From the IMG/VR virus record IMGVR_UViG_3300007520_000027, positions 1-49,842 of that record: a stretch of 49,842 nt of DNA; one strand, written 5' to 3'. Under the pieces are notes generated by a model. It worked only from the letters and a program-made list of their open reading frames with translations, made no database searches and was not told the origin of the DNA. A program made the position numbers and the translations under genes. Source of the DNA: a virus. Of this stretch, positions 1-49,842 are shown in pieces. Positions within the stretch are counted from its first letter, which is position 1. Each line of letters starts with the position of its first letter.

Positions 1-2
1 AC

Positions 3-2423
3 GTTGAAACGATCAAGACTCAGGCCGTAACTCTTGCGGGCGGTATCACCTTCCCGGCTGCGACTGTTGCTAGCACTACAAACATTACTGCCGGAACTAT
101 TGCGACCGTCACAAACTTGACCAACGCCCCGACCGCAGGCGACTTGACCGCGACGATGAAAACCAGCGTAACCACGGCTGCTACGGCGTCTACGCCAATC
201 GCGGCTAGTGTAACAGGTGCAGTAGGCAGCGTTGTTGGACATACTCCACAGACCGGAGACACCTTCGCATTAGCGAATGGAACGACCGGATTCGCGGCTA
301 TTGACACTGTAGTTGACGCAATCCTTATAGACACCGCCGAAATCGGTGCTGCTGGTGCTGGCTTGACAGCAATATCTTGGAATGCAGCATGGGACGCCGA
401 AGTTCAAAGCGAAGTAGCTGACGCACTAGTTGTTTACGATGCACTTATTCCTGGTGATCTACCAACAAACTTCTCATTGCTAGGAATAAACGGCAGCGGA
501 CATATAAATCGTGTGGTATTATCCGACACGCTTACAACCTATACCGGCAATTCACTACAAACTGCAGATCACACGACAGCGATAGCCGCAGTTAAGGCGG
601 ACACAGCAGCAATACTCATCGACACTAATGAGCTTCAAGTTGACTGGATAAACGGCGGACGCCTCGATCTTCTTCTTGATGCAATTCCAACGACACCGAT
701 GAGAGGCACGGACAATGCTGCAACAGCCGCAAGTCTCTCCACTGCACAAGCCGACCTCGACATACTAACTGGCACCGACGGAGTGACGCTTGCTACAACG
801 CAAGGTAATTATGCACCTGCTACTACTACTGCATTGGCTACACACGATGCAAAATTAGATATTATAGATGGAATTGTAGATTCTATTATTATAGACACTA
901 TAGAAATTGGAATCGCTGGTGCCGGATTAACAAATGTTCCTTGGAATTCATCTTGGGACACAGAAGTACAGAGCGAGGTCTCAGACGCACTGGTTGCTCA
1001 TGGAGTTAGCACTCACTCTGCCGACGATGTTTGGGAAGTTGCAACAAGTGGACATCTGTCCACAGGAAGCACAGGAAAAGCTATTACCGACGCTGGGTCC
1101 GCTGGAGATCCTTGGGGGACTTCTTTACCAGGAGCTTATAACTCTGGAGAAGCAGGATATATAGTAGGAACAAATATAAATGCTTTAATAACAAGCAGAC
1201 TAGCTTCTTCTGCAATATCTCTTTCTTCTGGAAAAGTTACTGTTTTGACCAATGAAGATAAAACAGGTTATTATGTAGCAACTAGTGGTATTGTTGGAGC
1301 TTCTTTCTCTTCTTCTGCTATCTCTTCTATTCAAAGCGGATTAGGAACTTCTGCTAATCAAACATCTATTGAATCTAAAATAGATATTATTGACACTAAT
1401 GTTGACAGCGTTAAAATTATAGCAGACAAAATTAACGACACGCTTGAAGATGATGGCGGAACTTATAGATTTACAATAAACGCACTTGAACAAGCACCTG
1501 CATCTAGTGGTAGCTCTGCGGATGTTTGGACTACTTCTCTTCCTGGCTCATACACCATTGGCCAAGCTGGATATATATTAGGAACAAATCTAGATGACAT
1601 AGTTTCTGACAAAGCAACACAAGCGTCTGTAGATAACATTCCTACAAATACAGAATTTGCAATTAGAACACTTCCATCTGGCGAATACTCAAGATTTAAC
1701 CATCTAACTAATAATGTTAAATTAACATCTGATGGCTTTGACTTAGTAACAATAACCTCTAGTCAGTTATCTCAAATAAGGACAGAAGTAGATAATTCTC
1801 TTAGCGTTTATGATTCTCCAACTTTCACTGAAATGTCCTCTGCTTTTACTGAAATAAAAGGTGCTACCTGGAGCTCTTCTACAGACACTCTAGAAGCAAT
1901 GAGAAATCTAGATGATTCTATTTATATATTTGCATCTGGAAACAACGTAAACACGAATCTTCTTACTTTAAGAGTTCCAAATATCTTATCATTAGGAAAT
2001 ATTCAAATCGAAGCTAGTGGTGCATTAGCTTATTACGGAGCACTAAAGCCAACTATAGCCGGAAGAACATTAGACGTAGACTCAACAGGAGAGGCTGGTC
2101 TTGACTTTAAGAATATAAGCCAAGCAACATCTCCAACTACTCTTTCTAATATAACTATTCCAACTGTGACAAATTTGACAACTAATAATGACAAAACTGC
2201 ATATAAGTTATCTTCTGACGGACTAGATTCTATAAGCATAATAGGCCCAAGTGGCCCTGCTGCGGACTTTAGAGAAATGTTAATTCAAGTATGGAGAAGA
2301 TTCTATAAGAAGGTAACTATGACTTCTACGCAGATGAAGACCTATGCAGATGATAACTCAACCATAATAACAACACAAACTCTTTCTAATGATGGTACTA
2401 CGCAAACCCAAGGAGATGCATAA
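3..2423 (+). CDS. Fibre-like virion protein, 5' end outside the window
   Basis: The reading frame is open from the window edge, so the true start lies upstream; the TTG at 117 has no special claim to be the start. About 806 residues are visible. The sequence is rich in Ala, Ser, Thr and Gly and is low-complexity, with no membrane segment or signal peptide. It holds a repeated unit (ILIDT.EIG.AGAGL then WN..WD.EVQSEV) at nt 309-431 and 876-998, an NGGRLDLL motif near nt 650, and a C-terminal segment with WRRFYKK and DDGTTQT-like wording. I recall such units from fibre-like or decoration proteins of uncultured tailed phages; no enzyme motif is visible. The first 850 bases are clearly G+C-richer than the rest, which suggests mosaic origin. 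A virion surface role is inferred from composition and from the neck genes that follow. Confidence 0.6.
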   Translation, partial: VETIKTQAVTLAGGITFPAATVASTTNITAGTIATVTNLTNAPTAGDLTATMKTSVTTAATASTPIAASVTGAVGSVVGHTPQTGDTFALANGTTGFAAIDTVVDAILIDTAEIGAAGAGLTAISWNAAWDAEVQSEVADALVVYDALIPGDLPTNFSLLGINGSGHINRVVLSDTLTTYTGNSLQTADHTTAIAAVKADTAAILIDTNELQVDWINGGRLDLLLDAIPTTPMRGTDNAATAASLSTAQADLDILTGTDGVTLATTQGNYAPATTTALATHDAKLDIIDGIVDSIIIDTIEIGIAGAGLTNVPWNSSWDTEVQSEVSDALVAHGVSTHSADDVWEVATSGHLSTGSTGKAITDAGSAGDPWGTSLPGAYNSGEAGYIVGTNINALITSRLASSAISLSSGKVTVLTNEDKTGYYVATSGIVGASFSSSAISSIQSGLGTSANQTSIESKIDIIDTNVDSVKIIADKINDTLEDDGGTYRFTINALEQAPASSGSSADVWTTSLPGSYTIGQAGYILGTNLDDIVSDKATQASVDNIPTNTEFAIRTLPSGEYSRFNHLTNNVKLTSDGFDLVTITSSQLSQIRTEVDNSLSVYDSPTFTEMSSAFTEIKGATWSSSTDTLEAMRNLDDSIYIFASGNNVNTNLLTLRVPNILSLGNIQIEASGALAYYGALKPTIAGRTLDVDSTGEAGLDFKNISQATSPTTLSNITIPTVTNLTTNNDKTAYKLSSDGLDSISIIGPSGPAADFREMLIQVWRRFYKKVTMTSTQMKTYADDNSTIITTQTLSNDGTTQTQGDA
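309..431 (+). repeat. Protein repeat unit, copy 1 (G+C-rich codons)
   Basis: This is the first copy of a roughly 41-residue unit inside the fibre-like gene, reading VVDAILIDTAEIG.AGAGL and then WDAEVQSEV.DALV. Copy 2 is at 876-998. The protein match is close, but many codons differ at third positions. Confidence 0.75.
876..998 (+). repeat. Protein repeat unit, copy 2 (A+T-rich codons)
   Basis: This is the second copy of the unit at 309-431, reading VDSIIIDTIEIG.AGAGL and WDTEVQSEVSDALV. It uses A/T-ending codons (ATT ATT ATA, GGA) where copy 1 uses G/C-ending ones. Confidence 0.75.
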
Positions 2424-2424
2424 T

Positions 2425-2616
2425 ATGCGATTAGTGCCAGATCTAACTAAAGCAATAAATTCTGCTACTAATAGAGCTGTTTGGCTAACTATTCCATTTG
2501 ACTTAGTGATTACAGAAACAGCTATTCTTATTGGATATAGATATTTACTAAAATTTGAAGACGTTGCTATTATAAATAAAATTAATATTCCGTCAGAAAT
2601 TATAAAGAGTATATAA
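2425..2616 (+). CDS. Small hypothetical protein (63 aa)
   Basis: The product is unrecognised. I chose the ATG at 2425 because AGGAG at 2411-2415 sits nine bases before it and it follows the previous stop by one base; a longer reading from 2389 would run inside the fibre gene. The protein starts MRLVPDLTKA, has a mildly hydrophobic middle (AVWLTIPFDLV) and no Cys or catalytic motif. It lies between the fibre-like gene and a run of short virion genes and is probably co-translated with them. A structural or assembly role is inferred from position only. Confidence 0.55.
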   Translation: MRLVPDLTKAINSATNRAVWLTIPFDLVITETAILIGYRYLLKFEDVAIINKINIPSEIIKSI

Positions 2617-2618
2617 TT

Positions 2619-2972
2619 ATGAGAAAGAAAATACCACAATATTCCGACGCAGTAATTAGATTTGAAGATCTTCATTATAACGTAGTTCCAACTGGAATAG
2701 ATTTAACAGAAATAGATACATTTATATGTTCTGTTGCTAAGTCTCGGGTGAATGCTTCTGGAGTTAATTTAGTACAAATAGAATATCCTGCTTCGTCTGG
2801 AAGATTCACAATTAATAACGAAGATAAATTTGTTGATGTCCAGTTTTTATCCACAGAAATAGGAGAAGATACTGGGTGTTATTATACTAATCTATGGCTA
2901 GTCAAAAATGGTGTTTATATGACTCATGTAGTAAAAGAATTTGAAATAGTTCAAGCAGTAACTTACGCATAA
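2619..2972 (+). CDS. Hypothetical virion-region protein (117 aa)
   Basis: No family was recognised. It begins MRKKIPQYSDAVIRF two bases after the upstream stop and is followed 11 bases later by the next gene. The pattern of alternating hydrophobic residues, short strands and Gly/Asn turns (for example NLWLVKNGVYMTH) suggests a small beta-sandwich, as in head or neck accessory proteins and fibre-domain proteins. It has no transmembrane segment and no enzymatic motif. Tight packing supports expression in the same late transcript as its neighbours. Confidence 0.55.
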   Translation: MRKKIPQYSDAVIRFEDLHYNVVPTGIDLTEIDTFICSVAKSRVNASGVNLVQIEYPASSGRFTINNEDKFVDVQFLSTEIGEDTGCYYTNLWLVKNGVYMTHVVKEFEIVQAVTYA

Positions 2973-2983
2973 GGCGAAACACA

Positions 2984-3541
2984 ATGGCAACATGGGATGA
3001 AGTATTACCAATTATTGTTAGAAACCTTATTAATGATCTAGATCAAGATAGCTATAGATTTGATAATTGCAGAATAAAACAAGCTATCGTCATTGCTGCA
3101 TTATTAAGCACACAAGATTTTTCTTATAATCAAAGTTATTCTTTTGATATAGTGGACAATCTAATAACTCCCGATCCTCTTTCTTCTTCAACCTATGATG
3201 CAGAAGCAATAACTTTGTTCTCCTTAAGAGCCGCGTGTATGTTAGATGTTAATAAGTATCAAGATGGCGTAAATTCTGGATTAGGGCTGCGAGTTAAAGA
3301 CGGAGATTCTGAAATTGACACAAGAGAGCAGGCTAAGAATTTTCAAGACATGTTAACAATCAAAGCCGGCCCATGTGGCACTTATCAAGCAATAGTCACA
3401 GAGAAAGAATTTAAAAATAGCATGAACAGAGGAGGAGCGGTTCTTACTCCATTCAGTCATGAAGATTTTTCTCATTCTGGTATGTCCTTTGGATCTGCTA
3501 TGTTTAGTGCTTTCGATAATTATTGTAGGAGTATTAGATAA
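2984..3541 (+). CDS. Putative head-tail connector (neck) protein (185 aa)
   Basis: The product starts MATWDEVLPIIVRNLIND. Its N-terminal two-thirds read as amphipathic helices (residues 1-50 and 80-135), which fits the helical adaptor proteins that stack below the portal in tailed phages, but no diagnostic motif is present. It is the first of three consecutive genes (185, 155 and 280 aa) placed before the tail tube, where connector, head-closure and tail-terminator proteins normally lie. Its stop codon shares a base with the next start (TAATG at 3539-3543), indicating coupled translation. The connector assignment rests on gene order and helical content. Confidence 0.4.
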   Translation: MATWDEVLPIIVRNLINDLDQDSYRFDNCRIKQAIVIAALLSTQDFSYNQSYSFDIVDNLITPDPLSSSTYDAEAITLFSLRAACMLDVNKYQDGVNSGLGLRVKDGDSEIDTREQAKNFQDMLTIKAGPCGTYQAIVTEKEFKNSMNRGGAVLTPFSHEDFSHSGMSFGSAMFSAFDNYCRSIR

Positions 3542-4008
3542 TGGCACTGCCAGATTTAACAAAAGTTGTTCCTATTTATAGGGCACACATTGATAATTTT
3601 ATTAATTCTTTAGGTAAGAATATTAAGGTTGTTTTTGAAACGACTGTTGAAAATGTCAGCGATGGATTTAATGATCCAATGCGTCCTAATTCTATCAAAA
3701 AGCCAGACTACAAAACCACCACAGACGATGGAAAACCAACGACTACAGAAAATTATAAAATTATAAAAGGATTAATTCAATATAATCCCAAAGACTTTGT
3801 TAATTTTGGCGTTAACATTGAAGATAATAATAATGTAATTAGAGTTAAAACTTTTTTAGCAGATTTGCAATATTTAGTTCGTTGTCAATATATTATTCCA
3901 AACTTCGATTCTGATGATTTATTGCTTCAAAAATTTAAATTGATAAGAGCTCCTATTCCAAGAGGTATTCTGCACGATTATTATGCCTATACTTATTGGC
4001 AAGGATAA
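3541..4008 (+). CDS. Putative head-closure / neck protein (155 aa)
   Basis: The start codon overlaps the previous stop as TAATG, so it is probably translated by reinitiation. The protein is mixed alpha/beta: an N-terminal helix (VPIYRAHIDNFINSLG), a polar Lys/Thr-rich loop near residues 55-75, then a stretch reading like beta-strands of a barrel (IIKGLIQYNPKDFVNFG and VIRVKTFLADL). Tail-proximal closure proteins are often small barrels with a long loop, which fits, and the gene stands in the usual place for one. No sequence signature proves it; a minor capsid or tail-completion role is equally possible. Confidence 0.4.
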   Translation: MALPDLTKVVPIYRAHIDNFINSLGKNIKVVFETTVENVSDGFNDPMRPNSIKKPDYKTTTDDGKPTTTENYKIIKGLIQYNPKDFVNFGVNIEDNNNVIRVKTFLADLQYLVRCQYIIPNFDSDDLLLQKFKLIRAPIPRGILHDYYAYTYWQG

Positions 4009-4011
4009 ATC

Positions 4012-4854
4012 ATGGCTTCTCAAATAGGAAGATCTACAAAGATAGATATAAGAACTAGCTTAGATACTAAGATAGCTAGGGCTTTTCAACAAAAAATATT
4101 AAAAAAAATAGATACCATTATAAGATCATGTTCTGCTCAATTAAAAGTACACATAGGGAAAGAATTTATAAATAACAAAGTTATCCAGAGCATACTAGGT
4201 AAAGTTACATCTGGAGATGGACTAACTTTACGCGGTGAGTTTGGTTTAACACTCCCTATGGCAAGGGACGCGACTAGTACATTAATTAGTGTTATAGCTG
4301 ATAAAACTAAGGTTGTTCAGTCAAAAAATTCTATATTAAAAAATTCAACATCTTCCACTGTTAGAAATTTGTTATTTTTCCTAACAATAGAAGTTCCAGA
4401 CACATCAGAAATAATGAAAAGTATTCCATTTGGAGAAGAGCCATTCTCCTATGTTAGCAAGAAGAAAGTTAGAAAGAAAAGAAAAAGAGGACAAAAAGGA
4501 TCTACAAAAATAATAACTTCTCCAAGATCAACAGAAGCTAATGCTCTTATACAATGGTTCACTTGGCTAATGTATCCTCGGTTAAACTTGTTTCAAGAAC
4601 AGTTGTTTGATTTTGACATAGATGACTTTGGTATAATGAAAAGAAAAACTAATCTATCTAGATCAGGAGAAGCCGTAATGGTAAGAGGCTCTAAGAGATC
4701 TGTTAGATTCCCATATTCTCTTCCTAAGTTTATAGTTCCAAATGGTGATTCTGAAAACTTTATAGAAGATTTTTTTAGAACAAAGTCTAATAAAGATGAT
4801 ATGATAGCGTTAGTTAAAAGAATTTTCAAAAGCAAAGTAAGAGGATTAAGATAA
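4012..4854 (+). CDS. Putative tail-completion / neck protein (280 aa)
   Basis: The ATG at 4012 follows the preceding stop by three bases, and the stop abuts the next ATG at 4855. The protein has a strongly basic middle (VRKKRKRGQKG around residues 154-164) and long helices in the N-terminal 60 residues (IARAFQQKILKKIDTII). It lacks Cys-rich or nuclease motifs. Basic neck proteins can contact DNA or the negatively charged portal crown, but that is inference. The family was not recognised; neck assignment rests on order (connector, closure, this gene, virion protein, tube). Confidence 0.4.
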   Translation: MASQIGRSTKIDIRTSLDTKIARAFQQKILKKIDTIIRSCSAQLKVHIGKEFINNKVIQSILGKVTSGDGLTLRGEFGLTLPMARDATSTLISVIADKTKVVQSKNSILKNSTSSTVRNLLFFLTIEVPDTSEIMKSIPFGEEPFSYVSKKKVRKKRKRGQKGSTKIITSPRSTEANALIQWFTWLMYPRLNLFQEQLFDFDIDDFGIMKRKTNLSRSGEAVMVRGSKRSVRFPYSLPKFIVPNGDSENFIEDFFRTKSNKDDMIALVKRIFKSKVRGLR

Positions 4855-5793
4855 ATGGCTATATTAAAAACAAATAATAGTTTTTATAAATACGACTCTA
4901 GCGATATTTTGTCTAGCAATTTAGTTAATATGCTTTCTTATGGACTTTTAGAGACAGGAGCATTTACAAATGTAATATTTAATAGTGCTATGTCTGGATA
5001 TACTACTCTAAAAACTTCTTATGATGACAGGACTGGTGGATCTAGATATACTTATGAAGGACTAGGGCCATCGTGGAATTGGGAAAAAAATATTTCCTTG
5101 ATAGAAGGAACTCTTCAACCATTTGTGCCGTCTGGAGTCTTTGTTAATAATGTATTTTATTTAACAAGCACAACGTCTGGAACATATGGCCATCATATTG
5201 ATTTTCAAAATGGAAGAGTTATATTTTCTAGCAAATTATCAAAAACAGATGTTGTTAAGTGCGAATATTCTTTTAAAGATATTGCTATTTATTTAAGCGA
5301 TTCTCCTCAGTGGAAAACAATAATAAACGAATATCAATCAAAATTTGATAATATTTCAGACAATAATCCCTCTGGAATATCCATGATCTTAAAAGACAAA
5401 AGAGTTTGGCTTCCATGCATTGTAATAGAAAATGAAAATAATTCTAGAAGAGGATTAATGCTTGGGGGGGGAGAGATAGAAGAACATCGGGTTTATTATC
5501 ATATATTCTCCGATCTTCCTTTTTCTAATAGAAAACTTTGTGACTTATTAAATAATCAACAGCAAACAGTTATTAATCTGTATAATATAAATACCGCTCC
5601 TTTTCCATATGAGTACAATGGAAGCCTTAATCCTTCTGGATTAGACTATAAAAACTTGTCTACTGGAGAACATTTTTGGACACACGCTTTTATTAGTAAA
5701 AGTACTGGCGGACCAATAGAGAGCAAATTTGATCTATACAGAGGCGAGATTGTCCAAGATATAGAATTAGACAGATATATTTACACATATTAA
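4855..5793 (+). CDS. Virion structural protein upstream of the tail tube (312 aa)
   Basis: The start immediately follows the previous stop. The product is rich in Tyr, Asn, Ser and Gly with predicted beta structure throughout (for example SRYTYEGLGPSWNWEK and GVFVNNVFYLTSTTSG) and no membrane span. It sits where contractile phages often keep the sheath gene, but at 312 residues and with no sheath-like features it is not a sheath. It encodes MLGGGE across an uninterrupted run of eight G at 5464-5471, unusual in this AT-rich sequence. About 50 non-coding bases follow, with a possible promoter. The function is unknown; a tail-terminator or adaptor role is a guess. Confidence 0.5.
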   Translation: MAILKTNNSFYKYDSSDILSSNLVNMLSYGLLETGAFTNVIFNSAMSGYTTLKTSYDDRTGGSRYTYEGLGPSWNWEKNISLIEGTLQPFVPSGVFVNNVFYLTSTTSGTYGHHIDFQNGRVIFSSKLSKTDVVKCEYSFKDIAIYLSDSPQWKTIINEYQSKFDNISDNNPSGISMILKDKRVWLPCIVIENENNSRRGLMLGGGEIEEHRVYYHIFSDLPFSNRKLCDLLNNQQQTVINLYNINTAPFPYEYNGSLNPSGLDYKNLSTGEHFWTHAFISKSTGGPIESKFDLYRGEIVQDIELDRYIYTY

Positions 5794-5802
5794 TTTTATG
5801 CA

Positions 5803-5812
5803 TGTATATAAT
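5803..5812 (+). promoter_or_regulatory. Candidate late promoter element TGTATATA (copy 1)
   Basis: TGTATATA followed by AT contains TATAAT (5807-5812) in the 49-base gap before the miniprotein and tail tube genes. The same octamer appears in the other two sizeable late gaps (7143 and 22742). There is no good -35 box at normal spacing, which would fit a phage-specific late sigma factor; this is inference. Confidence 0.4.
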
Positions 5813-5842
5813 TATACGTTAAATGTCTAATAAAGGACACAG

Positions 5843-6034
5843 ATGTCTACAAGAGAAAATTATTTAAAGCACAAAACAATACTTGTAAACAGGTATTGTA
5901 ATGTATGCAATAAACAATTAACTAAATTTCAAAAGACATTAGGAAATCAATCAGTTTGCCCTTGTTATAATTACAAATTTCCTAAAAATGTATTAACCAC
6001 CAATATAGAACAATTAAAGTCATTAGGAGTTTAA
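5843..6034 (+). CDS. Cys-rich miniprotein, possible zinc knuckle (63 aa)
   Basis: The ATG at 5843 has AAAGGA at 5832-5837 in front, a good ribosome binding site. The short basic protein holds YCNVCNKQ (C-x2-C) and VCPCYNY (C-x-C) about 20 residues apart, so four Cys could bind one zinc. There is no other recognisable domain. It lies three bases before the tail tube gene and downstream of a candidate late promoter, so it is probably made in large amounts with the tube. A role in tube folding, late regulation or host takeover cannot be separated from the sequence. Confidence 0.6.
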   Translation: MSTRENYLKHKTILVNRYCNVCNKQLTKFQKTLGNQSVCPCYNYKFPKNVLTTNIEQLKSLGV

Positions 6035-6037
6035 AAT

Positions 6038-7084
6038 ATGAGCAATTTCCGCGTACATTATCCAGTCCACTATATAGCACTAGGACCATTTGCATCAGCT
6101 TCTGGAACCGAAATTCACGGTTTGCAGAGCGTTAGTATGAACACTAGCTATAATGTTGAGCAAGTTTTCGAACTAGGTCAGTTAGAAATTTATGAAAATA
6201 TTGAGAATGTTCCCGATGTAGAAGTAACGGTTAACAAGGTGCTTGATGGTCATCCTTTGATTTATCACTTAGCAACACCACTTGCTACACAAAATACATT
6301 AGTAAATCGTTCAAACCAACGATGTGATGCATTTTTGTCTATCTTTAGTGATGCTCAAGATAACTCAAGCGGCGTTCCTATCGTACAAGCTTATTGCTCT
6401 GGACTATATGTCAATTCTTTAAACTACACCCTTCCCGTAGAAGGCAACTGCACAGAAGAAGTAAGTCTTATCGGCAACGATAAAATTTGGATTTCTTCTT
6501 CGGGAACTGTTTGGCACGGCAAGGTTGGATACGCTTTTAATGGTCACTTCACGACTGGTACTGACTCTCCGTTCGGAAGCGAAAGAGTTCAACGAAGACA
6601 GATGGTTAAAATGGGTCCGGCACCTACTGGATCGATTTGGCCAACTCAGATTCCTGGGATGACCACCGTTGCGGGTAGTGGTTTCAACCTCACCAGTGCT
6701 GGCCAATTCGGGGCTCACTTGCAAGATGTAACTATATCTGTTAGTCTTAACAGAGAAGATTTATTTGAACTAGGCCGAAGAAAACCATATTACAGATATG
6801 CTTCATTCCCAACTTCAGTGGATTGTACAATCAATCTTACTGCGGGCGGAAGTCTCCCCGGAGACATGATTGAAGCAGACAGTGATGCAGAAAACTTAAC
6901 CGATGAAGCAATTGTGATTAAGCTTGAAGATTCTACTATCTTTGATCTTGGTCCTAGAAACAAACTTCTGAGCGTTACTTATTCTGGTGGCGATTCTAGT
7001 GGTGGCGTAGCTACAATCTCTTATAATTACCAGAACTTTAATAGATTGAATGTCACTAGTGATAACGATCCAGCGAGTCTGTAA
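6038..7084 (+). CDS. Major tail tube protein (candidate)
   Basis: The 348-residue product has the traits of a tail tube subunit: repeated beta-strand segments, a Gly/Ser/Thr-rich composition and two similar halves. Both halves carry a QDVTISVSLNREDLFELG-like signature (SVSMNTSYNVEQVFELGQ near residue 30 and ISVSLNREDLFELGRR near residue 235), as in tubes built from duplicated barrels. AGGAG at 6025-6029 precedes the start by eight bases. The codons are visibly richer in G+C than in neighbouring genes, as expected for an abundant protein. A strong terminator follows directly. The position before the tape measure block fits the usual tailed-phage order. A specific family match could not be tested. 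Confidence 0.7.
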   Translation: MSNFRVHYPVHYIALGPFASASGTEIHGLQSVSMNTSYNVEQVFELGQLEIYENIENVPDVEVTVNKVLDGHPLIYHLATPLATQNTLVNRSNQRCDAFLSIFSDAQDNSSGVPIVQAYCSGLYVNSLNYTLPVEGNCTEEVSLIGNDKIWISSSGTVWHGKVGYAFNGHFTTGTDSPFGSERVQRRQMVKMGPAPTGSIWPTQIPGMTTVAGSGFNLTSAGQFGAHLQDVTISVSLNREDLFELGRRKPYYRYASFPTSVDCTINLTAGGSLPGDMIEADSDAENLTDEAIVIKLEDSTIFDLGPRNKLLSVTYSGGDSSGGVATISYNYQNFNRLNVTSDNDPASL

Positions 7085-7113
7085 TTCAAAGTAAAAAATT
7101 TAATAAAACATAG

Positions 7114-7143
7114 AAATATCTCGTGGAAACACGAGATATTTTT
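7114..7143 (+). terminator. Rho-independent terminator after the tail tube gene
   Basis: A perfect 12-bp stem (AAATATCTCGTG with CACGAGATATTT) closes a GAAA tetraloop and runs into a T tract ending at 7143. It lies 29 bases after the tube stop, so it can end or attenuate the abundant tube transcript before the tail-assembly genes. Confidence 0.85.
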
Positions 7144-7150
7144 GTATATA
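7143..7150 (+). promoter_or_regulatory. Candidate late promoter element TGTATATA (copy 2)
   Basis: The octamer begins at the last T of the terminator tract, as if transcription restarts for the tail-assembly and tape measure genes. It matches copies at 5803 and 22742. The next well-supported start is at 7307, leaving a leader of about 150 bases. Confidence 0.4.
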
Positions 7151-7155
7151 TCTTT

Positions 7156-7341
7156 ATGAAAATCATTTTGTTATACAAATGGACTGATAAAAACAGACTA
7201 GATATTATTGAAATAGATAATATTAATGCTAATATAATGATAAGTTTAGGAATAGCGATTATTTATAATGATTATATTTATAAATACTTAAAAGAAAAGG
7301 AAGCATATGAATTCTCAGGACAGACAAAGGCTAGTTCGTAG
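7156..7341 (+). CDS. Doubtful small ORF in the post-tube gap (61 aa)
   Basis: An ATG at 7156 opens a 61-codon frame (MKIILLYKWTDKNRLDII) that overlaps the start of the following gene by 35 bases. No ribosome binding site is visible, and the ATG sits only five bases after the TGTATATA element, so a transcript from that element would have almost no leader. A longer version from a GTG at 7123 would begin inside the terminator hairpin. The region may simply be a leader; I list it because it is the only coding candidate in the longest gene-free stretch. Confidence 0.25.
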   Translation: MKIILLYKWTDKNRLDIIEIDNINANIMISLGIAIIYNDYIYKYLKEKEAYEFSGQTKASS

Positions 7342-8350
7342 AATATTGAATGGTTATCTTTATACAGATGTTTATTTTAAACAAGTTCCCTACAAAGTAA
7401 AATTTGTTGATCCAAGTCCAGAAATATTGTCTGAAATAGATTATGAAATAGACAAGATAAACAAAGACGCAGAAGATTTAATGTCATTAGAAGAATCTTA
7501 TGAAATACTAACAAAAGAAGGACAATGGAGCGACAATCAGGATATAGAACTTGATAAACTGAAAATAGATATGAAACTTCTTAATAGCAGATTGCTTCAA
7601 TGCAAATTCAAGCTTATTGAAAAAAGAAACATAGAAAGCATCATTGAGAAGAGAAAGGTCAGAATAATAGACCTAGAGGAAAAAAAGAATGCATTGTATA
7701 ATAACACAAAAGAACATTTTTTAGATCATTCTTTTAAAAAACTATTAATATCAAGAATTACTCATGGTTTGTCTGTTGAGACCATGCGGTTATCGGGTAT
7801 GCTAGAAACTTTGATTGTATGTTATTATAAGGATAATTTTATAAGCGAAAAGGTAATCAGAGAGTTGGCCAGATCAGATCCATGGCGTATCTTTTGGATT
7901 ACCAGCAAAACAACATCCACTCCTCTCTTTAGGAACCCCGTGGGTGACATGACAGACTTGCAATACATATTAGTTAGCTGGAGCAGGATATATGATTATG
8001 CATTTGAACATTCAGAATCTCCCGGAGACGATATTATAAATAATGATATCGAATTTGACGCTTGGTATCAAAGCGAATGTGATAAATCAAAACAAAGACA
8101 AAAAACTGTTAGCTCTGGAATTAGCAATGGAAAATTCAGCACGTCTGAATTGTTTATTCCGGCAGACATAGAAGGAGCACAGAAAGTATATGAGCTTAAT
8201 GATCCAGTAACTAGAAAGAAAATTAAGAATAGACAAAAAATTATCGAAAAAGAACAATATATAGCAGAAGGAGATTTGCCAGATGTTCGTAAGGAAATTA
8301 TGATGCACGCAAACAAAATGGCTGGACAGAAGATAAAAGAAAGAGGATAA
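7307..8350 (+). CDS. Tail-assembly region protein with coiled coil (347 aa)
   Basis: The ATG at 7307 is preceded by AAGGAAG at 7297-7303. Residues of about 35-135 are very rich in Glu, Lys, Leu and Ile with heptad-like spacing (SEIDYEIDKINKDAEDL and later IIEKRKVRIIDLEEKK), so a long coiled coil is likely. A second domain (residues 140-245) is helical with conserved-looking aromatic residues (ARSDPWRIFWITSK), and the tail is basic and charged. No catalytic motif was seen. It lies between the tail tube and tape measure genes, where assembly chaperones are usual; it may instead be a minor tail component. Confidence 0.45.
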   Translation: MNSQDRQRLVRRILNGYLYTDVYFKQVPYKVKFVDPSPEILSEIDYEIDKINKDAEDLMSLEESYEILTKEGQWSDNQDIELDKLKIDMKLLNSRLLQCKFKLIEKRNIESIIEKRKVRIIDLEEKKNALYNNTKEHFLDHSFKKLLISRITHGLSVETMRLSGMLETLIVCYYKDNFISEKVIRELARSDPWRIFWITSKTTSTPLFRNPVGDMTDLQYILVSWSRIYDYAFEHSESPGDDIINNDIEFDAWYQSECDKSKQRQKTVSSGISNGKFSTSELFIPADIEGAQKVYELNDPVTRKKIKNRQKIIEKEQYIAEGDLPDVRKEIMMHANKMAGQKIKERG

Positions 8351-8351
8351 A

Positions 8352-8657
8352 ATGGAAGATAATCGAGAAAGATTATTTAGAATATTAAAGAAAAAATTTG
8401 AAACAACAATGATTTTTCCGTTGTGTCAATTTGAAGATTGTTTTGGAGACCTTTGGGGTCATGGATTACCTGATTCTGAATTAACAGAAGATCAAAAAAA
8501 CAACAGAGATCTTTGGAACGAATGCAGAACAAAAATACTAGATAATGCACATAGACAGATTAGGAATACTAAGACAGAATTGAATATGCACGACGTGGTT
8601 TGGAAGAAATACGCTTTAGTTTTTACCCCAGGAAATAAACAGGAGAGACAACGATGA
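8352..8657 (+). CDS. Small tail-assembly region protein (101 aa)
   Basis: A charged, mostly helical protein starting MEDNRERLFRILKKKF, with a Trp-containing middle (CFGDLWGHGLPDSELTED) and a basic end. Its stop overlaps the next start as ATGA at 8654-8657. Tailed phages often keep two overlapping chaperone ORFs just before the tape measure gene, and this gene plus its successor have that arrangement. However, no slippery heptamer is visible at the junction, so two coupled proteins seem more likely than a frameshift fusion. The family was not recognised. Confidence 0.45.
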   Translation: MEDNRERLFRILKKKFETTMIFPLCQFEDCFGDLWGHGLPDSELTEDQKNNRDLWNECRTKILDNAHRQIRNTKTELNMHDVVWKKYALVFTPGNKQERQR

Positions 8658-9406
8658 AAGAGTTTAATGTAAAAGTAAATGACAAGGATTTTGTTTTGTT
8701 TGTTAGAACACCATCTAATGACGAGATAATGGAATCAGATTTATTGTATTCTACCAAAATGTCTTCATTAATTAGACATAGCGGAAAAGATAGACTTCTG
8801 CTAAGAAGTGAATTAGATTCATTTTTAAAAGCAAACAAGGTTTGGACAGATGCAGACGTAGAGAAGTATAACGAACTACAAAATAAAATTAATCAGAATA
8901 TTGTTAAGCTAAAAAAGGGCGGAATTAAATTAAGCGATGGTAGAAAATTAGCCATTGATATTTCTGATCTCCGTGGCTCTTTAATTGATCTGGTCCAAAA
9001 GAGACATCAATACGAAGATATGACCATGGAATCTCAAGCAGATGAAGAAAGAACTGATTTTCTAATTTATTCTTGCACTATTGATAAAGAAACCGGAGAT
9101 CGGTATTGGGTTTCTTTTGACGATATGAAGTCAGACAAAAGTTCTGATATTTATCAGAAGGCAAAATCTGGACTTATTGAAGTTACCATGGGACTTTCTT
9201 CAGACTTGGATTCTATTCTGCCAGAGACTATGTGGCTAAAGAAGTATAAGTTTGTCAATAACGAATATAAGTTAACAGATAGAAAAACTGGTGAGTTTGT
9301 TGATAAAAGTGGCAAGCCAGTTAAAAAAGATGATTTATTGTCTGATTCAAATAATTACTTTGGTGAAATTATTGAAGAAGAAGCTTTTGTCGATGATTAC
9401 GTATAA
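8654..9406 (+). CDS. Putative tail-assembly chaperone (250 aa)
   Basis: The start overlaps the preceding stop by ATGA. The sequence begins with a beta-like segment (KEFNVKVNDKDFVLFVRTPS) followed by a long helical part with KNKINQ-type charged repeats and an acidic end (IIEEEAFVDDYV). The opening, a statement of a beta-strand pair followed by P-S-N-D-E, resembles tail-assembly chaperones whose N-terminal region recognises the tape measure, but I cannot name the family. It ends 20 bases before the tape measure gene, the classic place for such a chaperone. The call is based mainly on that position. Confidence 0.45.
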   Translation: MKEFNVKVNDKDFVLFVRTPSNDEIMESDLLYSTKMSSLIRHSGKDRLLLRSELDSFLKANKVWTDADVEKYNELQNKINQNIVKLKKGGIKLSDGRKLAIDISDLRGSLIDLVQKRHQYEDMTMESQADEERTDFLIYSCTIDKETGDRYWVSFDDMKSDKSSDIYQKAKSGLIEVTMGLSSDLDSILPETMWLKKYKFVNNEYKLTDRKTGEFVDKSGKPVKKDDLLSDSNNYFGEIIEEEAFVDDYV

Positions 9407-9426
9407 ACAACTTTTTGAGATGATAA

Positions 9427-12400
9427 ATGGCCAATCCAGATATTACAATTTCATACGGTGGTGATGAAAAAAGTAGAACCGCTTTGAGAAAAGAGGTACT
9501 TAAATCATTAAAAGAATTATCGATCACTGTTTCCGACAAATCAATAATAAGTGGAAAAGAAAAGATAAAGAAGTCTTTTGAAAAATCCCCACCAAAAATT
9601 GCTATAGATGTAAATTTATCATCTCTTAGGTCAGCTAGGACGAAAATCCAAGCTGGTCTTTCTGATGTAAAAATAAAACTGAGAGTTGATCCTAGTGACG
9701 TTAGAGCGAAGAAAAATCAAATACAGGCTTTGTTAGGAAACTTTGCTATAGATCTTAAGGGATCTAAAAATATTACTGGACTAGAAAAAACACTTAATAA
9801 GATTTCTAATATTAAGTTTTCTTTAAACACACAGTCCCTAAATACTTTCTTAAAACAAGCTCAGGGTATATTAAATAGAAACGCTCTTACTGCACGAATA
9901 GTTGCTCCCGGTGCTAATACTGTGTTCAAACAAGCAGCTGCAAAACCTCCCAAGAGTCCAAAAGGATCTCAAGATACTGGTGTTAGCACTAAGTCAACCA
10001 GAGATGCGACACAAGCTATCTCAACCTTTGGAGAAAGACTTGGATTCACAACAAGTAGATTAGTTGCTTTTTATATTGCGGCCGGTGCTTTGTTTAGAAT
10101 AACTCAGGGCGTAAGAAGTGCAGCAAGTAGTATTGTAGACATAGACACTGCGGTTAATAGACTTGGTCAAATTTTAGATGGCAATGTTGCTCGTGCATCT
10201 AAATTAGCTTCTAGTGTTATACAGATTGCAGAAAACCTTGGACAATCTGGAAAACAAGTGCTAGGTATCGCTGATGAACTAGCCCAAGCCGGTGGCGTTT
10301 TCAACAGTGACCAAGCCATATTATCAGCGGTGACTGCTATAGCCAGAACTCCTCTTCTTGCTACGTTCAACAATATTGAAGAAACAGTCAATGGCACCAT
10401 TGCGGCACTAAATCAATTTAACCTCAAAGCAGAAGATACAGTTAGAATTATTGATCTTGCTAACCAAGTTTCTAAGAAGTTCGCTTTCCAATCACAAGAT
10501 TTATTCACTGCCGTATCTCGTGGTGGATCTACATTTAGATTAGTTGGTGGAGAAATCGAAGATTTTATAGCATATGTTGCAGCCGCAAAAGAGCTAACTT
10601 TGCTCCCAGCTTCGACCATTGGTACTGGTGTCAATACTATAGGCTTGAATCTTCTTAAGACTGAGAATGTTGAGTTCTTAGAACAGTTAACTGGCGGCAA
10701 AATTAAAGACGCAGAGGGTAATCTCAGAGGATTGAATGATATTTTAATAGAAACAGGCAGAGCTTTGCGTGGGCTAAAGCCAGAAGAGACAGTTGGAGTA
10801 TTTCGTCAATTGTTTGATGTTCGTCAAACCAAAATTGCTGGCCCTCTATTGTTAAATCTTAGAGATTCCGCTAATGGCGACTCTGTAATAGAAAAAGTCA
10901 AAGAAGAAACAAGATTAAGCGTTGGTAGTTCTTCCAGAGATGCAGCGATTGGTTTAGAAAAAATAGAATCAATAATTGGATCTATAGGTGCTAGGTTTGA
11001 CAAAGTGTTCAAATCTTTTGGAGAAGATAAGGGTATAAAAAATCTCGTTAGAGATTTTGCTACGTTAGCAAAATCTTTCGCTGACACAGTGGGCATTATA
11101 CAGCCAATTATTCCTTCTCTTATAAGAGTTGCTGTTGCTTTTGCTGCAATTTCTGTTTTAAGAAATCTGCCTGGATTTGTTCGTGGAACTCAAAATATTG
11201 CACCTGGTATATTTCATCCTGGTGGTGCCGGAGCTATAACTTCAACATCTTCGCAAGCTGACCCATCCGGCAAAGGCGGAGCTGGAGGTATGACTTTAAG
11301 ATTTTCTCCATCTAGCCAACTGACTGATTCTTTTCAAACAAGACAACGTGGATTTCAAATGGGTGGTCCTATTAATTTTAATAGGAATAGTGGAAAAGAT
11401 CTGTTTGCACCAAATAGAAATACACCCATAGGATTTTCCGCTGCTTTTGGTCATGAAAAAATTAAAATTCAACAGTCTGATCAGTTACGCGAACGAGCTA
11501 GACTTAAAAATATTTCTAAAACATTAGACATACGAAATAACGAAGCCTCTCTTAAAAAGATTGCAATAACCCCTAGTCAGTTTTCATCTAGAGAGAAGGC
11601 ATTTTTACAAACTCAACAAGATTCAAAAATTCAAATTTCTAGATCTAGCAGGCTTTCTAAATTTCATCAAGATAATGTTAAGAGTAAGACAAATTTATTA
11701 CAATCGTTACAGAACGGTCCTCTTCCAAACTCTCTTGCTGGACAAGTAAACCATGCATTGCGATTGAACGGACTTCAAGCCGAAGTTAAAACGTCTGTAA
11801 GATTATTAAAAACACACAATAATGTTCAAAAGGCATATACCGATACTCTTCAAAATGCAACGACTGGACTAGAGAGTCTTAAACAAACAAGAAAAGATCA
11901 AGGAATATTAGAAAGACAAAATACTTTATTACAAAATGGTGTTGATAATAATATACTTAGATCTGAGAGAATAAGAAAAATAAGAGAGAGAAGATCTCCG
12001 GTTCTAGCAGGAATTCAGGCAGGAGGAAGATCTCTCGCTGATGGATTTTCTCAAAGATCAGAACTTGTAGCAGGAATAGGAGTTGGTGTTGCCTCTGATC
12101 TTATTATACAAAGCCTAAGAAATGAAAAAAATCAAGGAAATTTATTTTCTTCGGATGGAGGACTTCGAAAAGATTTTGTCAACATATTAAATAAAAACAA
12201 TTCTATAAAACAGGATCAGGCTAATATTGCTGGTGCAGGAACAGGATCTTCTTTAGGAACAATAACAGGAGCTGCTATTGGATCTGCGGCAGGACCAATT
12301 GGTTCTTTTGTTGGTGCTGGAATTGGCTCTGCTGCTGGTGCTGGGATTGGATTTCTAGCTTCTAAATTGTCTGCAAAAGACAATACTCTTGAAAGTTTGT

Positions 12401-14859
12401 TAGAATTACTTCCACAAGGCAACAAAGAAGACAAAGAAACAATCTTTAAAGAAATTTTGAAAAAAGGCAAAATTGAGAAGAACAAATTTGTTACTTCAGA
12501 AGCCTCTGGAGGAGCTCCTTTCTCTCAGGATAGTGCATTATTCAGACAAACTTTCGGAAAGGCAAGAACTGTAGAAGACAAAGAAGGAAGAGATAATTTC
12601 ATAAACAATATTGATTCCGAAAAAGGATTAGCGTTTAGAGAACAACTTTTTATTAAGTTAGTTAGAGGAGGAATAGAAGATGTTGCGTTCGAAGGTCTGG
12701 CGAAAACCAAAACAGAAATTCCCGATGGCATAACAGGAGGCGTCAAAGAAGCTTTCTTCCAAGCATCTGCAATAAAAAGACTTGAAAAAGAAGGATTAAG
12801 TACAGAACAAGCAGAAGCTTTTTTATCTACCAGCAGAGATGAAATAGTTACCTTAGCTCAAGCTACAAAAAAAGGAATAGAAGATTTTGCAAAAGGAGTT
12901 ATAGACTTAAGAAGTAACTTTGCGGACTTTGTATCTGTTTTTGAAAAAGAAACACAACGTATCTCTGATACACAATCTATAAACAGTTTTAACAGCGAAA
13001 GAAATTCATCAAACTTTGCCGCTGCTTCTGGACAAAGATCGGGACAGACATCTCTCCCCACTGATTTTGCTAATATAGCAACAAGAATATTAGATGAAAA
13101 AATAGGAACATCTACAGATTTGAATGTTATAAGATCTTCATTAGACACTGCTGTTGGATCAACTATTTCTGATTCAGACAAAAATATAATATCTGATTTA
13201 TTCACTGCTAGATCCTTAGTGGGAACCGGATCGTTGAAAATACGTTCTGGACTAGGTGCTCTTGAGGGAGATAGTCCTGAGGCATTAAAAGTCGTACAAG
13301 TTGAACAATTAGTTAGTAAGTTACTTAGTCCTGAGTTAACAAAAAGACTAAACCAAGCCCCAGAAGGCAAAGAGTTTTTAGAAGGAATAAGAGGTAATTT
13401 GTTAAATTTGGTTGGAGACGCCTCGTTGGCTGGAAAATCACAAGAAGATATTAAAAATGCTGTCTTAGGACCACTGGCTAGCCTAGAGTTTATAACTAAT
13501 CGGCTTGGTGTTTCGATGGAGGGCGTTAATCAGAAAGAACGAGAAAAATTCGATTTGCTGAACAGAGAGTTGCAAGTATTAGGAGAAGCTACTAATATTA
13601 GACGACAAGCTTTTGATTTTGACGCATCTAATATTTCTAGAAGAGAATCACTAGGAGCTAGTTCTGAAGATATTATTTCTTTATTAAGATCTCAATTGGT
13701 AGAATCTTCTCCTCTTGATCCATCTAATGTAATAGCTAGCCAAGACAGATTGTCGAGAACGAATAACATAGAAGACGAGAATTCGGCAAAAAGAGATTTG
13801 GATCTAACTAATTTTAGTTTTAGTCAACAACTAGCTGATTCAACCGATAATTTACAAATACTTAATCAAATCTTTGATAAACTAACTGTGTCTATTAAAG
13901 GAGTTATAGAAAGCAGCAAACAAATAGGACTTTCTTCGGTTTCTGATAGATTTTCTGGAGAAAGAAATTTGTCCACTGTCGAAGATAGACTTACTCCATT
14001 ATTTTCTAAAGGTGGACTATTAGCAGGAATAACGTCTCCCGAAGGGCTTATTACAAAGTTTGGAGATAGCCTTCCTAGTCTTATTCAAAAAATCGCACCA
14101 GGCTTAACTAACGACTCTTCATTTTTAGACTCAGCAGGAAAAGCTTCTTCTTTATTCGGAGGAACTACTCTGTCTGGAGGAACCGGACAAACAGTTCAGC
14201 AAGGCATTGATATTGCTGGATTTATTGCTGGAATAGGAAGAGTAGACAAAAGATCTGGAACCCAAGTTGAATTATCAAAAATATTAAATCTAAGCAAAGA
14301 GCAATTGTCTGTATTTTTTGACGCAAGAAGCATTGAGCAAAAACAACTAGACACACTGACTGCTATTAATAATAATCTTATTACTGCATTCAAAATACCT
14401 GTTGCTCCACAAAGAGCTCCAGTTTTGGATTTGCCAGCCCCGGCTCCAACTCCTCAGTCTCCACCTTCTGACAGACCTGCTTTTAATAAAGATAGAGTGA
14501 AAAATCTTACTTCTAGCACTAGTGAACTATTATCGTTTTTGAACACCTTTAAACAAACTCGTGATGGAGATCCAACACAAGATAAGTCTATTGATTCTTT
14601 AAGAACAGTATTAAAGGAAATAATAGCAGATACTGGTAGTGCAACAAGAAATAAAAATGAATCAAAGATTGATTTTAAATCTGATATAAATATACAAGGA
14701 TTTGAAAACGTAGGAAAAGATCGTGCCACAGGATTAATAATGATTGAAATTCTAGATACTTTTAGAAAACAATTGTTATCTGGGTCTCCTTCTGAGCAAG
14801 CCTTGGCAGAAAAATTAGGCTTGGCAATCAGACAAATACAATCGGGACTAAATGAATAA
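9427..14859 (+). CDS. Tail tape measure protein (1,810 aa)
   Basis: This is by far the longest gene here. After a basic N-terminal part, residues of about 235-480 hold a TP901-type tape measure core: IDTAVNRLGQILDG, AENLGQSGKQVLGIADELAQAGG, and the GVFRQLFDVRQTKIAGPL stretch. A hydrophobic segment near residues 558-578 (LIRVAVAFAAISVL) and a glycine-zipper stretch near residues 933-978 (GAAIGSAAGPIG, GAGIGSAAGAGIG) are typical for proteins released to help DNA cross the host membrane. The rest is largely helical and Ser/Asn/Lys-rich, with a Pro-rich patch near residue 1675. At about 0.15 nm per residue it would set a tail of roughly 270 nm. The stop shares a base with the next start (TAATG). 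Confidence 0.92.
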   Translation: MANPDITISYGGDEKSRTALRKEVLKSLKELSITVSDKSIISGKEKIKKSFEKSPPKIAIDVNLSSLRSARTKIQAGLSDVKIKLRVDPSDVRAKKNQIQALLGNFAIDLKGSKNITGLEKTLNKISNIKFSLNTQSLNTFLKQAQGILNRNALTARIVAPGANTVFKQAAAKPPKSPKGSQDTGVSTKSTRDATQAISTFGERLGFTTSRLVAFYIAAGALFRITQGVRSAASSIVDIDTAVNRLGQILDGNVARASKLASSVIQIAENLGQSGKQVLGIADELAQAGGVFNSDQAILSAVTAIARTPLLATFNNIEETVNGTIAALNQFNLKAEDTVRIIDLANQVSKKFAFQSQDLFTAVSRGGSTFRLVGGEIEDFIAYVAAAKELTLLPASTIGTGVNTIGLNLLKTENVEFLEQLTGGKIKDAEGNLRGLNDILIETGRALRGLKPEETVGVFRQLFDVRQTKIAGPLLLNLRDSANGDSVIEKVKEETRLSVGSSSRDAAIGLEKIESIIGSIGARFDKVFKSFGEDKGIKNLVRDFATLAKSFADTVGIIQPIIPSLIRVAVAFAAISVLRNLPGFVRGTQNIAPGIFHPGGAGAITSTSSQADPSGKGGAGGMTLRFSPSSQLTDSFQTRQRGFQMGGPINFNRNSGKDLFAPNRNTPIGFSAAFGHEKIKIQQSDQLRERARLKNISKTLDIRNNEASLKKIAITPSQFSSREKAFLQTQQDSKIQISRSSRLSKFHQDNVKSKTNLLQSLQNGPLPNSLAGQVNHALRLNGLQAEVKTSVRLLKTHNNVQKAYTDTLQNATTGLESLKQTRKDQGILERQNTLLQNGVDNNILRSERIRKIRERRSPVLAGIQAGGRSLADGFSQRSELVAGIGVGVASDLIIQSLRNEKNQGNLFSSDGGLRKDFVNILNKNNSIKQDQANIAGAGTGSSLGTITGAAIGSAAGPIGSFVGAGIGSAAGAGIGFLASKLSAKDNTLESLLELLPQGNKEDKETIFKEILKKGKIEKNKFVTSEASGGAPFSQDSALFRQTFGKARTVEDKEGRDNFINNIDSEKGLAFREQLFIKLVRGGIEDVAFEGLAKTKTEIPDGITGGVKEAFFQASAIKRLEKEGLSTEQAEAFLSTSRDEIVTLAQATKKGIEDFAKGVIDLRSNFADFVSVFEKETQRISDTQSINSFNSERNSSNFAAASGQRSGQTSLPTDFANIATRILDEKIGTSTDLNVIRSSLDTAVGSTISDSDKNIISDLFTARSLVGTGSLKIRSGLGALEGDSPEALKVVQVEQLVSKLLSPELTKRLNQAPEGKEFLEGIRGNLLNLVGDASLAGKSQEDIKNAVLGPLASLEFITNRLGVSMEGVNQKEREKFDLLNRELQVLGEATNIRRQAFDFDASNISRRESLGASSEDIISLLRSQLVESSPLDPSNVIASQDRLSRTNNIEDENSAKRDLDLTNFSFSQQLADSTDNLQILNQIFDKLTVSIKGVIESSKQIGLSSVSDRFSGERNLSTVEDRLTPLFSKGGLLAGITSPEGLITKFGDSLPSLIQKIAPGLTNDSSFLDSAGKASSLFGGTTLSGGTGQTVQQGIDIAGFIAGIGRVDKRSGTQVELSKILNLSKEQLSVFFDARSIEQKQLDTLTAINNNLITAFKIPVAPQRAPVLDLPAPAPTPQSPPSDRPAFNKDRVKNLTSSTSELLSFLNTFKQTRDGDPTQDKSIDSLRTVLKEIIADTGSATRNKNESKIDFKSDINIQGFENVGKDRATGLIMIEILDTFRKQLLSGSPSEQALAEKLGLAIRQIQSGLNE

Positions 14860-15428
14860 TGTCTATTATTAATCAATATATTCCATTATATTTATCTGTA
14901 GATCCTCCTGGAAGCGGCAGTAATACTTTCTATGGATTTATAGCAGGAAGTGATTATGACAATATCATAGGAACTTTTGACATGCTATTGGCTGGAGAGC
15001 CACTAGAAGGGTCTTCTATTAACTTCTTTGTTGAAGGATTTCCTAACCCAATAGAAATCACTTCAAGCATTAATTTTCATCTTCGTGCCAATGCAACAAC
15101 TTCTAATAATTATTTGAGTTTTCATACTCTTGGAGCAATTAGCAGCGGAATAATAGAAACTTCGTCATTCCCTATGCTGATCGCTGGCAGTGGAATAACC
15201 GAAAACAATATTCCAATAAACCAAGAAATTAATTTCTTTTTGCACGTTTCTCCTGGTGCAAACAACAACTTTCCTATGGTAATTCCTGGACAAGACATCA
15301 TAAATAATGATTTTAGTTTGTATATACTAGGGATAGAAGATAATATAACCGATGAAGTTCCAATGGTTATACAAGGACAAGATGTTTCGTCTGCGATTCT
15401 TAGGATGTTTATAAGAGGATATAATTAA
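14859..15428 (+). CDS. Repetitive beta-strand tail protein (189 aa)
   Basis: Translation is coupled to the tape measure gene by TAATG, and to the next gene in the same way at 15426-15430. The protein is a chain of short similar strand-turn units: FDMLLAGE, INFFVEGF, FPMLIAGSG, INFFLHVSPG, FPMVIPGQD, FSLYILGIED, VPMVIQGQD and LRMFIRGYN. There are about ten, spaced 15-25 residues, suggesting a solenoid or a beta-sheet stack. It contains no Cys and no catalytic motif. The place directly after the tape measure is where distal-tail and fibre-attachment proteins occur; the exact role is unknown. Confidence 0.55.
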   Translation: MSIINQYIPLYLSVDPPGSGSNTFYGFIAGSDYDNIIGTFDMLLAGEPLEGSSINFFVEGFPNPIEITSSINFHLRANATTSNNYLSFHTLGAISSGIIETSSFPMLIAGSGITENNIPINQEINFFLHVSPGANNNFPMVIPGQDIINNDFSLYILGIEDNITDEVPMVIQGQDVSSAILRMFIRGYN

Positions 15429-16903
15429 TGCCCGTAAGATTTACCCCAAATAACGGTATAACCGAGGAGCTTATTCCAGCTCCTTTTGTTACAATAAATA
15501 AGACATTTGTGAGAGACTCTTCTTTAGTAATACTACATCCGGTATATACTATTACTTTAGAGGGCAAAATAGTTAATGTTGGAAACGAAAAAGATTCTCC
15601 GTATATGTCTAACTCTACTCTTGGAGACATGGATGACATTCTAGGAGAACAAGAAAGAATAAGAAACTTATTTGACTCCCAAGGAGGAAGACTTGAAATA
15701 GAAGCTCCCGAAGGTGGTGGTCCAAATACGCTTGATACTTATTGTACTGTAGACGGCGTTGATTTTGAATCTTCTACATGGACAACTATTTGTTCATACA
15801 GGATTATTTTAACATCCTATAAACTAGAAGACGAAGACGAACCAACTGGTCTCTCGAGCTATAACGAAAACTGGTCTTTTCAAGAAAACATAAATGGCAC
15901 CGTTGCTCTAACACACTCTTTAGCCGCCGCCGCTGTTCCTATTTATGGAATAGGCGGGGTTATTAACGATCCATTGACAGTGGCAAAAACATGGTGTTAT
16001 GACAAGAGCGTTGTTATAAACGACAGTGGTAATTTATCATACTATAATATTCCTAGCGGAACATTAAATTTATCTAGTCTTTTGATTAATCTTGGAACAG
16101 GAAGTGGAAATTTTTGGAATAAGGCTATTAGAGAATCAACTTCTCTCTCGGCATTCTCTTGGGAAGTAGAAGAGTCTTTCTTATATGATCCATCTGGAAT
16201 AGCTCTTGAAGAATATAAATTAGTAATCAATAGAGACGATGAAGATATTAGAAAAAACAACATAAGTATCACAGGGACAATTACTGGAAATGCTGGATTG
16301 TTTGATAATCTCCCAGTAAGAAATTCTAGAGCAAAAGCACACTTTGAAAACAATGTTTCTCCAAATCTATACACTAGAATCAATAGTTATGTTGACGCTG
16401 GTTATTCAACAAATCCCGTTCCGTCTTCGAGACAAATATCTTATAATATAGATCAGGGAACATTAGAATACTCTTATTCTTTTATTGCAACTTCTGGCTT
16501 TTTGTTTGCCGGTGCGATTGACGAAACAATTTCTATTGTTGATACAGCTTCTACTGATATTTTTGCACAAATACAAATACCTGGAAAAATTTCTGGTCCA
16601 TTGTTTCAAAACATGGAGACAGTTACGGCCCCAGAAAGAACAGTGAACATAGGAATTATATTTTCTCCATCTGCAACTGGGATGTCTGTGTCATCTATAT
16701 TAGGAATGTATTTATCTAAACCAAACACTGATGCAATAATATCTGCATTGGTTCCTAGCACTGGATTTTATTATATAACAAACAATTCAGAAGAATGGAA
16801 TCCTATTAAAAGACAGTATAGTAGAAATGTTAGTTGGGCGATAGATTCTGAAGCAAGTACTATCGCAGGAATGCCTTCTACAATTAATAATGTAGATGAC
16901 TAA
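15428..16903 (+). CDS. Putative distal tail / baseplate protein (491 aa)
   Basis: The start overlaps the prior stop (TAATG). The protein opens with a segment on strand-forming sequence (FTPNNGITEELIPAPFVTINK, shown here in part) and has mixed beta structure throughout, with a Gly/Asn-rich middle. The combination VYTITLEGKIVN near residue 40, a long domain, then TLEYSYSFIATSG near residue 340 resembles large ring-forming distal tail proteins, which bind the tube end and carry the hub. That similarity is impressionistic. The gene lies between the tape measure and the hub candidate, which supports the call. Confidence 0.5.
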   Translation: MPVRFTPNNGITEELIPAPFVTINKTFVRDSSLVILHPVYTITLEGKIVNVGNEKDSPYMSNSTLGDMDDILGEQERIRNLFDSQGGRLEIEAPEGGGPNTLDTYCTVDGVDFESSTWTTICSYRIILTSYKLEDEDEPTGLSSYNENWSFQENINGTVALTHSLAAAAVPIYGIGGVINDPLTVAKTWCYDKSVVINDSGNLSYYNIPSGTLNLSSLLINLGTGSGNFWNKAIRESTSLSAFSWEVEESFLYDPSGIALEEYKLVINRDDEDIRKNNISITGTITGNAGLFDNLPVRNSRAKAHFENNVSPNLYTRINSYVDAGYSTNPVPSSRQISYNIDQGTLEYSYSFIATSGFLFAGAIDETISIVDTASTDIFAQIQIPGKISGPLFQNMETVTAPERTVNIGIIFSPSATGMSVSSILGMYLSKPNTDAIISALVPSTGFYYITNNSEEWNPIKRQYSRNVSWAIDSEASTIAGMPSTINNVDD

Positions 16904-16918
16904 TTAGAAAGGACAGAG

Positions 16919-19900
16919 ATGGTTTTTATACCAACCCCTAGAGCTGCTACTCATAGCAAAACCTCCGCTGGTATAAGCGATACAACTTATACTAATGGTA
17001 TTTATAAATTTATGAATGCCAGTATTATTAATATAAACTTGTCTCAAGGATTTAATAGTACTCCTGGATCTTTGAGTTTGACATTAATAGAAGACAAAGG
17101 AGACGATTTTTTTGAACCAGACACGCCTTCTGTTTGGGCAATGAGTCTTCCAAAAGGAGGAGTTGGGTCTGTCGTGTTTCCAAGTTCTTCTATAGACTTA
17201 CAACCAGATGGATTTAGTCATAGCAATGTTCCATTTTATTTTTGTGGAATATGTACTTCTTGGACTAAGAATATTGTCGATTCTGGAGGAAGAACTATTT
17301 CTGTAAGCGTCGTAGACACTAGAGAAATACTTAGGGGAATCCAGTGTTTAATATCTGGATTTTCTTTGTCTCAAAACATTGGAACAGGAAGTGAAGAAGA
17401 ACCAATTCCAAGATATCAATTAGTAGACAATGTAATAGATTGTTTTGGTTATTGGGACTACGGAATGGAGTCTGGGAATAATGAATTTGGAATGCCGTGG
17501 AATAAAATAAGAAGTTCTATATTAGCTTCAGGAGTAACTATAAATGACATCAATATTGAATTCACCTTTTCTGGAACTGCATTTTTTAATACACCAGATT
17601 GGTACAGAATTGATGGAAGTACCACTGACATTCTTAGTCTTGTTTCCCGCGTCTGTGCTGACGGTGGGTCTGACCTGGTGGTTATTTCGAGAAAAATAAA
17701 TACTAACACTATTTTAGTAGAATTTAAAGCTATCAGAAGGGCTAATTTTAATCCATTAACCCAGATTGAGCTTCAGTCATTCTTGGACTCCAGAGAAGGA
17801 ATGGTAGAATCTGCTAATATAGGAAAAGAATATAGAAACGAGCCAACTAGTAATATAATCATTGGAGGAATGAAAAACTCTAATTATCTAGCACTTCCTT
17901 CTGAGTTAAAATCTCAGTTTAATTCTAAACCAGGAACAGAAGTTTCTTATTCATTTGTTAATCCAACAGACGGAGTAACATATTCTGGCAAACAAAGCTT
18001 TACGTCTGCTAACTCTGCTGGTAAACAATATTTTAAAAACAATATAACTACTCAATTTAAGAATGCTGTAATATCAGAAGAGGCCAGACAGATAGCCGAC
18101 TGGGATTCTTTTCCACACGATATTATCACTAGGCTTTTTGGAGGAATGACTAGGCAATTTTCCTCAGACGTTGTTGGCAATGCAATATCTGTAGAACAAA
18201 ACAATTACGATGTAGACTCAGGATCAATATTTCCATTTTGGGGATTTTCTCCTGGTGGAGAAGCTAATGGATCGTCTAAAGAAAGCTCTTACCCATTAAT
18301 AGAGCCATTCCTTCCTTTGGATCATCTTGTGCTAGACAGACAATCTGAACTTTATGCAAACATAACACAAAAAATACCTTTAGTTAAAATAGTTATAGAT
18401 AATTTTAATGTTAGACAAGTCCAACATACCGATGTGTTTTTAAACGGAGACGGCGATTCTGACCTAAGACCATTTGCTAAACTAGACAGAGATAGTAATA
18501 ATAATATTAACTATGTTTTAAACAGCGTCGATATTCCTGGGCACACAAGAGGACTGCCTCTTAATACAGAAATACTTAGGGCTGCACTTTCAGGAGAAGA
18601 TACCTTTTTTACTATTTATGGAATATATTTTCCTGAAATAGCGAAAACATTAGGGTTTTATAGAATTAACTGGGATGCTATTCTTGACTATGTAGAATCT
18701 CTTGCAGCAGGAAATGTTCCAGATTTAAAAAGTATTAATCTTAATAGTTATATGACTTACTCTGTGGAAGAAGCCGAGGCTAATAAAGATGTTGTTACCA
18801 CTAACGGAAGAGTTTCTAAGTCTGATGCTAATCTTATTAATGCAAGTGCCAAAAAATATAAAAAAAATATATTGTATAATTTTACACAAATAATTTACAA
18901 TAAAGTCAAAGAATACGCAGAACAATACGTTGGTAGACAATTCGTAGTCTGTTTGCCAAAATCCACTATTATGAACAGAATTTGGGATGGAGAAGAAGTT
19001 CCTACAAGAGTAGAAAAACCAGAAATAGAGTACGTCGTTACAGACAGAGGATATTGGGAAACTATTCCAACAGATTTTGATGGATTAGAAGACGATGATA
19101 GTATTTCTACAGATGCAGAGCTACAAATAAAAAGAAGATTTCAGGCCGAAGATGGTAGATTCTACAGTATGGCTATTATGGAATGGCAACCTCGTGGAAA
19201 TATCTCTTTCAGCTCTAATGGTTTTACAAAAGCAATGTTTCAAGATTTGCCAGTTTCAGAGTTTAGACCTAATAGAATAGCAAGTGGAAACACAGAGTTT
19301 ATATTTATCTCTTGTAGCGTTGCACAGATGATAAGAAGACCAGATCTGGCACTAGTAACTCTTCCAAGTGCTGTTAGATTTGATCCCAACGATTTAGCTA
19401 CAAGATTTGCAGACATGGAGGCTTCTCCCACTTCTTCCAATAGTACAGGAATTGCTGGAGATAAAGTATTAAAGTTCTTATGGTATTCGTTAAAGTATGA
19501 TAATTTAGCAAGATCATTGTTTAAAGAAGTTGCTAGTGCGAATGGAATACCATTTTATTCTTATGCTTCTTCGGTATTAAAAAAATGGAAAGATGACTTA
19601 AGGAGAGATATTACTGGTCTGTTCAATAAATTTGACATGGCATCAGATATTGTTATGGACCTAAAGGGCGTTGTAATACCCTTGACATCGACATGGGTTT
19701 CTTATGGGCCTTGGTTTGCTAATAACACACAAGCAAAGGGAATGGTGTCTATAGATATTGACACATCACTAGTGCCATGGAATTTTGAAAGACCAATCGG
19801 AAGCTGGGACGAAAATTTAAATGCCGCAGGAGTAGAAAAACTAGAGAGGTCTATTTCTATAACAGACTATGTTGATAATGCAGCAATCACTGTCGCTGGA

Positions 19901-20164
19901 TTTCCTGAGTTTGGAATATCGGATAACCTAGGATTTAATAGTAATCTAACAACCATAAGTATTGGATTTGGAATAGATGGTATAAAAACAACTTACGTTC
20001 TCAGCACTTTTTCGGCAAGACCAGGGACATATAGGAAGTCAGATTATGACGACATATCTAAAGTAATCATAGATAGCAGGAAAACATTATCTGATGTGCA
20101 AAATATTAATATTATTCAGACCATAACTGGCGAATCATACGGTGTGAATACATTTAGGAACTAA
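16919..20164 (+). CDS. Putative tail hub / baseplate protein (1,081 aa)
   Basis: AAAGGA at 16908-16913 precedes the ATG. The first 350 residues read like a hub (T4 gp27 / Siphoviridae Tal-type) fold: a LSLTLIEDKGDDFF strand pair, FYFCGICTSWTKNI, then ISVSVVDTREILRG, which resembles the F.G.V...D.r..L pattern of hub barrels, and later FLDSREGMVESANIG. The remaining 700 residues are unrecognised, with helical stretches and an aromatic-rich end. No lysozyme or peptidase motif could be picked out. Its size and order (tape measure, distal tail, this gene, fibres) fit a tail hub or tail-associated protein that holds the receptor-binding parts. Confidence 0.5.
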   Translation: MVFIPTPRAATHSKTSAGISDTTYTNGIYKFMNASIININLSQGFNSTPGSLSLTLIEDKGDDFFEPDTPSVWAMSLPKGGVGSVVFPSSSIDLQPDGFSHSNVPFYFCGICTSWTKNIVDSGGRTISVSVVDTREILRGIQCLISGFSLSQNIGTGSEEEPIPRYQLVDNVIDCFGYWDYGMESGNNEFGMPWNKIRSSILASGVTINDINIEFTFSGTAFFNTPDWYRIDGSTTDILSLVSRVCADGGSDLVVISRKINTNTILVEFKAIRRANFNPLTQIELQSFLDSREGMVESANIGKEYRNEPTSNIIIGGMKNSNYLALPSELKSQFNSKPGTEVSYSFVNPTDGVTYSGKQSFTSANSAGKQYFKNNITTQFKNAVISEEARQIADWDSFPHDIITRLFGGMTRQFSSDVVGNAISVEQNNYDVDSGSIFPFWGFSPGGEANGSSKESSYPLIEPFLPLDHLVLDRQSELYANITQKIPLVKIVIDNFNVRQVQHTDVFLNGDGDSDLRPFAKLDRDSNNNINYVLNSVDIPGHTRGLPLNTEILRAALSGEDTFFTIYGIYFPEIAKTLGFYRINWDAILDYVESLAAGNVPDLKSINLNSYMTYSVEEAEANKDVVTTNGRVSKSDANLINASAKKYKKNILYNFTQIIYNKVKEYAEQYVGRQFVVCLPKSTIMNRIWDGEEVPTRVEKPEIEYVVTDRGYWETIPTDFDGLEDDDSISTDAELQIKRRFQAEDGRFYSMAIMEWQPRGNISFSSNGFTKAMFQDLPVSEFRPNRIASGNTEFIFISCSVAQMIRRPDLALVTLPSAVRFDPNDLATRFADMEASPTSSNSTGIAGDKVLKFLWYSLKYDNLARSLFKEVASANGIPFYSYASSVLKKWKDDLRRDITGLFNKFDMASDIVMDLKGVVIPLTSTWVSYGPWFANNTQAKGMVSIDIDTSLVPWNFERPIGSWDENLNAAGVEKLERSISITDYVDNAAITVAGFPEFGISDNLGFNSNLTTISIGFGIDGIKTTYVLSTFSARPGTYRKSDYDDISKVIIDSRKTLSDVQNINIIQTITGESYGVNTFRN

Positions 20165-20165
20165 A

Positions 20166-21527
20166 ATGGAAGACGGAACAAATAAGTCTGGCGGAGTTAG
20201 CAAAATACTATTTAGTTATTTTCATTCTCTTAATAATGACATAACTTCAAGATCCAATAAGGCTAATGGCTTTATATTGGACTCAGAATCATACAATGAT
20301 AACCTATCGGATAAAATAGATAAAAATGATTATAAGCACTTGGCAGGCACAGACATTTCTTCTTTGTTATATCCATTTAGTACAAAAGTAAGAAAACAAG
20401 AAGAAATTTATATGCCTTGTTTTGAGTCAGGAGTTACTTCAATTCCTAACTTTAAACTTCCTAGTGGAACTATATCTACCAGTCATATTTCTGGACTAGG
20501 AGGACCAATTAATCTTGCGAATATATTGCCTTATTATTGGCAAAATGTTCCAAGCGGAGCTTCTTTTGTAATAGACAGTAATTTTCTAGGAGCAAGTGGA
20601 GATGGAACTTTATCAACTATAAGAGATGATACCGCTAGAAGCGAGTCAGATAGATTTAGAGATCCTTCAAATATCAGAAGCGTTGGAATGAGACTTCCAA
20701 TGATGGGCGTTGGATGGGGATATGGATCTAAGCATTGTGACCCATATCCTTCCGGTTCTAATAATTCTGTTTTTCGCGGAAATGTTTATAATGGATGGCA
20801 AGTTAATCCTGATGATTACATAGCAGCTCCTATCGACTTTAGATACGACGAAGATCGTCATGTATGGACTTCTCCAAAGGGCTTTTGGGCAGAAGTTACT
20901 AGCTCTGCTAGTGTGTCTGGTTTAATAAGATATTCTTGGAAAGAAAAATATCAACTTCCAACAAGCTCTGGAATTGTTTTAAGAGACCATCCGGGCAGAA
21001 GAAATGGCGGAATTTTTGACAATCCAGCTTTTGATGTAAATAATTTAACAGTTTCATCTGGAACAATCGTATGGATAGAGCCAAGAGAAAGAACTGATTC
21101 TTATATTTTTTATTCTGGAAATAAAAAGAAACAATTTTTTGCCAGAATAGATGGCTCTTCTGCGGTTTCTGGTTATAGCGACACAAGATGGGAATATTCA
21201 TGGAATGAAAGATTAGTAGATTCTTCTGGGCATAACTATTTTCTTGCATTTGGAAGAAATGGAACAAAAGCAATAAATATTAACGAAATAAGTAACACTG
21301 CAGAGCCGAGCGGAATTAATCAAGCGTGGTATGTTTGTGGAATAGACGCACATGGTCCCACTTTTCCATCTGGATTTAAACTTAGGCCGATAGGAGGAGG
21401 AGGGCTCGATGATACATTTAAACAATCGACAATAGTCCCAATGAACGAAGATACATTCAGCTCTAGCTCTGGAAGCACTCTTTATTATTGGTTTGACAGA
21501 GCCAATACATTCGATGGGATGGCATAA
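20166..21527 (+). CDS. Tail tip / fibre-associated protein (453 aa)
   Basis: The start is one base after the hub gene's stop; the stop shares a base with the next start (TAATG). The product is very rich in Ser, Gly, Tyr and Trp, with many PSG, SSG and SGV turns (for example PSGTISTSHISG and SSASVSGLIRYSWKEK) and no membrane segment. The first 90 residues are more polar and could anchor it. This composition is common in exposed, receptor-contacting tail proteins. No catalytic signature of a depolymerase was recognised, so only a structural call is made. Confidence 0.5.
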   Translation: MEDGTNKSGGVSKILFSYFHSLNNDITSRSNKANGFILDSESYNDNLSDKIDKNDYKHLAGTDISSLLYPFSTKVRKQEEIYMPCFESGVTSIPNFKLPSGTISTSHISGLGGPINLANILPYYWQNVPSGASFVIDSNFLGASGDGTLSTIRDDTARSESDRFRDPSNIRSVGMRLPMMGVGWGYGSKHCDPYPSGSNNSVFRGNVYNGWQVNPDDYIAAPIDFRYDEDRHVWTSPKGFWAEVTSSASVSGLIRYSWKEKYQLPTSSGIVLRDHPGRRNGGIFDNPAFDVNNLTVSSGTIVWIEPRERTDSYIFYSGNKKKQFFARIDGSSAVSGYSDTRWEYSWNERLVDSSGHNYFLAFGRNGTKAININEISNTAEPSGINQAWYVCGIDAHGPTFPSGFKLRPIGGGGLDDTFKQSTIVPMNEDTFSSSSGSTLYYWFDRANTFDGMA

Positions 21528-22717
21528 TGAATATACTTCATGGAATACCAGCTCCTGATAGTAATTATTACGCAGCTTTTGATGCTGACATTTCTGTTAC
21601 TCAATATACAACAGATTTATCCACTTTATTTAAAACCTCAAAGAGCAAGCCTTTGTCAAAAATACACAACATAACCAGAGGAAGCAACGGAAGAATGGGA
21701 TATACTGTTGGACCAAGTGGTTTAAATAATTCAGTAAATAGTTTATGTGTTCATTATGATTCTTCTGGATCTGGTGGATTATATTGTGGTGGAACCTTTG
21801 ATAAATCAGGTCACAGAGATGTTCTTAATGTAGCTTTGTTCGATGGTCACGAATGGAATACAGTTGGTGCTAGCTCAGTTCCTAGCGGAGATTCTTTTTA
21901 TAGTGTTAAAAAGCTAATATCATATAATAATGATATATATGCTATTGGCACTTATCTCGGCTTGAATAATAACGTACAGTGTTCTGGAATGTCAAAATTT
22001 AATGGGACACAATGGGAAAAATTAAATAATAATTTTTTCTCTGATAATGCAATTGTTTTTGATGGAAAAATTGTTTTTCATTCTACACAAGGAGGTTCTA
22101 GATTAAGATATTTCGACGGATCTTCTTATGGTGATTTTGATAATTATCCAAGCGGAATCCATGCTATTATAAGAGCTATGGATATATATAATGACAACTT
22201 AATAGTTGCCGGGGTTTTTGGTCCCACGGTATCAGGAATAGCACAATCTGCTCCTCACTCTGGAATAATGTATTTTAATGGTGGATCTTGGGATGGAGTA
22301 AATGCTCTTCCAATATCCTCAATAAGCAGTATAACTGATATGAAAGTATACAGAGATAAAATATATGCTGCTGTTTATGTTGGAAGTATTCTTGGAGGAG
22401 TTGCATCAAGCGGATTATTGGTATATGACGGACTAACTTGGGAAAACTTTGCATATTTTGGAGTTGGTGTGTCTGGAGCAACACCATATATAGAGGAAAT
22501 AAGACTATCAATGTGCAATGATAGATTAGTAATAAACGGGGGTTTTCAATATATAAATGACACAGAGTGTCACGGATCTGTTATATGGGACGAACAAAAA
22601 ATAACGCCAATACAATTTCGACCATCGACACAATTTCCACATGTTCCATTCACAGGCAGTCAAAATGCAATACAACGACCGATTCAACTAAAAGACGTGA
22701 CATATTTGTATAAATGA
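21527..22717 (+). CDS. Beta-propeller receptor-binding candidate (396 aa)
   Basis: Residues of about 90-370 hold repeated blade-like units, each with a short strand, a Y.N.IYA-type strand, and a W closing strand: VALFDGHEWNTVG then YNNDIYAIGTYLG; MSKFNGTQWEKLN; IMYFNGGSWDGVN then YRDKIYAAVYVG; and LLVYDGLTWENFA. The pattern (name, small residues, FDG..W, then a hydrophobic pair with IYA.G) is that of kelch-like or T9SS-type beta-propellers. The N-terminal 60 residues could attach it to the tail tip. Propellers in tail tips usually bind carbohydrate or protein receptors. Start overlap with the previous gene (TAATG) implies 1:1 expression. Enzymatic activity is not suggested. Confidence 0.6.
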   Translation: MNILHGIPAPDSNYYAAFDADISVTQYTTDLSTLFKTSKSKPLSKIHNITRGSNGRMGYTVGPSGLNNSVNSLCVHYDSSGSGGLYCGGTFDKSGHRDVLNVALFDGHEWNTVGASSVPSGDSFYSVKKLISYNNDIYAIGTYLGLNNNVQCSGMSKFNGTQWEKLNNNFFSDNAIVFDGKIVFHSTQGGSRLRYFDGSSYGDFDNYPSGIHAIIRAMDIYNDNLIVAGVFGPTVSGIAQSAPHSGIMYFNGGSWDGVNALPISSISSITDMKVYRDKIYAAVYVGSILGGVASSGLLVYDGLTWENFAYFGVGVSGATPYIEEIRLSMCNDRLVINGGFQYINDTECHGSVIWDEQKITPIQFRPSTQFPHVPFTGSQNAIQRPIQLKDVTYLYK

Positions 22718-22741
22718 TTCGTAAAGAAAGAAAATGGTAAT

Positions 22742-22749
22742 TGTATATA
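22742..22749 (+). promoter_or_regulatory. Candidate late promoter element TGTATATA (copy 3)
   Basis: The octamer is in the 52-base gap before the last late gene, followed by TTATATAGGAG. The ribosome binding site (AGGAG at 22756-22760) starts seven bases downstream, so a transcript from here would have a short leader. Confidence 0.35.
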
Positions 22750-22769
22750 TTATATAGGAGACACTAACT

Positions 22770-23387
22770 ATGGCAGCAACAATAAATTTTTATGCTGGTG
22801 AAGACTTTCTAATTGGAGCCACTGCTGGTTCTGGATTAGGATTTTATTCCAGTGGCTTTGGATACAGCGTTCCAGTAGGAAGCTATCAAAGCAGAACATA
22901 TATAACTAATTCGACAGGAACAGCACAAGGATCAGAGGTAGATAATACTAAATTTTCTAATTCCACTACTGTTATTATAGGGCAAGCCGGAAGCGGTATA
23001 TCTCTTACAAGTCTTCCAAACTACCAGTCTACTTTAAATCTGAGATTTACCAATGATACACCTATAACTGTTCAAAATGCAGAGTTTAGAGTTTATGATG
23101 GCGTTGGAATAAACAATAATCCATCAGGACTTACGTTCTATTCTTGCGATATTATTCATCCTAATACGATCCAAGGGCCCACTGGAAGCGGAATAACCAC
23201 ATGGACCCAAGTATATGGATCAGGATCTATTCTTTCTTTGGTAGATTCTCCAGGAACAAGCGGCCTTAGTCCCAATGGCCCATCTACTTCTTCCACTAGA
23301 CATGATTGGTATGTAGCGTTATCTTGCTCTCCATCTTCAGTTGGAAGCAAGACTTTCTCAGGATATTTAAGCTTAGAATATCTGTGA
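22770..23387 (+). CDS. Virion-surface protein, last late gene (205 aa)
   Basis: The ATG is preceded by AGGAG at 22756-22760. The protein starts MAATINFYAGEDFLIGA and is Gly/Ser/Thr-rich with strand-like segments: GFYSSGFGYSVPVGSYQ, FTNDTPITVQNAEFRVYDG and a last segment SGYLSLEYL. It has one TWTQVYGSGS motif and few charges. This is typical of small fibre-tip or decoration proteins, but the family was not recognised. As a monocistronic late gene followed by a bidirectional terminator, with its own candidate promoter, it may be made at its own level. Confidence 0.5.
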   Translation: MAATINFYAGEDFLIGATAGSGLGFYSSGFGYSVPVGSYQSRTYITNSTGTAQGSEVDNTKFSNSTTVIIGQAGSGISLTSLPNYQSTLNLRFTNDTPITVQNAEFRVYDGVGINNNPSGLTFYSCDIIHPNTIQGPTGSGITTWTQVYGSGSILSLVDSPGTSGLSPNGPSTSSTRHDWYVALSCSPSSVGSKTFSGYLSLEYL

Positions 23388-23410
23388 ATAATAATTAACT
23401 CATAAACAAT

Positions 23411-23444
23411 AAATCTACCAAGCTTTCGCTCGGTAGATTTTTTT
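23411..23444. terminator. Bidirectional terminator between converging blocks
   Basis: AAATCTACC and GGTAGATTT pair around an inner AGC/GCT pair, with one A.C mismatch and a TTTC loop. A run of seven T follows on the + strand; on the - strand the stem is followed by a weaker T-rich tract (TTTATTGTTT). It lies 23 bases past the last late gene and directly after the last gene of the opposing block. Confidence 0.85.
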
Positions 23445-23445
23445 A

Positions 23446-23913
23446 TCACCATTCGTACATGGTTTCTATTGCTCTGGTGAACAAAGCCCTCATTAGTTCA
23501 GCGTCTCCTGGGCTCAGGACAATGCTGTAGTTTCCTAGAGGCTTCTTGTTTGGATCTTGTCCAGAAACCTTTAGATAAAAGCCAGCACCATCTTCTTTGA
23601 CCTTAAACTCTACGGACTTAAATCCACCCTTTGGAGATTCGTGGTACAATCCTCTCTCTCCTCCTGCGGAAGTTTGTCCACGATTAATAACAGACAAAAA
23701 TTGTGCTACGTCTGCTTCGTTAAACTTTACGACAATTGCTTTGTCTTGCCAAGCAAAAGATCTTTCTCCTGGTACCTGTGGAGCCATGCTGAGAAAGACT
23801 GCTGTCTCTACGTGTTCGTCATCCTTCATAATTTGCGACAACTTAAAAGAAGCAGCAAATCCCGTGCCAGTCTTGTTGTTTCGATAATAACTTAATTCTT
23901 TCTTGAATTTCAT
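23446..23913 (-). CDS. Possible ssDNA-binding protein (155 aa)
   Basis: The start has AAAGGG in front. The sequence begins FKKELSYYRNNKTGTGFAASF and continues with alternating strand segments: VFLSMAPQ, WQDKAIVVKFNEADVAQFL, GLYHESPKGGFKSVEF, and a terminal helix RALFTRAIETMYEW. This order (two strand groups, the YHES tract, then a helix) is reminiscent of compact ssDNA-binding folds of the PC4/Whirly sort, but that is pattern memory, not a family match. No other single-stranded-DNA-binding gene is visible among the replication genes here, which adds weak support. It is the last gene of the - strand block. Confidence 0.35.
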   Translation of the reverse strand: MKFKKELSYYRNNKTGTGFAASFKLSQIMKDDEHVETAVFLSMAPQVPGERSFAWQDKAIVVKFNEADVAQFLSVINRGQTSAGGERGLYHESPKGGFKSVEFKVKEDGAGFYLKVSGQDPNKKPLGNYSIVLSPGDAELMRALFTRAIETMYEW

Positions 23914-23923
23914 AACTAACCCT

Positions 23924-24481
23924 TTATTTAAAAGTTTTTGCTTTAATGTAATCTCTCATGAACACCCATCTATCGTCTGTAGGATATTTTCCAGTATTTA
24001 TACCTATTAGTCTTTTTACTAAATCGTCTTCGCTATTGAACACTTCGTGTTCTCTTACTACAGAAAATAACCACGTTGGTATTGAATCTAGTCCTTTTTC
24101 TGATAAAATAAATATTGGCTTTTTTTGATCCTCTGCTGTAAAAATCTCATCCATTGTTCCACACGTAGGTATTTTGTTATCTACTTTGGCAATTATAAAA
24201 TCAGATAAATCACAACATCTCAAATCAGTCCTTCTTATCTTCTTAACATAATCTCTCATCTCATGCCATTTTCCAGCCTTCCTTAAATAATTAGAATGAG
24301 TCACTTCATCGTCGATAGTTTTATCTGTAGACCATTCTTTGTTAGTTGGGTCCAAGAAAATAATATTTACATTGCTTTGATGCAACTTAGATATTACATT
24401 TCTTCTCCATCCTTTTCCATGTTCTACATCTTTTTCTATTGGTCCAGCAAGATAACATATGCTGTTTTTTAATACGTTCAT
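23924..24481 (-). CDS. Nucleoside 2-deoxyribosyltransferase-like protein (185 aa)
   Basis: Residues 10-15 (YLAGPI) followed by GW.R, a DP pair at 44-45, R-D near 84-91, and CGTMDE at 107-112 make up the phosphoribosyl/deoxyribosyl pocket of the nucleoside 2-deoxyribosyltransferase-like superfamily, with E112 as the catalytic Glu candidate. These enzymes swap bases on 2-deoxynucleosides or hydrolyse the N-glycosidic bond of dNMPs, so the product may salvage or modify nucleotides for phage DNA. It lies at the end of the replication/glycan block and overlaps the upstream gene by four bases (ATGA-like). Enzyme versus hydrolase cannot be separated here. Confidence 0.7.
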   Translation of the reverse strand: MNVLKNSICYLAGPIEKDVEHGKGWRRNVISKLHQSNVNIIFLDPTNKEWSTDKTIDDEVTHSNYLRKAGKWHEMRDYVKKIRRTDLRCCDLSDFIIAKVDNKIPTCGTMDEIFTAEDQKKPIFILSEKGLDSIPTWLFSVVREHEVFNSEDDLVKRLIGINTGKYPTDDRWVFMRDYIKAKTFK

Positions 24482-25146
24482 TTAATTTCTTTAGGAATTG
24501 AGGTTTCGTCATTGCTATAAGATACTAATTTGTCTGTAAGTCCTAATACGTCTGATCTTGTTATGTCGCTAATACTATTGACATAAATCTTATGATAATT
24601 AGCTAATTTGAGTGGATTAATCCCTAGTTTAGAACACATCATGTTTAAAGATGATATCATAGTAGTAGGAGCTTTGGGTGGAGCAGACTGTTCCATTTCG
24701 TCTGAACCATAAACTTCTTCCGCAGCTAATACCTTAGTAAGACACATTAGCTTTCTCAATGCTCTTCCTTCGGCTCTAGTTTCTGCCACTGCCGTTGCGT
24801 GTTGTGCAAACTTATATTCACAATTATTACTGAATACGTCTGCTGATCCAGCACATTCAATTACTTCCTTGTCAAAAGTTCTGACTTTAATATCAACAAC
24901 TACAACAGCTCTTCCTCCGTTGTCAATATTGGGAGATTGTACAATAGTCGTGTGTGTTGAAATAGCCTCAAAAATGTTCCATGCTGCACGACGAAGACCA
25001 TCAACCTTTGGATTTCCTTTGATCTTCTCATCTTCGGTGATTATAGACAAAACAGTCGCTGTCCAATCAGATCTCCACGGTTCAAAATTGATTCTTTGTG
25101 TCGTACTTTCTGCCATGTCCATATCTACTTTGTTCTTAGAAACCAT
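24478..25146 (-). CDS. Rad52/DdrA-like annealing protein candidate (222 aa)
   Basis: The ATG at 25146 has GGAG seven bases before it. The N-terminal two-thirds are a mixed fold: AVVVVDIKVRTFDKEVIECAG, then a helix FAQHATAVAETRAEGRALRKLM at residues 113-134. The AETRA-x2-RALR helix is the hallmark I associate with Rad52/DdrA-type and related phage annealing proteins, which pair complementary single strands during recombination. The remaining 80 residues are less conserved and may recruit partners. Together with recA, the Cas4-like nuclease and the replication genes of this strand it would make a recombination set. The fit is partial; an unrelated helix-rich protein is possible. Confidence 0.5.
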   Translation of the reverse strand: MVSKNKVDMDMAESTTQRINFEPWRSDWTATVLSIITEDEKIKGNPKVDGLRRAAWNIFEAISTHTTIVQSPNIDNGGRAVVVVDIKVRTFDKEVIECAGSADVFSNNCEYKFAQHATAVAETRAEGRALRKLMCLTKVLAAEEVYGSDEMEQSAPPKAPTTMISSLNMMCSKLGINPLKLANYHKIYVNSISDITRSDVLGLTDKLVSYSNDETSIPKEIK

Positions 25147-25624
25147 TTATAATCTCCATAATCTTGTTAATTTCAAAATTTGCTACTATTGTGTTACTTA
25201 TCTTATTTACTTGATAATTCTTCATATTAAAATCAAAATACTCTTTTGATCTACATAATTTAATTATTCCATCGTCTAATAATATTTCTTTTATTTCTTC
25301 TTCTAGTTCTTTGTCTTGTTTTCTAACCCAATCCAGGTCTGTTATATAAAATATTCTTTCTTGTGAAGCAAGACATGTCTTTAGTATTTTAGCAGTGTAA
25401 GAAGAAGTTGCTACTAGTGTTGCGTCTATGTTTTGACTATAAAATATAGAAAAAATAGCTGCATTATTTTCATTAATACAAGGAACAGATTTATTACAAG
25501 TTAGATAGAAAACATCTGTATCATTAGACATTAGCTTTTGATTAATGTCTTTCATTATGTATAATGATAATTGAGATGCTCCTAAGTCTTCAATCATTAT
25601 TCCAATTTGTTTATGCCGACTCAT
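25136..25624 (-). CDS. Unknown protein of the glycan module (162 aa)
   Basis: The ATG has AAAGGA in front, and the gene overlaps both neighbours by 11-14 bases. The N-terminal half reads like a nucleotide-binding or receiver-type alpha/beta fold (IGIMIEDLGASQLSLYIMKD and later IFYITDLDWVRKQDKE). It contains no P-loop, DxD or catalytic Ser/His set. I recall similar sequences in phage glycan clusters without a function. Its place between a GT2 enzyme and the Rad52-like gene, and its tight overlap, suggest coupled expression with the glycosyltransferase; the role is unknown. Confidence 0.5.
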   Translation of the reverse strand: MSRHKQIGIMIEDLGASQLSLYIMKDINQKLMSNDTDVFYLTCNKSVPCINENNAAIFSIFYSQNIDATLVATSSYTAKILKTCLASQERIFYITDLDWVRKQDKELEEEIKEILLDDGIIKLCRSKEYFDFNMKNYQVNKISNTIVANFEINKIMEIINGF

Positions 25625-26402
25625 TAGTCATCCTTTGTTGTTTTTTCATATGTACTTTTCTCAAATGATCTATAAGCCTTTCTCTGTCTGTCGCCACCGT
25701 AAGGTTATTACCAGTCAATCTATATGTATACAATGATTCTGCTATATGATAAACCGGAAACTTCTCTGAAATTCTTAGCCATAGATCATAATCCTCTGGT
25801 CCATACAATGACTCGTCGTATAAGCCTATTTTATTAAAAACAGAAGCATCAACTATAGAATTGTTTGAGACAATGCATTCTTCGTATAGTCTCTTGTATG
25901 TAAAAATTTCTTTGTATTCTCTGAACAAAGACATGTCTTTCATATTTAATATATCGTAATCTGAATAGACCAATCCTATGTTTTTAGAAGAATCTCTTAA
26001 AATTTCTACAGATTTCTTAACCTTGTCTTTGTAATAAAAATCATCGCTATCACAAATACATATAACATCGGTATTTTCAAGACACTCTTTTACTCCTACG
26101 TTTCTAGAAAACGCAGGCCCCCTGTTGATTTCGTTCTTTATAAAAATAAATTGATTTTTTAAAGATGTAAACTTTATATAGTCATCAGTTTTTTTATGAA
26201 GAACAAAGCCATCTTTATAAGTGCATAACATAGTAAACTTATTTAAAAGATCCCAAGAGTCGTCTGTACTCTTGTCGTCAACGACGATTATATTATTGAT
26301 CGTAGTAGACTGTGAAATTAATCCATCTAAGCATTGTGTTAGGTATTTAGAGTTGTTATAATTTGCTGTTATTGAAGATATCACTGGTGCAATACTAGAC
26401 AT
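25611..26402 (-). CDS. Family 2 glycosyltransferase (GT-A fold)
   Basis: The protein (263 aa) starts SSIAPVISSITANYNNSKYL, has VVDDKSTDDSW (residues 41-50) as the nucleotide-sugar-binding strand and loop, RGPAFSRNVG, and CDSDDF (117-122) as the DxD metal motif; later GPEDYDLWLRIS is the typical acceptor-side ED motif. These are the standard GT2 features, so it transfers a sugar from a nucleotide sugar. I chose ATG 26402, with AAGG upstream, over the TTG at 26414. It overlaps the next upstream gene by 22 bases. Donor and acceptor are unknown. Confidence 0.88.
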   Translation of the reverse strand: MSSIAPVISSITANYNNSKYLTQCLDGLISQSTTINNIIVVDDKSTDDSWDLLNKFTMLCTYKDGFVLHKKTDDYIKFTSLKNQFIFIKNEINRGPAFSRNVGVKECLENTDVICICDSDDFYYKDKVKKSVEILRDSSKNIGLVYSDYDILNMKDMSLFREYKEIFTYKRLYEECIVSNNSIVDASVFNKIGLYDESLYGPEDYDLWLRISEKFPVYHIAESLYTYRLTGNNLTVATDRERLIDHLRKVHMKKQQRMTNESA

Positions 26403-27025
26403 GATTTTTCCCAACCTTCTATTTGTTTAATTTTCTCTAGCCAATTTATTCCTATATTTCCCGAAAGTTCCATAAATGCATGTTTATTACAAAGATAATT
26501 TGCATTATCTGTAACGCACAAATATTTATTAATATTTTTTATAAAATTATCTATCTTAATATTTTTATAATCTTTTATAAATAAAACATTATTAGAAGAC
26601 ACGCTAGTAGAAGCTTCGTTAAACGCTCTATCTATTAGAATATCTGACGAAAGAATCTTTATATGCCACTTATTAAGATCGTCTCTGTAATGAAGAAAAT
26701 TAAATATCTTAGGAGCTATTTTGGTTTGATTAACCAAGAATAAATATTCATTTATTTTTTTATTATTAATACCAGAGAATAGATCAAAGAATTCTTTTTC
26801 ACTTTTTAGATCATATAGATTACACACTACCGACACAGTGTTGTTTTCTTGTCGTATCAAATGCTCAATGTCTTCGTTCTTATTATTAGAAAACCAATCA
26901 TTATTTCTCTTTGTCGTACAATAGTTATTAGTATAAGTATTTTCTTTATTTTGAAATGTCGTTATTCCTTGAGAGCATATTTTGTCTTCTAGAAAGACAC
27001 AATCGTCACACTTGGTAGTTATCAC
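26381..27025 (-). CDS. Cys-motif protein of the glycan module (214 aa)
   Basis: The start is GTG at 27025, chosen because AAGGA lies seven bases upstream and the GTGA overlap with the preceding stop implies coupling; no ATG fits better. Residues 6-17 (CDDCVFLEDKIC) plus C36 form a possible four-Cys metal site. The rest is Asn/Lys/Ile-rich, with hydrophobic strands (SVVCNLYD, YLFLVNQTKI) like a Rossmann-type or glycosyltransferase-like core but without DxD. It lies between two recognisable sugar-transfer related genes. The function is unknown; a carbohydrate-related role is inferred. Confidence 0.5.
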   Translation of the reverse strand: MITTKCDDCVFLEDKICSQGITTFQNKENTYTNNYCTTKRNNDWFSNNKNEDIEHLIRQENNTVSVVCNLYDLKSEKEFFDLFSGINNKKINEYLFLVNQTKIAPKIFNFLHYRDDLNKWHIKILSSDILIDRAFNEASTSVSSNNVLFIKDYKNIKIDNFIKNINKYLCVTDNANYLCNKHAFMELSGNIGINWLEKIKQIEGWEKSCLVLHQ

Positions 27026-27492
27026 TTTAAAATCCTTATAGAAGATAGGTGACTATTAGTGTCTACGCTAAGAATAGTCATTCCCAATGCCTTTATTAGT
27101 TCTCTTATAGTGCTAAAATTTAAAATGCACTTATGCTCTCCGTCGTTTCCTAATAATAACTTATGAAGTTCCTCCAAAGAAATAGATCCATTATAACCCA
27201 ATAGACAAACTTTTTCTATTTCAACAAAAAAGAACTGAATTATTCCACCAGTGATTAGTTTATCTTTCCAATGATTTACAATTTTTATTAAATTGTTTGG
27301 ATCCATAACATTTAACGGCATAAAAAATATAATTTCTTCTACTGTTGAATTTTTACAAACTGGATCTAAATTGTTATAATGACCAGGAATTATTGTAGTT
27401 CCTTCTGGTAGATCTTTTATCTGATATGGCTGATTGTTAATATTAACATATCCGTTGATGGGATTGTTTTTTGATTCTAATGCTAGTTTCAT
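27022..27492 (-). CDS. Degenerate methyltransferase-like protein (156 aa)
   Basis: The start has AAAGAGAT in front. The layout MKLALESKNNPINGYVNIN, a strand about residue 50 (EEIIFFMPLN), HWKDKLITGGIIQFFFVE, then FSTIRELIKALGMTILSV follows the strands of small class I SAM-dependent methyltransferases found in polysaccharide clusters: the L.LGSG.NP..GY.N-D opening, the SVEEI step, and the WKD.LK.GG step. The usual glycine-rich SAM loop is altered (ALESKNNP in place of GSG), so it may be inactive or a pseudo-enzyme. It overlaps the next gene by four bases. A sugar O-methylation role is possible but unproven. Confidence 0.55.
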   Translation of the reverse strand: MKLALESKNNPINGYVNINNQPYQIKDLPEGTTIIPGHYNNLDPVCKNSTVEEIIFFMPLNVMDPNNLIKIVNHWKDKLITGGIIQFFFVEIEKVCLLGYNGSISLEELHKLLLGNDGEHKCILNFSTIRELIKALGMTILSVDTNSHLSSIRILK

Positions 27493-27501
27493 AGTATCTC
27501 T

Positions 27502-29544
27502 TTAAAATTTATGGCAAAAACCGAATGCCTCGTTAAATAAATTGTCCCAAGTTTTAATATGACCATCTAGTGAAAATTTTTCCACTATTGTTTTTCTTGC
27601 TTCTTTTCCCATTTTGTCTGCGAGTTCTTTATCTTTTGACAGAAGTTTAAGTCTATCTGCTGCTATATTAGGCTTATCTGGAGGATACAAAAAGCCATTG
27701 ACTCCATCTTTAATTATCTCTGGTATCATACAAGTGTTTGTAGAGACACAAGGAAGTCCACAAGACATAGCTTCTAATAGAGCACAAGGAATTGGAGAAA
27801 TCGTGCTAGTGTTTAAGAATATATAAGACTGTCTGTACTCTTGTACTAGTCCGCTTATACCTTCTGCTTTTTTACTAATTCCAGGAGTATCTCCAATAGG
27901 ATGGAATTTTAATTTTTCATATGAGTGAGTTTTAATTTCTTTATAAATATCCCACCCGCAACAATTATGAACAACAAACCCAGGATAAACAACGTAAGAT
28001 TGATCTTTAGATACTTCGCAGTTGTAAACAGTTCCTCTCCATTCAAAATCTATATCGACCTTCTTTATGGTATAAGAATATGCCTTATTTGCTTTAGACT
28101 CTGTAATGAGATCTTTACATTTTTCAAATTTTTGACCAGAGCTAGTTACCCTGTATATGGGAACTATGTTTCTATTAGATTTATTTGTTGTTCTTTTTTC
28201 AAACAAAATATTACATGCTACTCCAAAAGAATGAAGAATAGAACTTACTTGAGAAGCTAGTTTTCCTGAAATAGTAGAATAACACGATCTCTTAGAACCA
28301 TTTTTGCCATTTTCAAATGATCCGTCGCAAAACCAAAGTCCTTGCAAGATAGCTAATCTTGATTCTTGACTTCCGTTAAAAATAAAGTCAGGAATGCTTT
28401 TATTATAAGACTTTCCACCTATCTTGCTTTTTAACCACGACACAAATATCTTAGAAGTACAGTTTACCTTTATTGTTTTACAATTTTCTAGCTTGTTTCT
28501 GTCTCTATGCGAAATATATGCCTTTTGTCCAGTAATCTTATTAAGTATATCACACGCTCTCTCTGCTTCTTTTGTATCTTCTGTCTTAAAAACTATTTCA
28601 ATATTCCCTGTATCAGACAATGATCCATCTCCAATTATTAATCCAATAACCCAAGACAAATCTATACTTTCTGGATAAAAAGAATTTTGTTTATGACCTG
28701 GAAACTTTAAAATATCTCCTTCTCTAAGCATAGAAGCTTCTATATATTTTTCTTGACTGTCTCTAAGAACTCTTACAGAGTGATCGCTAGTAAACATCAA
28801 TGGCTTTTTATTATTGTCCACTAATATAGAAACCATCGGTCCAAAGTATTCTCTCTTGAATGTTTTTATAACACTGTTATAGTTGCCACTATCTGTAAGA
28901 ACTATATTCCCGACAGATATATTTTCTATATTTTTATATCCATTGTCTGTCAGAATTTTTTGGCCAGATGGCATACACCATCCCCTATTTTTATAATCAT
29001 TACAAACAGTGAGTATGTTGTTATTTTTTTCTATAGATGGTTCAGGACTAAATAAAGTTGAATCTACACCATGATGAATTATTCTAACTGATTTATCGTT
29101 TGGATCAGCTCCCCACTCTTTTGCACTATATTCACTAATATACACATTAAAATCACCACGCATATTCGACATACCCTGTATGGTTTTTTTATCCCACTCT
29201 ATAAATGGCAATGTGTGTTCGAGACTTATCAAGGGAATATTAAGTGAATCAGATATGTTTTTAGCTATTTCAAATTGTCCAAATTTATTTTGACTTAAAA
29301 CAATATCAAAGATTGTTCCAATGATAAACGGGTTTTCTTCGTTTTTAAGTAAAATATGATTATCTGGCAACATAGCATATGATTCATTCCAAGTTTTTAT
29401 ATTATTCCCTTGGTATAAATGAAACGTGTGTTCTAAGCCACTGAGATTAGATTGATATCTTTCGTGTGTTGGAAATGATAAGATATTATATTTATTGCTA
29501 TGATTATTCACTGCTTTTAATATTGAAGTATGTTTAGATTGCAT
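27502..29544 (-). CDS. GT4-type glycosyltransferase interrupted by an intein
   Basis: The gene encodes 680 residues; removing the intein at residues 190-527 leaves a 342-residue protein, normal for a GT-B glycosyltransferase. The N-extein (1-189) includes FDIVLSQNKFGQFEIA and IIHHGVDSTLFSPEP, a typical acceptor-domain end. The C-extein (528-680) holds FHPIGDT, GLVQEYRQSYIFLNTSTIS and LLEAMSCGLPCVST. In the C-terminal EX7E motif the first Glu is Ser (SPIPCALLE), so activity could differ from the family. The join restores NRGW-CCGWDIY. It stands in the glycan module; substrate unknown. No clear ribosome binding site was found in front of its ATG. Confidence 0.88.
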   Translation of the reverse strand: MQSKHTSILKAVNNHSNKYNILSFPTHERYQSNLSGLEHTFHLYQGNNIKTWNESYAMLPDNHILLKNEENPFIIGTIFDIVLSQNKFGQFEIAKNISDSLNIPLISLEHTLPFIEWDKKTIQGMSNMRGDFNVYISEYSAKEWGADPNDKSVRIIHHGVDSTLFSPEPSIEKNNNILTVCNDYKNRGWCMPSGQKILTDNGYKNIENISVGNIVLTDSGNYNSVIKTFKREYFGPMVSILVDNNKKPLMFTSDHSVRVLRDSQEKYIEASMLREGDILKFPGHKQNSFYPESIDLSWVIGLIIGDGSLSDTGNIEIVFKTEDTKEAERACDILNKITGQKAYISHRDRNKLENCKTIKVNCTSKIFVSWLKSKIGGKSYNKSIPDFIFNGSQESRLAILQGLWFCDGSFENGKNGSKRSCYSTISGKLASQVSSILHSFGVACNILFEKRTTNKSNRNIVPIYRVTSSGQKFEKCKDLITESKANKAYSYTIKKVDIDFEWRGTVYNCEVSKDQSYVVYPGFVVHNCCGWDIYKEIKTHSYEKLKFHPIGDTPGISKKAEGISGLVQEYRQSYIFLNTSTISPIPCALLEAMSCGLPCVSTNTCMIPEIIKDGVNGFLYPPDKPNIAADRLKLLSKDKELADKMGKEARKTIVEKFSLDGHIKTWDNLFNEAFGFCHKF
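27964..28977 (-). mobile_element. Intein in the GT4-type glycosyltransferase (338 aa)
   Basis: Residues 190-527 of the host protein. The first residue is Cys (CMPSGQKILTDNG, block A), block B has TSDH at 252-255, two LAGLIDADG motifs (WVIGLIIGDG 298-307 and ILQGLWFCDG 399-408) mark a homing endonuclease, and block F/G ends GFVVHN before Cys 528. It is therefore a full-size, apparently active element: splicing residues Cys1, block B His, penultimate His, terminal Asn and Cys+1 are all present. Insertion in a glycosyltransferase is unusual. Confidence 0.95.
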
Positions 29545-29545
29545 T

Positions 29546-30652
29546 TTATATTATCAATTCTTTAATTTTGTTTCCTACATTAACCCTAGATAAATTATTA
29601 ATTATTTCATTAGACCTTTGAATTTTGTCACCACTGTTATTTTTTGTAAAATACTTAAGCATCAATTCGCTCATCTCTTCTATATTTGGCCTAAACCAAA
29701 GTTCTTTAGATGAGTATAGCCCCATTGGTGCGTTATGATTCCCCAATGCTGGCGTTATAGATCCGTCTATTAGATCTCCGAAATCACTAGAGTATAAGTT
29801 ATAATCTTTGAACGCTCCAAAATTAGGAGCGATAATCTTATTTCCAAAAGCAATAGCATCAATTGCTGGATTACACCAGCTTTCTCCTCTACTCATAGTT
29901 ACAAATGTATCACAAGAAAGATGAAGAGATGCTAGTTTTTCCTCAGTAAGGAACTCTGATATAATAGCAATTTTTGGAAATTTTTTAACATTACGATTTA
30001 TTCCTGATCTTACTTTCATTTCTTCTATTATTTTCTTTAATTCTTCACTAGCTTGTCCAGATGTTTTTCCACTACTGTTAATTTTAATGACTAATAGAAC
30101 ATCATCGTTGTATGTGAAAGCATTAAAATACGAAAGCAATAGTTCTGGTAAATTTTTTCTAGTATTTAGCTCAGAAATAGTATAGAACTTATATGCAGAG
30201 TTATAAATATTGAATTCAAAAAACTCATACGACTTAGTATATTTATTTTTATTCACAGAGTGAGGTATGACTGTTCCCTTTTGGATACAATCATACACAC
30301 TTTTTTGCATATTACATGGATGAACTAGCTTGTCTACTAGTTTAATATGAGTTTTCCAGAAATTAAACGGAACACCAAGTGTCTCATACGCAAACGAACC
30401 AATGTTTATTACACCTTGTTTATACTGGAATTCACTTGGAAGATTGTATTGAAAAACTGCATCTACGTTGTTAAGATTAGTATTTTCTAATTGTAAGATA
30501 TCATCAGGAAGTTTAATAATATCATTTGTCATCTTGCATCTTCTACATGCTACATCTAATCCAGCTTCTTTTGCTGAATAAATATATTCTAATAATGCAT
30601 TTCCGTATCCGGTCCCAGATTGATATGGCCCGATAAATAATATTTTTTTCAT
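29546..30652 (-). CDS. GT4-type glycosyltransferase (GT-B fold)
   Basis: The 368-residue protein starts MKKILFIGPYQSGTGYGNAL, a GT-B N-terminal loop, and has VIPHSVNKNKYTK, the donor-domain strand FYTISELNTRKNLPELL, and RGESWCNPAIDAIAFGNKI, the EX7E-like motif, here E...D. It lacks an intein, unlike the two genes around it. The start overlaps the previous stop as ATGA, and the following gene begins two bases after the stop, so all three are co-translated. It should transfer a sugar to an unknown acceptor in the same pathway. Confidence 0.85.
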   Translation of the reverse strand: MKKILFIGPYQSGTGYGNALLEYIYSAKEAGLDVACRRCKMTNDIIKLPDDILQLENTNLNNVDAVFQYNLPSEFQYKQGVINIGSFAYETLGVPFNFWKTHIKLVDKLVHPCNMQKSVYDCIQKGTVIPHSVNKNKYTKSYEFFEFNIYNSAYKFYTISELNTRKNLPELLLSYFNAFTYNDDVLLVIKINSSGKTSGQASEELKKIIEEMKVRSGINRNVKKFPKIAIISEFLTEEKLASLHLSCDTFVTMSRGESWCNPAIDAIAFGNKIIAPNFGAFKDYNLYSSDFGDLIDGSITPALGNHNAPMGLYSSKELWFRPNIEEMSELMLKYFTKNNSGDKIQRSNEIINNLSRVNVGNKIKELII

Positions 30653-33360
30653 ACGATTTCCAATATCTCTTTCTTATCTTCTTTTTTACACTTATAATTT
30701 TCCCAACCATTATTATTTTCAACCATTGACATAAACATATCAACACAATCATTCTTTGTAAAACTTCCTCTTTGTCCACCTGCGTTATTTATATATCCAC
30801 AATTTAAAGATTTAAGTGTGTTTTGTTTAAAATATGAATTTTTTAAACTTGGTTGTTTTATAATATTATCAATGCACCAATCGACAAATAAATGATTTGA
30901 ATCATAGTTCATATCTGGTATTTGTTTTGGCGGAATAATAATATTAGGAACAGACTTGTCCCATGTATTATTTCTATCTATAATATCGATAGAATCTATG
31001 GCTTTTTCAAAAATATTTGCCGATCTTTGTAAAGAATAATTATCTCTAGCGTCACGAAAAACGCTTTCTGACATATCTGCAATTTCTTGTGGTTTTATCT
31101 TTAAGAAGTCATATGCTTTGTCACAAAGATCCTCGTTGTCTGGAAGAACTCTCATCTGTTCTGTTTCTATAACAGATTCGTAAAAAATTCTTTGTACTTT
31201 TATAGGCCAACATCCGTATACATTATTAACTTGTTCAGACATCGCACTATAATCTACAGCCATAGCCGGAATACCACAAGCCTTAGCTTCTGCTATCGGC
31301 ATAGAAAGTCCTTCACAAATTGAATATTGCACGTATAAATCAGCACAATTATATACTTCGCACAACTGATCTTGTGTTACTCCGTGATTAGTGTTTGGCA
31401 TATGAGCAGATAGATTTCCACAATGCTTACATCTAGATATTTCTCCTTCGAATCTAGAGACATAAAAATTGCTACAATTTCTACATACATATGTGCATAA
31501 AACTCTATGAGATATTTTGTTTCTTAGAATATGGCTGGACAAGTCAAATCCAACATCTGGATAAGAAGTATGGATATGCAAATAAACATCATCTTTATAC
31601 TTAACGTGATTTTTATTTAATTTATCTAAAAGTAATTTAAAAGAATCCATCAAGTCTGGATATAGCTTTCTTTTCTGATTACGCATTACAGAAAGTATTA
31701 CTTTGGAATCTCTTGGAATTCCAAGCTTTTCTTTTAATTCTTGTTTTCTATTAAGCGGCTTAAACACAGTTGGATCTACAGCGGGCCTAACTATGTCAAA
31801 TACCTTAATGTCTGGAGCTTGCTTTGCAAGTAATTTCTTTCCATATTCTGTATATGTCAAAAGAATATCTGTTTCTCTATAATCCGATATCCATTCTGGT
31901 TTTTGTGGTTCTCCATCTATAGTAGGCATACAGATGTACTTAAAATATTTCCTAAAAGGAGATTTGAGTTGAAACGAGGAACAATTATGAACAATAAAAT
32001 TTGTAACAAATGTATTATTGTCTTCTACTTCTAGATTGTATACTATCTTTTCAGCCTTATATTTTTTAATCCATCTAACGGTCATTGCTAGATGATTATT
32101 TATAAATCTTCTAGACTTAGATAGCCTGGAGACCGTTCCTTCGCAAAATAGCTCATGCCATTTATCAAAATCTGCTTTTGCTATGCTAATTATAAATCTG
32201 TCGTATGTCTTTTCTTCAATCTTTGTTTTCGATTGAGAAATAGAGCATTCTATTCCAAGCTTAATTAATAATATCCATGTTTGTCTTGCTAATTGTTCAG
32301 AAACAGTATAATATCTACCTCTTTTGGTATCAGAATTTGAACATCCGTCTCCATTGATCAATCCTTGTAAAAATTTACATAATTGATCTTTTGGTAAATC
32401 CATTATCCATTCTGGAATATATTTGCCATCAGCGTATTCTCCAAACCATTCAAGTAATTGACTAGCTATAATTTTAGATCCGATTCTTCTAGTTCTGCCT
32501 TCTCCATATTTTCCATCAACTCTACATTTATGAATAACTAAATTTTTATCTAATTCTAGAAAACTAGGAAGAACTTTATCTTCTACTAGTTTTAATTCTT
32601 TTGAATTACAAGAAATTTGTATTCCATCTTTCTTGTCTTTATGTTTCAAATAACATCCTTCTGCTACAAAAAATCCTAAAGAATATAGTAATTCATCAGA
32701 GTGTTCAGATACTTTATCTTTAAATTCTGGAATAGGAAAAAATACTTTCCCGGTTTTTTTAATTTCATTAGCAGGAACCCAATTTTCTTTAGGATTAAGA
32801 TACCACTGATGTTGGGACATATAAAGAACAGGATGTTCTGATGTCATTTCTGTCTCAAATCCCATTTTCAATGTTTTTATTTTTATAAAATCTTGATTAT
32901 GTATTCTATTCCCAGTCCTTATTACTTTTTTAGCTTCTCCAGTAATAGTTATAACGCTATCTCCTTCTTTGACTAATTGGATATTTTTAAATTTTCCATC
33001 GGACATTAAGACTGGAGTATCTTTAGAAAAACACATCCATTGGTCCCGTATGTCTATCAAGATATCAGGCTTAAAATCTAATAGGACATACTCTAACAAT
33101 GTTTTGCCAAACTGCCCATGTACGTCATTAGCATATTTTTGAAATAACTCTGACGACTTTTCAGGAATAGTAGAATAGTATTTCCATGGAAATCTTTTCA
33201 TTCTTGGGTCGTTTTCTGTAACATAGCTAGCATATTCTGCAATTTCATATTTGCCACTATTATATAAATGATTAATAACATGTCTAGATATACCAGAAAA
33301 TCCTGTGTTTAAACAAGATGCTTCGCTACAAAATAATATTCTTTTTTTAACCTTAGTCAT
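30649..33360 (-). CDS. Large GT4-type glycosyltransferase with intein and zinc ribbon
   Basis: The gene encodes 903 residues; without the intein (110-459) it is 553. The N-extein shows ILFCSEASCLNTGFSGISR and ILIDIRDQWM. The C-extein has the typical GT-B linker and donor domain: VFDIVRPAVDPTVFKP, KVILSVMRNQKRK and YSICEGLSMPIAEAKACG, with a proper EX7E (E683, E691). Inserted in the donor domain is a four-Cys zinc ribbon, C626, C629, C644 and C647 (YVCRNCSNF and SRCKHCGNL). About 190 further residues follow the donor domain, and the protein is well above the family's usual length. It overlaps the next gene by ATGA. The substrate is unknown. Confidence 0.9.
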   Translation of the reverse strand: MTKVKKRILFCSEASCLNTGFSGISRHVINHLYNSGKYEIAEYASYVTENDPRMKRFPWKYYSTIPEKSSELFQKYANDVHGQFGKTLLEYVLLDFKPDILIDIRDQWMCFSKDTPVLMSDGKFKNIQLVKEGDSVITITGEAKKVIRTGNRIHNQDFIKIKTLKMGFETEMTSEHPVLYMSQHQWYLNPKENWVPANEIKKTGKVFFPIPEFKDKVSEHSDELLYSLGFFVAEGCYLKHKDKKDGIQISCNSKELKLVEDKVLPSFLELDKNLVIHKCRVDGKYGEGRTRRIGSKIIASQLLEWFGEYADGKYIPEWIMDLPKDQLCKFLQGLINGDGCSNSDTKRGRYYTVSEQLARQTWILLIKLGIECSISQSKTKIEEKTYDRFIISIAKADFDKWHELFCEGTVSRLSKSRRFINNHLAMTVRWIKKYKAEKIVYNLEVEDNNTFVTNFIVHNCSSFQLKSPFRKYFKYICMPTIDGEPQKPEWISDYRETDILLTYTEYGKKLLAKQAPDIKVFDIVRPAVDPTVFKPLNRKQELKEKLGIPRDSKVILSVMRNQKRKLYPDLMDSFKLLLDKLNKNHVKYKDDVYLHIHTSYPDVGFDLSSHILRNKISHRVLCTYVCRNCSNFYVSRFEGEISRCKHCGNLSAHMPNTNHGVTQDQLCEVYNCADLYVQYSICEGLSMPIAEAKACGIPAMAVDYSAMSEQVNNVYGCWPIKVQRIFYESVIETEQMRVLPDNEDLCDKAYDFLKIKPQEIADMSESVFRDARDNYSLQRSANIFEKAIDSIDIIDRNNTWDKSVPNIIIPPKQIPDMNYDSNHLFVDWCIDNIIKQPSLKNSYFKQNTLKSLNCGYINNAGGQRGSFTKNDCVDMFMSMVENNNGWENYKCKKEDKKEILEIV
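31984..33033 (-). mobile_element. Intein in the large glycosyltransferase (350 aa)
   Basis: Residues 110-459. It starts CFSKDTPVLMSDGK (block A), has TSEH at 173-176 (block B), LAGLIDADG-type motifs YSLGFFVAEG (226-235) and FLQGLINGDG (330-339), block F VYNLEVEDNNTFVTN, and ends FIVHN before Cys 460. All splicing residues are present. It is as long as its neighbour's intein but inserted at a different site (DQWM-CSSF). Confidence 0.95.
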
Positions 33361-33362
33361 AA

Positions 33363-33917
33363 TTACGCACTCTTGATTTGTTTTTCAATTTCTTCTTTTA
33401 TTTTTGCAGGTGAATAAGACGGAGACTTTATTACTTTGCCGCTTAAGTTTTTAACTAAGAACTTGTCATGAGATATTTTATCAACCGTGGTTATATCGCT
33501 AGAACATTCTTCAATTTCTAATTCTTTCCATAATTTTGAAGAATTAGATCTATGAACTTCATTAAAGATTGGTTCCATGTCGATCCCCATAGCACTAGCT
33601 GTTCCACAATATCCTACTACATGTAAATCAGCAAGTCCATCTGCTACTTCGACAATATCAATCTCTTTCTCTTTATAGAATTCAATAGTTTTAAAATATT
33701 CTTTAAGATTCATTTCATTGATCTCAGAAACGTCTGGATTATTACTGGGAAAATGAACAGAGAGACCAAGTCCCTTTGTTATTGTCTCAAGAGCTTCTTC
33801 TAATATTAAAGAAGCACGTAACTTAGTCGTACTTTCGTCTATAGAACTAGGAGAATCCTTAGTTTCTTGTTTAAAATCTTTCATCCAATTTTTAATTAAT
33901 TCTTGTTCTTTTGTCAT
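33363..33917 (-). CDS. MazG-like NTP pyrophosphohydrolase
   Basis: The start has AGAAG in front. Residues 36-45 (SLILEEALET) and 90-98 (EVADGLADL) give the E-x2-E/E-x2-D metal sites of the all-alpha NTP pyrophosphohydrolase (MazG/HisE) superfamily, and GIDMEPIFNEVHRSNSSKLW is the conserved downstream helix and loop. These enzymes hydrolyse nucleoside triphosphates to monophosphates; in phages they are thought to adjust nucleotide pools or alarmone levels. The C-terminal 40 residues are an extra Lys/Ser-rich tail. It lies beside the adenine methyltransferase cluster and just upstream of the glycosyltransferases, in the same operon. Confidence 0.82.
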   Translation of the reverse strand: MTKEQELIKNWMKDFKQETKDSPSSIDESTTKLRASLILEEALETITKGLGLSVHFPSNNPDVSEINEMNLKEYFKTIEFYKEKEIDIVEVADGLADLHVVGYCGTASAMGIDMEPIFNEVHRSNSSKLWKELEIEECSSDITTVDKISHDKFLVKNLSGKVIKSPSYSPAKIKEEIEKQIKSA

Positions 33918-34126
33918 TATATCTTCTCTATTGTTATGTTTAATTTAACTACTGATAAGTTATCTAAATCTAGTATATTCTTAAGCTTATTACAAACAGC
34001 TTGTGCTGTTTTTTGAAACATATAAATTCTGCAATGTTGTATGTTGTTAGTCCACTTTACTTTATAATAATTTTGTTTTTTAAAATACTGATTATCTTTA
34101 TTAATTATTGCATATAGATAATTCAT
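33917..34126 (-). CDS. Small paralogous protein A, flanks adenine MTase (69 aa)
   Basis: I chose the ATG at 34126 over the upstream GTG at 34150; the gene overlaps the end of the methyltransferase gene by 26 bases. It reads MNYLYAIINKDNQYFKK, then NYYKVKWTN and TAQAVCNKLKN. A second gene on the other side of the methyltransferase (34825-35025) has the same sequence plan: VIINKHNKYYQ, HYKRTDWTE and RAKSICEQLEK. They are clearly paralogues with no known family; the shape (two strands, a Trp, then a helix) might be a small DNA- or protein-binding domain. No function is proposed. Confidence 0.6.
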   Translation of the reverse strand: MNYLYAIINKDNQYFKKQNYYKVKWTNNIQHCRIYMFQKTAQAVCNKLKNILDLDNLSVVKLNITIEKI

Positions 34127-34823
34127 TGATTCTTTTGAGTCCAATCTCACAAAATTCCTTTTCTTTCTCTATGCAAATATAGTCTCTATTAGTATTAAGA
34201 CACGCTAATGCAGTCGTACAACTTCCAGAACAATTATCTAAAACAATATCGTGTTCATTAGTATATGTTTTAATTAAATATTCAAATAATTTCAATGGTT
34301 TTTGTGTTGGATGCAACTTTTCTTTATCATACTTAAATTTTAAAACCGTTTTAGGATATCTTAGTCCATTGTTTATAGTTGTAACCTTTTTTTGTTCTCT
34401 ATAATTACTAGTTCCAACTCCGCTTGTACAAGAATAAGGTGTTCCTTCGGTAAATTGAGGATTGTATGTTGGTTGTTTGTTATAAAAAACCAATATAGAC
34501 TCATGATTTCTCAATGGTTGTTTTTTTGCATTTAAAAATCCCGTGCCTTGTTGTTTTTCCCATATCCATTCATATTTAAATTGCTTAGGATTACTCATCA
34601 CTAGAAACGAAGTAAATGGCTGAACAGATGTTAAAACAACTGCACCATTCTCTTTTATAATTCTGTTATATTGTTCCCATAATTTTTCTATAGGAATTAT
34701 TGAATCCCAAGAATTTCGACTAGTTATCCCGTATGGCAAATCCGAAAGTATCATGTTTATAGACTTATCTTTGATATCTTTCATAACTTCTAGACAATCA
34801 TTATTAATTATACTATTTTTCAT
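34101..34823 (-). CDS. DNA N6-adenine (or N4-cytosine) methyltransferase
   Basis: The 240-residue protein has SDLPYGITSRNSWD (motif IV, DLPY, residues 27-40), LHPTQKPLKLFEYLI and, near the C-terminus, IVLDNCSGSCTTALAC (motif I), so motif IV precedes motif I: the beta-type order of small N6-adenine or N4-cytosine methyltransferases. It transfers a methyl group from SAM to an exocyclic amine in DNA. The motif TxxLxPTQKP is common in phage orphan methylases. No partner endonuclease is visible, so it probably protects the phage genome from host restriction or regulates replication. Recognition specificity cannot be read from the sequence. Confidence 0.85.
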   Translation of the reverse strand: MKNSIINNDCLEVMKDIKDKSINMILSDLPYGITSRNSWDSIIPIEKLWEQYNRIIKENGAVVLTSVQPFTSFLVMSNPKQFKYEWIWEKQQGTGFLNAKKQPLRNHESILVFYNKQPTYNPQFTEGTPYSCTSGVGTSNYREQKKVTTINNGLRYPKTVLKFKYDKEKLHPTQKPLKLFEYLIKTYTNEHDIVLDNCSGSCTTALACLNTNRDYICIEKEKEFCEIGLKRINELSICNN

Positions 34824-34824
34824 A

Positions 34825-35025
34825 TTAAATTTTTATAACTTTCATATTCATGTTTTTACAATCATCCCACTTCTCTAATTGTTCACAGATGCTTTTAGCT
34901 CTTGTTTTACAGTTAAATGCTCTTGCTAAATATTTGTCTTCTGTCCAATCGGTTCTTTTGTAATGAGCATTTTGATAATATTTATTATGTTTGTTAATAA
35001 TAACAAATCGTTCTTCTGATGACAT
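34825..35025 (-). CDS. Small paralogous protein B, flanks adenine MTase (66 aa)
   Basis: The ATG at 35025 overlaps the cytosine methyltransferase stop as TAATG, which decides this start over a TTG at 35052. It is a paralogue of the 33917-34126 gene: VIINKHNKYYQNAHYKRTDW against AIINKDNQYFKKQNYYKVKW, and TRAKSICEQLE against KTAQAVCNKLK. It is one of a pair that encloses the adenine methyltransferase gene. The function is unknown. Confidence 0.65.
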   Translation of the reverse strand: MSSEERFVIINKHNKYYQNAHYKRTDWTEDKYLARAFNCKTRAKSICEQLEKWDDCKNMNMKVIKI

Positions 35026-35978
35026 TATTTGATTCCAATTATTTCCATGCAAGACTCTATAAAAACTGATGCCAATTGTGGAATTATAGCATTTCCATAT
35101 GCTTTGATTCTTATTTTATTAGCAACTAGTGAATAATCTTCATCTATTTTTGTATCTTGATTATTGATTGACACCATTCTTTCGGAAACCCCATTAACCA
35201 CCGGGGCAAGGCCGGATTTAATCCTTCTTCTTCTTCCGTCTCTGCAATAGACTGTTCCGAAATCGCTCCAAACGCTTGTCTTGGTAATTGATCCAATCTC
35301 ATCCTGACTGATCCGTCTTTGTTTATCGACGACACTGCCATCCCCGGCGTATCCTTCCAATCCCTGCTCGATGGAGTCGTCCATCCCACAAGAACCTCTC
35401 CTATGTACCCTCCTGTTCGATTGGTTGCAATCCTGGATGGTCGTAGCTTCTTTCGATGTATTACATCCATTGTATTGGGAGTGGGCCAGCCAGTAAAGTC
35501 TTTGTCTGATGTGCGGCGAACCGATGCTCGCACCGCACAAATCTGCTCCTGCCCTATTATAGGCCAATACTTCCAAGTCAGAGAATACTCCAGAGAGCCA
35601 TAATCTGCCATCTTTTGAAGCAACTTGCTCTCCAATAACGACTGAAGGCTTTCTTTCTTTGATAAGTCTGTGCATTTCGGGCCACAAATTTCGTCCATCT
35701 TCATTTCCCTTTTTTTGGCCAGCTATAGAATATGGTTGGCACGGACAAGAACCAGTCCATACTTCTCTGTCAATAGGCCAGTTTGCTATATTGAGTGCCA
35801 ATGCCCATCCTGCAATTCCAGAAAAGAAATGACAATGCTTATAGCTCTTGATATCATTTCCTGTTACTTCTTTAATACTTCTTGTATCGATATCCCCATC
35901 TGGTATTAGTTTGTCCTCTATTAATTGTTTTAACCAAAGACAGACATCTGGATCTATTTCGTTATAATATACTTTCAT
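35025..35978 (-). CDS. DNA cytosine-5 methyltransferase (Dcm-type)
   Basis: The 317-residue product shows FFSGIAGW (51-58, motif I, SAM), GSCPCQPYSIAGQ (77-89, motif IV with C80 as the attacking Cys), VIGEQVAS (114-121, motif VI with EQV instead of ENV), HIRQRLYWLA (156-165, motif VIII) and AYGNAIIPQ near the end (motif X). It makes 5-methylcytosine. Motif II/III-like text (NEIDP, GDIDTRSI) precedes motif I rather than following it. The middle is dual-coding with a conserved +1 frame (see 35144-35698), which raises the local G+C. No companion endonuclease is seen; genome protection is likely. Confidence 0.88.
   Translation of the reverse strand: MKVYYNEIDPDVCLWLKQLIEDKLIPDGDIDTRSIKEVTGNDIKSYKHCHFFSGIAGWALALNIANWPIDREVWTGSCPCQPYSIAGQKKGNEDGRNLWPEMHRLIKERKPSVVIGEQVASKDGRLWLSGVFSDLEVLAYNRAGADLCGASIGSPHIRQRLYWLAHSQYNGCNTSKEATTIQDCNQSNRRVHRRGSCGMDDSIEQGLEGYAGDGSVVDKQRRISQDEIGSITKTSVWSDFGTVYCRDGRRRRIKSGLAPVVNGVSERMVSINNQDTKIDEDYSLVANKIRIKAYGNAIIPQLASVFIESCMEIIGIK
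35144..35698 (-). CDS. Overlapping +1-frame ORF inside the cytosine methyltransferase (184 aa)
   Basis: A second frame is open for 185 codons inside the methyltransferase gene. It has its own motifs: SLQSLLESKLLQKMADYGS, EYSLTWKYW, GWPTPNTMDV, GWTTPSSRDWKDTPGMAV and LNPALPRWLMGFPKEWC. I know GWPTP...LNPA.SRWLMG as recurrent phage wording, often annotated as a methylase fragment. The ATG at 35698 sits eight bases after AAAGGG, a plausible ribosome binding site. The region is much richer in G+C than its surroundings, as expected if two frames constrain it. It could be a separate small protein or an alternative C-terminus. Expression is unproven. Confidence 0.5.
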   Translation of the reverse strand: MDEICGPKCTDLSKKESLQSLLESKLLQKMADYGSLEYSLTWKYWPIIGQEQICAVRASVRRTSDKDFTGWPTPNTMDVIHRKKLRPSRIATNRTGGYIGEVLVGWTTPSSRDWKDTPGMAVSSINKDGSVRMRLDQLPRQAFGAISEQSIAETEEEEGLNPALPRWLMGFPKEWCQSIIKIQK

Positions 35979-35980
35979 GA

Positions 35981-36208
35981 TTAATCGTTATAGACTAACG
36001 CTTCTCCCTTTGGAGCGAGTTTGAAAAAATTCAATTCTGTAGATTGTGTAATATAGTTATTTTTAAGAAGAAACTCTTCTAGTTGATTATATTGATCTAT
36101 TGTTAAATTAGAAGCATCCATTGATTCTAAATAAATATCTGTTGGTTTATTAGGTTGAAAACTAAAGGCTTGATACAACACTCTTCTTATAAATTCTATT
36201 GGAAACAT
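35981..36208 (-). CDS. Small hypothetical protein (75 aa)
   Basis: The ATG at 36208 has AGGA seven to ten bases before it. A polar 75-residue protein with helix-turn-helix-like spacing (residues 34-75: NLTIDQYNQLEEFLLKNNY then LAPKGEALVYND) and no Cys. Such folds occur in small regulators, but no family was recognised. It sits between the cytosine methyltransferase and the DnaE C-terminal gene and has a normal ribosome binding site, so it is probably real. Confidence 0.55.
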   Translation of the reverse strand: MFPIEFIRRVLYQAFSFQPNKPTDIYLESMDASNLTIDQYNQLEEFLLKNNYITQSTELNFFKLAPKGEALVYND

Positions 36209-36238
36209 AATTTATTCCTATTACATTTTTATTAACAA

Positions 36239-38218
36239 TTATACTATCTTAACATCGTTACAAACATACTGCGTTGTATTTTTCCATTCACTTTTCTTAA
36301 TATATATAGTAATAACCGATCCTTCGTTTAGAAAATCTTTTATTCTTTCGAACAAATGACTCCATACTAATATATTTTGAATTGCCGAAGAATTATCACT
36401 AACAGACAAAGATGCATACTTAGTGCCTGGATTCTTAGAATTCTTTCCAGATTCTCTTATTTTCACAGATTCTATTACTACATGTGTGCAATATGTAGCT
36501 TCTTTATCTGTCGATAATAAAATTTCCTTACAAGTCACTGCTCTATTGTCTATAGATAAAAAATCATCGACCTCAGAACAAGTTAAAGGCAATCCTAGAT
36601 ATAGTCTTTCCCAAATGCTTTTTTGTCTATTTGTATCAACAACATTTTCTTCTGTAACGTTTTTTATCTTAGCTTCTATTGTAGAAACTCTTTTCTTAAC
36701 ACACTTATTATCACTAATAATTAATTCTAAAGAAGTAATAAAGTCATTTGTTTTAAATGACTCAAAAAAGCTAGATGTTTCTTTTGGCGTCAAAGACTTA
36801 ATCAATGGACTAGAATTTTCGGTAGATTTATCTGTTTGTCCGTACAAAGCATGTATGCATCTAAGCATTAGTGTTCTTGATTGATTATAACAATCACAAG
36901 CACCAGCCTTGATTAAAGACTCGCATATATTTCTTTTTAGTATTTTTGAAGATATAATAAAATCTTTAAAAGTATTTAAAGAACTATTTGTTCCATAGAT
37001 TTTAGATAAAGCAGAGTCTCCGACTCCTCTAATATGAGACAGACCAAATAGAATCTTACTATTTTCAAGAATAGTAAAATTAGTATTTTTTTCCCTAACA
37101 TCTGGTGGACATACAAGTATATCGTTAATTCTAGCGTCTTGTACTAAATTATATATTTCTTCTTTGGGATTAGGTTTATTATTAGAATGAGTTAACCAAG
37201 ACGTATAGAATTCTGTTGGATAATTTGCTTTTTGAAAAGCCGTTAGATATCCAGTGATAGCATATGATACAGAATGGCTATTTTGTGTCACTATTCCATT
37301 TGCATAATATAAATGATCTTCACTGTCTACTTCTATATTATATGTAATCTCTGGATCTCTCATTTGAGCATATAGTATTATGTCTTTTTTCATTCCATAA
37401 GTATATAACGAAGAAGGAATGGTCAATGATGTAGATTTATTTTGTAAAAAACTTGATATTGGTCTAATTATATTATCAGTAAAAAGAAACTTATGACCAA
37501 GTGTACATTTGATAGTTTTGCCTGATTCCAATGTAATCTCAACTATATCCTGCACACCATTAATCATCTTGTCTTTAATTTTAATAAAGGTGTCTCTATT
37601 ATTTTTAATATCTGGAGCCTTGATTAAATCTCCTATTTTTATATCTTCTAAAAATTTAAATCCATCAATTGTTTCTATTAATGTATCTCCAGTTAGACAT
37701 TTGTTAAACTGGTAGCGTTGTGCTTTTTCTAACCAAGAGAAAATCTCTTCCGCTGTTTCTACGCTTACTAAGTTTTTTTCTTTAGCCTTAGAGAGAAATA
37801 TTTTTTTACACTCTGCAATAACTTCTGGTAATTTTTTTCCAATTCCTTTTCTAATGTATTTATCAGATTCCACATCTGTGAATCCAGCTATCTCCATTCC
37901 AATCTTCATAGACTGTTCTTGATAAATCAAACAAGATTTTGTTTTTTCTAAAATTGGAATTAATGCGTCGCTAATATATTCTGGTTCCATCTCTCCATTT
38001 TTAATCTTAGCGTAATTATCTGTCATTTGGGCCTCAAGGCACGAAGGACGAATTAGTGCAATTAAATCAGATAGTTCATCAATAGAACGTGGCTTAATCT
38101 TTTTTGCCCAAGCTTGTCCTAATTGACTTTCTAATTGAAAGATACCAATGGTTCTTCCAGAACAAATTAAATCCCATGTTAACTTATCGTCTAATGGAAT
38201 ATTTTTAAAATTATACAT
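36239..38218 (-). CDS. dnaE: DNA polymerase III alpha (DnaE), C-terminal half, with mini-intein
   Basis: The gene encodes 659 residues, 519 after removal of the intein (174-313). It begins at NFKNIPLDDKLTWDLI, where the DnaE catalytic palm passes to the finger region; GIFQLES (25-31) and LIALIRPS are family C landmarks, IYQEQSM and the FNK-SHSVSYA step follow, and a helix-hairpin-helix region (GLSHIRGVGDSAL) precedes a C-terminal OB-like domain (VVIESVKIRES to YIKKSEW). With the partner gene at 38908-42156 it gives 1,214 residues, normal for DnaE. It is not a pseudogene: no frameshift or stop is seen. The halves must associate to polymerise. Confidence 0.9.
   Translation of the reverse strand: MYNFKNIPLDDKLTWDLICSGRTIGIFQLESQLGQAWAKKIKPRSIDELSDLIALIRPSCLEAQMTDNYAKIKNGEMEPEYISDALIPILEKTKSCLIYQEQSMKIGMEIAGFTDVESDKYIRKGIGKKLPEVIAECKKIFLSKAKEKNLVSVETAEEIFSWLEKAQRYQFNKCLTGDTLIETIDGFKFLEDIKIGDLIKAPDIKNNRDTFIKIKDKMINGVQDIVEITLESGKTIKCTLGHKFLFTDNIIRPISSFLQNKSTSLTIPSSLYTYGMKKDIILYAQMRDPEITYNIEVDSEDHLYYANGIVTQNSHSVSYAITGYLTAFQKANYPTEFYTSWLTHSNNKPNPKEEIYNLVQDARINDILVCPPDVREKNTNFTILENSKILFGLSHIRGVGDSALSKIYGTNSSLNTFKDFIISSKILKRNICESLIKAGACDCYNQSRTLMLRCIHALYGQTDKSTENSSPLIKSLTPKETSSFFESFKTNDFITSLELIISDNKCVKKRVSTIEAKIKNVTEENVVDTNRQKSIWERLYLGLPLTCSEVDDFLSIDNRAVTCKEILLSTDKEATYCTHVVIESVKIRESGKNSKNPGTKYASLSVSDNSSAIQNILVWSHLFERIKDFLNEGSVITIYIKKSEWKNTTQYVCNDVKIV
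37280..37699 (-). mobile_element. Mini-intein in the DnaE C-terminal half (140 aa)
   Basis: Residues 174-313: it begins CLTGDTLIETIDG, has TLGH at 239-242 (block B), ends ITYNIEVDSEDHLYYANG then IVTQN before Ser 314. No LAGLIDADG or HNH block is present, so it lacks the endonuclease. The penultimate residue is Gln instead of His. It interrupts FNK-SHS, three residues downstream of the cyanobacterial split-DnaE site. Confidence 0.93.
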
Positions 38219-38219
38219 A

Positions 38220-38900
38220 TCAAAACTCGTTAATTTCTATTAGCCCTTTTTTAGCTAATTCTAAATATCCTAATCTTTTGCCTTTTGAGTCTCTATAGAT
38301 TCTTTGCGTCTCTTTAAACCCACCAAAATGCCTGAATCTTTCTCCAACTTTATTATCAAGCATTTGGTTCATTAAATCATCGCCTACGATTGACCAATAA
38401 ATAGGAACTTCGTCAGTAGATAATACTAATAGTATTCTTGTCTCATTTTTTAAATACTTTTTTAAATCATCTAATTTAAATGTAAAACACTTTATAATTG
38501 GAGAAATTTTTAAATCTAATACATTTTTTATTCCATTGATATATATTGTAAAGTCAGAATTTTTAAAATCTTTATTTCCTTCTGCAATTGGCAATCCATT
38601 GTTATCAACACCAGAGTTGATTACGTCAATTACGTATCCATTTTTCTTTAAAGATTTTTTCCATTCTTGTATAATCATGCTTTCTCGTTCTGTTTTTTCA
38701 TAAACATATAAAAAGAAGTCAAAGAATCCTCTTTTTTCTTTCCTATATTTTAATCTATTTAAATCAGAAGGAGACAGTGTTTCGGGAATTTTATTATTTA
38801 GTATTTTATTAAATTTTTCTTTTAATATGTTTTTCTTATTGCTATTTTTATAAGCAATAATCATATCAAAGATTTCTTCATTTATTTTTTTATTTGTCAT
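38220..38900 (-). CDS. PD-(D/E)XK-like ORF lying between the two DnaE halves (226 aa)
   Basis: A basic, Lys/Asn/Ile-rich protein of 226 residues. Residues 105-131 read IAEGNKDFKNSDFTIYIN and NVLDLKIS, matching the spacing D..SDF...(strand)...D-L-K of PD-(D/E)XK nuclease cores (D116, D129, K131); a long N-terminal helical part (1-80) may bind DNA, and the C-terminal part has RFRHFGGFKETQRIYRD. It sits exactly in the break of dnaE, which is typical for a free-standing homing-type nuclease, but there is no LAGLIDADG, HNH or GIY-YIG. An unrelated accessory protein is possible. It abuts both DnaE genes. Confidence 0.45.
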   Translation of the reverse strand: MTNKKINEEIFDMIIAYKNSNKKNILKEKFNKILNNKIPETLSPSDLNRLKYRKEKRGFFDFFLYVYEKTERESMIIQEWKKSLKKNGYVIDVINSGVDNNGLPIAEGNKDFKNSDFTIYINGIKNVLDLKISPIIKCFTFKLDDLKKYLKNETRILLVLSTDEVPIYWSIVGDDLMNQMLDNKVGERFRHFGGFKETQRIYRDSKGKRLGYLELAKKGLIEINEF

Positions 38901-38907
38901 GTTGTGT

Positions 38908-41900
38908 TTATTTTATTGATCCATTTACTAAATCCTGAACAAGTTTTAACTTATCTAAAACTGAAACTCCAAGTATATCAAGCTTAACTCCTCCACAAGT
39001 AGCTACGTCCTTATAGTCAATCCCAATAACTCTTTCTTTTGTTTTAGTATCATAAGACATGGGAAAACAAGTGCTTACATCGTTTTCAGTCACAATTACA
39101 CCAGAAGGATGCTTTCCTTTTCCTCTTTGTTTTCCTTCTAATTTCATAGCGTCTTCAAAAATACTCTTATATTCATCTTGTTTGTAATAATCGCTAATTT
39201 CTTTATTATTATCAATCGCCCATTGTAATATTCCGTAATCTTCTAAGCCAGAGTCTTTTGCTTCTTGGATTTCATCAGCAATCTCTGCCTCATTAGGGAT
39301 AAATTTGGATAAGCTATTGGCTATTTCAAATCCACCAACAATCCCTTTGACTCTAAACACATCTTTTATTGCTGCTCGTCCTTGAATTCTTTGGAATGTA
39401 ATGATTTGACTAACTTTAGAATCACCGTATTTCCACTTAAGATATTCTATTACCCATTCTCTTCCTTCTGTTGCAAAGTCAACATCGATATCTGGCATTT
39501 CTACGTTGTCTTTGGTATTTCTTGCTGTATTATAAAATCTAGCAAATAACAAATCGTATTTTAATGGATCGGACAATATATCAGTAATACCTATTAGTGC
39601 AGACACCAAACAGCCTGCCGCACTGTTGTGAACAGCGTTCCAATTTGCTATGTAAGACTTATCATCTTCTACTTCTAAGTCATAAACATATCCATTGTAA
39701 CTATGGTATTTTTTATCTTTTACTAAGTCCAAAAAATGATTATTTATTCTGTAATGTTGATTTCTAGTATTTTTGTGTTTTGAAAAACAAAAAAGTTTTG
39801 GGAAAAGTTTATTCCAAATGATTAATTGTTTTCCTGATATTCTCAAAGTTAATTCGTCTTTGTGATTTTCTTGTTGTCTCTTGTATCTGCATACGTTGGT
39901 ATATATCCCCATTTTTAATAAAATAAATTTAATTTGATTGATTAAGTCATATGAACACGTTGAGTATGACACTCTTTCTCCTAAAATACATCCGTCTCCA
40001 GAAAATAATCCATAGATTAATCCTTCTTCAAATCCAAAGTTATTAATATTAAATATATGGTCATTAATTTTCTTAAAATTAGCAAGATTATTACCAAAAA
40101 AAGAAAACATTCTAGATATTAACTTATCATATAAAAACAACTGACAAGAATTTTTAGTTTTATGATATATTTCTGTTGTTTTAATTTTAAAAATATCAAA
40201 TATTATTCTAGATATTTCTTCTCTATATTGAATTTCATTTTTATGAAAACAAAATCCTGTTGTGCTAGATCTGGCATATCCTTCGGATATATAAAAACCA
40301 ATTATAACTCCGAGATCCCTATTCGCTTCAATATATCGAGGATATTTTTTCTTTTTTAGACTTCCATTATAAAGATATATATTATTGTCGTCCCACTTAT
40401 ATATCCATTGAGTATTTTGATCATTGACTGAGTTTAAATCACATATTTTCACTAGATCTAATTTATCTATTAATGTCCCATTAGGAATTGACATAGATAC
40501 AAAAGTTTTATTTTTAGTAGATAGATTGCCATTTTTAATTGATTTTGAAAAACTATCAGCTTTTTTGAATTCAATTCCATTAAAAATCTCATGATCTTTT
40601 GTACAAAACAAGGATCTATTTGCTATTGTTAGTTCTACGATTTCCTCGTTACATTGATATTTATGAACAGAATTAATTTTTTTTGTATTTCCAAGATGAG
40701 TAATAACAAGATCTCCTGTTTTGCAATCTTGTATTTTTTTTATAACGCCATTGTGCATTAAAATCTCAGTATCGGGCAAAAAACAACCACGGCCTATTCC
40801 AATGGGAATTGGATCTAATTCTCCATTACTCTTTAAATTTTGCTTCCAATCAAAAGAATGGTCTTTTGGTCTAGCTTGTGCCGCCATGCAATAATCCCAA
40901 ACAACAAGAAAATATGGTGCAAGACCAGCTTCTGATATAACAGCCATTTCGTGCTTTAGTCTTTCCCAATATTCTTCTTTGTTAATTCCAGATGTTTCCC
41001 ATGGTTTATATTTTTTAGCACCTTCTATAGCAATTGTAAATAAATAGTTATCTTCTATTATCTTAGATGTTGATACTGTGTATTTCACATCTTTTGGATC
41101 TATTTCTATAGTTGGAAGCATGGGTTTTCTAGAAATCTCATATGCTTCAATTGATTCTGCAATATTATTTGTTAGACTAAGCTCTTCTTTAGTAAATTTT
41201 TTAGACATTTCTTCAAAAGAATGCATATAAAAATTATCGCTTCCAAAGAATACCATAATGTCATCAGAATCTTTGTCAAACATTTGAGAAACTGTTTCTT
41301 CTGTTTCTCTCATGTTAATCATGACCATTGTTCTTTGGTGCTGTGCATCTTCTGGATTCGCGTAATGCGGATCACTACTAGCAATAGCTGGTATTCCAGT
41401 TTTCTTAGAAACTTGTCTTAAACAATCTACGATTAATGGTTGAATCCACAAAGGAAGCTTGTCTGATTCTTTTAATTCATTCTGCAATTCTATAAAGAAA
41501 TTACCTTTGCCAAACATTTTTTGAAACGACAAAGCTAATTCAGATGCTTTTTCTAACCAATCTTCTCTTAAAAATTTCTTATAAAAATCAAGATCTTTTT
41601 CTTTATATTGTGCATATGCTAATCTAATGTCTGCTTTTTTCTTTATTGGATCATCAGAAAATATATCACTAAACAATATGTCGGACAGATGAGAACCTTG
41701 GTGTCCACTAAATCCCATGATATTGCCATCAAGAAAATGTTCTAATCCATAAAACTCTTTCTTGTCTTCTTCTCGAACCGAATTATATAAACTTATTCTA
41801 GGCTTATAATAATAAATCTCTGGATCATTAGTGTGACTGACTAGATCATTTAAAGTTTTCCATCCAACTTTATTTTTCGCCCATATAACCATGTGCGAAT

Positions 41901-42156
41901 TTTGCTTATTAGTAACATCTTTGATATGAGCATCTTTGTGAACAACATAAAGCTCAATTCCAAGAATTGGCTTTACTCCTGCTTTTTTACAAGCAGAATG
42001 ATGCTGTATGTGAGAATATGTATTGCCGTGATTCGAAATACCCAAAGACTTCATTCCTAGTTCTTTTGCTCTTTTGGCATTCTCTTTTGGAGAGGAATAT
42101 CCATCTAGGATCGAGTATGAGTCATGGCAATGGAATAAGGTATAATAATTATTCAT
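38908..42156 (-). CDS. dnaE: DNA polymerase III alpha (DnaE), N-terminal half, with intein
   Basis: The gene encodes 1,082 residues, 695 without the intein (458-844). A PHP domain occupies residues 1-270 with HCHDSYSILDG (H9, H11), SNHGNTYS (here Asn in place of the usual Asp) and SDPHYANPED. It is followed by the palm, with GIGRG-SAAGCLVSALIGITD joined across the intein and PDIDVDF (888-894) carrying D889, D891 and D893. It ends LDILGVSVLDKLKLVQDLV, and the C-terminal half continues from there in a separate gene (36239-38218). This is the catalytic core of a replicative family C polymerase; the beta clamp partner is not in the window. Confidence 0.93.
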   Translation of the reverse strand: MNNYYTLFHCHDSYSILDGYSSPKENAKRAKELGMKSLGISNHGNTYSHIQHHSACKKAGVKPILGIELYVVHKDAHIKDVTNKQNSHMVIWAKNKVGWKTLNDLVSHTNDPEIYYYKPRISLYNSVREEDKKEFYGLEHFLDGNIMGFSGHQGSHLSDILFSDIFSDDPIKKKADIRLAYAQYKEKDLDFYKKFLREDWLEKASELALSFQKMFGKGNFFIELQNELKESDKLPLWIQPLIVDCLRQVSKKTGIPAIASSDPHYANPEDAQHQRTMVMINMRETEETVSQMFDKDSDDIMVFFGSDNFYMHSFEEMSKKFTKEELSLTNNIAESIEAYEISRKPMLPTIEIDPKDVKYTVSTSKIIEDNYLFTIAIEGAKKYKPWETSGINKEEYWERLKHEMAVISEAGLAPYFLVVWDYCMAAQARPKDHSFDWKQNLKSNGELDPIPIGIGRGCFLPDTEILMHNGVIKKIQDCKTGDLVITHLGNTKKINSVHKYQCNEEIVELTIANRSLFCTKDHEIFNGIEFKKADSFSKSIKNGNLSTKNKTFVSMSIPNGTLIDKLDLVKICDLNSVNDQNTQWIYKWDDNNIYLYNGSLKKKKYPRYIEANRDLGVIIGFYISEGYARSSTTGFCFHKNEIQYREEISRIIFDIFKIKTTEIYHKTKNSCQLFLYDKLISRMFSFFGNNLANFKKINDHIFNINNFGFEEGLIYGLFSGDGCILGERVSYSTCSYDLINQIKFILLKMGIYTNVCRYKRQQENHKDELTLRISGKQLIIWNKLFPKLFCFSKHKNTRNQHYRINNHFLDLVKDKKYHSYNGYVYDLEVEDDKSYIANWNAVHNSAAGCLVSALIGITDILSDPLKYDLLFARFYNTARNTKDNVEMPDIDVDFATEGREWVIEYLKWKYGDSKVSQIITFQRIQGRAAIKDVFRVKGIVGGFEIANSLSKFIPNEAEIADEIQEAKDSGLEDYGILQWAIDNNKEISDYYKQDEYKSIFEDAMKLEGKQRGKGKHPSGVIVTENDVSTCFPMSYDTKTKERVIGIDYKDVATCGGVKLDILGVSVLDKLKLVQDLVNGSIK
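39625..40785 (-). mobile_element. Intein in the DnaE N-terminal half (387 aa)
   Basis: Residues 458-844, inserted at GIGRG-SAAG. It starts CFLPDTEILMHNG, has TKDH at 519-522 (block B), LAGLIDADG-type motifs VIIGFYISEG (617-626) and LIYGLFSGDG (713-722), block F VYDLEVEDDKSYIAN, and ends WNAVHN before Ser 845. All splicing residues are present, with Ser as the +1 nucleophile. Confidence 0.95.
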
Positions 42157-42157
42157 T

Positions 42158-43093
42158 TTATCTTCTTTTAGATTTTGGATTTATAATCTTGAACTTATTT
42201 TCTAAAAATTGCATACCATCTTTTCCTAGTGATTCTTTTTCATCATAAAGCTCATCACAGAGATTAGTATTTTGTTTACTGAAATGACAAAATCTACATT
42301 TCCAACTTTCATTTCTAAAAGGGTCTTCGTTATTTTTAACTTCTTGAAATTTATTATAAATAATATCTTTGACTTCTTCAAGATCTTCGTCTGAAACAAT
42401 TGTCGAAACTGGACCACCATCGGTTGTGTAAATAAACGTTATTATAAAATGTTTAATATGTGGATACAAATGCTTCGCTGCCAAGTGATACATGCGTGGC
42501 TGTATGTCTTCTCTCAGCATGGCAGAATTTTTCTTTGTTTTATCATCAGACAAAAAAGAAGATCTAGATCCTGTTTTATAATCTATGATTTCTAAAGTAT
42601 CATCATCTATCTGATCAATCCTGTCAATAAAACCCTTAATTGCAAAATACTGTTGATCTTCTGATTGAGCAGCTTCTTTTGGCAGTCTAAATCTTTCTTC
42701 TTTGATCTCTAATTTAAAATACTGTTCTGCACAAAGAGTTTTTTCAGTAATAGGAGTATATCTATTGTACTTTCCAGTGATTAAATCATCCACTCCTCTT
42801 TTTATTTTTCTTGTTTTGTCTGCTTTAATTGTTTCAAAAATTTCTGGATTTTTATCTTTATAAAACTTAAGCCAGAGATCCCATTGTTTGTCTATGTCGA
42901 AATCATCTGATGATAGATCCTTCTTTTCGATAGATGCTATAGACATTGTTTCAAATACATCGTGACAGACTTGTCCTAATAGTGCTGCTCCTCCCGCTAT
43001 ATCTTCTATTCCAAGTGAATAAGAGAGAAACCATTTCCATTCACAATGATCATATGTGTTATAACTTGATGCTGATATGCCTTCGATTTTCAT
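42158..43093 (-). CDS. Cas4/RecB-like PD-(D/E)XK nuclease
   Basis: The 311-residue product has all parts of the RecB/Cas4 nuclease core: H44 (GQVCHDVFE), GFIDRID with D157, IDYKTG with D171 and K173, and QPRMYHLAA with Q198/Y202. Four cysteines, C17 (YDHCEWKWF), C266, C269 and C279 (WKCRFCHFS...NLC), would bind a 4Fe-4S cluster as in Cas4/AddB-type enzymes. It should be a DNA exonuclease that processes ends for recombination or replication. It is not next to cas genes, so a phage recombination role is likely. It starts two bases beyond the DnaE gene and three before dNMP kinase. Confidence 0.9.
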   Translation of the reverse strand: MKIEGISASSYNTYDHCEWKWFLSYSLGIEDIAGGAALLGQVCHDVFETMSIASIEKKDLSSDDFDIDKQWDLWLKFYKDKNPEIFETIKADKTRKIKRGVDDLITGKYNRYTPITEKTLCAEQYFKLEIKEERFRLPKEAAQSEDQQYFAIKGFIDRIDQIDDDTLEIIDYKTGSRSSFLSDDKTKKNSAMLREDIQPRMYHLAAKHLYPHIKHFIITFIYTTDGGPVSTIVSDEDLEEVKDIIYNKFQEVKNNEDPFRNESWKCRFCHFSKQNTNLCDELYDEKESLGKDGMQFLENKFKIINPKSKRR

Positions 43094-43095
43094 TT

Positions 43096-43872
43096 TTAAA
43101 ATAGTCCATGTTGTTGAAACAAAGTGTCTAATTTACTCTTAATTATTAATTGAGTTTGTTCAATAGAAATATCTTTGTTGTCTATAATGCTGTAGTATTC
43201 TCCAAGTGGAAAGTTATCTAAAGCACACTCTGATTTGGTTTGAGAGTTAAATATGTTCCTTAATAATCTAAATGGATAGACTCCTCTCTCGCTTCCCATT
43301 GAAATTTCATTAGGGAATCTTCCGTCGCAAATAATTGCAAAATCTATGTTATCTGACTGGATTTTATTATAAAGCCCACGAGACCAGCAGTTCTCGTCCA
43401 TTTTTCTTAAAATACTTGTTCCTAGTATTTCCATTACTTGTCTTGATGTTAGGCATCCAGTTGGCCTAATTGGTTTGCTATTCTTATCAACTCCATAATA
43501 CGATTGAATAATTTCTTCTGAAATAGACGACCATTCTATGTTAGTCAGAGAATTTTTATCTTCGTCTGTCCCATAGCATTGCATTATGTTTAATCCCAAG
43601 ATATTAATACATATGTCTTTAAGAGTATCTGCAAACGAATACATTTTTACCCTATGTGTTTCTAGTAAAGCAGATGTAAATTCTCCTGGAATATCTGGAT
43701 AAAATCTCTTGTTAGTATATGTGTCTAATAAAAATACATCTTTTTCTTTTGATTGAACTAAGAATCGTTCATTTTTAATCTGCTTGTTTAGATAATAAGC
43801 TAGGGCGTATTTACCAGCAGATGTTTTTCCAGAGGATTTTTTACCTGAAAAAAGTATTGTTAACTTTGGCAT
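43096..43872 (-). CDS. Deoxynucleoside monophosphate kinase
   Basis: A P-loop at residues 10-18 (GKKSSGKTS), FADTLKDICINILGLN, YGTDEDKNSLTNIEW, TSRQVMEILGTSIL and IICDGRFPNE follow the order of the phage dNMP kinase family (T4 gp1-like), which phosphorylates dNMPs, including modified ones, to dNDPs. At 258 residues it is of usual size. The gene overlaps the primase end by 13 bases. It would feed the replisome and may also accept a hypermodified dNMP. ATG at 43872 is the only good start. Confidence 0.85.
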   Translation of the reverse strand: MPKLTILFSGKKSSGKTSAGKYALAYYLNKQIKNERFLVQSKEKDVFLLDTYTNKRFYPDIPGEFTSALLETHRVKMYSFADTLKDICINILGLNIMQCYGTDEDKNSLTNIEWSSISEEIIQSYYGVDKNSKPIRPTGCLTSRQVMEILGTSILRKMDENCWSRGLYNKIQSDNIDFAIICDGRFPNEISMGSERGVYPFRLLRNIFNSQTKSECALDNFPLGEYYSIIDNKDISIEQTQLIIKSKLDTLFQQHGLF

Positions 43873-45008
43873 TTAGTGATCCTTTGAAAGCTTGGTAAGA
43901 AAATATCAGTCATCTCAAGAGAGGATAGCTCATCTATGTCTTTTCCTACTGGAATAAGATGGTTTATATTTATAATATCGAAATAATTTTGACAATTTCC
44001 AAAAAATTTCTCAGTTGCTAACAAACCTTTTTCGTCTGTGTCTAACATTAAGTAAACATTCTCTACTCCAATCTCTATCAGTTTTTTTATCTGATAGATG
44101 GAAATATCTAGTCCGAATAAGCATATAGCATTGTATATTTTATATTCATCTAAAAACCATATTTCCTTTGGGCCTTCTGTTATTACAACAGACTTTGTAT
44201 TTCGTATATATTCTTTAGCATTATTAAAATTATAAAGAACATTGCTTTTTTTAAATCCAAAGTGCTTCCATTTGGAATATCCTCTAATCATAGGATTGTC
44301 CTTGGGACATCCCTTATTAGGCTGGTGAAACCATGGACAATATGGGCATTTTTCGTATATGGTTCTTCCTGTTACTCCAATAACGTTTTTGTTATCTTCG
44401 TCTATAATTGGAGCAAATGATCTTAAGTGCATTGGCTTAGTAATGTCATTACAAAATCCTATATGAAACTTTTTTAATGTTTTTAATGAAAATCCTTTGT
44501 TAAGAAAATAATCACTAGTTTTCACATTTTTTTCTAATAATTTTAAATCAAATGGTTTAAAGTCTTCGTGTTCTTTAAATTTTAATTTATTATTAATAGA
44601 ATGCACTTGTTTTATACTGTTGTTTATCTTATGAAGCTCTGAATCTTCTAAGTTAATGGTTTCGTTTGAACTTATTCCTAATTTATTACAAAGCCACTCT
44701 ACTGATTCTATAAATGAATTTGACTCTTTAAAAACAACTGCTTTTACTAAGTCAATTATACTTGAGCCAAAATTATCGTGACACTTATGAGAATAACATC
44801 TCCATGTTCCGTATTTAGTATTAATAGAAAAAGATGTAGGATTATCTCCTCCGTGAACAGGACAAGAAAATCGTAGTTCATCATTGTTAACAATGCCATC
44901 GTCAATATCTATTCCTAATTCAGAAAGAACAAAATCAATATTTTCTATTGCTTTATTTTTTAAGTTTGATAAAAATAGATTGCTATAATTTTCATTTATT
45001 ATTTTCAT
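43860..45008 (-). CDS. dnaG: DnaG-type DNA primase
   Basis: The protein is 382 residues, shorter than cellular DnaG (about 600). A CHC2-type zinc finger is at residues 49-76 (C49, H52, C71, C76), and the TOPRIM core has VVITEGPKE (E278) and MLDTDEKG (D323, D325). Between them lies a second Cys/His set, C221, C224, H228 and C234 (EKCPYCPWFHQPNKGCPK), which is not a normal part of the family and may be a second zinc site. The C-terminal helicase-binding part is short. It makes RNA primers; dnaB lies immediately upstream, overlapping by 17 bases. Confidence 0.92.
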   Translation of the reverse strand: MKIINENYSNLFLSNLKNKAIENIDFVLSELGIDIDDGIVNNDELRFSCPVHGGDNPTSFSINTKYGTWRCYSHKCHDNFGSSIIDLVKAVVFKESNSFIESVEWLCNKLGISSNETINLEDSELHKINNSIKQVHSINNKLKFKEHEDFKPFDLKLLEKNVKTSDYFLNKGFSLKTLKKFHIGFCNDITKPMHLRSFAPIIDEDNKNVIGVTGRTIYEKCPYCPWFHQPNKGCPKDNPMIRGYSKWKHFGFKKSNVLYNFNNAKEYIRNTKSVVITEGPKEIWFLDEYKIYNAICLFGLDISIYQIKKLIEIGVENVYLMLDTDEKGLLATEKFFGNCQNYFDIININHLIPVGKDIDELSSLEMTDIFLPSFQRITKCQS

Positions 45009-47724
45009 CTGTTCGACTTTTTGCTTTAATTACATCGCTAAAAATCAATCCTTCTTTTATAAACCCGTTCGCAAAAGACTTGTCAACATAAGGATTAAGA
45101 GAAGCGTGTAGATTTATATAATCTGACTCAGATGACAATGCACTTCCGTGTCGACACGCTGCTATAAATAATTTTTTATTTCCAAACTCTGGTCCACATC
45201 CAAGCTGTGCGTCGTCATCAGTTTTATTCTTTAAAAAAGACATAGACGATGATAACCAAAGGATTCTATCAGATCCAGCCACTATTCCTGTGTCATTTCC
45301 GTCGATTCCGTCTCTATTCAACTGAACGTATCCAATTATAGGGACTTCGTACTTTACTGCAAAGTCATGCAAGCTTGTTAACATTAATCCCAATAGAATG
45401 TATTCGGGAGTTGCTTTGCTTAATCCTGATCCATCTGTTAGCTTAAAATAGTCATATATAATACAGCAATCGTTAGCTTTTCCAAATTCATTGAATCCAA
45501 CACATTTGACTATCCATTGTCTAATAATAGACATGGCTTCTGTGTAATTCATTCCAGAAATTGATCTATAATATAAAGGAAGATTTTCTAAGACTTTCTT
45601 ACTATCTCTTACTTTTTCAATCAAGCCCTTGTCTTTATTAAACTGACTGGTTTCCATCATTTTGATTGGACACTTAGACTCTATGCAGATCATTCTAGAT
45701 TTTTGATAATCTATTGTTAATTCTGTGTCTAGATACAAAGTAGGAACTTTGTTTTTACTAATATTTATTGCCTTATTCATAGCATCCCAGGATTTTCCAC
45801 AATTATGCGATATAATTCCATTAGTAACAAAAGAATGAGTTACTGGCATCTTGTAATCAAAAGTTTCTTCTTCAGAATCATCTATAGATTTTACCGTATC
45901 GAAAAAATAATGTTCGTCAAGAAGCATTTCTAATTTTTTATATACTGGCTCATCTTTCAAAATAATTAATGCTTCCAATACCATTCTTAGAGAATTTCTT
46001 TGTGGTCTTCGTGCTTTTCTAATCCATGCATCAAGTTGGCCAGATAAGGATATATCATATTTATATAATGAAAAACCACGCTTTATCATTTTATTTTTTA
46101 GTATTCTTAATAAATTATAAATATTAGGCAGGACATCATTCTTTTCAGATTGTTTTCTGTCAATAATATTGTTTAATAGTTCATTTTTATATGGTAACTT
46201 AAATCCGATTAAATCTCTAAATCTTTTTACTTCATTTATACCAAATATTCTTAGAACATAATATTTCTTTCTAATGTCTTTGTTTGGTATTTTTACCATT
46301 TTTTCTTTAATAGAACTTACAATACCAGAATTCATAAGAATCGCCTGAACCTGCGTGATCAATATCCTGCTTTTAGAACAAAAGCTTATAGTTTCTTTAT
46401 TTTCAATTCCGCCATCAGTATCAAAAAGACCACTTATGAATTTAAATATTTGTTCTTTTGAACATTTTCTAATGCTTTCTGGAATTATTTTGTTTCCATC
46501 TGGCAAATAAAAGAAGCTTCTATTAAACATTTTTCTAGATATATCTCCACATCCTCTTAGACAATATGTAGATGCATTATTGTTAAGCTTAGTCTCTTTG
46601 CTAATATAAGCTCCTTCAAATTTTGTATTATTTATGAAATAATCTCTGATAAAATCATCTTGTGTAGTTAGTTGTATACTATTATCTTTTCTAGCAATAT
46701 GACCATCTCCGCAAATCAATCCTGCTAAATATGGATCTATGTCTGAAGTGTTGTCTCCCCAGATATTATCTCCTCTTCTTAACACCAGGACATCTCCATG
46801 TTTGATATGTTCTGTATTTTTCCATTCCATAGAGCCATCTTCTGATAATATTCTAACAGGATGGTCTGGAGTGCATTGTATAGAAAAGCCATATTTGGTA
46901 GTTATTCTTTTATTTTTAGTTAATCCAGAATGAAACCACAAAGAAGGAAGCTCCATCTTTCCGTGAAGATTTAGAACAGAATATGGTGGATTGTTTTGAT
47001 CTTGTTTAGTAGGATGTAGTTCATAAGGCATTAAAATACCTTGGTCAGTGATAAGACATGTGTCCTTATATCCCACACATTTGCTTCTAGCTCCAATAAC
47101 AGAAATAGTTCCTTTTCTTGGTCCTCCGCCAATTGCATTGTCCCACTTGCTAAAACCAGTATCTATTCCTATTTGCACAACCGGTTCTTTGTTTATTAAC
47201 TCTTCAATCAGTCCATCCAGCCCCGCAGACATGCTATGCCATGCTTTTTCAGTATCTACTCCAGACAGATAGTCAACAACGATTCCTTCTGCCTTAGATA
47301 AGATATTACCAAGCGACTCAGAAGAGTCTACGTTCTCTAAATATTTTTTAGCATAATCATATTTTGAATATAATTCTCTGACTATGGACATTTTTTTTAC
47401 TCTAAAAGCCATTGCAGACAATGCTTCAAGAGACATTTCGATATCTTTCACTAGTTCAATATATTCTATTTCGGATTTCTTGCTTATTAAATTCTCATAT
47501 CCAAGCTGTTCTGCTTTGTTTTTGACTAACTCTATGTCAAAATTTTCTATGTTATCTATTTCATGATAGATCTCTGACATAGACTTAAATAATACTTGAT
47601 TAATTAATAAGGTAAAATCATTATGATCGACAATACCATCTATTTCAATAAAAGCATTTTTGCCACTTTTTAACAAAGATCCAATGACATTTCTTTCTGC
47701 TGAAATATCTTTAAAATTATTCAT
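44992..47724 (-). CDS. dnaB: Replicative DNA helicase DnaB with intein in the P-loop
   Basis: I chose the ATG at 47724 rather than the TTG two codons earlier. The 910 residues hold a DnaB N-terminal domain (ISAERNVIGSLLKSG), FSKWDNAIGGGPRKGTISVIGARSK, then the intein (216-641), then CGKSWDAMNKA completing the Walker A P-loop. Walker B is CCIIYDYFKL and IIGYVQLNRDG with AGSDRILWL follow. Without the intein it is 484 residues, normal for DnaB. It unwinds DNA at the fork and works with the DnaG gene next to it. Precise splicing is required for ATPase activity because the P-loop is broken. Confidence 0.94.
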   Translation of the reverse strand: MNNFKDISAERNVIGSLLKSGKNAFIEIDGIVDHNDFTLLINQVLFKSMSEIYHEIDNIENFDIELVKNKAEQLGYENLISKKSEIEYIELVKDIEMSLEALSAMAFRVKKMSIVRELYSKYDYAKKYLENVDSSESLGNILSKAEGIVVDYLSGVDTEKAWHSMSAGLDGLIEELINKEPVVQIGIDTGFSKWDNAIGGGPRKGTISVIGARSKCVGYKDTCLITDQGILMPYELHPTKQDQNNPPYSVLNLHGKMELPSLWFHSGLTKNKRITTKYGFSIQCTPDHPVRILSEDGSMEWKNTEHIKHGDVLVLRRGDNIWGDNTSDIDPYLAGLICGDGHIARKDNSIQLTTQDDFIRDYFINNTKFEGAYISKETKLNNNASTYCLRGCGDISRKMFNRSFFYLPDGNKIIPESIRKCSKEQIFKFISGLFDTDGGIENKETISFCSKSRILITQVQAILMNSGIVSSIKEKMVKIPNKDIRKKYYVLRIFGINEVKRFRDLIGFKLPYKNELLNNIIDRKQSEKNDVLPNIYNLLRILKNKMIKRGFSLYKYDISLSGQLDAWIRKARRPQRNSLRMVLEALIILKDEPVYKKLEMLLDEHYFFDTVKSIDDSEEETFDYKMPVTHSFVTNGIISHNCGKSWDAMNKAINISKNKVPTLYLDTELTIDYQKSRMICIESKCPIKMMETSQFNKDKGLIEKVRDSKKVLENLPLYYRSISGMNYTEAMSIIRQWIVKCVGFNEFGKANDCCIIYDYFKLTDGSGLSKATPEYILLGLMLTSLHDFAVKYEVPIIGYVQLNRDGIDGNDTGIVAGSDRILWLSSSMSFLKNKTDDDAQLGCGPEFGNKKLFIAACRHGSALSSESDYINLHASLNPYVDKSFANGFIKEGLIFSDVIKAKSRTDENNK
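45802..47079 (-). mobile_element. Intein in DnaB (426 aa)
   Basis: Residues 216-641, inserted between ARSK and CGKS. It starts CVGYKDTCLITDQG, has TPDH at 285-288 (block B), LAGLIDADG-type motifs YLAGLICGDG (332-341) and FISGLFDTDG (429-438), a further 150-residue helical region, and ends THSFVTNGIISHN before Cys 642. It is the longest of the five here, and all splicing residues are present. Confidence 0.95.
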
Positions 47725-48148
47725 TTGCAACGCTTAGCTTTCTGGGTTTCATATTGACTCTAAAGTCACCATTCGGATTATTTTCAATTGTGTGTAGATT
47801 ATTAGCTTCTGTGTTTCTTTTAACCAAGGTTCTTGGTCGTGCTACTTTTTTGTTAAACTGTTGTTCTTCTTCGTAAACTGGATCAGATACAAACTTAATT
47901 CCATTTACAACTTTTTCTATTATATCTTTGTCAGGTTTTTTACTTTTTTTAAGAACGCTAGTTTTCTTAGTTTTTTCAGACATTTTTTGTCTGATAGTTT
48001 CTAATTTAGAAAGTTTCTTTTCTGGGATCTTAATCTCTTCTCCTGAAATATTTTTATACGCAACGCATATTTTATTCCAGTCTTGAGATAAGACACCTTC
48101 TTTAATCAAAAGAAACGACTCTGCAATAGTATCCTCTTCAGTTCTCAT
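47717..48148 (-). CDS. Hypothetical protein next to dnaB (143 aa)
   Basis: A charged, Lys/Glu-rich protein starting MRTEEDTIAESFLLIKEGV. The N-terminal 35 residues (LLIKEGVLSQDWNKICVAYKNISGEEI) look like a compact helical domain, and the rest is basic and disordered-looking (KTKKTSVLKKSKKPDKD). It overlaps the start of dnaB by eight bases and the preceding gene by 11, so expression is coupled. I have seen this N-terminal pattern in phage replication clusters without a known function. A helicase-loader or DNA-binding role would fit position and charge but is inferred. Confidence 0.5.
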   Translation of the reverse strand: MRTEEDTIAESFLLIKEGVLSQDWNKICVAYKNISGEEIKIPEKKLSKLETIRQKMSEKTKKTSVLKKSKKPDKDIIEKVVNGIKFVSDPVYEEEQQFNKKVARPRTLVKRNTEANNLHTIENNPNGDFRVNMKPRKLSVANE

Positions 48149-48632
48149 TTTTTTGTCTCGCTATTTTTGAATACTTAATATCCCTAAAGCTATCCGCTAT
48201 TCTATGTATTGCACTTGGGAGGTCTTGTATTCTATCGTTCTTCATTCTTATGATTCTTAAAAATTTATTTAATTTTTTGCACAAAGGAGGAGTATTTTTA
48301 CAAATAAGCATCCTTTCAGACCAACCAACATTCATACCTTGAATTTCAGGAATATAAGAAGCTGCCGTTTCGTCTATCTTTGCTGTTGCCCATCTATCAT
48401 AAGCTCTATTAGAATTTATAATTCTTTGAATATATAGAGCATATCTGTTTAGTATATATATGGCACCAGATATTGTTTCTAGAGACATATGCCCAATTTC
48501 TTCTAGGCTTAAATTTAAATATTTCAACTCATCGTCTGATGGCTGAGTAAGATTAAAAGAAATCTTATTTTGTTCTTCATAATCAGTAATAATTTTATCT
48601 ATTTCTGTCATGCTAATATCTTCGGTATTCAT
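48138..48632 (-). CDS. Hypothetical helical protein (164 aa)
   Basis: A mostly helical, charged protein starting MNTEDISMTEIDKIITDY. Residues 40-95 form a likely helical hairpin (SLEEIGHMSLETISGAIYIL, then YALYIQRIINSNRAYDRW), and the C-terminal part has NKFLRIIRMKNDRIQDL. It lacks Cys clusters and catalytic motifs. It overlaps the nuclease gene by four bases (ATGA) and the next gene by 11. It lies between recombination and replication genes, so an accessory role in replication is plausible; the function is unknown. Confidence 0.5.
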   Translation of the reverse strand: MNTEDISMTEIDKIITDYEEQNKISFNLTQPSDDELKYLNLSLEEIGHMSLETISGAIYILNRYALYIQRIINSNRAYDRWATAKIDETAASYIPEIQGMNVGWSERMLICKNTPPLCKKLNKFLRIIRMKNDRIQDLPSAIHRIADSFRDIKYSKIARQKNEN

Positions 48633-49012
48633 ATTTTGTCCGCATCTTTCATAGATTCTATTCTAATTAATTGTATTTTATTAATTTTACACCATTCTTC
48701 TTTTTTTATATCTCTAACTATTTGTTTTCCATAATTATTCAATAGAGCTTGGCCATGAAAGAATGGGTTATAAGATCTGTGCTGTTCGCCATCGATTTCA
48801 AAAGCTATCATTATAGGAAATATAATGTAATCTATTGATAATCTAGATCCTGGTATATTAAACTCTTCTAAAATAGGATAATTAGCATATTTTTCTAATA
48901 TCAAGTTTTTTATCTTATCTTGAAAGATCGACTTACATTGTTCTTTCATTGGATATTTGGATGGCCTAATATCAACTGATGTCATCTTCCCATTTATATC
49001 GAATAACTTCAC
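48629..49012 (-). CDS. Small PD-(D/E)XK nuclease (Vsr/DUF559-like)
   Basis: The 127-residue protein shows SRLSIDYIIFPIMIAFEID (D61, E72) then GEQHRS, a strand-turn-strand core with D...E-I-D-G-E-Q-H, and RDIKKEEWCKINKIQLIRI, the typical end of Vsr- and DUF559-type endonucleases. It would cut DNA, perhaps in repair or during recombination. The GTG start at 49012 is supported by a perfect AGGAGG six bases upstream (see 49019-49024) despite 41 bases of overlap with the kinase gene. Confidence 0.7.
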   Translation of the reverse strand: MKLFDINGKMTSVDIRPSKYPMKEQCKSIFQDKIKNLILEKYANYPILEEFNIPGSRLSIDYIIFPIMIAFEIDGEQHRSYNPFFHGQALLNNYGKQIVRDIKKEEWCKINKIQLIRIESMKDADKI

Positions 49013-49463
49013 AGAAACCCTCCTCTGTACTAGGCTCTTCCATTGATTTGATATGAGATGTGGCTACTTGTATCCAACGATCCAGGGTCTTTCCTCTGTG
49101 GTCGTCTTTGACTCTTCTTAACGCATGAGTCTCTGGACTCTCTGGTGGAAAATATATGCATCTAATTTGTTCAGAAAAACTTTGTGCTATACTAATATAT
49201 TTATATCTAGTTATCTTAGTTAGAGAAGTCTTATCAATAATAATATTTGTCTTATTACAAAGACAATGTGTCAAGATAGAAAGTTCTATTGCTTTATAAA
49301 GATGCCTATTATCATAATTGTAATCGAGATAATTTCCAGCATGAAGCATGGTTACAAGAGAATCATCATTAACAACAATGGTATTTCTTGTGTTTTGTTC
49401 ATATATTTTCTTAGAGACAGTGCTTTTTCCTGATCCTATTGTTCCAACTAATAAAGTTATCAT
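48972..49463 (-). CDS. P-loop kinase, polynucleotide-kinase-like (163 aa)
   Basis: The protein starts MITLLVGTIGSGKST (P-loop at residues 7-15), has VVNDDSLVTML, then NIIIDKTSLTKITRYKYI (Walker B-like) and RCIYFPPESPETHALRRVKDD with a lid-type Arg pair. These are the marks of the polynucleotide kinase / AAA_33 kinases. It may phosphorylate 5' ends of DNA or RNA or a nucleoside. There is no phosphatase domain. Its end overlaps the PD-(D/E)XK gene and its start overlaps recA by four bases. Confidence 0.75.
   Translation of the reverse strand: MITLLVGTIGSGKSTVSKKIYEQNTRNTIVVNDDSLVTMLHAGNYLDYNYDNRHLYKAIELSILTHCLCNKTNIIIDKTSLTKITRYKYISIAQSFSEQIRCIYFPPESPETHALRRVKDDHRGKTLDRWIQVATSHIKSMEEPSTEEGFCEVIRYKWEDDIS
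49019..49024 (-). promoter_or_regulatory. Strong Shine-Dalgarno deciding a GTG start
   Basis: Read on the - strand, AGGAGG lies six bases before GTG at 49012, inside the upstream kinase gene. It is the strongest ribosome binding site noticed in this block and supports the GTG rather than a downstream ATG at 48985. Confidence 0.75.
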
Positions 49464-49842
49464 AATAATAATTTTTTAGACAAAGCAGTATATAATAGAT
49501 CTTTCTTAGTAGTATCTGCTACTAGTAGATTCCAAATATTGGCTTGTCCCTGAACTTTCATTTTGTTCTTTTCGTCTTCTGGCTCTTTTCCGTTTTCGTC
49601 AAAAGGAAGCTGGAACCAAGAACCACTCTTCGATATAATATCATAATTAATACAAAATGTAATAATATCAGTAACATTATCGCAACCAAATCCATATCTT
49701 AACGGAACTTCGATCTCTACGTTTGGTGGCCCCATAGCACTTGCTTCTACAGTATAAATCATGTTATGACCAAGGACTTTTCCATTAACTTCGTCCCACT
49801 TTTTCATTGACTTACCAAACAAAATAATATCTGCTTGGTGCT
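49460..49842 (-). CDS. recA: RecA/UvsX-type recombinase, C-terminal part only
   Basis: The frame is open to the window edge, so the ATP-binding core lies outside. The visible 127 residues read HQADIILFGKSMKKWDEVNG, LGHNMIYTVEASAMGPPNVE, EVPLRYGFGCDNVTDIITF, then IISKSGSWFQLPFDENGK, the order of the RecA C-terminal core, in which the GPP-x6-RYG.G.D and SGSWF motifs are diagnostic. It should pair strands in recombination-dependent replication and repair. It lies at the upstream end of the replication block and precedes the kinase with a four-base overlap. Confidence 0.8.
   Translation of the reverse strand, partial: HQADIILFGKSMKKWDEVNGKVLGHNMIYTVEASAMGPPNVEIEVPLRYGFGCDNVTDIITFCINYDIISKSGSWFQLPFDENGKEPEDEKNKMKVQGQANIWNLLVADTTKKDLLYTALSKKLLL

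Follow-up and report, generated by a model that had tools for sequence, protein, structure and literature searches.

Multispecific phage C5-methyltransferases of the SPbeta type carry several exchangeable target-recognition units within a single chain that is read from a single frame. In the C5-methyltransferase M.EcoHK31I, the large-subunit gene also encodes the small subunit, in a different frame. For M.EcoHK31I (YGGCCR), PMC3404938, citing Lee et al. 1995, assigns motifs I-VIII and X to the large subunit and motif IX alone to the smaller polypeptide, and there the target-recognition region (TRD) is predicted to lie in the large subunit. M.AquI is a working C5-methyltransferase that is split into two chains near the TRD, its small subunit holding motifs IX and X together with the distal half of the TRD (PMC3404938). 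The ShiLan element is an out-of-frame HNH homing endonuclease inserted in actinophage methylases, with a patchy distribution (PMC11855218).

Here we describe a methyltransferase gene from a 49,842-base IMG/VR virus contig, the whole of which is referred to as the window. Our results make it highly probable that this gene encodes a two-subunit C5-methyltransferase in two overlapping frames, the catalytic part in frame 0 and the specificity part in the +1 frame.

Results

A long open reading frame nested in the methyltransferase gene

A sequence-only reading of the window had proposed that its methyltransferase gene (35978-35025, minus strand) is dual-coding, on account of a long open +1 frame. 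Such an ORF is indeed present, running from an ATG at 35704 to a stop that ends at 35144 and comprising 186 codons of a +1 frame that is open for 192 (Table 1), and the peptide wording quoted at the time is found in its product. When the synonymous codons of frame 0 were shuffled, the open stretch averaged 69 +/- 20 codons, and one of at least 192 codons arose in just 2 of 20,000 shuffles. The same stretch had been described as much richer in G+C than its surroundings, which is correct as far as the averages go (46.5% in the overlap, compared with 36.5% and 27.7% where the gene does not overlap and 33.0% for the remainder of the window), although the overlap is not the window's maximum, a different 561-nt stretch having 52%. 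The overlap is likely to be G+C-rich because the frame-0 third positions are the second positions of the +1 frame, so that no drift towards A+T is possible. Relatives of low G+C show the same contrast, for example one (L196) with flanks at 37% and an overlap at 54%.

Table 1. Features of the methyltransferase locus, in positions of the window.
Feature	Position	Strand	Frame, size or basis
Frame-0 gene, catalytic (alpha-like) subunit of C5-methyltransferase	35025..35978	(-)	317 aa, P0001
+1-frame gene, proposed specificity (beta-like) subunit	35144..35704	(-)	186 aa, P0002
Motif II/III-like segment YYNEIDPDVC, before motif I	35940..35969	(-)	frame 0; TIGR00675 match begins at profile position 24
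Motif I, FSGIAGW	35805..35825	(-)	frame 0
Motif IV with catalytic PCQ, GSCPCQPYSIAG	35718..35753	(-)	frame 0; C80 and neighbours invariant in alignment A6
Shine-Dalgarno-like AAAGGG	35707..35712	(-)	sequence
Likelier +1 start codon ATG	35696..35698	(-)	8 nt past the end of AAAGGG; 50 relatives also have ATG at the homologous position
N-terminal fold, helix and beta-hairpin	35507..35650	(-)	+1 frame; pLDDT 81-87, residues 21-60
Motif VI variant, GEQVAS	35616..35633	(-)	frame 0; G116-V119 invariant in alignment A6
Motif VIII, GSPHIRQRLYW	35490..35522	(-)	frame 0
Cassette 1, GWPTPNTMDVIHRKKLRPSRIATNRTGGYIGEVLV	35387..35491	(-)	+1 frame; cassette clustering
Cassette 2, GWTTPSSRDWKDTPGM...RLDQLPRQA	35273..35386	(-)	+1 frame; cluster 0
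Motif IX, LNPALPRWLMGFPKEW	35174..35221	(-)	+1 frame; hhalign and frame tally
Motif X, YGNAIIPQLA, beyond the +1 stop	35070..35099	(-)	frame 0

An N4/N6-methyltransferase gene adjoins the locus (34101-34823, PF01555, 2.6e-27). Two ORFs of about 75 amino acids, at 34825-35052 and 33917-34150 on the minus strand, are similar to each other (local score 90, against 55 for the best of 1000 shuffles); each lies directly 3' of a methyltransferase gene and overlaps its end, the former at the C5 gene and the latter at the N4/N6 gene. Elsewhere in the window, intein/Hint matches occur in five minus-strand genes (27502-29544, 30649-33360, 36239-38218, 38908-42156 and 44992-47724), of which two are glycosyltransferase-like, two jointly cover DNA polymerase III alpha and one is a DnaB-like helicase; four of the five also have LAGLIDADG domains. 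Inteins within glycosyltransferase genes look unusual.

Catalytic motifs in frame 0

In a database search with both frames, the frame-0 product P0001 matched PF00145 (8.9e-16) and phrog_363 (1.7e-63), and the C5-methyltransferase (PF00145) catalytic motifs I, IV (PCQ), VI, VIII and X are all in this chain, motif VI reading GEQV. In a standard PF00145 enzyme a TRD and motif IX separate motif VIII from motif X, but the frame-0 chain has neither; both are in the +1 frame, and inspection of the motifs of the window's chain did not find motif IX in frame 0. The predicted structure of the frame-0 chain has a confident large domain (residues ~1-171, confidence dropping around 80-90) and a confident motif-X helix (residues ~300-314), and residues 172-295, mostly with pLDDT <50, form no ordered small domain. 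The best Foldseek match of this model was M.HhaI (6.6e-9), and M.HaeIII and DNMTs were also matched. At 35805-35969 (minus strand) the motif II/III-like sequences (YYNEIDPD, DTRSI) precede motif I (FSGIAG), a permuted order that is common to the relatives in alignment A2.

Motif IX and recurring cassettes in the +1 frame

The +1 product P0002 matched phrog_1008 ('DNA methyltransferase', 6.6e-17) in the same search. The sequence-only reading had linked it to phage proteins annotated as methylase fragments, and the match to phrog_1008 places that link in the right direction, but the product is better read as a subunit that holds motif IX and the target-recognition region. It had no significant match in Pfam or NCBIfam, and a sequence search of the PDB with the +1 profile gave no match. 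Its predicted structure (mean pLDDT 62) was uninformative, with no significant PDB match by Foldseek; the helix and beta-hairpin are its sole confident piece and the rest is uncertain. A poor model would be expected if the chain folds on a partner or on DNA, and is not itself evidence for such folding.

The motif-IX-like segment sits near the end of the +1 product. Among 131 readable loci chosen by frame 0 alone, the motif-IX pattern is in the +1 frame in 110 and in frame 0 or +2 in none, and in actinophage loci motif IX is in frame 0 in 25 of the 28 that are readable. In an hhalign comparison, the +1 proteins and the actinophage tails align at motif IX over 23 columns (probability 89.7%, E 1.8e-6). 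Most +1 proteins have 1-4 units, each starting with G-W-x-T-P, and the unit types recur among them at differing ordinal positions. The cluster RDWKD...DQLPRQ (cluster 0) is present in 164 of 257 +1 proteins at varying positions, a count obtained by single-linkage clustering at 55% identity, which drew some other units into this cluster. The window's product has two units, the second being of this common type. These W-x-T-P cassettes may be interchangeable target-recognition modules that set specificity. With motif IX and TRD-like cassettes both in the +1 frame, the hidden frame thus holds the VIII-to-X content of a C5 enzyme.

Conservation of the two-frame arrangement

Relatives were collected through frame-0 patterns and, separately, through +1 patterns. 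Homologues with only one frame open, which had been named as counter-evidence to dual coding, are not what was found: in 291 of 292 loci (window included) the ORFs matched by the two profiles overlap and stand in the same +1 register, and frame 0 is open throughout across the relatives in this comparison. The +1 stretch exceeds the synonymous null (p<0.05) in 87% of 261 homologous genes, a set in which the window is counted along with phage loci, against 0.4% for the +2 control; one row (L291), which is the window gene again in reverse orientation, was disregarded in this shuffle test. The sole locus of the 292 with best matches outside the +1 register (L081, 1117-2003) has a frame-0 profile that matches two ORFs in different frames, and this anomaly suggests an indel.

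Among named phages, the arrangement occurs for example in N15 (gene 58), PAT1 (Uetakevirus), K1ind1 (Kagunavirus), a cyanophage and a Rhodobacter phage, and more distant enzymes that have it are found in Paenibacillus and Lactobacillus phages. Frame 0 alone is annotated in N15, RcKeef, PAT1 and Klebsiella phage 2 LV-2017, and both frames are annotated in K1ind1, PhiXhv-28 and Arcticfreeze; in Cr-LKS3 it is the +1 frame that was annotated as the gene. The arrangement is kept in hundreds of related viruses and is mostly annotated as a single gene. A literature search did not find the overlap described in phages, which is weak evidence of absence since most subscription papers were beyond reach.

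Which frame is under selection

Because the window has no close neighbour (its best relative is at 46% identity), constraint was measured on its relatives, and codon-position differences were taken from pairs at 75-98% identity. Before the +1 ORF, frame-0 positions 1, 2 and 3 differ at 0.037, 0.038 and 0.329, which is the pattern of a normal gene. Within the overlap after motif VIII, the values are 0.221, 0.100 and 0.121, and for well-aligned TRD codons only (52 pairs) they are 0.196, 0.034 and 0.027. Past the +1 stop they are 0.073, 0.060 and 0.302, with third-position variation normal again. The frame-0 dNS/dSS in the TRD region is 1.38 (CI 0.98-2.08), and frame 0 therefore shows no sign of purifying selection there; for the +1 frame dNN/dNS is 0.072 and dSN/dSS 0.16, all of these figures resting on only ~144 SS sites and on pairs that have sequences in common. 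Constraint across homologues had been suggested as a check on dual coding, and with a dN/dS of about 0.07-0.16 the +1 frame proves to be more constrained than frame 0 in the TRD region. Both frames are coding according to the substitution tests, and past motif VIII the constraint falls on the +1 frame, frame 0 being merely kept open.

Signals for translation of the +1 frame

The commonest internal ATG in the relatives lies 79 codons before GEQV and has a Shine-Dalgarno 4-mer ahead of it in 73% of cases, as against 21% for synonymous choices (3.5x). The window does not have this upstream start because stops close its +1 frame there. N15 has GGGAGG eight bases 5' of an ATG that is one codon off the position favoured in the window. 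In the window itself, the run of seven A (35710-35716) and the AAAGGG eight bases 5' of the ATG at 35698 are both present as previously described. At the position equivalent to 35698, relatives have a Shine-Dalgarno sequence in 62% of cases against 58% by codon choice, which is no enrichment, and the window's start thus rests on its own sequence. Such a site precedes 18 of the 44 longer ORFs of the window, against a background of 8%. The window's +1 ribosome-binding site is modest and its +1 start is not the commonest one; internal initiation at 35698 is plausible, and in the family the +1 protein is probably made by internal initiation. The shared register, the constraint on both frames and the translation signals in relatives bear out the proposal of dual coding.

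Discussion

In the model that we propose, frame 0 would be translated into a catalytic subunit consisting of motifs I-VIII, a flexible linker and motif X, the linker being only the out-of-frame reading of the +1 protein. The +1 frame would be translated from an internal start into a small specificity subunit, in which a short N-terminal fold is followed by two W-x-T-P cassettes for target recognition and then by motif IX. Together the two chains would form the active enzyme, whose probable role is to mark the phage's DNA against restriction by the host. The dual coding, the division of the motifs, the recurrence of cassettes at different positions and the start signals in relatives are computed results. 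The assembly of the chains, the methylation activity, the role of the cassettes in targeting and the exact start in this phage are what we infer.

An explanation that we consider improbable is that programmed frameshifting or polymerase slippage, for example at the A7 run (35710-35716), fuses the two frames into one polypeptide, as the sequence-only reading had suggested for a second product. The run does lie directly before the +1 start, and in Gordonia phage Jumbo frame 0 stops soon past motif VIII with the remainder, including motif X, in the +1 frame, as would be seen in a frameshifted enzyme. However, a shift at A7 would yield a fusion without the frame-0 motifs VI and VIII, and because motif X is in frame 0 a complete enzyme would need two opposite shifts. 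N15 has no A run at that site, and the internal Shine-Dalgarno-ATG signals of the relatives, as well as a frame 0 that is open throughout, also argue against a fusion; slippage at A7 was rejected on this evidence. In Jumbo (L293, 1408-2290) an xPTPxAxD unit, motif IX and a motif X-like sequence are all in the +1 frame past the frame-0 stop, and this locus is either a relative with a frameshift or split, or the product of an error in sequencing.

Unrelated functions are common among overprinted phage genes, and the +1 product has neither a Pfam family nor a fold match, so it could be a protein in its own right with a different role, such as anti-restriction or regulation, its overlap being incidental. 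We give this possibility equally little credence, as the +1 product carries the motif IX that is missing from frame 0, and actinophage methyltransferases have a counterpart of this product in frame, at the equivalent place. ShiLan shows that a phage methylase can hide a further gene (PMC11855218), yet that the +1 ORF is an inserted selfish gene comparable to its out-of-frame HNH endonuclease is extremely unlikely: a ShiLan-type HNH domain in an inserted, disjunct element was not found, the +1 product having no HNH family match, and the ORF is near-universal in the relatives rather than patchy and starts before motif VI, inside conserved frame-0 sequence rather than in an insert. Just as remote is an ORF produced by chance from base composition and frame-0 conservation. 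Chance stops are indeed scarcer in G+C-rich DNA, which many of the relatives have, but shuffles that preserve protein and composition seldom reproduce the ORF, and the greater constraint on the +1 frame in the TRD region is not what chance would give; chance and G+C bias were likewise rejected.

Beyond the single gene, we lean towards the view that a two-subunit arrangement of this kind defines a large, mostly unannotated class of phage C5-methyltransferases, with exchangeable specificity cassettes in a hidden +1 frame over which frame 0 is an open linker to motif X, and in which swapping a cassette would redirect the enzyme in trans and leave both frames open. Since annotation pipelines mostly call one frame or the other, the specificity subunit would be missed in many phage and prophage genomes, and the frame-0 sequence alone would misdirect the prediction of methylation targets. 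If the model is true, the annotated 'TRD' of these enzymes is a mere out-of-frame reading. The arrangement is also an unusually clear case of a long stretch in which constraint is stronger on the alternative frame than on the annotated one, and cassette swapping offers a direct route to the recognition code of this C5-methyltransferase family.

The F-type single-chain C5-methyltransferases of actinophages (Estave1 and relatives) have, in one frame and in this order, motif VIII, an array of xPTPxAxD cassettes, a motif IX-like segment (AFPEWMMGWPAGW) and motif X (GNGVxPQQA), and the single chain of Estave1 matches phrog_363 over its full length and phrog_1008 over residues 203-366. These enzymes and the two-frame pair thus share the order of their pieces and their PHROG families, except that in the actinophages all is in one frame. 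The actinophage loci L294 and L300-L331 have a variable number of xPTPxAxD cassettes of ~35 aa, in an order that differs between phages. In its architecture, the modularity of the +1 cassettes resembles that of the SPbeta-type multispecific enzymes. Like ShiLan, the +1 product is a second protein encoded out of frame within the gene for a phage methylase; unlike ShiLan, it supplies methyltransferase motifs and is near-universal in its family. The phage genes differ from M.AquI in that motif X stays on the large chain and in that they overlap extensively.

The window's methyltransferase gene is closest in layout to M.EcoHK31I, with motifs I-VIII and X on the large chain, motif IX on a second chain, and that second chain encoded in the other frame within the large-chain gene. 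Whereas the TRD of M.EcoHK31I is predicted in the large chain, the phage cassettes are in the small-subunit frame, where frame-0 dNS/dSS is ~1.4. M.EcoHK31I is also part of a restriction-modification system, whereas no restriction gene was recognised beside the phage gene; one was also looked for next to two plasmid loci (L332 and L333), and none is annotated there. The phage enzyme is best read, by its motif layout, as a variant of the M.EcoHK31I kind rather than as a proven member. A two-polypeptide precedent has been known since 1995; what looks new is how widespread the arrangement is among phages, and a hidden frame with target-recognition cassettes.

What the first reader, a model, noticed from the sequence alone, without database searches (positions are those of the whole stretch)
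36239..42156. Split replicative DnaE polymerase
DnaE is encoded by two genes (N half 38908-42156, C half 36239-38218) with a 226-codon ORF between them. The break is at a precise junction: the N half ends LDILGVSVLDKLKLV and the C half begins NIPLDDKLTWDLI...GIFQLES, which follow one another in ordinary DnaE. The halves minus inteins are 695 + 519 = 1,214 residues, normal for DnaE. No frameshift or stop spoils either half. A functional two-subunit polymerase is implied.
Basis: partly seen in the sequence, partly recalled or inferred. Interest (0 to 1): 0.75.

Follow-up and report, generated by a model that had tools for sequence, protein, structure and literature searches.

The report
Two-piece phage DnaE replication polymerase
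This virus makes its DNA-copying enzyme (bacterial-type DnaE) as two separate proteins cut in the hinge between the palm and the fingers, and over a hundred other uncultivated viruses do the same, so it looks like a stable, inherited design and not a broken gene or an assembly mistake.

Summary
Confirmed. The phage's DnaE is encoded as an N half (PHP+palm, 38908-42156) and a C half (fingers+HHH+OB-like, 36239-38218) with a 226-aa ORF between. The break lies in the palm-fingers linker (E. coli 574/588); almost nothing is lost and no split intein is there. It is no assembly artefact: IMG/VR scans gave 114 further distinct split loci (44 lineages under 80% identity, window included, form one supported clade); 46 unsplit DnaEs fall outside it, bar one unresolved neighbour. 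In 111 of the 114 a DnaQ-type exonuclease gene lies between the halves. In the window's own subclade the halves abut (L010), flank a PD-(D/E)XK-like nuclease ORF (window), or lie about 5-14 kb apart (four genomes), so they must act in trans. Catalytic aspartates are retained; dN/dS is about 0.05. Rossellomorea phage phiT1 was split independently at the same hinge. Best explanation: an obligate two-chain family C polymerase that assembles non-covalently. Split family A and B phage polymerases are known; I found no report of a split phage family C polymerase, and no sequenced isolate belongs to this clade. Assembly and activity are untested.

The parts
38908..42156 (-). DnaE N half (PHP + palm), 1,082 aa precursor, 695 aa after intein removal
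39625..40785 (-). LAGLIDADG intein (387 aa) inside the N half, at GRG|SAAG
39484..39492 (-). first two catalytic Asp (PDIDVDF), invariant in 113 of 113 split rows with the column filled
38977..38979 (-). third catalytic Asp (VKLDILG), near the end of the N half, invariant in 115 of 115 rows
38220..38900 (-). 226-aa ORF between the halves: PD-(D/E)XK-like nuclease (D116, D130-x-K132), probably mobile
36239..38218 (-). DnaE C half (fingers, HHH, C-terminal OB-like region), 659 aa precursor, 519 aa after intein removal
37280..37699 (-). 140-aa mini-intein inside the C half, at FNK|SHS, without endonuclease domain
42158..43093 (-). PD-(D/E)XK exonuclease gene upstream of the N half; a similar gene lies upstream of the N half in L010

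Best explanation
The phage's replicative family C polymerase is an obligate two-chain enzyme. One chain carries PHP and palm with all three catalytic aspartates; the other carries fingers, helix-hairpin-helix and an OB-like region. Each chain first removes its own intein in cis; the chains then fold together non-covalently across the palm-fingers interface to rebuild a normal DnaE active site. The gene broke in the flexible palm-fingers linker in the ancestor of a large phage clade. After that the gap between the genes filled with a DnaQ-type exonuclease (most lineages) or mobile nucleases (window and others), and in some lineages the halves drifted kilobases apart. Shown: anatomy, conservation, position of the break, phylogeny, unlinked halves. 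Inferred: physical association, activity, intein splicing, and the order of events inside the gap.
For: Break in the linker with nothing conserved lost. 114 further distinct IMG/VR loci with the same split. Split clade SH-aLRT 100, 100/100 with E. coli root, 98/99 with the unlinked members. Catalytic Asp invariant; dN/dS medians 0.04-0.07 in PHP, palm and fingers. In four close relatives the halves are about 5, 11, 12 and 14 kb apart. One fingers domain and one palm gene per record tested and no family A or B polymerase. Precedent: the split T4-type polymerase 43A/43B of phage 25 co-purifies and is active (PMC2988022).
Against: No biochemical evidence. All clade records are uncultivated and possibly incomplete, so a second, whole replicase elsewhere cannot be fully excluded. 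The two chains could not be modelled together with these tools. The order of split versus DnaQ arrival is not settled.
Confidence: 0.87

Rival explanations
1. Assembly error, frameshift or pseudogene: the polymerase is really one gene or is dead.
For: The window is a single metagenomic contig.
Against: Same break in 114 other contigs plus phiT1 and a Halobacillus plasmid; separate starts and stops; dN/dS about 0.05 across the clade; catalytic residues intact.
Confidence: 0.02
2. The halves are rejoined covalently, by a split intein or by RNA (trans-)splicing.
For: Phage G dnaE is broken up and carries a GIY-YIG gene in what looks by eye like a group I intron; cyanobacterial DnaE is rejoined by a split intein (own knowledge); inteins abound in this window.
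Against: Only 18-46 residues follow the start of the KxD motif in N halves, and about 3-60 residues precede the fingers in C halves, together too short for an intein. No credible Rfam intron near the gap. The gap is coding almost to the base. Halves 5-14 kb apart in kin.
Confidence: 0.05
3. The 226-aa nuclease ORF itself broke the gene by homing into it, as mobE did in nrdA of phage Aeh1.
For: PD-(D/E)XK-like fold; kin next to DnaE genes in L012 and L236; other gaps hold HNH, endonuclease VII and LAGLIDADG genes.
Against: The closest relative L010 is split without it, as are the DnaQ-bearing lineages and those with unlinked halves; the split is older than this ORF here. An earlier nuclease could still have caused the original split.
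Confidence: 0.08
4. The split serves to co-translate a DnaQ exonuclease with both polymerase halves, making a heterotrimeric proofreading core (compatible with the best explanation; concerns purpose).
For: DnaQ between the halves in 111 of 114 loci, catalytic DEDDh residues kept, stop usually overlapping the C start by 1-23 nt.
Against: The window's subclade lacks DnaQ in the gap, and the RNase_T profile finds none in the window or L010 records, so the split does not require it.
Confidence: 0.35

Closest known systems
Split T4-type DNA polymerase 43A/43B of Aeromonas phages 25 and 44RR (family B; PMC2988022)
   Same: Phage replicase in two ORFs; the intervener differs between relatives (a seg endonuclease gene or an untranslated sequence); the halves of phage 25 co-purify and have polymerase activity.
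   Different: Unrelated polymerase family; few phages described there; no exonuclease gene in the gap described there.
Split family A DNA polymerase of OM43 phages MEP401/MEP402 (PMC10580990)
   Same: Replicase in two ORFs separated by a small ORF, conserved in most of a phage group.
   Different: Family A; those authors considered an intron possible.
Cyanobacterial split DnaE (Ssp/Npu DnaE; own knowledge)
   Same: Family C polymerase in two genes.
   Different: That break lies further downstream, inside a split intein that rejoins the chains covalently; here the break is between palm and fingers and no intein is present at it.
Fractured genes with split inteins and a homing endonuclease (Dassa et al. 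2009; cited in PMC10448857, paper itself not held)
   Same: Two half genes with a nuclease gene between.
   Different: Those are rejoined by trans-splicing; here no intein halves flank the break.
Bacillus phage G dnaE (gp329/330/331/339)
   Same: Phage dnaE in several ORFs with a nuclease gene between.
   Different: Breaks at other sites; probably intron-type interruption (group I-like sequence by eye, not tested).

Membership tests
Family C DNA polymerase (DnaE) | three palm aspartates (PDxDxD..., KxD) | tested here: met
   present in the window; invariant in split relatives
Family C DNA polymerase (DnaE) | PHP, palm, fingers and HHH domains | tested here: met
   PF02811, PF07733, PF17657, PF14579
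Family C DNA polymerase (DnaE) | polymerase activity | not testable with these tools
   needs purified halves
Gene split without covalent rejoining (43A/43B type) | two complete ORFs that together cover the protein, no intein at the break | tested here: met
Gene split without covalent rejoining (43A/43B type) | halves co-purify and are active | not testable with these tools
   experiment needed
Split-intein (fractured) gene | intein N part at the end of the first half and C part at the start of the second | tested here: not met
   tails too short, no intein profile at the break
Group I or II intron-interrupted gene | intron RNA at the break | tested here: inconclusive
   no intron family in 35900-42500 at E up to 1; no room outside the ORFs
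PD-(D/E)XK nuclease (middle ORF) | alpha-beta-beta-beta-alpha-beta core with D...(D/E)xK | tested here: inconclusive
   topology and residues fit (D116 invariant in 4; D/E-x-K/Q at 130-132), and the top structural matches are Hjc, PvuII and RecU, with I-Ssp6803I lower; but model pLDDT only 60, Foldseek E 2e-3 at best, Z below 8
Homing endonuclease (middle ORF) | cuts the empty site and converts it | not testable with these tools
   sporadic distribution only
DnaQ-type DEDDh exonuclease (gap gene of relatives) | RNase_T profile and D-E-D-H-D residues | tested here: met
   PF00929 E 6e-9 to 7e-12 in three members; D10, E12, D121, H189, D194 invariant in 12

The most novel reading that the evidence does not exclude
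A clade of uncultivated phages replicates with a heterotrimeric Pol III core in which alpha is permanently split at the palm-fingers hinge and an epsilon-like exonuclease is made between the two halves and assembles with them; the hinge is a recurrent fission point of family C polymerases, and loss of the PHP site follows acquisition of DnaQ.
Probability: 0.35. Interest if true: 0.85.

Novelty: new variant of a known kind. Interest (0 to 1): 0.72.

Why it matters
DnaE is the catalytic subunit of the main bacterial replicase. A naturally two-chain version, inherited across a large phage clade and evolved independently at the same hinge in phiT1, gives a direct way to ask how palm and fingers communicate, how replicases tolerate fission, and how proofreading is recruited. 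Annotation can misname the halves (the Halobacillus C half is recorded as an 'OB-fold nucleic acid binding domain-containing protein'), so split replicases may be undercounted.

Tried and rejected
Single-sequence fold of the middle ORF: useless (pLDDT 38.5). Single-protein scans of IMG/VR with the middle ORF or C half: no relatives; profile queries were needed. Middle ORF as a homologue of the gap DnaQ: rejected (same size, but no blastp match; different fold). DnaQ elsewhere in the window or in L010: none found by RNase_T profile. Phage G as precedent for the same break: rejected, its breaks lie at other positions. Bacterial-genome scan with the DnaQ profile gave one true case, L248, a 9.4 kb contig in a Flavobacteriales MAG with N|DnaQ|C, probably viral; a weak host hint only. 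Palm and fingers distances correlate about as well in split (r 0.72) as in unsplit (r 0.82) genes; not informative. A first attempt to place the unlinked halves on the tree failed for technical reasons and was redone. Literature: all ten searches used, no report of a split phage DnaE; subscription papers and preprints are not covered. Fold search against BFVD gave mostly unnamed phage proteins and resolvases.

Full report
THE OBSERVATION. The window is a 49,842-base IMG/VR virus record. On the minus strand lie an exonuclease gene, DnaE N half (38908-42156), a 226-aa ORF (38220-38900) and DnaE C half (36239-38218), packed with 1 to 7 nt between them. N half: PHP and palm with a LAGLIDADG intein of 387 aa at GRG|SAAG. 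C half: fingers and HHH with a 140-aa mini-intein at FNK|SHS. Without inteins: 695 + 519 = 1,214 residues. Against solved DnaE structures the N half stops at E. coli residue ~574 and the C half resumes at 588. The break is therefore in the linker between palm and fingers, shortly after the third catalytic Asp.

RELATIVES. A profile of the C half against IMG/VR returned 80 loci, nearly all with the same split. Two further scans, centred on phiT1 and on L010, brought the set to 245 sequences. By fingers sequence 117 distinct split and 46 unsplit loci were found. The 117 include the window's own locus, phage G and phiT1, so 114 are further IMG/VR loci. Scans were similarity-ranked and capped, so these numbers are not a prevalence. 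N halves end 18-46 residues after the start of the KxD motif. C halves begin a few residues before the fingers or with a short extension, in one large group a Cys-x-Cys-bearing one of about 30 residues.

PHYLOGENY. On a palm + fingers tree with E. coli as root, the split loci form one clade (100/100; 98/99 with unlinked members). The window pairs with L010 (57% identity); these two and four lineages with unlinked halves form a subclade (97/93), sister to the DnaQ-bearing lineages (96/93). phiT1 lies outside, so at least two changes at the same hinge are needed (none of 200 bootstrap trees allows one). L017 (split) and L168 (unsplit) are nearest outside; whether L017 is a third event is open. 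Halobacillus litoralis plasmid NZ_CP129017 has the same arrangement, N | 134 aa | C; it was not placed on the tree.

THE GAP. In 111 of 114 loci the gap holds a DnaQ-type exonuclease of about 225-235 aa, with intact DEDDh residues in the 12 aligned. Its stop overlaps the C-half ATG by 1-23 nt in most of the 84 loci measured, which suggests translational coupling. Some gaps also hold HNH, endonuclease VII or LAGLIDADG genes, so the gap attracts mobile nucleases. The window's ORF probably belongs with these: it has no Pfam or PHROGs family, but relatives in L012 (in the gap), L236 (next to DnaE N) and L266 (elsewhere). A model from four sequences (pLDDT 60) matches PD-(D/E)XK nucleases throughout the top of the list. 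Since L010 is split with no gene in the gap and overlapping ORFs, this ORF most likely came later than the split.

TRANS ACTION. In L028, L019, L014 and L120 the N and C genes are about 5, 11, 12 and 14 kb apart, in L028 with identified other genes between, and the palm motifs are intact in all four. These records hold one fingers domain, one palm gene, and no family A or B polymerase. Splicing in cis is hard to reconcile with such distances. dN/dS medians are 0.04-0.07 for PHP, palm, fingers and DnaQ (dS is high, so approximate). The first two Asp are invariant in 113 of 113 rows with the column filled, the third in 115 of 115. PHP ligands are intact in about 67 of 115 rows, and the window and L010 keep them (sequences); they are degenerate in others. 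The window and L010, without DnaQ in the record, may rely on PHP or host proofreading (inference).

COMPARISON. Split phage replicases are known in family B (phages 25 and 44RR; the phage 25 halves co-purify and are active; PMC2988022) and family A (MEP401; PMC10580990). Cyanobacterial DnaE is split but rejoined by an intein (own knowledge). No split phage family C polymerase turned up in ten literature searches. Among 50,697 phage records the gap DnaQ of L089 had no match, and the DnaE C half of L016 matched at about 32% identity or less among the listed best hits, so no sequenced isolate in that collection represents the clade.

LIMITS. No experiment, no two-chain model, fragmentary records, shallow alignment for the middle ORF. 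The order 'split first, DnaQ later' is favoured by L010 and the window subclade, but loss of DnaQ in that subclade would explain the data equally well.

Noticed in passing
window 27502-29544, 30649-33360, 44992-47730: Three more intein-bearing genes (two glycosyltransferases by Pfam, and a DnaB-like helicase by PHROGs with an intein-like insert), so about five inteins in 50 kb with the two in DnaE.
   Followed up: partly
window 34101-34823 and 35025-35978: N6/N4-type and C5-cytosine DNA methyltransferase genes lie close together just downstream of DnaE C.
   Followed up: no
L010 8001-10385: L010's fingers intein sits at Y|C...N|CFNK, the cyanobacterial DnaE site by own knowledge, three residues upstream of the window's intein site FNK|SHS.
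   Followed up: partly
L026, L089 and kin, start of DnaE C half; also L019, L028: A short N-terminal extension of the C half with a Cys-x-Cys motif (CGC or CKC), possibly metal-binding, present in a large subset of split lineages.
   Followed up: no
N halves of L014, L019, L028, L120 (read in L274, L273, L275, L276): An insertion of about 90-100 residues in the palm before PDIDxDI, seen in the four lineages with unlinked halves.
   Followed up: no
L001 (phage G) 8205-9404 and 9880-14851: Phage G dnaE is broken at two other places, with a GIY-YIG gene in intron-like sequence and a second gap of about 5 kb holding several genes.
   Followed up: partly
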